A stretch of DNA of 40,825 bases from contig DAIDKO010000100.1 in the NCBI GenBank assembly GCA_027450005.1, forward strand, positions 1 through 40,825. Reading direction: 5' to 3'. Shown one piece after another: positions 1 through 40,825 of the stretch (its first letter is position 1; each line of letters starts with the position of its first letter). The DNA comes from Rhodanobacter sp. (GTDB lineage Bacteria; Pseudomonadota; Gammaproteobacteria; Xanthomonadales; Rhodanobacteraceae). Under the pieces are notes generated by a model. It did not search any database, was not told where the DNA came from, and saw nothing but the letters and a program-made list of their open reading frames with translations. The position numbers and the translations under genes are program-made.

Positions 1-605
1 GGCGGGTAGCGCGAGGCGATCGGCACCGACAACACGCCCATGCCCAGCTCGCGCGAGGCGGCGATGAGGATGGCCGCCTCGAACACGAAATCCTGTGCAG
101 GCAGGTCGACCAGGTCGAGCGCGGCGCGCGGATACCAGCGCTGCCCGCTCTGCGTGTCCGCCACCGGCTGGCCGCAACCCCAGGAAATGCCCCAGTCCGC
201 CACCGCGTTGGCGCGCCGGCGCCCCTTCGGCTGCTGCGCCTTGTCCAGCAGGCGCGCACCGATCACCAGCTCGCCCGGATGCGCGGCGGCGGCGGCCACG
301 ATGCGCGGTATGTCGGCGGCCAGGTGCTGGCCGTCGCCGTCCATCGTCAGCACCGCCTCGTAGCCCTGGCGCAGCGCTTCGCGGAAACCGTCGCGCAAGG
401 CCTGGCCCTTGCCGCGGCGACGGTCGTGGCGCAGCAGGGTCACTGGCAGCGCGGCTACGATCCCGGGCGTGCGGTCGCTCGAGCCATCGTCCACCACGAT
501 CACCGGCGCGCCGAGCGCGAGCACGGACTCCACCACGCCGCGAATCGCCGCCTCCTCGTTCAGGCAGGGGATCAGCACGCACCAGCGCGGCAGCGGCGCG
601 TTCAA
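1..605 (-). CDS. Family 2 glycosyltransferase, 3' end cut by the window edge
   Basis: The first ~200 codons are present; the gene runs off the left edge. The protein opens with a GT-A nucleotide-binding fold: WCVLIPCLNEEAAI, then IVVDDGSSDRT and later MDGDGQH, the DXD-type metal/nucleotide site typical of GT2 enzymes such as dolichyl-phosphate mannose synthase-like proteins. A GVGS-type soluble N-terminus with no signal peptide suggests a cytoplasmic-face enzyme. I chose a TTG start at 605 because GGAG lies 8 nt upstream and the TTG overlaps the TGA stop of the preceding ketosynthase-like gene (TTGA), so translation is probably coupled. In aryl-polyene/xanthomonadin clusters a glycosyltransferase of this kind often sits beside the ketosynthases; its substrate here is inferred, not shown. 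The GT2 fold is certain; the exact role is not. Confidence 0.85.
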   Translation of the reverse strand, partial: MNAPLPRWCVLIPCLNEEAAIRGVVESVLALGAPVIVVDDGSSDRTPGIVAALPVTLLRHDRRRGKGQALRDGFREALRQGYEAVLTMDGDGQHLAADIPRIVAAAAAHPGELVIGARLLDKAQQPKGRRRANAVADWGISWGCGQPVADTQSGQRWYPRAALDLVDLPAQDFVFEAAILIAASRELGMGVLSVPIASRYP

Positions 606-1393
606 GCAAGCGGCTCCACGGTCACCCGCAGATCCGTCGTGGCCGAGAGGCCGATGCGGCAACTGTCGGCTTGCGTAGCCAGCAGCGCGAGCAAGGGCAG
701 CGCCGCGGCGCTCGGATTGCCGGCGGCTTCGCCGGCGAGCAGGACGGGCGCCGGCGTTGGCGCGGTGCCGTCGTCGGCCACGCGCAGCCGCAGCCGCGCC
801 TGCGCGTTCGCGCCAGCGGCCGGCGCAAGCAGCAGCGCGCAGCCGAACGCATGCGCGCAGCGCGTCATTTCCGCCAGTGGCCCGTGGCCCGCGGTGTCGC
901 TGCAGGCCAGCAACACCGGGCGCCGCTCGGCCAGTGCCAGTGCCGTCGCCTCCAGCAGCGCGGCGCCGAACGTGCAGGCACCCGCGCTGACCGCGCTGGA
1001 CGGCGCGCGGCAGCCGGTAGCAATGGTCCAGTAGCCGGCCGGCGCGTTGTGCACGGAGTGGTGGAAGCGCGTGGGCGACAGCTCGGTGGGGGCACGCGCG
1101 AGCGTGGCGCAGATCACGTCGGTAATCGCCTGGTCGCCATACGCGGAAGCGAACACGCAGGCCAGCGTGGTCGGATCGTATCCGCTTGCCGCCAGCGCCT
1201 GGCCGGCCACCTCCATCGCGAGACGTACGCATTCCGGGGCGCGGCGGCGTTCGTTCGCAGGCAGCAGCGTGGCGACCGGCGGGCTGGCGGAGTCCGGCGT
1301 CGCGCCGGCGAGCCGTTCGCGCAGCGCGGCGAAGTTGCCGAGCTGCGGCGACCACAGTCCGATACCTTCGACATACACATCCAGCGCCGTCAT
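602..1393 (-). CDS. Ketosynthase-like protein without active-site Cys (aryl-polyene chain-length-factor type)
   Basis: This 263-aa protein matches the N-terminal half of a beta-ketoacyl synthase (Ketoacyl-synt_2 type, as in ApeC of aryl-polyene clusters). Where catalytic ketosynthases have TACSSS, it reads SAVSAG (residues 133-138), so the nucleophilic Cys is replaced by Val. The C-terminal half with the two catalytic histidines is absent. It is therefore expected to be a non-catalytic partner that pairs with the neighbouring ketosynthase, as chain-length factors do. Its ATG at 1393 overlaps the TGA of that ketosynthase (ATGA), and its own stop overlaps the glycosyltransferase start, so the three genes form one tightly coupled operon. 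The assignment as an ApeC-like protein rests on the missing Cys, the short length and this context. Confidence 0.8.
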   Translation of the reverse strand: MTALDVYVEGIGLWSPQLGNFAALRERLAGATPDSASPPVATLLPANERRRAPECVRLAMEVAGQALAASGYDPTTLACVFASAYGDQAITDVICATLARAPTELSPTRFHHSVHNAPAGYWTIATGCRAPSSAVSAGACTFGAALLEATALALAERRPVLLACSDTAGHGPLAEMTRCAHAFGCALLLAPAAGANAQARLRLRVADDGTAPTPAPVLLAGEAAGNPSAAALPLLALLATQADSCRIGLSATTDLRVTVEPLA

Positions 1394-2586
1394 GGCGCGC
1401 GTCCAAACAGGAGGCAGGCATTGTTGCCGCCGAAGCCGAAAGAATGGCTTAGCGCTACGTCCACCAAGCGTTCTTCGCCCTGCCACGCGAACTGCGCGCC
1501 GCAGGCGGGGTCGGGTGTGCTGGTGCCGATGTTGCCGGGCACGAAGCCCTGCTCGATCGCCTGCAGCGCGATGGCCGCTTCCACGATGCCCGCGGCACCC
1601 AGCGTGTGGCCAGTAAAGCCCTTGGTGGAGCTGGCGCGCGTGGTTGCGGGAAAGCGGCGCGCCAGCAGCGCGGCTTCCATCTCGTCGTTCGCGCGGCTGG
1701 CGGTGCCGTGCAGGTTCACGTAATCGACCTGCGTCGCGTCGAGGCCGGCGCGCGCCATAGCGGCGTCCAGGGCCCGTTCCGCGCCGTGGCCGTCGGGATG
1801 CGGCGCGGACATGTGCCAAGCGTCGCTGGCCTCGCCGTAGCCAAGCAGGCGTGGCGCGCGCGGTGCGGCATCGATGCGTTCCAGCAGCGCGAAGCCGGCG
1901 GCTTCGCCGATCGAGATGCCGTCGCGGTCCGCGTCGAACGGGCGGCAGGCGGCTGGCGAGATCAGCTCCAACGCGTTGAAGCCGAACAGCACGTTGTCGC
2001 ACAGGCTGTCCACGCCGCCGACCACCGCCGCGTCGGCCAAGTCCAGCGCGAGCAGGCGCGCGGCGCTGGCGAACACCTTGGCGCTGGATGAGCAGGCGGT
2101 GGATACCGTGAGGCTGGGCCCTTCCAGTGCCAGCACGGCGGCCACGAAGGCGGCCAGCGAATGCGGCGTGTGCACGGCGGGACGGCGCAGGTCGGCGGGA
2201 AAGCGACCATCGCTGTCCAGGCGGCGATACGCCTCCTCGGTGGCGCCGATGCTGGCGGTGGAGGTGCCTAGCAGCAGCGCCAAGCGGCGGGCGCCATGGC
2301 GTTCGCGGGCGGCATAGACCCGGTCGAGGAAGCCGTCCTGCTGCAGGCCAAGCCAGGCCAGCCGGTTATTCCGGCACTCCTGATCAGCCAGTGCGGGCGG
2401 CAACGTGGTTGTCTCCACGCCTTCGACGCGGCCGATCCAGCCCAGTCGCGGCGCGCTGCCGAAATCGTTGCGTCGCAGGCCGCTGCGTCCCTGCCGCAAA
2501 GCCTCGCGCTGCGCGGCCAGCCCACCGCCGAGCGCGGTACTGACGGTGATGGCACTGACCGCAACGGGAGTCATCGGTATCGTCAT
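1390..2586 (-). CDS. Beta-ketoacyl-ACP synthase, FabF-like (aryl-polyene/xanthomonadin type)
   Basis: A 398-aa condensing enzyme (decarboxylative Claisen condensation of acyl and malonyl-ACP). The thiolase-fold active site is complete: Cys165 in VSTACSSSAK, His293 in NLHGTAS and His327 in KGFTGHTLGAAG, followed by the C-terminal SHSFGFGGNNA glycine-rich motif. Length fits the KAS II family. I use the ATG at 2586; a second ATG at 2574 is possible and neither has a strong Shine-Dalgarno. It overlaps the downstream Cys-less paralogue by an ATGA, and the pair resembles the KS/CLF pair of type II polyene synthases, so a role in aryl-polyene pigment synthesis is more likely than housekeeping fatty-acid synthesis. 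The 150-bp gap to divergent hemF must hold both promoters. Confidence 0.88.
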   Translation of the reverse strand: MTIPMTPVAVSAITVSTALGGGLAAQREALRQGRSGLRRNDFGSAPRLGWIGRVEGVETTTLPPALADQECRNNRLAWLGLQQDGFLDRVYAARERHGARRLALLLGTSTASIGATEEAYRRLDSDGRFPADLRRPAVHTPHSLAAFVAAVLALEGPSLTVSTACSSSAKVFASAARLLALDLADAAVVGGVDSLCDNVLFGFNALELISPAACRPFDADRDGISIGEAAGFALLERIDAAPRAPRLLGYGEASDAWHMSAPHPDGHGAERALDAAMARAGLDATQVDYVNLHGTASRANDEMEAALLARRFPATTRASSTKGFTGHTLGAAGIVEAAIALQAIEQGFVPGNIGTSTPDPACGAQFAWQGEERLVDVALSHSFGFGGNNACLLFGRAP

Positions 2587-2705
2587 CCTGCAAGGGTAAC
2601 AGTCCCCTGCGCTCGGCTCCTGACTGGACCATCGGCCGAGGCCGGCGCAGGCCGCGCGACGCTGCGCCACGGCGGCGCGGCGGCGCGGCGGGGCGTTCTT
2701 GCTAA

Positions 2706-3861
<1,156 letters not shown>

Positions 3862-4001
3862 GGGTATCGCCAGGCAGGCCATCGAAAGGATGGCACGCGG
3901 TCGTTGGACTAGGCCTTGCGGGGAGGGGGTATGGTCGAAGCGGTGTCGGCGGTGTCGGCTTGGCGGGGAGCGGCGACAGTCTGCTCCGCCGGTGGCGCGC
4001 G

Positions 4002-4651
4002 TTACGGCGTGTCGCCGCTGAACTTTTCGGCCGTGGCGCCCTTCACCGGGCCGATCTGCGCGCTGTCGCTGACCTTCAGCACTACTGGCCGGCGAAACTC
4101 CAGCGTGCCCTTCACCACCGCGTGGGGGCCGATCACCACCACCGGCTTGCGTTCGCTGCCCCAGTGGGACCAGCCATCGTTCGGCATGTCGACCAGGATG
4201 CCGACTTCGACGTGCGAGCCCGCGCCCACGGTGAGTTCGCCGGCCACGGTTTCGAGGCCGCCGGCGACGTGGGCGTCGTCCAGCGTGATGGCGCCGTTGA
4301 CGTTGGAAACGTGGCCGTTCACCTGGGCGCCCTGGGCGAGGCTGATCGCGCCGTTGACGGCCTCGACCTTGCCGTCTACCTGGCTACCGGCGGCCAGCCG
4401 GATCCCCCCGTTGACGGTACCCAGCTCGCCGGCATGGGCTTGCGCCCCCAGATCCACCGAGCCGTTGACGGTGCTGGCCTTCTGCACCACGCCGTGGTCG
4501 CCGACGTGCACGCTGCCGTTCACCGAACTGACGTCGCCGGCGTGCTGGCCGGCGTCCACGTGCAGGCTGCCGTTGACTTTGTCGATGTCGTTGTCCGCGG
4601 CGACGGCCGCCAGCGGCAGGAGCAGGGCGAGGGAGAGCAGGAGCGGTGCAT
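4002..4651 (-). pseudogene. Secreted VNG-repeat (beta-helix-like) protein, frameshifted at its start
   Basis: The frame ending at 4002 encodes about 185-200 residues built from ~18-19-residue repeats with the pattern tVNGsv.l..ga.v.G.v, at least five copies in the first 110 residues, then a tail with PVVVIGPHAVVKGTLEF. Such repeats are expected to fold as a beta-solenoid. Upstream in the same frame lies an obvious signal peptide (PLLLSLALLLPLAAVAADNDIDKV), but this frame has no ATG, GTG or TTG before the stop near 4680. The only plausible start, ATG at 4651 (MHR...), is one base out of frame, so adding a single base just after the ATG would restore a normal secreted protein. Either the sequence has an error here or the gene is a recent pseudogene. 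Function unknown; probably an envelope or extracellular protein. Confidence 0.65.
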
Positions 4652-4767
4652 GGGAGGCACTTCGTTCGTAGGAAGGTCACTACTGGGATGCCGCGGTCGC
4701 GCGAATGGTTGGCGTGACCTTGGCATGGTGGCACCATGCCGAACTTCCCCGCCGAGAACCCGATGCC

Positions 4768-5511
4768 ATGCACAAGCTCGTCCTGATCCGCCACGGCCAG
4801 TCGCAGTGGAACCTCGACAATCGTTTTAGCGGCTGGGCCGACGTGGATCTCACGGCGCTGGGCGAGCAAGAGGCGCGCGAGGCGGGCGAACTGCTGAAGC
4901 GCGAAGGCTACGCGTTCGATGTCGCACACACCTCGGTGTTGCGGCGCGCGGTGCACACGCTTTGGGGCGTGCTCGACGCGATGGAAATGTCGTGGCTGCC
5001 GGTGCACACCGACTGGCGCCTCAACGAGCGCCACTACGGCGCGCTCACCGGCCTCAATAAGGCCGAGACGGCCGCGAAGTACGGCGATGCGCAGGTGAAG
5101 GTGTGGCGCCGCAGCTACGACATCCCGCCGCCGCCACTGGAGCGCAGCGCCAACGAGGCCGTGCACGACCCGCGCTATGCCGCGCTCGAGCCCGAGCAGA
5201 TTCCCGACACCGAATGCCTGAAGGACACCGTGGCCCGAGTGCTGCCGTACTGGCACGAGGTGCTGGCGCCGACGATCAAGGCCGGCCGGCGCGTGGTGGT
5301 GGCCGCGCACGGCAATTCGCTACGCGCGCTGGTGAAGTACCTGGACAACATCTCCGACGCCGACATCGTCGAGATGAACATCCCGAACGGTGTGCCGCTG
5401 GTGTACGAGTTCGACGATAACCTGCAGCCGCTCAAGCGCTACTACCTTGGCGACGCCGCTGCGATCGAGGCGAAGATGGCCGCGGTGGCCAACCAGGGCA
5501 AGGCCAAGTGA
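4768..5511 (+). CDS. gpmA: 2,3-bisphosphoglycerate-dependent phosphoglycerate mutase
   Basis: GpmA interconverts 3- and 2-phosphoglycerate in glycolysis and gluconeogenesis, using a phosphohistidine. The 247-aa protein carries the phosphoglycerate-mutase signature [10 protein letters not shown] with catalytic His9, Glu87 in [10 protein letters not shown], and the second His181 in [15 protein letters not shown]. The insert and C-terminal tail ([25 protein letters not shown]) are those of the dPGM rather than the shorter histidine phosphatases. I take the ATG at 4768 as start because it puts [10 protein letters not shown] at the N-terminus as in the family; the frame is open further upstream but without homology. 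It is monocistronic and followed by a perfect inverted repeat. Confidence 0.97.
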
Positions 5512-5520
5512 ATTTCCGTC

Positions 5521-5542
5521 GCGCATGACAGTCGTCATGCGC
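5521..5542 (+). other. Perfect 9-bp inverted repeat after gpmA
   Basis: GCGCATGAC and GTCATGCGC are separated by 4 nt (AGTC), 9 nt past the gpmA stop. There is no T-run, so it is not a textbook intrinsic terminator. It could end the gpmA transcript by a hairpin plus Rho, or be a protein-binding palindrome upstream of the next gene at 5625. Confidence 0.5.
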
Positions 5543-5624
5543 AATGCCTGCGTCGTGCACATCGCGTGGCGGCGGGCGACTCCGTTAGGCTGCAAGCCTA
5601 TCCGCCCGCAACGGATGTGCCGCC

Positions 5625-6179
5625 ATGCCAGCCCGCTTGGTGAACTTTGCGATCATCGTGCCGCTGGTGGCGTTGATAATCTGGCGCCGGATCAGCCGCA
5701 ATTTCGGCCGCCAGCCGATCCGCCGAAAGCGGATGGTCACGCGCATCGCGGTCTTCGCGGTGATCGGTACCCTGCTGATGCTTGCCGGCTTGCATGACAT
5801 CCGGCTGGCCGAGGGCCTGCTCGGCGGCGTGGCGATCGGCGCGACGCTGGGTCTCGCCGGCCTGCGCCTGACGCGTTTCGAGACCGATCCGGTCAAGGGT
5901 GACTACTACGTGCCGAACTCGTGGATCGGCGCCGTGCTCACCGCGCTGCTGCTGGGGCGGCTGCTATGGCGCTTCATGGAGCTGGCGCCGCAGCTGCAGC
6001 AGACGCAGGCGCTGGCCTTCGGCGGGGCGCCCGGCACGGTCATCGCGATGAGTTACCAGTCCAGCCCCTTGACCATGCTGGTTATCGGCCTGCTGGTGGG
6101 CTACTACATCGTCTATCTCGCCGGCCTGCTGGTGCATCACCGGCGCTACGAGCAGTCGCGCGCCGCCGCGGCCGCCTGA
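5625..6179 (+). CDS. DUF1453/CcdC-like integral membrane protein
   Basis: A 184-aa polytopic membrane protein. Hydrophobic segments fall at about residues 6-20, 42-58, 66-84, 103-120 and 147-168, with a basic loop (RRISRNFGRQPIRRKR) after the first helix, so about five inner-membrane helices are likely. The central LTRFETDPVKGDYYVPNSWIGAVL matches the DUF1453/CcdC-type family as I remember it. No catalytic motif is visible and the function of the family is not established. The ATG at 5625 is the first in frame and leads directly into helix 1. It converges with the next gene, only 3 bp separating the two stop codons. Confidence 0.7.
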   Translation: MPARLVNFAIIVPLVALIIWRRISRNFGRQPIRRKRMVTRIAVFAVIGTLLMLAGLHDIRLAEGLLGGVAIGATLGLAGLRLTRFETDPVKGDYYVPNSWIGAVLTALLLGRLLWRFMELAPQLQQTQALAFGGAPGTVIAMSYQSSPLTMLVIGLLVGYYIVYLAGLLVHHRRYEQSRAAAAA

Positions 6180-6182
6180 GCG

Positions 6183-6566
6183 TCACGGCGCGACGCTGAA
6201 GTCGATTTCCAGTGGATACGGCGCCGGCGTTGCCGGCGGCGCGGGCAGCGTCAGCCCAGCGAAATGCGTGGCCATGCAGGTGGCGACGGCCGTGGCCGGT
6301 TGCACCCCGAGGTTTTGCGGCTTGCCATGCTCATCCACGTCCAGCACCAGGGTGAACGGCGTCTTGTCGTTCTTGGAACGCGTCAGGCAGGCCTTGTAGG
6401 CGGCGGCGGTGGAGCCGTCGATCCGGCCCCACAGCGACTTCTGGTAGGCCGGCCCGGTGGCGGCGGCCTCGGCCATCTTGGCCGCGTGCACGCGCGCATC
6501 GAAATCATGGCTGCCGGCGGCCGGCGAGGCGCCCAGCAGCAGGGCAAGGGCGATGGCGGCGGACAT
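6183..6566 (-). CDS. Small secreted protein, unknown function
   Basis: A 127-aa protein with a signal peptide (MSAAIALALLLGASPAAG, cleavage probably after AAG). The mature domain has two spaced cysteines (YKACLTR and VATCMATHF) and a C-terminal block VQPATAVATCMATHFAGLTLPAP..YPLEIDF that resembles the Cys-rich energy-transducer (AgmX/PglI-like) C-terminal pattern; that comparison is tentative. The ATG at 6566 is chosen because GGAG lies 6 nt upstream and it starts the signal peptide; an in-frame ATG 30 nt further up is less suitable. It follows the EAL-domain gene on the same strand. Confidence 0.65.
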   Translation of the reverse strand: MSAAIALALLLGASPAAGSHDFDARVHAAKMAEAAATGPAYQKSLWGRIDGSTAAAYKACLTRSKNDKTPFTLVLDVDEHGKPQNLGVQPATAVATCMATHFAGLTLPAPPATPAPYPLEIDFSVAP

Positions 6567-6635
6567 GCGTGGCTCCGGAGAAAGGACCCGCGCCATTGTT
6601 CCACGGCGGGCCCGGTCGATGGCGTGGCAGGAAGG

Positions 6636-8429
6636 TCAGCCGAGCGCCCCGGCGGCGTGCCCATGCAGCCACCCGGCGACCTGCGTAGCCGGCATCGGAC
6701 GCGCGATGTGGTAGCCCTGCACTTCGTCGCATGCCATGTCGCGCACGGTGGCCAGCACGCTCTCGGTTTCTACTCCTTCCATAACCACGCGGAAGCCGAA
6801 GTCGTGGCCCAGCGCCACCATCGCGCTCACCAGAGCGGCGTCGTACCAGCGGGCGTCGATGCCGCGCACCAGCGACTGGTCTATCTTCAGGCTGTTGGCT
6901 GGCATGCGGCGTAGTGCGTCAAGGTTGCTGTAGCCGACGCCAAAATCGTCGATCGCGATGCCAACGCCGGCTTCGCGCAGCGCGACCAGCGTGTCGCGGG
7001 TGAGCTCGTTGTGGTGGATCGCGGTGCTCTCCGTGAACTCCAGCTCCAGCCGGTTCAGCGGCACGCCATGGCGTTGCGCGGCGGCGGCGAGCCGCGGCTG
7101 CAACTGGTTGTCGAGGTCGATGCTGGAAACGTTGAGCGACAGCCGCACGTCCAGGCCCTCTCGCCGCCATGCGGCCAGCTGCGCAATACCGCGGTCGAAC
7201 ACCCAGTCGGTCATCGTGCGCATCAGCCCCGCCTGCTCTGCCAACGGCACGAAGGTGGCGGGCGAGACCGCACCCAGCGTGGGGTGCCGCCAGCGCGCCA
7301 GTGCTTCCAGCGTCACGCAGCGGCCGCTGTGCAGCTCCACGCGCGGCTGGTAGTGCAGTTCCAGTTCCGTGCCCTCGGACAGCGCCGCGGCCAGTTCGGT
7401 GACCAGGAAGAATTCCTGCCGCTGCCGTTCGTCGTCGCGGCGGTCGTAGAGCGCCCAGCCGCGCGCGGTACCCATCGCCATCCACGCCGCGTTCATCACG
7501 CGGCGCAGTGGGTCGCCGCCGCGCAGCTCGCTCGCCTCTACCTCCAGCAGACCCACGCCCGGCTGCAGGCTCAGCGATATGCCGAGGCAATCCACCGGCT
7601 CGCGCAGCACCTCCACCAGGGCATCCAGTTGCGCGGGCGTGGGTGCCTCGCGCTGGTTCGGAAGCAGCACCGCCAGCCGCGACGGCGCCACCTGGTAGAG
7701 CTGCATCCCGGGCATGATCCAGCGCTGCACGCGCTCGGCGGTGGCGCGCGTCAGCGCGTCGGCATAGGTATAGCCCATCGCACGCACGAAGGCATCGAAT
7801 CGCGCCACAGGCGCGGTTTCGATCACCACCAGCCAGGCGGTACCGCTATCGTATGGCAGTTGCGCGCGCAGGTCGGAAAAGAACGCGTTGCGGTGTGGCA
7901 GCCGGGTGGCGGGGTCGATCCGGTGCAGGTAGCTGCGCAGTGCCGCACCGGTGCCGGCAAGGGCCGCCGCATCGCGCAGCGCGGCCAGCTCGCCATTGCC
8001 CAGCGACAGCCGCGGCTTGCGGTCGATGGCGAACAGGGCGCCCAGTTTCTGGCCGTCAAGACCGTACACCGCCTCGCACGCGAGGAAACCGACCGCGGCG
8101 TGCGCGGGGTCGGCGCCGGCAGGCAGGAAACGGACGTCCGCGCGGGCGTCTTTGATCACCTCCGCGGCGCCGTGGCGCGCGATGTCACGGCAGGCGGACA
8201 GCAGCGCGTCGTCCAGCGGCAGGGTCTCGGGCAGGCCGGGCGGGGCGTACCAGAACGCGCTGCCGTCGCCCAGCAGCAGCGCCACCAACGGCACGCCCAG
8301 CGTGTGCGCTGCCAGTCGCGCCACCGCCTCGAAGCCGGGTAGGGCGTGCTGTTCGGCGGCATCCGTGTTGGTCATGGCGGGCCCGTCGTCCGCCCGCTCG
8401 TCCATGGGCGCGCCCTTTGAATCACCCAT
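6636..8429 (-). CDS. GAF / degenerate GGDEF / EAL protein, likely c-di-GMP phosphodiesterase
   Basis: A 597-aa soluble protein. Residues ~30-165 look like a GAF sensor domain; ~170-335 are a GGDEF domain whose signature is lost (YQVAPSRLAVLLP where RxGGDEF should be); ~340-590 are an EAL domain. The EAL catalytic set is intact: EAL at 375-377, Asn433 in LSLNVSS, Glu464/466 in LELEFTES, Asp494-Asp495 in IDDFG, Lys515 in LKID, Glu551 in MEGVET and Gln571 in VQGY. It should therefore hydrolyse c-di-GMP, with the GGDEF domain at most a regulatory site. I chose the ATG at 8429 because GGGG sits 8 nt upstream; several other in-frame ATGs lie nearby. It is 66 bp downstream of zapE on the same strand. 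Confidence 0.9.
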   Translation of the reverse strand: MGDSKGAPMDERADDGPAMTNTDAAEQHALPGFEAVARLAAHTLGVPLVALLLGDGSAFWYAPPGLPETLPLDDALLSACRDIARHGAAEVIKDARADVRFLPAGADPAHAAVGFLACEAVYGLDGQKLGALFAIDRKPRLSLGNGELAALRDAAALAGTGAALRSYLHRIDPATRLPHRNAFFSDLRAQLPYDSGTAWLVVIETAPVARFDAFVRAMGYTYADALTRATAERVQRWIMPGMQLYQVAPSRLAVLLPNQREAPTPAQLDALVEVLREPVDCLGISLSLQPGVGLLEVEASELRGGDPLRRVMNAAWMAMGTARGWALYDRRDDERQRQEFFLVTELAAALSEGTELELHYQPRVELHSGRCVTLEALARWRHPTLGAVSPATFVPLAEQAGLMRTMTDWVFDRGIAQLAAWRREGLDVRLSLNVSSIDLDNQLQPRLAAAAQRHGVPLNRLELEFTESTAIHHNELTRDTLVALREAGVGIAIDDFGVGYSNLDALRRMPANSLKIDQSLVRGIDARWYDAALVSAMVALGHDFGFRVVMEGVETESVLATVRDMACDEVQGYHIARPMPATQVAGWLHGHAAGALG

Positions 8430-8494
8430 CGTAGCGTCCCCCTGCGTGGCCGCATGGTGCATGCACCGCAGGCTACCGCTGCCACGGGTGCCGA

Positions 8495-9613
8495 TCAATC
8501 GACGCGATGCGGCAGCGCCAGGTAGGCCTCGCTTTGCATCTCGATCAGGCGCGATTCGGTGCGGCCGAATTCGGCGCGGTGGCGCTCACCGTCGTACAGC
8601 TCGGTGATCGGCGCGGCGGCGGACAGCACCAGCTTGACGTGGCGGTCGTAGAACTCGTCCACCAACTGCACGAAGCGCTTGGCGGCGTCCTCGCCGTAGA
8701 CGTTGAACTGCGGTACGTCGGAGACGATCACCGCCGGGCCGGCCTTGGCCAAAGCTATGTAGTCGGCCACCGCACGCGGGCCCTCGCACAGCGCGGCGAA
8801 GTCGAACCAGAGGATGTTGTCGGCGCGCTTGCGCAGCGGGATGGCGCGGCCGTTCACCTGCATCGCGCCACCTTCGGCGACATCGCCCTGCGCGTGATCG
8901 CGGAACAGGCGTTCCAGTGCGCGCTGTGCCTCGGCGCCGGGAGGGGTGTAATACACCGCGGCCTGGGCTAGCGCGCGCAGGCGCCAGTCGCGTGAGGAAG
9001 CCATCTCGACCACCCGGCAATGCCGCTCCAGCAGGGCGATGGCGGGCAGGAAACGCGCGCGCTGCAGGCCGTCCTTGTAGAGCTTCGCTGGTTCGGTGTT
9101 GGAGGTGGTGACTAGCGCCACGCCGCGCGCAGACAGGCATTCCAGCAGGCGGGCGAGGATCATCGCGTCGCCGATGTCGCTGACCAGGAACTCGTCCAGG
9201 CACAGCACGCGACAGCGGGCGGCAAGGCCGGCGGCCACCTCGGCCAGCGGATCCTGGCGTTCGCCCAGCGCGCGCAGGCGCTCGTGCACTTCCTGCATGA
9301 ACCGATGGAAGTGCCGGCGCAGCGCGGTGCCGCGCGGCAGGCTGGCGACGAAAAGGTCCATCAGGAAGGTCTTGCCGCGCCCGACCGTGCCCCACAGGTA
9401 GAGGCCTGGCGGGGCAGCCGCGGGCTCGCTGGCGAGCAGCGATTTTAGGCGGCCGAACAGTCCGCTGTCGCTCGGCGGTGCGGCGCCCAGCGCGGCGTGC
9501 AGGCGGTCGAACTCGTGCAGCACCGCAAGCTGGGCGGGGTCCGCCTCCCAGCGGTGCGCGGACACGCCTTCCTGATAGCGCACGCTGGGTGCCGGAGAGA
9601 GGGTTTCGCTCAT
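8495..9613 (-). CDS. zapE: Cell division ATPase ZapE (AFG1 family)
   Basis: A 372-aa AFG1-like P-loop ATPase. The Walker A is GTVGRGKT (75-82) followed by FLMDLF, and the Walker B is VLCLDE (136-141) followed by FLVSDIGDAM, a family signature. TTSNTEPAKLYKDGLQR and the C-terminal FYDRHVKLVLSAAAPITELYDG complete the match. In E. coli ZapE binds FtsZ and destabilises its polymers late in division. The ATG at 9613 lies 7 bp after the stop of the alpha/beta-hydrolase gene, so the two are probably cotranscribed. Length and motifs are normal for the family. Confidence 0.95.
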   Translation of the reverse strand: MSETLSPAPSVRYQEGVSAHRWEADPAQLAVLHEFDRLHAALGAAPPSDSGLFGRLKSLLASEPAAAPPGLYLWGTVGRGKTFLMDLFVASLPRGTALRRHFHRFMQEVHERLRALGERQDPLAEVAAGLAARCRVLCLDEFLVSDIGDAMILARLLECLSARGVALVTTSNTEPAKLYKDGLQRARFLPAIALLERHCRVVEMASSRDWRLRALAQAAVYYTPPGAEAQRALERLFRDHAQGDVAEGGAMQVNGRAIPLRKRADNILWFDFAALCEGPRAVADYIALAKAGPAVIVSDVPQFNVYGEDAAKRFVQLVDEFYDRHVKLVLSAAAPITELYDGERHRAEFGRTESRLIEMQSEAYLALPHRVD

Positions 9614-9620
9614 GCGTGGA

Positions 9621-10283
9621 TCAATCGCGCGGTGCGGGCAGCCAGCCGGCGACGGCGTGCTTCACCGCGCCGCGCAGGTCCATCAGGCGGCGATGGAAGA
9701 AGTGGCCGGTGGCGGGCATGCGGATCAACTCGGGCGGCTTGTCCATGGCGGCTATCCAGTCGAATACTGCCTGCGGCTCCACCACTTCGTCGGCCTCGCC
9801 CATCACCACCAGCCATGGGCAGCCGGGCAGAGCGTCGTCCATCGTCCAGCGGCCTACCGGCGGCGCGATGCTGATCAGCGCCTCGGCCTGCAGCTTCGCC
9901 GCGCTACGGATGGTGACGTAGCTACCGAAGGAGAAGCCGGCCAGCCACAGCGCGTCGTGCGGGCGCACGCTGCGCAGCCAGGCCACCACGGCGGCAAGGT
10001 CGTCGCTTTCGCCGACGCCGTCGTCATAGCTGCCCGCCGAGGCGCCGGTGCCGCGGAAGTTGAAGCGCACGGTATCCAGCCCAGACTCGCGGAGCGCGCG
10101 CTCCACCATCGTCACCACCTTGTTGTGCATGGTGCCGCCCTGTACGGGGTTGGGGTGGCAGATCACGACCACGCCGCGGCGCGCGTCCGTGCGTTCGGCG
10201 ACTTCGCTGACGCATTCCAGCGATCCGACCGGGCCGGCGAGGGTGAAAGTGGCCGGTCCGGCGGGGAAAGAAGTGGGGTTCAT
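9621..10283 (-). CDS. Alpha/beta hydrolase of the CHPNP type
   Basis: A 220-aa cytoplasmic alpha/beta hydrolase. It has the family's oxyanion segment CHPNPVQGGTMHNKVV, the nucleophile elbow GFSFGS with Ser118, the acid Asp165 in GEADEVV and His194 in GHFFHRRL, giving a full catalytic triad. RFNFRGTGASAG precedes the elbow. Such proteins are widespread in proteobacteria, and their natural substrate (probably a small ester) is not known. The gene lies directly upstream of zapE and probably shares its transcript; upstream is the cytochrome c5 gene with a hairpin between. Confidence 0.9.
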   Translation of the reverse strand: MNPTSFPAGPATFTLAGPVGSLECVSEVAERTDARRGVVVICHPNPVQGGTMHNKVVTMVERALRESGLDTVRFNFRGTGASAGSYDDGVGESDDLAAVVAWLRSVRPHDALWLAGFSFGSYVTIRSAAKLQAEALISIAPPVGRWTMDDALPGCPWLVVMGEADEVVEPQAVFDWIAAMDKPPELIRMPATGHFFHRRLMDLRGAVKHAVAGWLPAPRD

Positions 10284-10370
10284 CGGGCTATTGTAGCGAA
10301 GGTGTTCCGACTGCCCGCTTGCGGTACTAGCAGCGGCGAACGCCCGGCATCGCTATCAATCCCGGCCGCT

Positions 10371-10413
10371 GCAAACCAGGAGGCCGCCCCTTCCGGGGCG
10401 GCGTTTGCTTTGA
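10371..10413 (-). terminator. Intrinsic terminator between cytochrome c5 and hydrolase genes
   Basis: GCCGCCCC (10383-10390) pairs with GGGGCGGC (10395-10402) around a TTCC loop, flanked by GCAAAC and GTTTGC that extend the stem. It lies just after the cytochrome gene in its direction of reading. The T-rich side is on the plus strand, so it may work in both directions. Confidence 0.65.
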
Positions 10414-10431
10414 TTTGATTGGAGCGGGGGC

Positions 10432-10953
10432 TTACTTGGCTTGGCTAACGATCCAGGTGACCGCGGCCCTCACCTGCGCCGCGCTGAGCGCCGGGTTGCC
10501 GCCTTTCGGAGGCATGTAATTGCCGTCAGGACCGTGGTAGCCCTCGGTGGCGTGCTTGATCAGCGTGTCCAAGCCCTGGGCGATGCGCGGCGCCCACATG
10601 GCCTTATTGCCTAGCTTCGGCGCACCGGCGACGCCGGCGGTATGGCAGCTGGTGCACAGGTTGTCGTAGATGGTCTTGCCGTCAGTGGTGCCGCCGTAGG
10701 CGACCTGCGCGGCAGCGGCCTTGGCGGCGGCGTCGGCAGCAGCCTGCAGAGCGGCGCGGCCGGTGTTGCCGGCATACACAGCGCCAGCGGGCGCGAGCCT
10801 CGCGGACATCTGCGCCTGCGTGTTCGGGTCGGTTTCCTTGGGCTCATGGTTGTAGATGGCCCGTGCGGTGAGGAAAAGCACCACGGTCAGGAGCAGCAGC
10901 CCGCCGATTAGCTTGGCGAACTGGTGCATGAAACTCCGGTCGGAATCATTCAT
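10432..10953 (-). CDS. Membrane-anchored cytochrome c5-type protein
   Basis: A 173-aa monohaem cytochrome. One N-terminal transmembrane helix (about residues 12-33) anchors it with the haem domain in the periplasm; an Ala-rich linker (65-85) follows. The haem-binding motif is CTSCH (100-104) and the likely axial Met is Met147 in NYMPPKGG, as in cytochrome c5. A TonB-like long linker is absent. It probably carries electrons to a terminal oxidase or other periplasmic acceptor. The start at 10953 (MNDSDRS) is preferred; a GTG 12 nt upstream (VSGS) is possible. It is divergent from the RND operon across a 443-bp gap. Confidence 0.9.
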   Translation of the reverse strand: MNDSDRSFMHQFAKLIGGLLLLTVVLFLTARAIYNHEPKETDPNTQAQMSARLAPAGAVYAGNTGRAALQAAADAAAKAAAAQVAYGGTTDGKTIYDNLCTSCHTAGVAGAPKLGNKAMWAPRIAQGLDTLIKHATEGYHGPDGNYMPPKGGNPALSAAQVRAAVTWIVSQAK

Positions 10954-11396
10954 GGAACCGCTCACGTAGGTACTCCCGGTCGGTGGATCGTCCGGAAGGC
11001 CCCTTCGGCGCCTAGCCAGCCTGCGGCTACCGGGTGCCTGCAGCCACCGCGACCGCGGGCGGCGGGCAGCTTCAAGTTCTGGAGTATAGACGAAGCCGCC
11101 GGCAAGGTTCCCGCGGGCGGTAGCGGTTTTCCGTCGCGTCCGCATGGAACTGCAGGGGGCAGGCGCCGGTCGGAGTCCGTCTGCCGGGTGGACGCGCACG
11201 GATCGACCCGGCGACAAGACGCCGAGAGGCCATATCCCCTTTACATAGCTTTACATGCACCACCTGCCATCGGTCATGCCCCACCCCTGACAATTGGCAT
11301 TGTTCCAGCGTGCTGCACTGCGCCTATGCTTCGTTTACATCGGCCGGCCACCCACCCCTTGCCCGGCAGCACCGCATCCACATCGGGAGTTCCTGC
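10954..11396. other. 443-bp intergenic region between divergent genes
   Basis: No gene is supported here in either strand. It must carry promoters for cytochrome c5 (leftward) and the RND operon (rightward). A TATGCT at about 11325 with TTGTTC 19 nt upstream could be a weak -10/-35 for the RND operon. Tandem CTTTACAT repeats are listed separately. Confidence 0.5.
11239..11256 (+). promoter_or_regulatory. Tandem CTTTACAT direct repeat, possible regulator site
   Basis: CTTTACAT occurs at 11239-11246 and 11249-11256, a 10-bp period that puts both copies on one face of the helix; a third TTTACAT lies at 11334-11340. Direct repeats with this period are typical of OmpR-family response-regulator sites. 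They precede an MdtA-like gene, and E. coli mdtABC is controlled by a two-component system (BaeSR), but the motif is not the BaeR box. Confidence 0.35.
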
Positions 11397-12617
11397 ATGT
11401 CGCGTTTTTGGAAGATCGCGCTGATCGTCGTTGCGGTGGTCGTGCTGGCTATCGTCGCCCTGCGGTTGCTGCATAGGCCCGCTGGCGCGGCCGGACCCGG
11501 TGGCCGTGGCGGCATGCGCGGTAAGGACAACGCCGCGGTGCCGGTCACCGTGGTGCCGGTGGTCCGGGAAAACGTGCCGGTCTACCTCACCGCGCTGGGC
11601 ACGGTGCAGGCGCTCAACACCATCACCGTGAATCCGCAGGTGAGCGGCCAACTGGTCAAGCTCGACTTCACGGAGGGCCAGCCGGTGAAGAAGGGCCAGG
11701 TGCTCGCCGAGATCGATCCGCGCACCTACCAGGCCAGCTACGATCAGGCGGTGAGCAAGCGCAGCCAGGACGAGTCGCTGCTGGCGACGGCGCGCAGCAA
11801 CTACGAGCGCTCGAGGAATCCGAAATACAGCCAGTACGTGGCCAAGATCGACCTGATCACCCAGCACAACACGGTGCAGCAGTACGAGGCGGCGGTGGCG
11901 GCGGACAATGCGGCGATCCGCGACGCCAAGGTGCAGCTCGACTACACCAAGATCATTTCGCCGATCGACGGTGTGGCCGGCATCCGCGGCGTGGATCCCG
12001 GCAACGTGGTAAGCACCAGCAGCAACATCGTCACGCTGACCCAGCTGCACCCGATCAACATCATGTTCAACCTGCCCGAGCAGAACCTGGACATGGTGCG
12101 CAAGGCGCAGCTGGCCGCGCCGCTTCAGGTCACCGCGCTCGACCGCACCGATGCGCACCCGGTAGCCACCGGCGGCGTGCTCAAGGTGATCGACAACCAA
12201 ATCGACACCTCCACCGGCACGTTCCGCCTGAAGTCGCAGTTTCCGAACGTGGACAGCGCGCTATGGCCGGGCCAGTTCGTCAATGTGCGCCTGCAGGTGC
12301 GCGTGGATGACGGTGCGCTGGTGATCCCGTCCGAGGCGGTGCAGCGCGGGCCCGACGGCGACTACGTCTACCAAGTGCAGGGCGACAACACGGTCAAGAT
12401 GCAGCCGGTGGTGGTCGCAGGCGAGGTGGGCGACAGCCACGTGATGATCGCCAGCGGTCTGGAGATGGGCGACCAGGTGGTCACTGAGGGCCAGTTCCGC
12501 CTGAAGCCCGGCAGCAAGGTCAACCCGCTCAAGCCCGGTGAAGTGCCGCCGGTGCCTAGCGACGCTGAATTGCAGAAGGCCAAGCAGCAGGTCAAGGGCG
12601 GCTTCCGCCGGCACTGA
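11397..12617 (+). CDS. RND efflux periplasmic adaptor, MdtA/MuxA-like
   Basis: A 406-aa membrane fusion protein. An N-terminal helix (about 6-24) anchors it; the biotinyl-lipoyl half motif (VSGQLVKLDFTEGQPVKKGQVLAEID) and its partner (YTKIISPIDGVAGIRGVDPGNVV) flank a short alpha-hairpin, then the beta-barrel and membrane-proximal domains follow. It links the inner-membrane pump to an outer-membrane channel. The ATG at 11397 has GGGAG 7 nt upstream. Two RND permeases follow 95 bp downstream, the order found in mdtABC and muxABC. The basic C-terminus (KQQVKGGFRRH) is not a family motif. Confidence 0.9.
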   Translation: MSRFWKIALIVVAVVVLAIVALRLLHRPAGAAGPGGRGGMRGKDNAAVPVTVVPVVRENVPVYLTALGTVQALNTITVNPQVSGQLVKLDFTEGQPVKKGQVLAEIDPRTYQASYDQAVSKRSQDESLLATARSNYERSRNPKYSQYVAKIDLITQHNTVQQYEAAVAADNAAIRDAKVQLDYTKIISPIDGVAGIRGVDPGNVVSTSSNIVTLTQLHPINIMFNLPEQNLDMVRKAQLAAPLQVTALDRTDAHPVATGGVLKVIDNQIDTSTGTFRLKSQFPNVDSALWPGQFVNVRLQVRVDDGALVIPSEAVQRGPDGDYVYQVQGDNTVKMQPVVVAGEVGDSHVMIASGLEMGDQVVTEGQFRLKPGSKVNPLKPGEVPPVPSDAELQKAKQQVKGGFRRH

Positions 12618-12712
12618 TCGGAGCACGCCGCGCCTGGCGGCGGGCCATGCAGCATCGCCCGGCACCTCGAGCCGGCGCGCAGGACGCCACCCAGACAGAA
12701 GCTCGGACAACC

Positions 12713-15700
12713 ATGGGATTCTCGACGCTCTTCATCCGCCGCCCAATCGCCACTTCGCTGCTGATGGTGGCGATCCTGCTGCTCGGCATCCTGGGCTACC
12801 GCCAACTGCCGGTGTCGGCGCTGCCCGAGATCGAGGCGCCCAGCCTGGTGGTCACCACCCAGTACCCCGGCGCCAGCGCCAACACCATGGCGGTGCTGGT
12901 CACCACGCCGCTGGAGCGCCAGTTGGGGCAGATCTCCGGCCTCACCATGATGAGCTCGGATTCCTCGGCCGGCTTGTCCACCATCGTGCTGCAGTTCGCC
13001 ATGAACCGCGACATCGACGTGGCCGCGCAGGACGTGCAGTCCGCGATCAACCAGGCACGCGGCGTGCTGCCCAACAACCTGCCGTACCCGCCGGTCTACA
13101 ACCGGGTGAACCCGGCCGACGCGCCGATCCTCACGCTGTCGTTGCAGTCGGATAGCCGCCCGCTGCGCTACGTCAATGACCTTGCCGACTCGATCCTGGC
13201 GCAGAAACTCTCGCAGGTGCCGGGCGTCGGCCTGGTCTCGATCGCTGGCAACGTGCGCCCGGCGGTGCGCGTGCAGGTGAACCCGGCGCAGCTTTCCAAC
13301 CTCGGGCTGACGCTGGAAGACGTGCGCAGCGCACTGACCCAGGCCAACGTCAACGCGCCAAAGGGCACCCTGAACGGCAAGACGCAGAGCTACTCCATCG
13401 GCACCAACGACCAGCTCAGCGACGCCGCCGAGTACAGGAACACCATCATCGCGTACAAGAACAACGCGCCGGTAAAGCTTTCCGACGTTGCCAACGTGGT
13501 CGACGGCGTCGAGAACGACCAGCTCGCCGCATGGGCCAACGGCAAGCCGGCGGTGCTGCTGGACATTCGCCGCCAGCCCGGCGCGAACATCGTCGAGACC
13601 GTGAAGCAGATCCGCGCGATCCTCCCCGAGCTGCGAGCGGTGCTGCCGGCCGACGTGCACCTCAACGTCTTCGCCGACCGCACCGTCACCATTCGCGCCT
13701 CGGTAGAGGACGTCCAGTTCACCCTGCTGCTGACCATCTTCCTGGTGGTGGCGGTGATCTTCGTGTTCCTGCGCCGGCTGTGGGCCACGGTGATCCCCTC
13801 GGTGGCGGTGCCGTTGTCGCTCCTCGGCACCTTCGGCGTGATGAGCTTCACCAGCATGTCTTTGGACAACCTGTCGCTGATGGCGCTCACAGTGGCCACC
13901 GGCTTTGTAGTGGACGATGCGATCGTGATGATCGAGAACATCGTGCGCTACATAGAGCAGGGTAAGAGCGGCAAGGAGGCGGCCGAACTAGGAGCGAAGG
14001 AGATCGGTTTCACCGTACTGTCGCTGACCGTGTCGCTGATCGCGGTGTTCCTACCGCTGCTGCTGATGCCCGGCGTCACCGGCCGGCTGTTCCACGAGTT
14101 TGCCTGGGTGCTGACCATCGCGGTGGCGATCTCGATGCTGGTGTCGCTGACCCTGACGCCGATGATGTGCGCCTACCTGCTGCGCCCGGACCAGCTGCCG
14201 GAGGGCGAGGACGCGCACGAGCGCCACCTGGCCGCCGGCAAGATCACCGTGTGGGCGCGCACCGTGGGCGTGTACGAAAGGTCTCTGGACTGGGTGCTCG
14301 ACCACCGGAAGCTGATGATCCTGGTCGCCGCGGCCACGGTAGCGGTCACCGTGTTCCTGTACATCGCCATCCCCAAGGGCCTGCTGCCCGAGCAGGACAC
14401 CGGCATGATCACCGGCGTGGTGGAAGCTGACCAGAACGTGGCCTTCCCGGCGATGGAGCGGCGCACCAAGGCGGTGGCCAGCGCCCTGCGCAAGGATCCT
14501 GCAGTAGCCGGCGTGGCGGCCTTCATCGGCGCCGGCACGATCAACCCCACGCTCAACCAGGGCCAGCTTTCCATCGTGCTGAAGGACCGCAGCCAGCGCG
14601 ATGGGTTGGACAAGATCTTGCCGCGGCTGCAGCGCGAAGTGGCCGACATCCCGGGCGTGGCGCTCTACCTCAAGCCGGTGCAGGACGTGACGCTGGACAG
14701 CACGGTGTCGGCGACCGAGTACCAGTACGCGCTTTCCGATACCGACATGGCGGAGCTGGCGAAATACGCCACCAAGATGACCCAGGCGCTGCGCCAGCGG
14801 CCCGAGCTGTCGGAAGTGGGCAACAATCTTGCCGACCAGGGCAATTCGCTCAAGCTGACCATCGACCGCGACAAGGCGAGCCGCTTGGGCGTGCCGGTGC
14901 AGGCCATCGACGACACGCTGTACGACGCGTTCGGCCAGCGCCAGATCTCCACCATCTTCACCCAGCTGAACCAGTACCGCGTGGTGCTGGAGGTGGCGCC
15001 GCAGTTCCGCACCACCACCGGCTTGCTGGACCAGCTCACCGTGCGAGGCAACGGCAACGGCGCGCTCACCGGCAGCAACGCCACCAGCTTCGGCCAGCTG
15101 AAATCCAGCAACTCGGCCACCCCATCGGGCATCGGCAACACCGGCAACGTGGGCTTCGCCATCGGCGCGGGCGGCACCATTCCGCTGTCGTCGCTGGTCA
15201 GCGCCAAGACCACCAACGCGCCGCTGGTGATCAGCCACCAACAGCAGCTGCCGGCGGTGACGCTGTCGTTCAACGTGGCGCCGGGCTACTCGTTGTCCGA
15301 CGCGGTCACCGCGATCCACAAGGTGCAGTCACAGCTGAAGTTCCCGCCGACGCTGCGCGGCGAGTTCATCGGCAAGGCCGCAGAGTTCTCCAACAGCCTG
15401 GGCGACGAGGTGCTGTTGCTGCTTGCCTCGATCATCGTGATCTACATCGTACTGGGCGTGCTCTACGAGAGCTACATCCACCCGCTGACCATCATCTCCA
15501 CCTTGCCTCCGGCCGGCGTGGGTGCGCTGTTGGCGCTGATCCTGTTCGGCATGGACCTTTCGGTGGATGGCATCGTGGGCATCGTTCTCCTGATCGGTAT
15601 CGTCAAGAAGAACGCGATCATGATGATCGACTTCGCGATCGAGGCGCAGCGGAAGGGCATGGGGGCGCGCGAGGCGATCCGCCGTGCCTGCCTGCTGCGC

Positions 15701-15955
15701 TTCCGCCCGATCATGATGACCACCGCCGCCGCCATGCTGGGCGCGCTGCCGCTGGCGCTGGGCAATGGCATCGGCGCCGAGCTGCGCCGGCCGCTGGGCG
15801 TTTCCATCGTGGGCGGACTGCTGTTGTCGCAGCTGGTGACGCTGTACACCACGCCGGTGATCTACCTGTACATGGAGCGCTTCCAGGAGTGGCTGCGCGA
15901 ACGCCGGGAGCGTCGCGCTCTGGCTCGGGCGCAGGCTGGTGGCGCGGCGCATTGA
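12713..15955 (+). CDS. RND multidrug efflux permease, MdtB/MuxB-like
   Basis: A 1080-aa inner-membrane proton-driven exporter. It starts with FIRRPIATSLLMVAILLLGILGYRQLPVSALPEIE, close to MdtB, and has the two repeated six-helix halves. The proton-relay acidic pair is in ATGFVVDDAIVMIENI on TM4, and the C-terminal half has GIVKKNAIMMIDFAIEAQ and LLRFRPIMMTTAAAMLGALP. A Gly/Ser/Asn-rich insert of about 40 residues (roughly 780-825) in the second periplasmic loop is not in the MdtB I recall. The ATG at 12713 places the FIRRP block at the N-terminus. In E. coli MdtB and MdtC work as a heterotrimer, and an MdtC-like gene follows here. Confidence 0.93.
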   Translation: MGFSTLFIRRPIATSLLMVAILLLGILGYRQLPVSALPEIEAPSLVVTTQYPGASANTMAVLVTTPLERQLGQISGLTMMSSDSSAGLSTIVLQFAMNRDIDVAAQDVQSAINQARGVLPNNLPYPPVYNRVNPADAPILTLSLQSDSRPLRYVNDLADSILAQKLSQVPGVGLVSIAGNVRPAVRVQVNPAQLSNLGLTLEDVRSALTQANVNAPKGTLNGKTQSYSIGTNDQLSDAAEYRNTIIAYKNNAPVKLSDVANVVDGVENDQLAAWANGKPAVLLDIRRQPGANIVETVKQIRAILPELRAVLPADVHLNVFADRTVTIRASVEDVQFTLLLTIFLVVAVIFVFLRRLWATVIPSVAVPLSLLGTFGVMSFTSMSLDNLSLMALTVATGFVVDDAIVMIENIVRYIEQGKSGKEAAELGAKEIGFTVLSLTVSLIAVFLPLLLMPGVTGRLFHEFAWVLTIAVAISMLVSLTLTPMMCAYLLRPDQLPEGEDAHERHLAAGKITVWARTVGVYERSLDWVLDHRKLMILVAAATVAVTVFLYIAIPKGLLPEQDTGMITGVVEADQNVAFPAMERRTKAVASALRKDPAVAGVAAFIGAGTINPTLNQGQLSIVLKDRSQRDGLDKILPRLQREVADIPGVALYLKPVQDVTLDSTVSATEYQYALSDTDMAELAKYATKMTQALRQRPELSEVGNNLADQGNSLKLTIDRDKASRLGVPVQAIDDTLYDAFGQRQISTIFTQLNQYRVVLEVAPQFRTTTGLLDQLTVRGNGNGALTGSNATSFGQLKSSNSATPSGIGNTGNVGFAIGAGGTIPLSSLVSAKTTNAPLVISHQQQLPAVTLSFNVAPGYSLSDAVTAIHKVQSQLKFPPTLRGEFIGKAAEFSNSLGDEVLLLLASIIVIYIVLGVLYESYIHPLTIISTLPPAGVGALLALILFGMDLSVDGIVGIVLLIGIVKKNAIMMIDFAIEAQRKGMGAREAIRRACLLRFRPIMMTTAAAMLGALPLALGNGIGAELRRPLGVSIVGGLLLSQLVTLYTTPVIYLYMERFQEWLRERRERRALARAQAGGAAH

Positions 15956-15975
15956 CGAGCGCCGCACGCCGGCGT

Positions 15976-16017
15976 TGCCATTCCGCGCGGCGAAACGTCC
16001 ACCGTTTCGCGGCGCGC
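15976..16017 (+). other. Strong hairpin between the two RND permease genes
   Basis: GCGAAACG (15990-15997) and CGTTTCGC (16003-16010) form a perfect 8-bp stem with a 5-nt loop, and a CG-rich outer stem continues after one mismatch. It has no T-run. Within the operon it may set differential mRNA stability or partial termination, lowering the second permease. Confidence 0.5.
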
Positions 16018-16072
16018 ACATTCTTCAGCACATGAATTGCAATCCATCCACAACGAACCGCGGGTGCCGGAC

Positions 16073-19000
16073 ATGAACATCTCCGGTATCTTCATCCGAC
16101 GCCCCATCGGTACCTCGCTGCTGGCGGCGGGCGTGCTGGTGGCCGGCCTGATCTGCTACCTGCTGCTAGGCGTGTCGGCGCTGCCGGACATGCAGTTCCC
16201 GGCGATCTTCGTGCAGGCCAGCGAGACCGGCGCGGACGCCACCACCATAGCTTCCACCGTGGCCGCGCCGCTGGAGCGCCATCTCGGCCAGGTGCCCGGC
16301 ATCGAGATCATGAACTCGCACAGCTCGGAGGGCCGCACCTTCGTGTTCATGATGTTCGACGGCGGCGTGAACCTGGATTCCGCCGCGCGCGACGTACAGG
16401 CGGCGATCAACGCCGCGATTCCCGACCTGCCGGCGGGGGTGACGCCGAACTACGAGAAAGCCAACCCGAACGATGATCCGGTCATCGCCATCGCGCTGAC
16501 CTCGGAGACGCAGTCGGCCGGCGACCTGTACAACCTAGCCGATACTCTGCTGGCGCAGCGCCTGCGCCAGCTGAAGGGCGTCGCCTCGGTGGACATCGCT
16601 GGCGCCGCCACGCCGGCGATCCGGGTCGACGTTAATCTGCGCGCGCTGAACGCGATGGGGCTGTCGTCGGACGACCTGCGCAACGCGCTCACCGCCGCCA
16701 ACGTCACCTCGCCGGAGGGCTTCCTGACCAACGGCAAGACCACCATGGCGATCAGTTCTACCGCCCAGCTGCACACCGCGGACGACTTCGCCAAGCTGGT
16801 CATCGCGATGAGGAACGGCGTGCCGGTACGGCTTGCTGACGTGGCGCACGTCTATCTAGGGACCCAGGACGCCTACCAGTCCGCCTCTTTCCAAGGCAAG
16901 CCGGCGATCCTGATGTACGTGTTCAAGAAGTCCGACGCCAACGTCATCGCCACGGTGGACGAAGTGCGGGCGCAGTTGCCGCTGCTGCGCGACTACCTGC
17001 AGCCGGGCACGAAGATGACGCCGTTCTTCGACGACACGGCTACCATCCGAGCGTCGCTGCACGAAGTGCAGGCCACGCTGCTGATCTCACTGGCGATGGT
17101 GGTGCTCACCATGGCGCTGTTCCTGCGCCGTCTCGCCCCCACCCTTATCGCCGCGCTGACCGTACCGCTGTCGCTGGCCGGCGCCTTTGTGGTGATGTAC
17201 GTCCTCGGCTTCACCCTCAACAACCTCACCCTGCTAGCGCTGGTGATCGCGATCGGCTTCGTGGTGGACGACGCGATCGTGGTGATCGAGAACATCATCC
17301 GCCACATCGACGCCGGCATGACGCGTATGGAGGCCACGCTGGCGGGCGCCAGGGAGATCGGCTTCACCATCGTCTCGATCACCGCCTCGCTGATCGCGGT
17401 GTTCATCCCGCTGCTGTTCGCCGGGGGCTTCACCGGCATGTTCATGCACGACTTCGCGGTGACCCTGGTCTCGGCTATCGTGATGTCGGCGATGGTCTCG
17501 CTCACGCTGACGCCGGCATTGTGCGCGCGCTTCCTCAATGAACACGACGCGCAGGAAAAGCCATCGCGCCTCGGCCACGCGCTGGATCGCTTCCATGCCG
17601 GCATGCAGTCCGTCTACGCCAGGGCGCTGTCGTTCTCGCTGCGCCACGCGCTGGCATTCGCGCTGACACCGCTGGCGCTGATCGGGCTCACCTTCTTCCT
17701 GTTCGGCGTGGTCAAGAGCGGTTTGTTCCCGCCGCAGGACACCGGGCTGATCTGGGGCCGCGCCACTTCCAGCGCCACCGTCTCGTTCGCGCAGAGCGCG
17801 GACCGCATGCGCCGCTTCACCGAGATGATCCTGGCCGATCCGGATGTGGCCAGTGTAGGCACCCGACTGGGCACCAGCTGGCATGGCACCAGCGGCTCGT
17901 TCAACATCGACCTGAAGACCCGTGCGCAAGGCCGCAAGGACAACATGTTCGCCGTGCTGGCGCGGCTCAGCGCCAAGGCCGACAAGTACCCCGACCTCAA
18001 CCTGCGGCTGCGCCCGCTGCAGGACCTGCCGAGCGCCGGGGGCGGCGGCACCAGCCAGGGTGCGCAGTACCAGGTCGGCCTGCAGGGCGACGACCTCGCA
18101 GAATTGCAGGTATGGCTGCCGAAGCTGGTGGCGCAGCTGAGAAAGAATTCAAAGCTGCAGGACGTCGGCAGCGACGTGGACGAGCAGGGCCTGCGCCAGG
18201 AGATCGTGGTCGACCGCGCCACCGCGGCGCGTCTAGGGGTATCGCTGGGCGCCGTCGACGGTTCGCTCTACGACGCCTTCGGCCAACGTGCGGTGTCCAC
18301 CATCTATTCGGATACCAACCAGTATTCGGTGGTGGTTAACGCGCTGCCGAACCAGACCGCCACGCCGGAAGCGCTGAACCGGATCTACGTGAAATCCACG
18401 ACGGGGACGATGGTCCCGATCACCGCGGTGGCGAAGCAGGTGCCGGGGCTGGCGCCGTCGTCGATCACCCACGAGAACCAGCGCACCACCATGGACCTCA
18501 GTTTCAACCTCGCGCCCGGCGTGAGCATGGGCGAGGCGATGGCGATCGTGCAGTCGACGGTTGCCAACATGCGCATGCCGGGCGACATCAAGCTCAACAT
18601 CGGCGGCGATTTCCGCCGCTTCCGCGACGTGCAGAACGGCATGTCGCTGCTGGTGCTGGCGGCCATCCTCACCGTCTACATCGTGCTCGGCATGCTGTAC
18701 GAGAACCTGATCCACCCGGTCACCATCCTGTCCACCCTGCCGGCGGCGGGCGTGGGTGCGCTGCTGGCGCTGTGGATCACCGACACCGAGCTGTCGGTGG
18801 TGGCGCAGATCGCGCTGGTGCTACTGATCGGCATCGTGAAGAAGAACGCGATCATGATGATCGACTTCGCCCTGGGCGCCGAACGCGAACATGGCAAGAC
18901 GCCGCTGGAAGCCGCGCGGGAAGCCTGCCTGGTGCGCTTCCGCCCGATCATGATGACCACCATGGTGGCCATCCTCGCCGCGGTGCCGATCGCGGTGGGG

Positions 19001-19204
19001 CTGGGCGAGGGCAGCGAGTTGCGCCGCCCGCTCGGCATCGCGCTGATCGGCGGCCTGCTGATCTCGCAGAGCCTCACCCTGCTCAGCACGCCGGCGTTGT
19101 ACGTGGTGTTCTCCTGCCTCGGCGCACGCTTCAAGGCATGGCGTGTGCGTTGCGCCGAGCGGCGCCGCGCACACCATGCGGCGTCGGTTAGGCTGCCGGG
19201 CTGA
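16073..19204 (+). CDS. RND multidrug efflux permease, MdtC-like
   Basis: A 1043-aa RND exporter, paralogous to the gene before it. It begins MNISGIFIRRPIGTSLLAAGVLVAG and keeps the TM4 acidic pair (AIGFVVDDAIVVIENIIRHIDAGM), the PPQDTGLIWG loop and the C-terminal GIVKKNAIMMIDFALGAE and LVRFRPIMMTTMVAIL blocks. The ATG at 16073 is preferred because it opens the FIRRP block; an earlier in-frame ATG at 16037 would add 12 residues. As in mdtABC, the two permeases probably assemble together and share the adaptor at 11397. No outer-membrane channel gene follows, so the pump must borrow one, perhaps that at 34915. Confidence 0.92.
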   Translation: MNISGIFIRRPIGTSLLAAGVLVAGLICYLLLGVSALPDMQFPAIFVQASETGADATTIASTVAAPLERHLGQVPGIEIMNSHSSEGRTFVFMMFDGGVNLDSAARDVQAAINAAIPDLPAGVTPNYEKANPNDDPVIAIALTSETQSAGDLYNLADTLLAQRLRQLKGVASVDIAGAATPAIRVDVNLRALNAMGLSSDDLRNALTAANVTSPEGFLTNGKTTMAISSTAQLHTADDFAKLVIAMRNGVPVRLADVAHVYLGTQDAYQSASFQGKPAILMYVFKKSDANVIATVDEVRAQLPLLRDYLQPGTKMTPFFDDTATIRASLHEVQATLLISLAMVVLTMALFLRRLAPTLIAALTVPLSLAGAFVVMYVLGFTLNNLTLLALVIAIGFVVDDAIVVIENIIRHIDAGMTRMEATLAGAREIGFTIVSITASLIAVFIPLLFAGGFTGMFMHDFAVTLVSAIVMSAMVSLTLTPALCARFLNEHDAQEKPSRLGHALDRFHAGMQSVYARALSFSLRHALAFALTPLALIGLTFFLFGVVKSGLFPPQDTGLIWGRATSSATVSFAQSADRMRRFTEMILADPDVASVGTRLGTSWHGTSGSFNIDLKTRAQGRKDNMFAVLARLSAKADKYPDLNLRLRPLQDLPSAGGGGTSQGAQYQVGLQGDDLAELQVWLPKLVAQLRKNSKLQDVGSDVDEQGLRQEIVVDRATAARLGVSLGAVDGSLYDAFGQRAVSTIYSDTNQYSVVVNALPNQTATPEALNRIYVKSTTGTMVPITAVAKQVPGLAPSSITHENQRTTMDLSFNLAPGVSMGEAMAIVQSTVANMRMPGDIKLNIGGDFRRFRDVQNGMSLLVLAAILTVYIVLGMLYENLIHPVTILSTLPAAGVGALLALWITDTELSVVAQIALVLLIGIVKKNAIMMIDFALGAEREHGKTPLEAAREACLVRFRPIMMTTMVAILAAVPIAVGLGEGSELRRPLGIALIGGLLISQSLTLLSTPALYVVFSCLGARFKAWRVRCAERRRAHHAASVRLPG

Positions 19205-19416
19205 GCGCGTCTTTCCCAGCTCCCCGGTGGGTACGCGGGGACGCCGGCGGGGGGCGGCTTTGCGGGGTGGTCGTTGCGCTGCTCGCCCGGGTGACGAAGC
19301 GGTTCGGGGTGCGTCGGCCAGGCTGAACGCGCAGCCATTCCACCGCGCGTAAGCGTCGCACTCGCCTTAAGATGACAGTCCGGTGTCCGCCGGGTTGCCA
19401 TCGTGGGACGTGCAGC

Positions 19417-21135
19417 ATGATCCGGTTTCCGTCGCATCGCATGCGCAGCAGCGTGGTGCGGGTGCTCGCCGCGCTGGCGTTCGCAGGCTGTGCGTGGACC
19501 ACGGTCTGGCCGGAGCCGGCGGTGTTGCAGAAGCTGTTCGTGCTGGTGCTGATGCTGTTCGCCGCCGGCGCCTTGCTTTGCGCCACCGGGCGCCTTGCCT
19601 GTTCGCTGCTGCTGGGCGGCGGCCTGTTCCTCGGGCTGCGCTTCATCTCCGCACTCAAGGAGAACTACCTCGAGACGGCGCTGATGCCGGCGGATTTCGT
19701 CTATTACGCGCGTTCCAGCCTGATCGCCACGCTGCGCCATTACCCGCATCTGTACCTGCTTGGCGTCGGCGTGATGGTGCTGGTGCCGTCGGTGCTGGCG
19801 CTGGCGTGGAAGCTGGACCGGCCGCTGTTTGCGTGGCGGCGCGGCTGGGGGCAGGCAGCCTGGCGGACCGGCGGTGTCCTGCTGTGCGCGGTGGGGTTCC
19901 GCCTGTGCCTGCTGCCGGGCGGTCCGTTTGCCAGCCTGCACCACCGCGATGTATGGGACAAGCTGTCCGACGACGCCCAGCTCACCAACTTCTTCGTCAA
20001 CATCGACGACGACGGCGTGCGGATGCCGGCGATGGCCGATGACGCAGCCGCGCAGCGGCAGTGGGCCGCCACAGAGCATGCCGGGCCCGGCGCGCGGCCG
20101 GCGCCGTACCCCGATATCGTCCAGGTGCTGGAGGAGAGCACCTTCGATCCATCGATTTTCGCCGCTTGCGACGTGCCGAGCTGCCGGTTCGCGATGTTCC
20201 GGCCCGACGCGGACACGCGCGGCAGCGGCCTGCTGCGCACGCACACCTGGGGCGGCGGTACCTGGGTCAGCGAGTTCGCCGTGTACACCGGCCTGCCGCA
20301 GGACATCTTCGGGGCCGGTGGCATGTACGCGCCGTTCGTGCTGGCGCCGCACGTGCACGACACGCTGCCCGACCTGCTACGCCGGCTGGGCTACCTCACC
20401 ATCGCGATCTATCCCACCAACGGCGCTTTCCTCAATGGCCGCGACGCTTACCGCGCCTACGGTTTCGACCATCTCTACGGTGCGGGCGAACTGGGCTTGG
20501 ACGAGTGGGAGGAGACCGACGCGCAGATGTTCGCCGCGGCCAAGCGAGTCTATGACGAGGTGAAGAAGCCGGGCCAGCCGGTGCTCGTGATGATCCTCAC
20601 GATCAACCAGCACGGCCCGCACGACGACAACCCGATGGCCAAGCTGCCGCCGCCTTGGCGCAACCTGGTGCGGGGGCTTGCCGGCAAGGGCGAGAGCGCG
20701 CTGGATTTCGATACCTACCTGTGGCGCCTGCACGATTCCGACGTGGCGATGCGGCGCTTGGAGCACGATTTCCTCGATCGCCGCCAGCCCACCGTGCTGG
20801 TGCACTTCGGCGATCACGAGCCATCGTTCGACGGACTGATCCGCCCGCTGGCGCGCACGCTGCCGCCCGCGCTGGCGCCGGAGCGCGATTTCCTCACCTA
20901 CTACATGATCAAGAGCAACTTCGCCGGGCCGCCGCTGCCGAGCTACCCCGCGCTGGACATCGCCTTTCTGCCGACCATGGTGCTGCAGGCCGCGGGCTTG
21001 CCCGCCGATTCGTACTTCTCCGCCGCCACCGCCTTGCGCGACCGCTGCCAAGGCCGCTTCGACGACTGCCCGGACAAGGCGCTGCTGGCCTCCTACTACG
21101 CGTGGATCTTTCACAGGCTGCACGTGTATGAGTGA
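19417..21135 (+). CDS. Sulfatase-fold membrane enzyme, LtaS/OpgB-like phosphoglycerol or phosphoethanolamine transferase
   Basis: A 572-aa protein with about five N-terminal transmembrane helices (within residues 12-165) and a periplasmic sulfatase-fold domain (230-560). The catalytic Thr is probably Thr282 in GGGTWVSEFAVYTG, with metal ligands Glu239 or Glu240 in QVLEESTFDPS and Asp466-His467 in VHFGDHEPS; His399 in TINQHGPHD also matches. Relatives transfer phosphoglycerol or phosphoethanolamine onto lipids, glucans or lipid A; the acceptor here is unknown. The ATG at 19417 has GGGACG upstream; an ATG at 19441 is an alternative. The stop overlaps the start of the YhhN gene by 8 bp, so the two are translationally linked. 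Confidence 0.88.
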   Translation: MIRFPSHRMRSSVVRVLAALAFAGCAWTTVWPEPAVLQKLFVLVLMLFAAGALLCATGRLACSLLLGGGLFLGLRFISALKENYLETALMPADFVYYARSSLIATLRHYPHLYLLGVGVMVLVPSVLALAWKLDRPLFAWRRGWGQAAWRTGGVLLCAVGFRLCLLPGGPFASLHHRDVWDKLSDDAQLTNFFVNIDDDGVRMPAMADDAAAQRQWAATEHAGPGARPAPYPDIVQVLEESTFDPSIFAACDVPSCRFAMFRPDADTRGSGLLRTHTWGGGTWVSEFAVYTGLPQDIFGAGGMYAPFVLAPHVHDTLPDLLRRLGYLTIAIYPTNGAFLNGRDAYRAYGFDHLYGAGELGLDEWEETDAQMFAAAKRVYDEVKKPGQPVLVMILTINQHGPHDDNPMAKLPPPWRNLVRGLAGKGESALDFDTYLWRLHDSDVAMRRLEHDFLDRRQPTVLVHFGDHEPSFDGLIRPLARTLPPALAPERDFLTYYMIKSNFAGPPLPSYPALDIAFLPTMVLQAAGLPADSYFSAATALRDRCQGRFDDCPDKALLASYYAWIFHRLHVYE

Positions 21136-21796
21136 GGCACCGGCTACGCGCGGGTTGGCCGCGGCGACGCTGCTCGCCGCCTGCGCTGCGATTGGCGGTG
21201 CGTTGCTCGCTGCGCACTCGCCGGACGGGCGCTGGCTGCACTGGATCGCCAAGCCGCTGGCGACGGCCTTGGTTTTCGCGCTGGCGCGGCGCGCGCGGCC
21301 GGCGGTGTCGGCACGCTATCGGCATTTCGTGCTGACCGGCATCGGCTGCTCGCTGGCGGGCGACGTGCTGCTGATGCTGCCGGGCGACCTGTTCGTGCCG
21401 GGGCTGGTGGCGTTCCTGCTCGGCCATGCATGCTTCATCGCCGCCCTGCTCGGCGACAGCCGTTTCGCGGTGCCGGCGTGGCCGCTGCTTGCCTGCCTCG
21501 CCTACGGCATCGCCAACCTGGCCGCGCTGTGGGGCGCGATCGCGGCGCCGCTCCGCGTGCCGGTGGTCGTCTACGTGGCGGTGCTGTGCAGCATGACCGG
21601 GCAGGCACTGGCGCGTGCCTTGCGTGGCGACGCCCCGGCGCGGCTGGCGGCGCGTGGCGCGCTGCTGTTCATGCTGAGCGATAGCGTGCTGGCCTGGGAC
21701 CGCTTCCGCGGCCCGTTGCCACTGGCCAGCCTGTGGGTGCTGGCGACGTATTATCTGGCGCTGTGGTGGATCGCCCGTTCGGTGCAAAAGGCATGA
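21128..21796 (+). CDS. YhhN family membrane protein, putative lysoplasmalogenase
   Basis: A 222-aa polytopic protein of seven or eight helices with the YhhN/TMEM86 signatures: IAKPLATALVFALA, GCSLAGDVLLMLPG with GLVAFLLGHACFI, and the C-terminal ALLFMLSDSVLAWDRF. The human relative TMEM86B hydrolyses the vinyl-ether bond of lysoplasmalogens; bacterial YhhN proteins have the same fold and some show that activity. The ATG at 21128 overlaps the previous stop and its own TGA overlaps the ATG of the next gene (ATGA). The neighbour is also an ether-lipid type enzyme, which supports a lipid ether-cleaving role. Substrate not shown by sequence. Confidence 0.85.
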   Translation: MSEAPATRGLAAATLLAACAAIGGALLAAHSPDGRWLHWIAKPLATALVFALARRARPAVSARYRHFVLTGIGCSLAGDVLLMLPGDLFVPGLVAFLLGHACFIAALLGDSRFAVPAWPLLACLAYGIANLAALWGAIAAPLRVPVVVYVAVLCSMTGQALARALRGDAPARLAARGALLFMLSDSVLAWDRFRGPLPLASLWVLATYYLALWWIARSVQKA

Positions 21797-23046
21797 ATAC
21801 GCAGGAACTCATCATCACGTTGGCCACGCCGGTGTTCTTCCTGCTGATGGGCATCGAACTGCTGGTGGCAAAGCTGCGCGGACGTGACGTCTACGCCAGC
21901 AACGACGCAATCAATAGCATCGGCCTGGGTGCGATCTCGCAGCTGGTGGCGGTGTTCGCCAAGCTGCTCACCATCGGCATCTACGCGTGGTGTGCCGGGC
22001 ACCTCGCGTTGTTCCGCCTGCCAGCGGACAGCATGGCGGTATGGATAGGCGCCTTGCTCACCTACGACTTCTGCTACTACTGGCTGCACCGCATGGGCCA
22101 CGAGGTGAACATCCTGTGGGCCGCCCACGTGGTGCACCACCAGAGCGAGCGCTACAACCTCTCCACTGCGCTGCGCCAGACCGGCAGCGGCGTGCTGCTC
22201 GGCTGGGTTTTCTACCTGCCGCTGGCAATCCTCGGCGTGCCGGTGCAGGTGTTCGTGGTGGTGGCGCTGATCGACCTGCTGTACCAGTTCTGGGTGCATA
22301 CCGAGCAGATCGGCCGGCTGGGCTGGTTCGACCGCGTGTTCTGTTCGCCGTCCAACCATCGCGCGCACCACGCGGTGAACGACCGCTACCTCGACCGCAA
22401 CTACGGCGGCATCCTGATCTTGTGGGACCGACTGTTCGGCAGCTTCGTGGAAGAGGACGCCGCCGACCCACCGGTGTACGGCACGCGCTCCCCGCTGCGA
22501 AGCTGGAACCCGCTGTGGGCGAATGCCGAGGTGTACTGGCGTACTGCCCAGGATGCCTGGCACGCACGGTGCTGGCGCGACAAGCTGCTGGTCTGGCTAA
22601 AGCCGCCGGGCTGGCGTCCGGCGGACGTGGCGGCGCGTTTCCCCAAGCCGGATTTCGCGATGCCCACCGAGCGCTACGACCCGCCTGTGAGCGCGCCGCT
22701 GAAGGGCTACGTGCTGCTGCAGTTCGCCCTGCTGCTGGGCATGGTCACGCAGTTCCTCGGCATCACGGAGCGCGTGGGCCTGCCGACGCTGCTGCTCTAC
22801 GCGATCTGGCTGGTGCTGGGCATCTGCGTGCTCGGCGCCCTGATGGAAGGCCGGCGCTGGGCGTGGTGGGCGGAGGGCGCGCGGATGCTCGTGCTTGCGG
22901 TGTCGCCGCTGGCCAGCGGCCGCTGGTTTGGCGTGGCACATCTGGATGTCCGCATCGCCCTGGCCTTCGCGCTGGTGTTCGGCGCGAGCGCGCTGGCCCT
23001 GCCGTGGCTGCGCCGGGCCACGCCGCTGCCCGCGCTACCGGCGTGA
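21793..23046 (+). CDS. Alkylglycerol monooxygenase-like di-iron enzyme (fatty acid hydroxylase superfamily)
   Basis: A 417-aa integral membrane protein with the eight-His di-iron motif: HRMGH (99-103), HVVHH (112-116) and HRAHH (189-193). Around these it reads much more like animal alkylglycerol monooxygenase (AGMO/TMEM195) than like a sterol desaturase: YNLSTALRQ, GWVFYLPLA, LLYQFWVHTEQIG and RNYGGILILWDRLFGSF are all AGMO blocks, and it has a C-terminal set of helices. AGMO cleaves the ether bond of alkylglycerols by hydroxylating next to it. The animal enzyme needs tetrahydrobiopterin; no pterin gene is in this window. The ATG at 21793 overlaps the YhhN stop by an ATGA. Family membership is firm, substrate inferred. 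Confidence 0.85.
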   Translation: MNTQELIITLATPVFFLLMGIELLVAKLRGRDVYASNDAINSIGLGAISQLVAVFAKLLTIGIYAWCAGHLALFRLPADSMAVWIGALLTYDFCYYWLHRMGHEVNILWAAHVVHHQSERYNLSTALRQTGSGVLLGWVFYLPLAILGVPVQVFVVVALIDLLYQFWVHTEQIGRLGWFDRVFCSPSNHRAHHAVNDRYLDRNYGGILILWDRLFGSFVEEDAADPPVYGTRSPLRSWNPLWANAEVYWRTAQDAWHARCWRDKLLVWLKPPGWRPADVAARFPKPDFAMPTERYDPPVSAPLKGYVLLQFALLLGMVTQFLGITERVGLPTLLLYAIWLVLGICVLGALMEGRRWAWWAEGARMLVLAVSPLASGRWFGVAHLDVRIALAFALVFGASALALPWLRRATPLPALPA

Positions 23047-23071
23047 AGCCGCTGCGCGTGACCCCCGGCCC

Positions 23072-23099
23072 ATGACCTGCGGTGCCGATTCGCTATGAT
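23072..23099 (+). promoter_or_regulatory. Sigma-70-type promoter for the amino-acid permease gene
   Basis: ATGACC (23072-23077) and TATGAT (23094-23099) are separated by 16 bp. The -10 is one base from consensus. It lies 28 bp before the permease ATG and after the AGMO-like stop, so the permease has its own promoter. Confidence 0.55.
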
Positions 23100-23126
23100 C
23101 CCCCGGTTTCCATAGGGGATGCGCCC

Positions 23127-24566
23127 ATGTCTTTGTTGAGCCGAATGCTCCGCCACAAATCCATCGAGCAGCTGCAGGGCGAAGTGGGCGGGCGCAGCGA
23201 TTTCCGCCGCGTGCTGGGCCTGTGGCAGCTCACCGCTATCGGCATCGGCGGCATCATCGGCGTCGGCGTGTTCGTGCTGGCGGGCCAGCAGGCGGCGCTC
23301 AACGCCGGACCGGCGGTGATCCTCTCGTTCCTGATCGCCGGCATCGCCAGTGCGGCGGCGGCGCTTTGCTACGCCGAGTTCGCCGGCATGATCCCGGTCA
23401 CCGGCAGCGCCTACACCTACGGTTACGCCGTGCTCGGCGAACTGGCCGCGTGGCTGATCGGCTGGGACCTGCTGCTGGAATACGCGCTGATCGTGGCGGT
23501 GGTGGCGATCGGCTGGTCCGGCTACGTGCAATCGGCGCTCGCTGGCATGGGCATCGCCATCCCGCTGTGGGCGCAGGGCGCCATCGGCACCGGCCAGGGC
23601 CATGTGTTCAACGTGATCGCGTCGCTGGTGACGCTTGGCGTGGCGGCGCTGTTGACCTACCGCACCGAATGGGGCGCGCGCTTCAACACGCTGGTGGTGG
23701 CGATCAAGGTGGCGGCGGTGATACTGGTGATCGGTGTGGGCGCGTTCTACGTGAAGCCGGCCAACTGGATACCGTTCATTCCGGCGCGCGTGGTGGGCGC
23801 CGACGGCGTGGCGCACTTCGGTTTCCAGGGCGTGGCGGCCGCGGCCGCGGTGGTGTTCTTCGCGGTGTTCGGCTACGACACGCTGACCACGGCGGCGGAG
23901 GAATCGAAGAACCCGCAGCGCGACCTGCCGCGCGCGGTGCTGCTCTCGCTGGGCATCTCGATGGCGATGTATCTCGCGGTATCGCTGGTGCTCACAGGCA
24001 TCGCGCACTACACCACGCTCAACACGCCGGCGCCGGTGGCCGACGCGTTCCAGGGCCTGGGCCTGCGCTGGGTAGCGCTGACGGTCTCGGTGGCGGCGGT
24101 GTTCGGCCTGATCAGCGTGCTGTTCGCCTTCATGCTGGGCGCCACGCGCATCTGGTTCGCGCTGTCGCGCGACGGCCTGCTGCCGGGCTGGTTCGCCAAG
24201 GTGCATCCGCGCTACGGCACGCCTCACCGTCCGACCATCGTGCTGGGCGTGTTCACCGCGCTGGTGGCCGGCCTGCTGCCGATCGAGGAGGTCGCCAAGC
24301 TGGTCAACATCGGCGTCCTCTCGGCCTTCATCATCATCTGCACCTCGGTGCTGATCCTGCGCAAGCGCAAGCCGGAGCTGCACCGCGCGTTCCGCACGCC
24401 GTGGGTGCCGCTGGTACCGCTGGTCGGCGTGGCGTTCTCGATCTGGCTGCTGTCGGAGTTGCCGGCGATCACCTGGAAGGTGTTCCTGATCTGGGTGAGC
24501 CTGGGCCTGGTGATCTACCTCGGCTACGGCATGCGCCACAGCAAGCTGGAACGCGATCGCGCATAG
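23127..24566 (+). CDS. APC-family amino-acid permease
   Basis: A 479-aa transporter with about 12 helices. It opens SLLSRMLRHKSIEQLQGE and then GLWQLTAIGIGGIIGVGVFVLAG, the substrate-binding unwound TM1 of cationic amino-acid transporter/YfnA-type proteins, with TM2-3 ending in FAGMIPVTGSAYTYGYAVLGELAAWLIGWDL. TM8-10 include TRIWFALSRDGLLPGWFAKVHPRYGTPHRP, a further APC motif. It should take up an amino acid with protons; the specificity cannot be read from sequence. The ATG at 23127 follows AGGGGAT. A MutS-like gene starts 29 bp after its stop, so they may be cotranscribed. Confidence 0.9.
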   Translation: MSLLSRMLRHKSIEQLQGEVGGRSDFRRVLGLWQLTAIGIGGIIGVGVFVLAGQQAALNAGPAVILSFLIAGIASAAAALCYAEFAGMIPVTGSAYTYGYAVLGELAAWLIGWDLLLEYALIVAVVAIGWSGYVQSALAGMGIAIPLWAQGAIGTGQGHVFNVIASLVTLGVAALLTYRTEWGARFNTLVVAIKVAAVILVIGVGAFYVKPANWIPFIPARVVGADGVAHFGFQGVAAAAAVVFFAVFGYDTLTTAAEESKNPQRDLPRAVLLSLGISMAMYLAVSLVLTGIAHYTTLNTPAPVADAFQGLGLRWVALTVSVAAVFGLISVLFAFMLGATRIWFALSRDGLLPGWFAKVHPRYGTPHRPTIVLGVFTALVAGLLPIEEVAKLVNIGVLSAFIIICTSVLILRKRKPELHRAFRTPWVPLVPLVGVAFSIWLLSELPAITWKVFLIWVSLGLVIYLGYGMRHSKLERDRA

Positions 24567-24595
24567 CCGGCCGGACCGACGGGGCGGATGGAGAA

Positions 24596-26185
24596 ATGGA
24601 GTTCATCAACAACGCGAAGTGGCTGGCGCATGCCGCGCTCGACGCGCTGATTCCAAGCCGCAAGGTGCTTGCCGAGCTGCGTGCGCAGTGGGGCAGGCCG
24701 GGCACGAAGCGCGAGCCGCTCGCGGGTCGCTGGTTCGAGCTGACGCGGGGCGCGGCGTCCTGCGTGGACGACAAGACCTGGGCCGACCTGGAGTTTCCGC
24801 GGCTGTTCACCGATCTCGACACTACGGTGACGCCGCTGGGCAGCCAGGCGCTGCACCGGCAGCTGCGCGAATACCTGGACGACCCCGCCGAGCTCGCCGC
24901 GCGCCATGCACTGCATGTGCGCCTGCGTGACGACGCGCCGCTGCGCGAGCGCCTGCAACGGGCCTTGTTCCCGCTGCAGGCGCCGGAGTATGCGCAGGTG
25001 GTCGAGGCGCTTTTCGGCGAACCGCCGGAGTTGTCGCGGGGGCGCTGGTTGCCTGGCTTAGCGGGTGTCTGTTCGCTGGCGCTACTGGCGGCGGTGATCG
25101 GCTGGTCGTGGTCGGTGTGGTGGTGGCTGGCGGTGCTGCCGGTCAATGTCGCGATCCTTTACCGCCACAGCTGGCGCGTGCTGCGCGAGATGGAACAGGT
25201 CGCCGGCTGCCTACGCATGCTGGGTGTTGCCGACCGCCTGGCCGGCGTGCGCGCAGAGGCAGTGCCGCCGCTGTATCGGCTGCTCGCCGAAGGCAGGCAG
25301 CGCAAGCTGGCGAGCCGCGCGCTGTGGCCGTTGCGCTTGTGCAAGCAGGAAGGCGTGAACTGGGTCGTGATGTGGCTGAATCTCGCCTTCCTGTTCGAAC
25401 TCAACCTGCACCTTTGGACGGTGGGCCGCTTCTTCCGCCTGCGTGGCCGACTGCGCGAGAGTTTTGCCCAGGTGGCTGCGCTGGATGCGGCCATCGCGAT
25501 GGCCTCTGCGCTGGTGCTGTATCCGCGGCATTGCCGGCCCGAGCTGGGCGTCGCGCCGCGACTGGAAATCGTGGAAGGCCGCCATCCGCTGTTGCCCGAT
25601 GGCGTACCCAACAGCATCCGCCTGGACGGACGCAGCCTGCTGGTGACCGGCTCCAACATGGCTGGCAAGACCACCTTCGTGAAGATGCTGGCGATCAACG
25701 CCATCCTCGGCCGCAGCATGGGTTTCTGCCTTGCCACGCATGCGGTATTGCCAGCTCTGCCAGTGATGGCGGCGATCCACGGCGAGCATGCTGTGGCCGC
25801 CGGCAAGAGCCACTACTTCGCCCAGATCGAGGCCATCCGAGGTTTCCTCGACGGCGAGGCACGGCACGGCAGTGGCTTGTTCGTGCTCGACGAGCCGTTC
25901 AGCGGCACCAACACGGTGGAGCGCATCGCCATTGCCGCCGCCGTGCTGCGTGCGCTCGGCGAGCGTTCGCTGGTGCTGGTCACCACGCACGACGTGGAAT
26001 TGCAGGCCATGCTTGGCGAACGCTACCTGCTGTGCCATTTCCAGGAGAACCCGGAGGTGGACGGCTATTTCGATTACCGACTGCGCGAGGGCGCCGCTAC
26101 CGCGCGCAAAGCGATACGTCTGCTGGCGCGCATGGGCTTCCCGGGTGATGTGGTGACGGCAGCGATGGGCCACGCGCAAGCGTGA
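24596..26185 (+). CDS. Membrane-anchored MutS-like ATPase
   Basis: A 529-aa protein whose C-terminal third is a MutS-type ABC ATPase: Walker A GSNMAGKTT (352-360), the N-2/N-3 region EHAVAAGKSHYFAQI, Walker B LFVLDEPFSGT (428 on) and the TTHD H-loop (463-466). The mismatch-recognition and connector domains of MutS are missing. Instead two hydrophobic stretches lie at about 153-187 and 256-274, so it is probably membrane-bound. The family is annotated as DNA mismatch-repair ATPase by homology, but a role in mismatch repair is doubtful. The ATG at 24596 is close to a GGAG and is the first in frame after the permease gene. Function unknown. Confidence 0.85.
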   Translation: MEFINNAKWLAHAALDALIPSRKVLAELRAQWGRPGTKREPLAGRWFELTRGAASCVDDKTWADLEFPRLFTDLDTTVTPLGSQALHRQLREYLDDPAELAARHALHVRLRDDAPLRERLQRALFPLQAPEYAQVVEALFGEPPELSRGRWLPGLAGVCSLALLAAVIGWSWSVWWWLAVLPVNVAILYRHSWRVLREMEQVAGCLRMLGVADRLAGVRAEAVPPLYRLLAEGRQRKLASRALWPLRLCKQEGVNWVVMWLNLAFLFELNLHLWTVGRFFRLRGRLRESFAQVAALDAAIAMASALVLYPRHCRPELGVAPRLEIVEGRHPLLPDGVPNSIRLDGRSLLVTGSNMAGKTTFVKMLAINAILGRSMGFCLATHAVLPALPVMAAIHGEHAVAAGKSHYFAQIEAIRGFLDGEARHGSGLFVLDEPFSGTNTVERIAIAAAVLRALGERSLVLVTTHDVELQAMLGERYLLCHFQENPEVDGYFDYRLREGAATARKAIRLLARMGFPGDVVTAAMGHAQA

Positions 26186-26234
26186 CGGCGGTCGGCTGAC
26201 GCCATCGCGGCAGCGTAAACTTGCGGCGTTCCGG

Positions 26235-26282
26235 CATGACCTCTGGCAGGGTGAGCGCCGGCGCGCGCGGCCTACCATCGGG
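26235..26282 (+). promoter_or_regulatory. Conserved 48-bp element upstream of the first M61 gene
   Basis: CATGACCTCTGGCAGGG, 20 variable bases, then CTACCATCGGG. The same two blocks with the same 20-bp spacing recur before the second M61 gene. The right block ends 30 bp before the GTG start. TACCAT could be a -10, but the left block is too far for an ordinary -35, so an activator site or an unusual sigma factor is possible. Confidence 0.6.
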
Positions 26283-26312
26283 TGGTCATTTCCCGCTCGA
26301 CCGGAGTCTCCC

Positions 26313-28235
26313 GTGAACCTTTCCGTCCTTCGTCCCCGCCTGATCGCTGCCGCCGTCGCCGGCGTGCTCTCGTTGTCCGCCTTGCATGCGCAGGATGCCA
26401 GCCGCCCCGCGCCGGTGGACGCGCCGTACGCCGGCATGCTCACGCTGAAAGTGGACCTCACCGATGCGCCGAAGCGCATGTTCCGCGTGCAGGAGACAAT
26501 CCCAGTGAAGCCGGGCGCCTTCACGCTGCTTTACCCGGAGTGGATCCCCGGCGAGCACGCCCCGTCCGGCCCGATCCAGAACGTGACCGGCCTGGTGATC
26601 ACCGCCAACGGCAAGCAGCTCGCATGGCGGCGCGACCTGCGCGACATGTACGCGATCCACCTCGACGTGCCGCAGGGCGTGAGCCAGCTCGACCTCTCGT
26701 TCCAGTTCCTCTCGCCCGCGCCGGGCCAGGGCAGCCTGTTCGGCGCCAGCGCCTCGTCCACGCCGAACCTGGTGGACGTTGAGTTCAACCAGGTGGCGTT
26801 CTATCCGGCCGGCTACTACTCGCGCGACTTCCAGATCCAGCCCACCGTGCAGCTGCCCGCGGGTTGGAAGTTCGGCACCGCGATGGAAGTGGCCAGCCAG
26901 GCCGGCGGCACCGTGCAGTTCAAGCCGCTGACCTTCAACAACCTGGTGGATTCGCCACTGATCGCGGGCGAGTATTTCAACCGGGTCGACCTCTCGCCGG
27001 GTGCGAAGGCGCCGGTGCACCTGAACGTGGTGGGCGACGACGCCAAGGACGTCAAGCTCACCGACAAGCAGCTGGCGCAGCAGCGTGCGGTGGTGAAGCA
27101 GACCAACCTGCTGTTTGGCGCGCACCACTACAGCCACTACGACTTCCTGCTCACGCTGTCCGACCACACCGGCCACTTCGGCCTGGAGCATCACCAGTCC
27201 AGCGACGACCGCCTGCCGGCCGACTTCTTCACAAACAATGACATGCACACGCTGGCCGCCAGCCTGATGCCGCACGAGTTCGTGCATTCGTGGAACGGCA
27301 AGTTCCGCCGTCCGGCCGACCTTTGGACGCCGAACTTCAACGTGAAGATGCAGGACGACCTGCTGTGGGTCTACGAAGGCCTCACCGATTACTGGTGTAG
27401 CGTGCTCACCGCGCGTGCCGGCCTGTGGTCGCCCCAGCAGTTCCGCGACACCATGGCCAACATCGACGCGTCGATGAGCGAGCGCACCGGCCGCAGCTGG
27501 CGTTCGCTGCAGGACACCGCCGATGCCGCGCCACTCACCTACTACGGCGGCGGCGACTGGGCCAACTGGCGCCGTGGCACCGACTTCTACCCCGAAGGCC
27601 AGCTGCTGTGGCTGGACGTGGACACCAAGATCCGCGAGCTCTCCGATGGCAAGCACTCGCTGGACGATTTCGCGCACGCCTTCTACGGCATGGACAACGG
27701 TAGCTACGTCACCAAGACCTACACCTTCGACGACGTGGTGAAGACGCTCAACCAGGTGCAGCCGTATGATTGGGCCAAGTTCCTGCGCGAGCGGCTGGAC
27801 TACACCGGCCCGAATCTGCCCGAGCACGGTATCGCGCGCGGCGGCTGGAAGCTGGTCTACACCGACAAGCCCAACGCGCAGACCAAGGCGATGGAGAGCA
27901 TCCGCCACGGCGCCGACCTGGCCGCTTCGCTGGGCCTCACCGCATCGAAGAGCGGCACCATCTACGACGTGCAGTGGAACGGCCCGGCGTTCAAGGCCGG
28001 CCTCGTACCCGGACTCGACATCGTCGCGGTGAACGGCAAGGACTACTCGCCGGATGCGCTGAAGGACGCCGTGAAGGCGGCCAAGGGCGGTAGCGCGCCG
28101 ATCGAGCTGCTGGTGAAGAACGTCGACGTCTACAGCACCGTGAAGGTCGACTACCACGGCGGCCTGCGCTATCCGCACCTGGTGCGCGCCGGCGGCAAGG
28201 ACTGGCTTGACGCCATCGGTACCGCACGCAAGTAA
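26313..28235 (+). CDS. Secreted M61 family metallopeptidase with PDZ domain (glycyl aminopeptidase type), paralogue 1
   Basis: A 640-aa periplasmic or secreted zinc peptidase. A signal peptide (residues 1-26, ending SALHAQ) is followed by the M61 N-terminal beta domain (35-240), the catalytic domain with HEFVH (321-325) and the third ligand Glu355 in YEGLTDYW, and a C-terminal PDZ domain (about 530-610, with VQWNGPAFKAGLVPGLDIVAVNGKDY). Family enzymes such as Sphingomonas glycyl aminopeptidase remove N-terminal Gly or Ala. The GTG start at 26313 is chosen because GGAG lies 8 nt upstream and it begins the signal peptide. A strong terminator follows the gene, so it is a separate transcript from its paralogue. 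Confidence 0.93.
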   Translation: MNLSVLRPRLIAAAVAGVLSLSALHAQDASRPAPVDAPYAGMLTLKVDLTDAPKRMFRVQETIPVKPGAFTLLYPEWIPGEHAPSGPIQNVTGLVITANGKQLAWRRDLRDMYAIHLDVPQGVSQLDLSFQFLSPAPGQGSLFGASASSTPNLVDVEFNQVAFYPAGYYSRDFQIQPTVQLPAGWKFGTAMEVASQAGGTVQFKPLTFNNLVDSPLIAGEYFNRVDLSPGAKAPVHLNVVGDDAKDVKLTDKQLAQQRAVVKQTNLLFGAHHYSHYDFLLTLSDHTGHFGLEHHQSSDDRLPADFFTNNDMHTLAASLMPHEFVHSWNGKFRRPADLWTPNFNVKMQDDLLWVYEGLTDYWCSVLTARAGLWSPQQFRDTMANIDASMSERTGRSWRSLQDTADAAPLTYYGGGDWANWRRGTDFYPEGQLLWLDVDTKIRELSDGKHSLDDFAHAFYGMDNGSYVTKTYTFDDVVKTLNQVQPYDWAKFLRERLDYTGPNLPEHGIARGGWKLVYTDKPNAQTKAMESIRHGADLAASLGLTASKSGTIYDVQWNGPAFKAGLVPGLDIVAVNGKDYSPDALKDAVKAAKGGSAPIELLVKNVDVYSTVKVDYHGGLRYPHLVRAGGKDWLDAIGTARK

Positions 28236-28265
28236 GACGCGGGATTCCGGCGTCCGCCGCCGGAG

Positions 28266-28306
28266 AACGGACAAGACGGCCGCCGCAGGGCGGCCGTCGC
28301 CGTTTG
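28266..28306 (+). terminator. Terminator after the first M61 gene
   Basis: GACGGCCGCC (28275-28284) and GGCGGCCGTC (28289-28298) form a perfect 10-bp stem with a GCAG loop, with AACGG and CCGTT adding an outer stem and a GTTTG tail. Confidence 0.7.
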
Positions 28307-28392
28307 CGTCGCAGGATGCTGCTGTCGCCCGCGCGCCTGCCGCACAGTTCTTGCGGATGGCCGCGCTGCGCCTCCTGCCGGCACGCCGTGGC

Positions 28393-28440
28393 CATGACCT
28401 CTGGCAGGGGAGTGTGTGCGCCTGCGGGTCTAGCATCGGG
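28393..28440 (+). promoter_or_regulatory. Conserved 48-bp element upstream of the second M61 gene
   Basis: The left block CATGACCTCTGGCAGGG is identical to that before the first M61 gene; after 20 bases comes CTAGCATCGGG, one base different. The right block ends 54 bp before the TTG start. Sequence between the blocks is not conserved, which argues for a functional site rather than simple duplication. Confidence 0.6.
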
Positions 28441-28494
28441 CTTTGACCCCGCATATTGCGTGTTGCAGCGGGGCTTCGCCCCAGGAGACACCCC

Positions 28495-30414
28495 TTGAAA
28501 GTCACCAACCTTGCCGCCGCCCTGATCGTCGCCGGTCTCGGCCTCGCCGCGGTTCCCGCCCACGCCGACATCAATCGCAGCGGCAACGTGCCGCCGCCGC
28601 AGGACGTGCCGTACGCCGCCGGTACGCTGCAGATCCATGTCGACGCTACCGACGTCGACCACCGCATTTTCCGCGTACACGAAGTGATCCCGACTGCATC
28701 GGGCCCGCTCACACTGCTGTACCCGCAGTGGTTGCCGGGCGATCACGAGCCGTCGGGCACGATCGACAAGCTGGCTGGCCTGGTTGTCAAGGCCGGCGGC
28801 AAGACGCTGAGCTGGACGCGCGATCCGTTCAACGTGTTCGCCTTCCATGTCGACGTACCGCAGGGCGTGCAGTCGGTGGACGTGGACTTCGTCTACCTGT
28901 CGCCGCAGAACCCGCGCCAGGGCCGGGTGCTGATGACGCCGGAAATGTTCGACTTGCAGTGGAGCAGCAACTCAATCTATCCGGCTGGCTACTACACCAA
29001 GGACATCAAGGTCGACGCCAGCGTCACCTTCCCGGCCGGCTGGCAGTTCGGCACCGCGCTGGACGTGGCCTCGCGCGACGGCAACACGGTGAACTTCAAG
29101 ACCATCACCTACAACGACCTGGTCGACTCGCCGATCTACGCCGGCAAGTATTTCAAGCGCATCGATCTGGCGCCGGGCGCCAAGGCGCCGGTGCACCTGG
29201 ACATCGTCGCCGACGACCCGAAGGACCTCGCCGTCACGCCGGAGCAGGTCAAGATCCACCGCAACCTCGTGCAGCAGATGTACAAGCTGTATGGCGCGCA
29301 CCACTACAACCACTACGACTTCCTTCTCTCGCTCAGCGACAAGATGGGCGGCGAAGGCCTGGAGCATCACCGCTCCAGCGAGGACGGTACCGGTCCCGGC
29401 TACTTCACCAAGTGGAAGCAGGACTGGGCCATGCGCGACCTGCTCTCGCATGAGTTCAACCACTCCTGGGACGGCAAGTACCGTCGTCCGTACAACCTGT
29501 GGACGCCGAACTTCAACGTGCCGATGGGCGACAGCCTGTTGTGGGTGTACGAAGGCCAGACCCAGTTCTGGGGCCAGGTAGTGGCCGCGCGCTCGGGCCT
29601 GTGGAGCGACGACCAGTTCCGTGACATGCTGGCCAATGTGGCCGCCACCTATGATCGCGGCCGCCCCGGCCTGGCCAGCTGGCGCAACGTGCAGGACACC
29701 ACCAACGACCCGCCGATCGCCCAGCGCGCGCCGCTGCCGTACCGCAACTACCAGGGCAGCGAGGACTACTACAGCGCCGGCCAGCTGATCTGGCTGGATG
29801 TGGACGGCAAGCTACGCGAACTGACTCACGGCAAGAAGAACATCGACGACTTCGCCCGCGCCTTCTTCGGCATGGACAACGGTTCGTGGACAGTCAACAC
29901 CTACCACTTCCAGGACGTGGTGAACACGCTCAACAGCCTGGCGCCGTACGACTGGACCAAGTACCTGCGTACACGCCTGGACGGTCACGGCCCCTTGATC
30001 GGCGGCCTAGAGTCGCACGGCTGGAAGCTGGTCTATACCGACGAGCCATCGCCCGCGGTCAAGGCGATCGAGGCTCACTACCACTTCACCAACCTTACCT
30101 ACTCGATCGGCGTGGCGGTAGGCAAGGGCGGTCACATCGCCGACGTGTTGTGGAACGGACCCGCGTTCAAAGCCGGCCTGTCGCCGGGCATGACCATCGT
30201 CGCGGTGAACGGCCAGGACTACAGTAACGACGCGCTGGCCGCCGCGGTCACGGCCGCCGCCAAGGACAAGAGCAAGCCGATCCAGCTGCTGGTCAAGAAC
30301 TTCAACGAGTTCAAGACCATCGACATCGACTACCACGACGGCCTGAAGTACCCGCACCTGATACGCGACACCAGCAAGCCGGATACGCTGACTACGCTGA
30401 TCAAGCCGCTCTGA
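28495..30414 (+). CDS. Secreted M61 family metallopeptidase with PDZ domain, paralogue 2
   Basis: A 639-aa paralogue of the preceding peptidase with the same architecture: signal peptide (1-24, ending VPAHA), beta domain, catalytic domain with HEFNH (319-323) and Glu353 in YEGQTQFW, and a C-terminal PDZ domain with LWNGPAFKAGLSPGMTIVAVNGQDY. The residue between the two halves of the zinc motif differs (HEFVH versus HEFNH) and the stretch after it reads SWDGKYRRPYNLWTPNF. The start is a TTG at 28495, chosen because AGGAG sits 8 nt upstream and it begins the signal peptide; no ATG is suitable. The two enzymes may have different substrate preferences while sharing a regulatory element. Confidence 0.93.
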   Translation: MKVTNLAAALIVAGLGLAAVPAHADINRSGNVPPPQDVPYAAGTLQIHVDATDVDHRIFRVHEVIPTASGPLTLLYPQWLPGDHEPSGTIDKLAGLVVKAGGKTLSWTRDPFNVFAFHVDVPQGVQSVDVDFVYLSPQNPRQGRVLMTPEMFDLQWSSNSIYPAGYYTKDIKVDASVTFPAGWQFGTALDVASRDGNTVNFKTITYNDLVDSPIYAGKYFKRIDLAPGAKAPVHLDIVADDPKDLAVTPEQVKIHRNLVQQMYKLYGAHHYNHYDFLLSLSDKMGGEGLEHHRSSEDGTGPGYFTKWKQDWAMRDLLSHEFNHSWDGKYRRPYNLWTPNFNVPMGDSLLWVYEGQTQFWGQVVAARSGLWSDDQFRDMLANVAATYDRGRPGLASWRNVQDTTNDPPIAQRAPLPYRNYQGSEDYYSAGQLIWLDVDGKLRELTHGKKNIDDFARAFFGMDNGSWTVNTYHFQDVVNTLNSLAPYDWTKYLRTRLDGHGPLIGGLESHGWKLVYTDEPSPAVKAIEAHYHFTNLTYSIGVAVGKGGHIADVLWNGPAFKAGLSPGMTIVAVNGQDYSNDALAAAVTAAAKDKSKPIQLLVKNFNEFKTIDIDYHDGLKYPHLIRDTSKPDTLTTLIKPL

Positions 30415-30455
30415 CCAGGCCTAGCCGAGCGGGGTGCCGTGGTGCTCCGCCCTAC

Positions 30456-30492
30456 ACAAAGGGGCGCCCTGTACGGGTGCCCCTTTTGTTTC
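30456..30492 (+). terminator. Intrinsic terminator after the second M61 gene
   Basis: ACAAAGGGGCGCCC pairs with GGGTGCCCCTTTTGT around a 5-nt loop (one G-T pair and one bulged T), ending in a T-run, 42 bp past the stop codon. Confidence 0.8.
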
Positions 30493-30608
30493 AGATCACG
30501 CGACCTCGGCTATGCCGTCCCGCGGTTCCGCAGACGAGCGGTGATGGTTCTGGACGGGTCAGCCATCGCGCGTGCCGAGCGTGAACCGGACCACGGGCCG
30601 CAGCTCGG

Positions 30609-30650
30609 CGATACGGAAAAGGCGAGGTTGCCCGCGCCTTTTCCGTATCG
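30609..30650 (-). terminator. Perfect 16-bp inverted repeat, terminator of the leftward RND operon
   Basis: CGATACGGAAAAGGCG (30609-30624) and its exact complement (30635-30650) flank a 10-nt loop, 23 bp past the stop of the RND permease. The stem contains the A-tract/T-tract (AAAAGGCG/CGCCTTTT) of an intrinsic terminator and may work in both directions. Confidence 0.7.
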
Positions 30651-30672
30651 AGACATTCCATCGCCCTCGCCC

Positions 30673-33600
30673 TCAGGCGGCCGGCAACAGTGGATCCTGC
30701 GGCTCGTCCTGCTCCGCATGGTGGTCGGTGGACAGCAGCATGTAGAAGGCCGGCACCACGAACAGGGTGAACAGCGTACCGATCGCCAAGCCGGTGGAGA
30801 TCACCAGGCCCATGTTGAAGCGGCCCGCCGCACCGGCGCCGGACGCGATCACCAGCGGCACTACACCGAGCACCATTGCCGCGGTAGTCATGAGGATCGG
30901 GCGCAAGCGCACGGCGGCGGCATGTTCGATCGCGTCGCGCTTGCTCATCCCGGCTAGCTGCGAGTGATTGGCGAACTCCACCATCAGGATGCCGTGCTTG
31001 CTGATCAGGCCCATCAGCGTCACCAAGCCCACTTCGGTATAGATGTTTAGGCTGGTGAACAGGTTGACGAAGATCAGCGCGCCGAACAGTGCCAACGGTA
31101 CCGAGATCAGGATCACTACCGGGTCGCGCAGGCTATTGAACTGCGCCGCCAGCGCCAGGAACACGATGATCACGGCGAACAGCAACGTGCTGCCGAAACC
31201 GCCGGATTCCTGCACGTACTGTCGCGACTGGCCGGCGTAGTCCACGTTGTAGCCGGTCGGCGCCACCTGCTTCACCAAGCCGGCGAGGTAGGCCAGCGCC
31301 TCGCCCTGCGGCATGCCCGATACGCCCGAGATAGTCGCCGAGTTGAGCTGCTGGAAGTGGTTTAGCGAGCGCGGCACCACCTCATGCTTCAGCGTTGCCA
31401 CGGTCGAAGCTTGGACAATCTGTCCGTCCGGCGTGTCGATGTAGTAGTCCAGCACCTGGTGCGGGTTGAGACGGTCGACCTGCAACACCTGCGGGATCAC
31501 CCGGTACGAGCGTCCCGAGATCGAGAAATAGTTGACGTAGCCGCCGCCCAGCGCGGCACCCAGCGCGGCACCGACATCCTTCTGGGTCAGCCCCATCGAG
31601 GCGATCATGTCCCGGTCCAGCGAGACCGTCGCCTGTGGCTTGTCCACCTTCAGGTCGGAGTCGATGAAGTAGAACTTGCCGCTGGCCTGCGCACGCTTGA
31701 GCACCTCGCTGGCCACCCGGTCGAGATTCTGGAACGGCTCGGTGGTGGTGATCACCATCTGGATCGGGAGGCCGGAGGCACCGGGCAGGGGCGGGAACTG
31801 GAACGCGGCGATCTTGGCGCCGGCGATACCGTTCCATGCCTTTTGCAGCGCGAGCTGCAATTCATGCGCGTTGCGAGTGCGCTGGTCCCACGGCTTGAAC
31901 AGCACGCCGCCAATACCCTGGTTGGTGGTCGGTACGCCGGTGAGCTGGAACATCTGCTCGTACTCGGGCAGCTTCCTCGCCGCTTCGTACATCTGGTGCG
32001 CGTAGACGTTCATCTGCTGCGCAGTGGCGTTCGGTGCGCCAACGATCTGCCCAGCAACGATGCCCTGGTCTTCTTCCGGCGCAAGCTTCGATTTTGCCGT
32101 CATGCCCAGTGCGATGGCCGCCAGAAGCAGCAGCCCAGACATCACGATCACCACCGACCAGGTCGCCAGCGTGCCGTGCAGCAGGCGCTTGTAGCGGTGC
32201 TGCACGCGCTCGAACTGTCGGTCGACGAACTTCACGAAGCGGTTGTCTTCCTGCTCGCCGCGGAAGAACACGGCGCACATCATCGGCGACAACGTCAGCG
32301 CGATCACCGCCGATACGGTCACCGCGCCAGCCAAGGTAAACGCGAACTCGGTGAACAGCGCGCCGGTGAGGCCCTTCTGAAAGCCGATCGGCACATACAC
32401 CGCGATCAGTACTACGGTCATCGCCAGAATCGGTCCGCCCAGTTCGCGCGCAGCCAGCATGGCTGACTGCAGCGGCGTCTTGTGCTCCTCCTTCATGTGG
32501 CGGTCGACGTTCTCCACCACAATGATCGCGTCGTCCACCACCAGGCCGATCGCCAGCACCAGTGCCAGCAGGGTCAACAGGTTGATCGAGTAGCCCAGCG
32601 CCAGCATCACGAAGAAGGTGCCGATCAGCGACAGCGGCATCGCGATCACCGGGATGATCACCGCTCGCAGGCTGCCAAGGAACAGGAAGATCACCACCGT
32701 GACGATCAACAGCGCCTCGATCAGCGTCTTGACCACCTCGTTGATCGAACTGTTTACGAACTCGGTGCCGTCATAGACGATCTTGCCGGTCAGCCCGCTG
32801 GGCAGCTGATTCTGGATGTCCGGAAAGGCTTCGCGGACCCGCTTGGCCACATCCAGCACGTTAGCATCCGGTGCCACCTTGATGCCGATGAACACCGAGC
32901 GCCGGCCGCTGAACGCCACGTTGAAGTCGTAGCTATCCGAACCCAGCTCGACCTTGGCCACGTCCTCCAGTCGCACGATGGAGCCTTTGACCTGCTTGAT
33001 CACCAGCTGCTTGAACTGGTTGACGCTATGCAGGTCGCTGTCGGCGGTGAGGTCGACCGTGACCGCCTGTCCCTTGGACGATCCAACCGCGGCCAGGTAG
33101 TTGTTGGCGGCCAGTGCCGTATTGACGTCGGCGGCGGTCACGCCGTGGGCCGCCATCTTCGCCGGGTCCAGCCAAGCGCGCAGGGCGAAATTGCGCGCGC
33201 CGAGGAGTTCCGCCGTCTGTACGCCGGGGATCGAGTCCAGCTGAGGTTTCACCACGCGCGACAGGTAGTCGGTGATGTTGTTGGTGGGCAGCACGTTGCT
33301 GTAGAAACCCATGTACATCGCGTCGATGGTTTCGCCGGTCTGCACGGTAAGCACCGGCTGCTGGGCCTGCGGTGGCAGCTGGTTCTTCACCGAGTTCACC
33401 TGGGTAGTGATCTCCGTGAGCGCACGGTTGGCGTCGTAGTTGAGGCGCAGGGTGGCGGTGATGGTCGAGACGCCCTGCACGCTGGTGGAGGACAGGTAGT
33501 CGATACCCTGTGCTTGCGACACCGCTTGTTCGAGCGGCTGGGTGATGAAGCCCGCGATCGTCTGCGCATCGGCACCGTAGTAGGCGGTGGTGATGGTGAC

Positions 33601-33732
33601 GGTGGCGTTCTCGGTTTTCGGGTACTGGCGCACCGTGAGGCTGGTCACGGCCTTCAGGCCGAGCACCAGGATCAGCAGGCTGACGACGATCGCCAGTACC
33701 GGCTTCTTGATGAAGATGTCGGTGAATTTCAT
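30673..33732 (-). CDS. RND efflux permease, MexI-like
   Basis: A 1019-aa inner-membrane exporter. It begins MKFTDIFIKKPVLAIVVSLLILVLGLKAVTSLTVRQYPK, close to MexI of Pseudomonas, and has the TM4 acidic pair in IGLVVDDAIIVVENVDRHM and the C-terminal GLISKHGILMVEFANHSQ and RLRPILMTTAAMVLG. Compared with the MdtBC pair it is a distinct RND branch. The ATG at 33732 follows GAGAG; it lies 10 bp after the adaptor stop. It forms the third gene of an outer-membrane factor, adaptor, permease operon. Substrates of MexGHI-OpmD type pumps include phenazine and quinolone signals; here they are unknown. Confidence 0.94.
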   Translation of the reverse strand: MKFTDIFIKKPVLAIVVSLLILVLGLKAVTSLTVRQYPKTENATVTITTAYYGADAQTIAGFITQPLEQAVSQAQGIDYLSSTSVQGVSTITATLRLNYDANRALTEITTQVNSVKNQLPPQAQQPVLTVQTGETIDAMYMGFYSNVLPTNNITDYLSRVVKPQLDSIPGVQTAELLGARNFALRAWLDPAKMAAHGVTAADVNTALAANNYLAAVGSSKGQAVTVDLTADSDLHSVNQFKQLVIKQVKGSIVRLEDVAKVELGSDSYDFNVAFSGRRSVFIGIKVAPDANVLDVAKRVREAFPDIQNQLPSGLTGKIVYDGTEFVNSSINEVVKTLIEALLIVTVVIFLFLGSLRAVIIPVIAMPLSLIGTFFVMLALGYSINLLTLLALVLAIGLVVDDAIIVVENVDRHMKEEHKTPLQSAMLAARELGGPILAMTVVLIAVYVPIGFQKGLTGALFTEFAFTLAGAVTVSAVIALTLSPMMCAVFFRGEQEDNRFVKFVDRQFERVQHRYKRLLHGTLATWSVVIVMSGLLLLAAIALGMTAKSKLAPEEDQGIVAGQIVGAPNATAQQMNVYAHQMYEAARKLPEYEQMFQLTGVPTTNQGIGGVLFKPWDQRTRNAHELQLALQKAWNGIAGAKIAAFQFPPLPGASGLPIQMVITTTEPFQNLDRVASEVLKRAQASGKFYFIDSDLKVDKPQATVSLDRDMIASMGLTQKDVGAALGAALGGGYVNYFSISGRSYRVIPQVLQVDRLNPHQVLDYYIDTPDGQIVQASTVATLKHEVVPRSLNHFQQLNSATISGVSGMPQGEALAYLAGLVKQVAPTGYNVDYAGQSRQYVQESGGFGSTLLFAVIIVFLALAAQFNSLRDPVVILISVPLALFGALIFVNLFTSLNIYTEVGLVTLMGLISKHGILMVEFANHSQLAGMSKRDAIEHAAAVRLRPILMTTAAMVLGVVPLVIASGAGAAGRFNMGLVISTGLAIGTLFTLFVVPAFYMLLSTDHHAEQDEPQDPLLPAA

Positions 33733-33742
33733 GGGCTCTCGC

Positions 33743-34903
33743 TCAGTGCTCCTGCGGCGCGGGGTTCGCGCTGTCGGCCGGCTGCACGCTGTTGTCGACA
33801 GTGATGGTGGCGCCGTTCTTCAGCTTGATCTGGCCGCTGGTCACCACCTCGGCCCCTGGGCTGATGCCCTTGAGGATCGTGACCTGGTCGCCGCGGGTCG
33901 CACCGACGGTGACGAAGGCCTGCTTCACGGTCGGCAGGTTCGGCTTTCCGTGTTCGTCCTTGCCTTTGCCCGGGTGCACCACGTAGACGGTATCGCCGTA
34001 GGGGTTGTAGACGATCGCTGCCTGCGGCAGCGTCAACTGTGGGTGCCGGGTACCGACGTCCACACGCACCTTTGCGAACATGCCGGGGGTGAGCGTCTTG
34101 CCGGGGTTGGGCACGGTGGCCTCCACCTGCACGTTGCGGGTGCTGGTGTCGACCTTGGGATTGATCGCGCTGAGCCTGCCGTCGAAGGTGCGGTTCGGCC
34201 ATGCGTCCAGATGCAGGTGAACATGCTCGCCCACCTTTAGGCTGGCCAGTTCCCCCTGCGGAATGTTGAAGTCGACGTACAGCGGATCGAGCTGTTGCAC
34301 CGTCACCACGGTGGTCCCGGCGGCGAGGTAGTCGCCCGGGCTGACCGTGATGATGCCAGCGCGGCCGTCGAACGGCGCGCGCAGCTGCTTTTTCGCGATC
34401 ACCACCTGCTGCTGTGCCACTGCCGCCTTACGGGCCTCGTAGTCGGCGCGTGCGGTATCGAATTCGGCGCGGCTGATCGCTTTTGCGGCGAGCTGTTCGC
34501 GCGCACGCACGAGCGTAAGTTTCGCCAGCTGGGCATTTGCCTGGAGCTGGTGCAGCTGGGCGATTTCGTCGCCATCGCGTAGTTGCACCAGCAGCTGGCC
34601 TTTCTTCACGTCCTGGCCGGACTTGAGGTCGACGCCGGTGACCATCCCGGCCACCTCGGCGGCCAGGTCCGCGCCCTTGACCGCGCGCAGGCTGCCTACT
34701 GCATCCAGCGTGGGCTGCCAGATCTGCTCGCTGGCCTTGATCGTGCTCACGGTGACCGGCCCGGGCTTGGGCAGGCTGTGGATCATGCGGATCACCAGCA
34801 GCACCTTGATGCCGGCGATCAATGCAATCAGCGCGAGCGTTCCCACGATCATCCAGATCATGCGCTTGAGGGTGCTGGGCTTCTTGTCGGCGCGCGAGGT
34901 CAT
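33743..34903 (-). CDS. RND efflux periplasmic adaptor, MexH-like
   Basis: A 386-aa membrane fusion protein with an N-terminal anchor helix (14-38), a lipoyl half-motif (AEVAGMVTGVDLKSGQDVKKGQLLVQL), a short coiled-coil hairpin (about 115-165), the partner motif KKQLRAPFDGRAGIITVSPGDYL, a beta-barrel (AINPKVDTSTRNVQVEATVPNPGKTLTPGMF) and a Pro/Ala tail. The ATG at 34903 has an excellent AAGGAG 7 nt upstream. It is 11 bp after the outer-membrane factor gene and 10 bp before the permease, so all three are one operon. Confidence 0.93.
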   Translation of the reverse strand: MTSRADKKPSTLKRMIWMIVGTLALIALIAGIKVLLVIRMIHSLPKPGPVTVSTIKASEQIWQPTLDAVGSLRAVKGADLAAEVAGMVTGVDLKSGQDVKKGQLLVQLRDGDEIAQLHQLQANAQLAKLTLVRAREQLAAKAISRAEFDTARADYEARKAAVAQQQVVIAKKQLRAPFDGRAGIITVSPGDYLAAGTTVVTVQQLDPLYVDFNIPQGELASLKVGEHVHLHLDAWPNRTFDGRLSAINPKVDTSTRNVQVEATVPNPGKTLTPGMFAKVRVDVGTRHPQLTLPQAAIVYNPYGDTVYVVHPGKGKDEHGKPNLPTVKQAFVTVGATRGDQVTILKGISPGAEVVTSGQIKLKNGATITVDNSVQPADSANPAPQEH

Positions 34904-34914
34904 GCGCGAACTCC

Positions 34915-36450
34915 TTAATGGGAAACGTGGGAACGGGTGGTCGCGGCCGCGAGTGGTGCACCGGCGTCACGACGCCAGCCGCCCCCCAGCGCCGTGTACA
35001 GCGCGGCGGTGTCGGAAAGACGCGCCGCGCGCGCCTGGATCAGCGTAATGCGCGCCTGCTGATAGCTTCGTTCGGCGTCGAGCAGGTCGAGGTAGCCGGT
35101 GGCGCCGACGCGGTACTGAGCGCGGGCGAGGTCCAGCCGCTGCGACGCCGCGTGCTCGGAGGTGGCCTGGGCGGCCAGGGTCTGGGCGTCGAACTCCAGC
35201 GCCTGCAGCGCGTCTGCCACGTTCTGGAACGCGACCAGCACGGTCTGCTCCCAGTCGGCATCGGCCTTGGCAAGGGCGGCTTGCGCAGCGCGCTTCTTGT
35301 GCAGCAGCTCGCCCCCGTGGAATAGCGGCTGGGTCAGGCCCAGGCCCAGCGACCAGGCGTGGGTGCCGGCCGAGAACAGGTCGCCGGCATGCAGCGCCTG
35401 CGATCCGCCGCTGCCCGACAGGGTGAGCTGCGGCAGCATCGCCGCCGTGGCGACGCCAACCTGGGCCGATGCCACGTGCAACAGCGCGGAGGCGGCGCGG
35501 ATGTCGGGCCGCTGGTCGACCAGTTGCGAGGGCAGGCTGACCGGGATGTCCTGCGGAAGGTGTACCGCGTCCAGTGCCAGCGGGGCGGCGTCGAGCTGGG
35601 CCGGTGTGGTGCCGAGGTAGGTCGCGAGCTGGTTGCGGGTGGCCGCCAGCTTCGCCCGGAGTGGCGGCAGGGTCGACTCGGTCGCAGCCAGCTGCGCGCG
35701 GACCGCGAGGGTGTCCGACAGTGACCTGGCGCCGATCCGCTGCTGCTTTTCGGCGATGTCCAGCATCGCGCGCTGCCAGTCGATGATCTGCTCGGTGGCA
35801 CGGACCTGCTCTCGCAGCGAGGCCTCCTGCAGCGAGGCAGTGACCACGTTGCCGGCGAGTGTGAGGTAGGTGGAGTCGAGCTGCGCCAGCTGGTAATCGC
35901 GTTGCGCCAGCTGTGCCTCGATGCCGCGACGCACGCCGCCGAACAGGTCGATCGTGTAACTCACGTTGACCGATGCGTTGTATAGCGTGAACGGGCCAAC
36001 CCCGCCGGGCACGCCGGAGGAGACGGCGGAATGCCTCTCCCGCGTGGCGCCCGCACTCGCATCCAAGGCAGGGAATAGCCCGCCGCGCGCGGCGTCGGCA
36101 TTTTCCTGCGCCTCCCGCAGCGCGGCCCGGGCAGCTGTGATCGACGGACTTTGCTTCAGCGCCTGTTCCACGCGGCGGTCCAGTTCAGGGCTGCCGAAGG
36201 TAGTCCACCAGCGTTCGGGTACGTCGTGCCCCGCCAGAAAGCGCTGGGCGTCGACGTCCGAGCTGGCGGCCGTGTTCGTCGCCGCGGGCAGGGGCTGGCG
36301 GGTGTAGCGGTTCACCGCCGGTGCGGCGGGGCGCTGGTAGTCCGGACCCACGGCGCAGCCACCGAGGCAGGCCATGGCGATGGCCAGCGCCAGCCGTGGC
36401 GTGCATTGTCGGGGTTTCGAACGGGCAGGAAACGGCGTTTGGCGGAACAA
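34915..36450 (-). CDS. Outer-membrane efflux lipoprotein, NodT/OprM family
   Basis: A 511-aa TolC-like channel. The N-terminal signal ends in a lipobox LGGC with Cys32, followed by AVGPDYQRPAAPAV, the standard NodT-family start. Two outer-membrane factor repeats follow, each with long coiled coils (around 95-270 and 310-480). It is the outer-membrane partner of the adaptor and permease downstream and perhaps also of the MdtABC-like pump, which lacks one. The start is a TTG at 36450 (MFRQTPF), the first in frame; no strong Shine-Dalgarno is seen, so a shorter start cannot be excluded. It heads the operon. Confidence 0.9.
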   Translation of the reverse strand: MFRQTPFPARSKPRQCTPRLALAIAMACLGGCAVGPDYQRPAAPAVNRYTRQPLPAATNTAASSDVDAQRFLAGHDVPERWWTTFGSPELDRRVEQALKQSPSITAARAALREAQENADAARGGLFPALDASAGATRERHSAVSSGVPGGVGPFTLYNASVNVSYTIDLFGGVRRGIEAQLAQRDYQLAQLDSTYLTLAGNVVTASLQEASLREQVRATEQIIDWQRAMLDIAEKQQRIGARSLSDTLAVRAQLAATESTLPPLRAKLAATRNQLATYLGTTPAQLDAAPLALDAVHLPQDIPVSLPSQLVDQRPDIRAASALLHVASAQVGVATAAMLPQLTLSGSGGSQALHAGDLFSAGTHAWSLGLGLTQPLFHGGELLHKKRAAQAALAKADADWEQTVLVAFQNVADALQALEFDAQTLAAQATSEHAASQRLDLARAQYRVGATGYLDLLDAERSYQQARITLIQARAARLSDTAALYTALGGGWRRDAGAPLAAATTRSHVSH

Positions 36451-36479
36451 GGGCGTTGACCTGAGCGTGAAAAGTCGGT

Positions 36480-36551
36480 GTGGGAAAATACCATACCGTC
36501 GGGTTTAGATATATGTCGTAGCGATGATAATGAGGAAAAAAGAGAAGTGCC
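36480..36551 (-). promoter_or_regulatory. AT-rich upstream region of the RND operon
   Basis: This is the most AT-rich stretch of the window, with TATATC, GGTATTTT and a run of A/T near 36535. It lies directly upstream of the TTG start of the operon, so it probably contains the promoter and any operator. I cannot assign -35/-10 boxes with confidence. Confidence 0.4.
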
Positions 36552-36677
36552 CTACGCAGTAGTCGCCGCCCAGCTGGCTTCGTACGTGGCCAGCGCATCG
36601 ACCTGCAAGGTCAACGGCGCGCGCACGTCGACCAGGATGAACCCGTGTAGCGCGGCCGACCGCAGCGGGTCCTGCAT
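36552..36677 (-). pseudogene. Possible C-terminal remnant of a TetR-family regulator
   Basis: An in-frame stretch of 41 residues before a TAG stop reads PLRSAALHGFILVDVRAP then VDALATYEASWAA, which looks like the end of a TetR regulator's WHG-type ligand domain (LHGF...VD.D.S.E). No helix-turn-helix is found upstream in any frame, so the remainder has been lost. It lies on the same strand as the RND operon, where a local repressor would be expected. The match is short and by eye; it may be chance. Confidence 0.35.
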
Positions 36678-37100
36678 GTTCCGGCGACGGTTCCTCTGGC
36701 GGGTGGCGTCGTGGGTCCGGAGTAGGTTGTCAGCCATGCCGCGTATTCGCGGCTCGATGGCGCGGCAGACGCCAGCCGCGTCGCAATCACCGGTGGAAAG
36801 TCGTCGACGTGCCAGCGACCCCGATCCCGGGGGGCGCCTCGTGGAACGGATGTTCGCGACAGCGGTCAAGGTAGCCATGCCGCCATAGTGCCGGACGTCC
36901 AGGGCGCAACGTCGGTACCGGCTGTGAGCCGCACGTCCTGTCGGTTGTCATGCGCCGTCGCCGGATGGGCATGCCGCATCGGGTTTCGAGGGCGCGGTTG
37001 CCCCGCTCTCCCTGCATTCGGGAATGGTGGCTGCGGAGCGTGACCCACAGCAACGGGGGCCGATAACCGTCCCTCGATGCGATAGTCTGCCATGAGGCGC
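36678..37100. other. 423-bp stretch without a recognised gene
   Basis: Open frames exist on both strands but none has a convincing start, signal or domain. It may contain decayed coding sequence linked to the possible TetR remnant. Confidence 0.4.
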
Positions 37101-37129
37101 TTCGCCAGCCCTTGCAACTTAGCTATACT
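37101..37129 (+). promoter_or_regulatory. Promoter for tRNA-Arg
   Basis: TATACT at 37124-37129 is a near-consensus -10; TTCGCC 17 bp upstream is a weak -35. The predicted start would be about 35 bp before the tRNA. Confidence 0.5.
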
Positions 37130-37170
37130 AAAGGGACTTTGTGAAGCCACCCGCATCACTCGTTCCAAAA

Positions 37171-37247
37171 GCGCCCGTAGCTCAGCCGGATAGAGTAGTG
37201 GCTTCCGAAGCCATTGGTCGGGGGTTCGAATCCCTCCGGGCGCGCCA
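37171..37247 (+). tRNA. tRNA-Arg (anticodon CCG)
   Basis: A 77-nt cloverleaf with encoded CCA. Acceptor GCGCCCG pairs with CGGGCGC, the discriminator is G. The anticodon arm is GTGGC, loop TTCCGAA, GCCAT, giving anticodon CCG, which reads CGG. The T-arm has GGTTCGAATCC and the D-arm AGCTCAGC..GATAGAG. Confidence 0.97.
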
Positions 37248-37570
37248 TCTTCCATAGGTCATCGCCTAAACATTTCCTACGGGAACGCGATAATCCGGAA
37301 GCGGCGGAAAGCCGCATCCCAGCTAGCCTCATAGGCCCTGTCGAGATCCTCGGCGGGGCTTTGTCGTTTCTGATCCTGATTCCGTCGCCTTCGTGGGCTG
37401 CGGTCGTCACCACCCAGACCACTGAGCAGGCAGGTTCCGCGAGCGCTGGCGTAAGATGCCTATATGAGGGGGCCATCTCTAAAGGGTGGCCTTAGGTGGA
37501 CGAAAACGGGGTGCGGGTCCGGAGAGCCCCGTAACAATCGCGCCGCCGGTCGACGGCGTCACGCAGGGGC
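37248..37570. other. 323-bp stretch between tRNA-Arg and the diguanylate cyclase
   Basis: Apart from the terminator at 37335-37371 I see no gene. An open frame that starts inside the tRNA and runs into this region is an artefact. This is the usual position of an integration site, but no repeat of the tRNA 3' end is found in the window. Confidence 0.4.
37335..37371 (+). terminator. Terminator after tRNA-Arg
   Basis: GCCCTGTCGAG (37335-37345) and CTCGGCGGGGC (37349-37359) form an 11-bp stem with two G-T pairs and a 3-nt loop, followed by TTTGTCGTTT. Confidence 0.7.
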
Positions 37571-39847
37571 GTGCTAACGACTTTCGGGGCGATCAAGGTG
37601 GAACAGGGCGAACGGGTAGTGGGGCGGACGGACTCGACTAGGGACGCGGCCGACTGCGAGTTCGCGCTTGCCAAGTGGCGGTCCCGGTTCTACCAAGGCC
37701 TTGCCGAAACCCTCGTCCGCCTGCGTGCCCCGAAAGATCAGGGTCGCCTCGCGCTGACCGAGATCGTGTCCACCTTTGCCACAACCATGCACTTGCCGTT
37801 GGCATGGGTCGGCTGGCGTCGGCGGGATGCCGAGGGGGTCACGGTGCTAGCAGCGGCCGGCGCGGCGTCGGATCGCGTAGAGCGCCTCTTGGCTGGCGAC
37901 TACGCGCTAGGCCAGGCATCCGACGATCCTCTCAATCTGTCGCACCCGCCCGGGCTGCCGTGTGTGGTTCGGGCCGCCGGGGAGTTTGTTGCCGAGGGCG
38001 ATTCCACCACGGCTTGGCATCAGGATCTATTGCCCGCTGTCCTTGTGAGCACGGCCACGCGCGATGGCGGACAACTCGTACTGGCCACCTGCACTGGCGA
38101 TGGGCCGGAGGCATTGCTTGAAGACATCGGTGCGTGGCTGCCGCGACTGGCCGAGGAGCTGGCGCGGTTCTGGGACCACCAAGCCGCGGCCGAGCACGAG
38201 TACCGCATTCGTCGCTACCGTGATGCTCAGCGCACGATCCAGCGCGCGCTGCTCGAACAGCCTGATCCCGACGCTGTATATCGAACTCTGGCACGGTCGC
38301 TGGTGGAGATCGCCGGCGCGGCTGCGGTGGACGTGCACGTAGTCGACGGCGATGACCGTGCGCTCCGCCGCGTTGCCCTGGTTGGTCCGATTGCTGAGGA
38401 GCTCGCCGAGCTCGCGCCAGCCCCGCCGCCTGACGGTGGCAGGATACCCCTGCCGATCCTCGCATTGCGCAATCGCAAGCCGCAGATCCGCATCCGACCG
38501 TCCGAGCGCAATGACACGTCACCGGTGTGGCAGCAAGCCGTGCTCTCCAGCATGGGTGCTTGCGGATGCTGGCCGATCGTCCTGCCTGATCCGGTTCCCG
38601 GCCAGCCTGCTAGGTCGTTTGGCGTCTTCACTTTGATCACGGTTGAGCAGGACGCATTCGATGAGGACATGTGCAATGTTCTCGACGAACTAGCCGAAGT
38701 GGCCGGCCTTGCGCTGCATCATCACGAGCTCCGCAGCGCACAGATGGAGGAGCAGCGGCGACAGACCTACCTGGCCATGCATGACCCTTTGACTGGGCTG
38801 CCGAACCGCCGCGCGTTGGATATGCATCTGGAATCCGCCCTCGAGCGAGCCGAGCGAAGTGGGCGATTGGTCGCAGCCGGCTTGCTTGACCTCGATGATC
38901 TCAAGCCGATCAACGATCGCCTCGGTCACGCTACCGGCGACCTTTTACTGGTAGAGGTGGCGCGCCGGCTTCGCGGTGCTTTGAGGCCGGAAGATTACGT
39001 CGCTAGGCTGGGTGGCGACGAGTTCGTAATCGTCTGCGAGGGCCTGCGCGTAGCCGCCGAGATCGAGCCCCTGCTGAATCGCCTGTGGCTGGTATTGCGC
39101 GAGCCTATGCTGCTCGAAGGCGAGGTAGTCGAACTGGCCGCCAGCCTTGGCATTGCGTTGTTTCCGGATCACGCCACGGCCGACAGCCAGCAGCTGCTGC
39201 GCCGCGCCGATCAGGCGATGTACCAAGTGAAGGCGCGCAAAAGGCAGCGCGACCGTTGGTGGTCGATGCCACTGATGCCTACCGCCGGCCCCACGGAATC
39301 GCGGGAATTCGCCGGTCGCGCACAGTCGCCGTACGGGAGCTTGGCCGTGACGTTGCTCGAGTCGTGGTCTCCGCTTGCCGAGCCGCTGGTACCCGCGATC
39401 GTCGATGGCTTCATCGATGAACTGAGTGCGCACGACGGCATTGCGCGACTTTTCAGCGTTTTGCCGCAGCGCGAGCGTGTGCTGATGGCCGAGCGCTTCA
39501 CCGAACATGTGCGGTTGCTGATTCAACCGGGGCTGGACATCGAATCACATCGATCGCATGCCGTCCGCGCAGGCCGCTTCCACGCATCCGCCGGATTGGA
39601 GGAAGTATGGTTGTTGGATTGCGTGGAACGCCTGCGCGACTTGATCGCGCAACGCTTCGGGAGCTTGCCGGTGGCCGATCGCCGCCCACTGGATATCGTT
39701 TTGCAGCGACTGGGCCTTGAGACCCAGTGGCAACTGGAGAGTATGCGTGAATTGCAGCGGGAGCGGGTTGCGTTGCTGGCGCGCTTGAACGCGCTGGCGT
39801 GGTCGGCGGAAGGTTACCTAGATGTCCAGACCCGCCTGATTCTTTGA
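37571..39847 (+). CDS. Diguanylate cyclase with GAF domains and a C-terminal sensor-globin-like domain, truncated by IS481
   Basis: A 758-codon frame, soluble. Residues ~40-200 and ~220-385 look like two GAF-type sensor domains; 395-560 is a GGDEF domain with intact RLGGDEF (GGDEF 481-485), PLTGLPNRRAL and an RxxD inhibitory site (R472-D475). Residues ~600-700 resemble a globin-coupled-sensor domain: AIVDGFIDEL, then VRAGRFHASAGLEEVWLL with His671 as likely proximal haem ligand. It should make c-di-GMP in response to O2 or another haem ligand. The last codons (after residue ~750) are IS sequence, so the native C-terminus is lost; EAL or another GAF may have followed. Start is uncertain: GTG 37571 or GTG 37598. 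Confidence 0.85.
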   Translation: MLTTFGAIKVEQGERVVGRTDSTRDAADCEFALAKWRSRFYQGLAETLVRLRAPKDQGRLALTEIVSTFATTMHLPLAWVGWRRRDAEGVTVLAAAGAASDRVERLLAGDYALGQASDDPLNLSHPPGLPCVVRAAGEFVAEGDSTTAWHQDLLPAVLVSTATRDGGQLVLATCTGDGPEALLEDIGAWLPRLAEELARFWDHQAAAEHEYRIRRYRDAQRTIQRALLEQPDPDAVYRTLARSLVEIAGAAAVDVHVVDGDDRALRRVALVGPIAEELAELAPAPPPDGGRIPLPILALRNRKPQIRIRPSERNDTSPVWQQAVLSSMGACGCWPIVLPDPVPGQPARSFGVFTLITVEQDAFDEDMCNVLDELAEVAGLALHHHELRSAQMEEQRRQTYLAMHDPLTGLPNRRALDMHLESALERAERSGRLVAAGLLDLDDLKPINDRLGHATGDLLLVEVARRLRGALRPEDYVARLGGDEFVIVCEGLRVAAEIEPLLNRLWLVLREPMLLEGEVVELAASLGIALFPDHATADSQQLLRRADQAMYQVKARKRQRDRWWSMPLMPTAGPTESREFAGRAQSPYGSLAVTLLESWSPLAEPLVPAIVDGFIDELSAHDGIARLFSVLPQRERVLMAERFTEHVRLLIQPGLDIESHRSHAVRAGRFHASAGLEEVWLLDCVERLRDLIAQRFGSLPVADRRPLDIVLQRLGLETQWQLESMRELQRERVALLARLNALAWSAEGYLDVQTRLIL
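39817..39822. repeat. IS481 target site CCTAGA (NCTAGN)
   Basis: CCTAGA directly abuts the IS end TGTCCAGACCC at 39823. IS481-type elements favour NCTAGN targets. The duplicate copy on the other side should lie beyond the right edge. The TAG of the transposase stop lies within this target sequence. Confidence 0.6.
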
Positions 39848-40789
39848 TCGCCTGACAAAGAGTTCAGGATGGTCCTTGCGCCATTGAGCCATGGCTTGGC
39901 GAGGCGTGCGGTGGCCCAGCGCACGTTGCGGGAGATGGTCGTTGTAGAGCTTGGCGTAACGCTCGATCGTTGTCTGTAGATCTTCTCGCGAGCGGAATCG
40001 CGTGGTCGCCAGGATGTCGCTGATGCGTCCGTTGAAGCGCTCGACCATGCCGTTGGTTTGCGGGTGCCGTGGCTTGATGAGCCGATGTTCAATACCCAGA
40101 AGCGCGCATTCGCGATCGAAGGCGTGCTCTCCGCTTGGCTTCTTGCCCTTGCCCGTGAAGCGGTCGGTGAACTGGCTTCCGTTGTCGGTCAGCACCTTCT
40201 CGATCTTCATGGGAGCTTCGGTACGCAGGCGCCGCAGGAAGTCGGTACTGCTCGCCTCGCCTTGGTCAGCGTAAATCCTCAGGTAGACCCAGCGCGTGGC
40301 ACGGTCGATGGCGACGAACAGGTAACGGCGGCTCGCTTCGTCCGCCATCTGGGGCAGATACTTGATGTCCATGTGGATGTAGCCGGGCGCGTAGTCCTTG
40401 AAGGTCTTGGTCGGGACCGGGGCATCCTTGTCCTCCACCGGGCGCCGGTTCAGGCCGTGCCGGCGCAGGCAGCGGTCCAGGCCGGAGCGGGACACGGCGG
40501 GATTGAGGAACTCGCGCACGACCACCAGCAGATCGTCCAGCGGCAACCACAGCGTGCGACGCACTTCCATCGCCACCGCTTCCTGCGCTGGCGTGAGCGT
40601 GCAGTGCAGCGTGTTCGGGCGATGAGAGCGGTCCGCCGTCGAATCACGCTGACGCCACTTGCGCACCGTGGGTGCAGTTAAACCATGGTGGCGCGCCAGC
40701 TCGGCATCGGTCAGCGCCGGATCGGCTGCGCGAAGCTCCGCGCGAACGCGCGGCGTGGTACGGGCCAATGGATGCAGCGTCAGACGCAT
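39818..40789 (-). CDS. IS481-family transposase
   Basis: A 323-aa DDE transposase. Residues 1-60 hold a helix-turn-helix (LTDAELARHHGLTAPTVRKWRQRD). The catalytic core has the first Asp in GYIHMDIKYLPQ, the second in VLTDNGSQFTDR and the Glu in HPQTNGMVERFNGRIS, with the C-terminal YNDHLPQRALGHRTPRQAMAQW typical of IS481. It is complete. Its last codon ATC and stop TAG span the IS end: the TAG comes from the target site. The ATG at 40789 is the family start (MRLTLHPLARTTPRVRAELR). Confidence 0.95.
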   Translation of the reverse strand: MRLTLHPLARTTPRVRAELRAADPALTDAELARHHGLTAPTVRKWRQRDSTADRSHRPNTLHCTLTPAQEAVAMEVRRTLWLPLDDLLVVVREFLNPAVSRSGLDRCLRRHGLNRRPVEDKDAPVPTKTFKDYAPGYIHMDIKYLPQMADEASRRYLFVAIDRATRWVYLRIYADQGEASSTDFLRRLRTEAPMKIEKVLTDNGSQFTDRFTGKGKKPSGEHAFDRECALLGIEHRLIKPRHPQTNGMVERFNGRISDILATTRFRSREDLQTTIERYAKLYNDHLPQRALGHRTPRQAMAQWRKDHPELFVRRSKNQAGLDI

Positions 40790-40825
40790 GAGGGGCCTTC
40801 GAGCGATCGGTGAAGTTGCTTCATC
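39823..40825 (-). mobile_element. IS481-family insertion sequence, right end outside the window
   Basis: The left end starts TGTCCAGACCC, with the TGT terminus of IS481. The transposase fills almost the whole element. About 35 bp lie between its ATG and the window edge and no matching end (GGGTCTGGACA) is seen there, so the other terminus is outside. Confidence 0.8.

Follow-up and report, generated by a model that had tools for sequence, protein, structure and literature searches.

Overlapping YhhN and oxygenase genes in Rhodanobacter

The window analysed here, the whole 40,825-nt stretch of contig DAIDKO010000100.1 from a Rhodanobacter sp. assembly (GCA_027450005.1), carries on its + strand an ORF of 222 amino acids at 21128-21796, which is predicted from Pfam model PF07947 and from eight TMEM86A residues to encode a YhhN-family membrane protein (TMEM86-type, lysoplasmalogenase-like). 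It is followed at 21793-23046 (+ strand; ATG at 21793, stop codon ending at 23046) by the gene for a putative AGMO-like di-iron membrane oxygenase of 417 amino acids, assigned by PF04116, by 15 of 15 AGMO-essential residues and by its AlphaFold2 model. The initial annotation had described an ATGA stop-start overlap between the two genes, which was confirmed at 21793-21796 (+ strand), and an overlap of the YhhN gene with its upstream neighbour, which proved to be of 8 nt (21128-21135, + strand) with a gene encoding a sulfatase-fold membrane protein (19372-21135, + strand; PF00884, 70.7 bits). Its phrase "fused by overlap" held for the overlap and not for the fusion, as in the window the YhhN and oxygenase genes encode separate chains, the true single-chain versions occurring in the genomes of relatives. 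The two genes are predicted to be translated as a coupled pair.

The YhhN protein retains the residues tested in TMEM86A

The window protein matched YhhN (PF07947) at 136.8 bits (cut-off 25.6), and its residues K42, G78, D79, H100, G177, S184, D185 and Y208 correspond to 8/8 residues tested in TMEM86A; with the catalytic residues complete and the Pfam score above cut-off, the earlier identification of this gene as YhhN was borne out. It was the only YhhN found in the source genome, which is 87.7% complete. All eight residues were present in 14/14 members of alignment A2 and in 22 of 23 oxygenase-YhhN fusion proteins, compared with 47 of 80 unlinked YhhN proteins. In Pfam family and in these eight residues the protein resembles TMEM86A/B and the bacterial YhhN lysoplasmalogenases Lpg1991 and Rv1401; it differs in being coupled, or in relatives fused, to a di-iron oxygenase, none being mentioned in the accessible parts of PMC9052158 and PMC11994398. 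Lysoplasmalogenase activity has been reported for YhhN of M. tuberculosis and L. pneumophila, the former being described as without plasmalogens; YhhN is common in bacteria unable to make plasmalogens, and published work has questioned its role in them (PMC9052158).

The oxygenase carries the full AGMO-essential residue set

The oxygenase matched FA_hydroxylase (PF04116, Pfam) at 107.9 bits (cut-off 31), and its AlphaFold2 model had a pLDDT of 86.8. The catalytic histidines of the FA_hydroxylase core were all present (9/9), in a first cluster of H99, H103, H112, H115 and H116 (22087-22140, + strand), at H169 (equivalent to AGMO H201; 22297-22299, + strand) and at H189, H192 and H193 (22357-22371, + strand). 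The further residues reported as essential to human AGMO, namely Q162, D233, N235, Y236, W243 and D244, taken like the rest of the list from a figure legend in PMC7911779, were present as Q129 (22177-22179, + strand) and as D201, N203, Y204, W211 and D212 (22393-22428, + strand), giving 6/6 in the window and in 18/18 orthologues; the complete set (15/15) was found in 18/18 host-family oxygenase orthologues. In these nine histidines and six residues, at near-constant spacing, the enzyme resembles animal AGMO (TMEM195, EC 1.14.16.5), as it does in a C-terminal region (22699-22899, + strand) weakly recognised by AGMP_C (PF24858, Pfam) at 23.5 bits, under the cut-off of 28.3. It differs from the animal enzyme in being bacterial, in its length of 417 amino acids, in its sub-cut-off AGMP_C match, in its pairing or fusion with YhhN and in being known from sequence alone.

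The initial annotation had singled out three AGMO-specific blocks (YNLSTALRQ, LLYQFWVHTE and a third), which sit at residues 121-129, 162-171 and 203-218. Their presence was upheld and their specificity only in part, as all nine histidines, and the D/N/Y/W/D residues for the most part, occur also in six other compared FA_hydroxylases (L002, L003, L311, L316, L317 and L319); the Q of YNLSTALRQ, the Q162 equivalent missing from all six, sets the window protein apart. This glutamine was the best separator of the clade from the other compared FA_hydroxylases, and is also missing from 2/5 short AGMO-like proteins. AGMP_C was matched at E<=0.1 by 17/18 members of alignment A1 (best 1.1e-7) and at E<=0.001 by 22/35 members of alignment A4, and at E<=0.01 was reported in 0/23 fusions. 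A host-class genome scan gave AGMP_C matches in 5/369, one of them above cut-off (protein L311 of genome G435); because this protein is without equivalents of Q162 and Y236, AGMP_C was rejected as a sole marker of AGMO in bacteria.

OlsE, an ornithine-lipid hydroxylase model, was the sole NCBIfam match at E<=0.001, scoring 71.4 bits where its cut-off is 475; since OlsE was also matched weakly (58.9 and 46.1 bits) by two further FA_hydroxylases that this genome encodes, we regard the match as generic, the FA_hydroxylase core being what OlsE and the window oxygenase have in common. The plasmanylethanolamine desaturase model PF10520 (CarF/PEDS1) did not match the window oxygenase at E<=0.001, and none was found in 15 host-genus genomes, an absence that carries little weight because the controls gave no match either. 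Neither structure model had a PDB match by Foldseek at E<=0.001, and a PDB sequence search with the oxygenase and YhhN gave no convincing relative, with a few unrelated matches at E 0.05 to 1.2. Among the matches listed by VIA-align, mostly generic helical bundles, Scs7p (4zr0_B) was the only one of 50 whose range falls in the hydroxylase part, with values (Z 6.2, rmsd 5.8, 178 aligned, 15% identity) within the range of unrelated matches.

Adjacency, overlap and fusion recur across lineages

When conserved adjacency was searched for across genomes, the pair was found adjoining in 64 of the 73 host-family genomes that have both genes (197 searched), and at 33 of the 39 distinct host-family junctions the two genes overlapped by precisely 4 nt. 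As the strongest fresh support for the pairing, the oxygenase and YhhN were found on one polypeptide in 23 of the best 80 named relatives, 21 of these 23 being named Burkholderiales or below; all 23 matched both Pfam models, in the order oxygenase-YhhN, the reverse of the window. Further pairings were seen in Quisquiliibacterium (L141; oxygenase then YhhN), in G893 (YhhN then oxygenase), which sits on a long branch in a different part of the tree, and in G032 (a short oxygenase then YhhN). Because adjacency, overlap and fusion recur in other lineages, the pairing is more than chance. No description of a pairing or fusion of YhhN with an AGMO-like oxygenase was found in the literature searched; both enzyme types are already known in bacteria.

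No YhhN was present in the fetched stretch, some of them short, of 50 of the best 80 named relatives, 31 of which were Pseudomonas, with hemB downstream in both Pseudomonas loci whose neighbours were scanned (2/2). An FA_hydroxylase within 4 kb was missing at 102 of 110 fetched Pseudomonadota YhhN loci, and YhhN was lacking in 20/93 oxygenase-bearing genomes of the host family and in 8/32 long-oxygenase genomes of Pseudomonadota. A 196-amino-acid protein encoded downstream of the oxygenase, with a 4-nt overlap, in plasmid relatives was rejected as a YhhN by Pfam and by an in-house profile.

The sulfatase-fold gene was detected by tblastn in only 2 of 20 fetched host-family regions, 12 of which hold both pair genes, and was therefore rejected as part of the module. 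Permease and M61 genes downstream were also syntenic in several host-family regions. No lipid theme was seen among 20 flanking ORFs of ten loci, chosen by a simple ORF rule with no gene caller; these include hemB, CorA, RuvB, queuosine synthesis and polyphosphate kinase, a mixture from which a shared pathway could not be read.

Co-occurrence with pterin-dependent enzymes

Co-occurrence was counted in 398 Pseudomonadota genomes, 32 with a long oxygenase and 366 others, with kinship handled by genus collapse only and genome size not corrected for. YhhN was present in 24/32 long-oxygenase genomes and 82/366 others (by genus, 15/20 against 49/193, p 1.7e-5), and Biopterin_H in 29/32 and 101/366 (by genus, 18/20 against 58/193, p 2e-7). 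Biopterin_H and YhhN were also associated regardless of the oxygenase (75/106 against 55/292), and within Biopterin_H genomes the link between oxygenase and YhhN was weaker (24/29 against 51/101, p 0.0025).

The initial annotation had held that a bacterial AGMO would need either a different electron donor or a pterin of its own. A check for pterin genes elsewhere in the source genome found Biopterin_H (phenylalanine-hydroxylase-type) and pterin carbinolamine dehydratase genes, the former being present in 15/15 host-genus genomes. Because the genome holds these two genes, the cofactor question has a ready candidate answer and the earlier statement is corrected to that extent; judged from gene content, the concern appears largely answered.

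A putative joint route for ether-linked lysolipids

The gene pair and the fusions suggest a joint ether-lipid cleaving machine, and we lean towards the reading that the pair works as a single functional unit, one that would cleave ether lysolipids within the bacterial membrane. The ether-lipid module proposed from the initial annotation is partly supported, with the AGMO-type residues, the complete YhhN, the adjacency and the fusions in its favour, and the 102 YhhN loci and 50 relatives without a partner in the stretch examined against a simple form of it. AGMO requires the sn-2 OH to be free, does not accept vinyl ethers and is tetrahydropterin-specific (PMC3617469). In the proposed route a phospholipase would free the sn-2 position, after which the oxygenase, with O2 and a tetrahydropterin that is probably the same one serving phenylalanine hydroxylase, would hydroxylate the carbon beside the alkyl ether to give a hemiacetal; YhhN would hydrate lyso vinyl ethers to the same kind of hemiacetal, and both routes would finish as fatty aldehyde and glycerophospho-alcohol. 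Such joint clearing of both kinds of ether lysolipid could serve as detoxification or as a source of carbon and glycerophosphate; the pair also suggests an ability of some soil and water bacteria to feed on ether lipids or render them harmless.

Three other readings were weighed. That the oxygenase hydroxylates another lipid, such as the cell's own acyl or amino-acyl lipid, with YhhN handling the product and no ether lipid involved, seems somewhat unlikely. It would fit OlsE as the only NCBIfam match, far under cut-off as it is, the prodigiosin substrate of the AGMO-like PRUB680 and the lack of PF10520 in the host genus (with silent controls), and no ether-lipid synthesis is known in the host bacteria. 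However, the OlsE match is shared with the two other FA_hydroxylases of the genome, and these two lack the Q162 equivalent that the oxygenase clade carries. The bacterial enzyme PRUB680 of Pseudoalteromonas rubra, described as AGMO-like and compared here by description only, differs as a prodigiosin cyclase of pigment biosynthesis; because it works on prodigiosin and no membrane lipid, at least as described in PMC6667630, the substrate is not readable from the family. Bacterial YhhN vinyl-ether activity, on the other hand, is reported as lysoplasmalogen-specific (PMC9052158).

A merely inherited gene order, with no shared function, would account for the syntenic permease and M61 genes and for the many YhhN loci without an FA_hydroxylase nearby, but is very improbable given the Burkholderiales fusion, the reversed orders, the further pairings in other lineages and the 4-nt overlap kept in most junctions. 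The wider di-iron superfamily includes desaturases, and a strict series, in which the oxygenase dehydrogenates an alkyl ether to a vinyl ether that YhhN then hydrolyses, would explain the fusion of the two; we think it quite improbable, as the residue set is that of AGMO, a hydroxylase, PF10520 was not matched, and AGMO cleavage is described, in the relevant part of PMC3617469, without a required partner.

Within the favoured reading of joint lysolipid cleavage, YhhN may also hasten collapse of the oxygenase's hemiacetal. Because its vinyl-ether hydrolysis would pass through the same hemiacetal, YhhN could even be the second enzyme of alkyl-ether cleavage, with the Burkholderiales fusions channelling hemiacetal and toxic aldehyde and, by extension, animal AGMO and TMEM86 acting as functional partners, a proposal that we put forward as unlikely. 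Whether an enzyme collapses AGMO's hemiacetal is given as unknown in a review, in which AGMO is labile and its purification unachieved at the time (PMC3617469). The pairing offers a genetic clue linking two ether-lipid activities, and the bacterial pair with its natural single-chain fusions offers a tractable system for both the role of YhhN and the hemiacetal question.

Conservation of the YhhN–oxygenase gene pair

The gene for the AGMO-like di-iron protein (417 aa; 21793-23046, + strand) is the last of three overlapping genes on the + strand, and the overlaps described in the initial annotation were both read in the sequence: the gene for a sulfatase-fold membrane protein (19372-21135) overlaps the YhhN gene (21128-21796) by 8 nt, and the YhhN gene overlaps the di-iron gene by ATGA. 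The window genome (2.9 Mb in 164 contigs, 87.7% complete) encodes four FA_hydroxylase proteins and one YhhN. Among the matches listed, the named relatives closest to the window oxygenase had 97% identity (a proteobacterial MAG), 74% (a MAG labelled 'Lysobacteraceae'), 72% (a MAG of Rhodanobacter) and 71% (Dyella japonica), and on this basis the family was taken as Rhodanobacteraceae.

A full-length oxygenase orthologue was present in 93 of 197 family genomes (E≤6.5e-131; the next match, at 1.7e-59, was short, and G015, where the gene is split in two pieces, was left uncounted), and a YhhN match in 78, of which 76 exceeded the cut-off. The adjacency noted in the window proved to be conserved, with YhhN directly upstream of the oxygenase on the same strand in 64 of the 73 genomes with both genes; the nine exceptions were from genus g4 (four genomes, genes ~8 kb apart) and genus g15 (five genomes, genes unlinked), and 20 family genomes had the oxygenase without YhhN. 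After exclusion of duplicate junctions and of a single pair lacking a start codon, 33 of 39 distinct junctions (L006-L065) showed the exact 4-nt overlap, with a 6-nt gap in four and spacings of -1 and 28 in one each, so that the pair looks, from its sequence, translationally coupled. As the downstream permease and M61 genes were also syntenic in several family regions, family synteny by itself is no proof of a functional link.

Pairs and fusions outside the family

Named genomes were scanned with the 18-member alignment of family orthologues, and the best 80 of 586 relatives were taken, which favours close relatives. A YhhN match lay inside the locus in 30 of these 80 (flanks ≤5 kb, shorter on small contigs), and in 23 of the 30 both domains were fused in a single ORF that begins with the oxygenase and ends with YhhN (498-612 aa, counted from the probable start), with both Pfam models matched in every case. 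Going by record titles, the fusions were from Variovorax (5), Hydrogenophaga (4), Rhodoferax (4), Acidovorax (3) and Delftia (1), the rest being named as Comamonadaceae (2), Burkholderiales (2) or no more closely than a beta proteobacterium (1) and Proteobacteria (1). In the seven unfused adjacent loci YhhN was upstream in five (L091, L093, L097, L098, L099) and downstream in L141, whereas L095 counts as adjacent solely through a partial YhhN match. No YhhN was seen in the fetched stretch of the other 50 loci, 31 of which were from Pseudomonas.

In the reverse survey, 113 YhhN matches were found in 398 Pseudomonadota genomes and 110 loci were fetched with ≤4 kb on each side (the loci of the window itself, G014 and G891 lie outside this set). 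An FA_hydroxylase, detected with a profile built in this analysis, was within the fetched stretch in eight of the 110: five fusions, one same-strand adjacent pair (G893) and two convergent neighbours ~1 kb apart (G861, G879). As all eight scored highly with the AGMO-like profile, the link is specific, yet it concerns a minority of YhhNs. We regard the pairing of YhhN with an AGMO-like oxygenase as well supported and very probably genuine.

After removal of 27 redundant rows, 113 rows went into a quick maximum-likelihood tree (SH-aLRT support only), rooted with six other FA_hydroxylases, one of which, L311, separated from the other five. The window oxygenase fell in a Rhodanobacteraceae branch and the fusions formed a separate Burkholderiales branch, with the fusion label changing twice, a count blind to gain versus loss on a tree where several long branches meet. 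Elsewhere on the tree were L141, the pair of G032 with its short oxygenase, and G893, the last on a long branch. These differing arrangements, with YhhN first, last or fused, argue for the link having arisen more than once.

The G032 pair (L081, 3983-5604) comprises a short AGMO-like protein (38% identity) without the C-terminal region, followed by a YhhN with 8/8 catalytic-set residues, the reverse of the window order. Fusion L160 (4989-6482) also lacks the AGMO C-terminal region, its oxygenase core joining YhhN almost directly, so YhhN may fill the structural place of that region. Two plasmid loci, L354 (3992-5799, pF076) and L355 (3992-5808, pKV29), carry an AGMO-like gene whose end overlaps by 4 nt the gene for a 196-aa membrane-type protein, with IS91-family transposases ≤4 kb away. 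The 196-aa protein is not a YhhN, and a weak DUF6962 match was obtained in one of the two; a second type of small partner for AGMO-like genes is possible. In loci L130, L132, L099 and L100, which comprise two from Pseudomonas, one from Undibacterium and one from Collimonas, hemB (delta-aminolevulinic acid dehydratase) was close to the AGMO-like gene, with or without an intervening YhhN.

Catalytic residues of the two enzymes

Nine histidines and six other residues are described as essential in human AGMO (PMC7911779, excerpt), and the window oxygenase matched all 15 at offsets of 33 or 32 (H99, H103, H112, H115, H116, Q129, H169, H189, H192, H193, D201, N203, Y204, W211 and D212). All fifteen were invariant in 18/18 family orthologues; a single change, Y to F in one case, was seen across the 80 named loci, and D to N twice and Y to H once across 30 phylum loci (window included). 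The same-genome paralogues L002 and L003 and the further FA_hydroxylases L311, L316, L317 and L319 kept the nine histidines and had G, D, H, H, H and A at the position of AGMO Q162; the genome's fourth FA_hydroxylase, L004, was missed by the profile and lies outside this alignment. Five short AGMO-like proteins had Q (three) or L (two) at this position.

Eight residues were mutated in TMEM86A/B and are reported as crucial except for one glycine (PMC11994398, excerpt). All eight were present in the window YhhN, in 14/14 aligned YhhNs and in 22/23 fusions. Among phylum YhhN matches above 20 bits (88 of 110), the full set was found in 6/6 adjacent or fused, 1/2 convergent and 47/80 unlinked proteins. 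As the unlinked alignment members L083 and L084 also have 8/8, an intact set is not exclusive to linked YhhNs. At least one residue, often the second aspartate or else the histidine, was absent from 33/80 unlinked YhhNs of the phylum set (loci L201-L310). Judged by these residues, some YhhNs, for example among the deficient unlinked ones, may not be lysoplasmalogenases.

Pterin genes and a possible ether-lipid function

The initial annotation had raised the question of a pterin supply, and pterin-related genes were indeed found elsewhere in the window genome: Biopterin_H (phenylalanine hydroxylase family), which all 15 genomes of its genus share, and a carbinolamine dehydratase gene. With a threshold placed by us at full-length matches (E≤2e-121 for the best match), 32 of the 398 Pseudomonadota genomes had the long oxygenase. 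In figures uncorrected for genome size or full phylogeny, Biopterin_H was present in 29/32 of these versus 101/366 others (by genus, 18/20 versus 58/193) and YhhN in 24/32 versus 82/366 (by genus, 15/20 versus 49/193); YhhN was also in 46/62 genomes with the short oxygenase form only. YhhN and Biopterin_H co-occur in general too, and among Biopterin_H genomes the oxygenase-YhhN link was weaker (24/29 versus 51/101, p 0.0025).

AGMO is described as acting on lyso ether lipids, rejecting vinyl ethers and specifically requiring tetrahydropterins, and its product as a hemiacetal whose rearrangement, spontaneous or enzyme-aided, is left undecided (PMC3617469, review, excerpt). Hydration of a vinyl ether would, by inferred chemistry, also yield a hemiacetal. 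The oxygenase and YhhN would thus have complementary substrates, both needing a lyso lipid, and the same kind of products, probably through a common hemiacetal intermediate, as would suit two enzymes that are coupled or fused. An ether-lipid function of the pair, as initially proposed, is moderately supported and slightly favoured. Little was added by structure prediction, in which the window oxygenase reached pLDDT 86.8 and pTM 0.84 and a fusion pLDDT 80.8 and pTM 0.79, the fusion model being poor near residues 181-238.

Bacterial AGMO-like enzymes, such as the prodigiosin cyclase PRUB680 (PMC6667630, excerpt), and bacterial lysoplasmalogenases (PMC9052158, excerpt) are already known. Annotated plasmid relatives of the oxygenase, among the matches listed (40 of 218), were mostly named 'sterol desaturase family protein'. 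The open-licence full-text literature gave no paper with YhhN together with 'fatty acid hydroxylase' or 'sterol desaturase', and the titles and abstract openings of the open-licence papers listed gave no bacterial lysoplasmalogenase/alkylglycerol monooxygenase pair or fusion. What we judge to be new is that two enzyme types, each already known, are coupled and in some lineages fused, and that this pairing suggests a specific mechanism open to testing.

Other genes of the window

Two tandem M61 peptidase genes lie at 26313-30414, and several regions from the family likewise have an M61 gene close to the oxygenase. Two putative genes (ORFs of 360 and 440 aa, 31384-33804) had no Pfam match at E≤0.001. 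An HlyD periplasmic adaptor gene and two consecutive RND permease genes (11310-19204) resemble an MdtABC-type efflux system, and a diguanylate cyclase (37571-39847) has GAF, GGDEF and protoglobin-like domains in that order toward the C-terminus, which seems an unusual arrangement.
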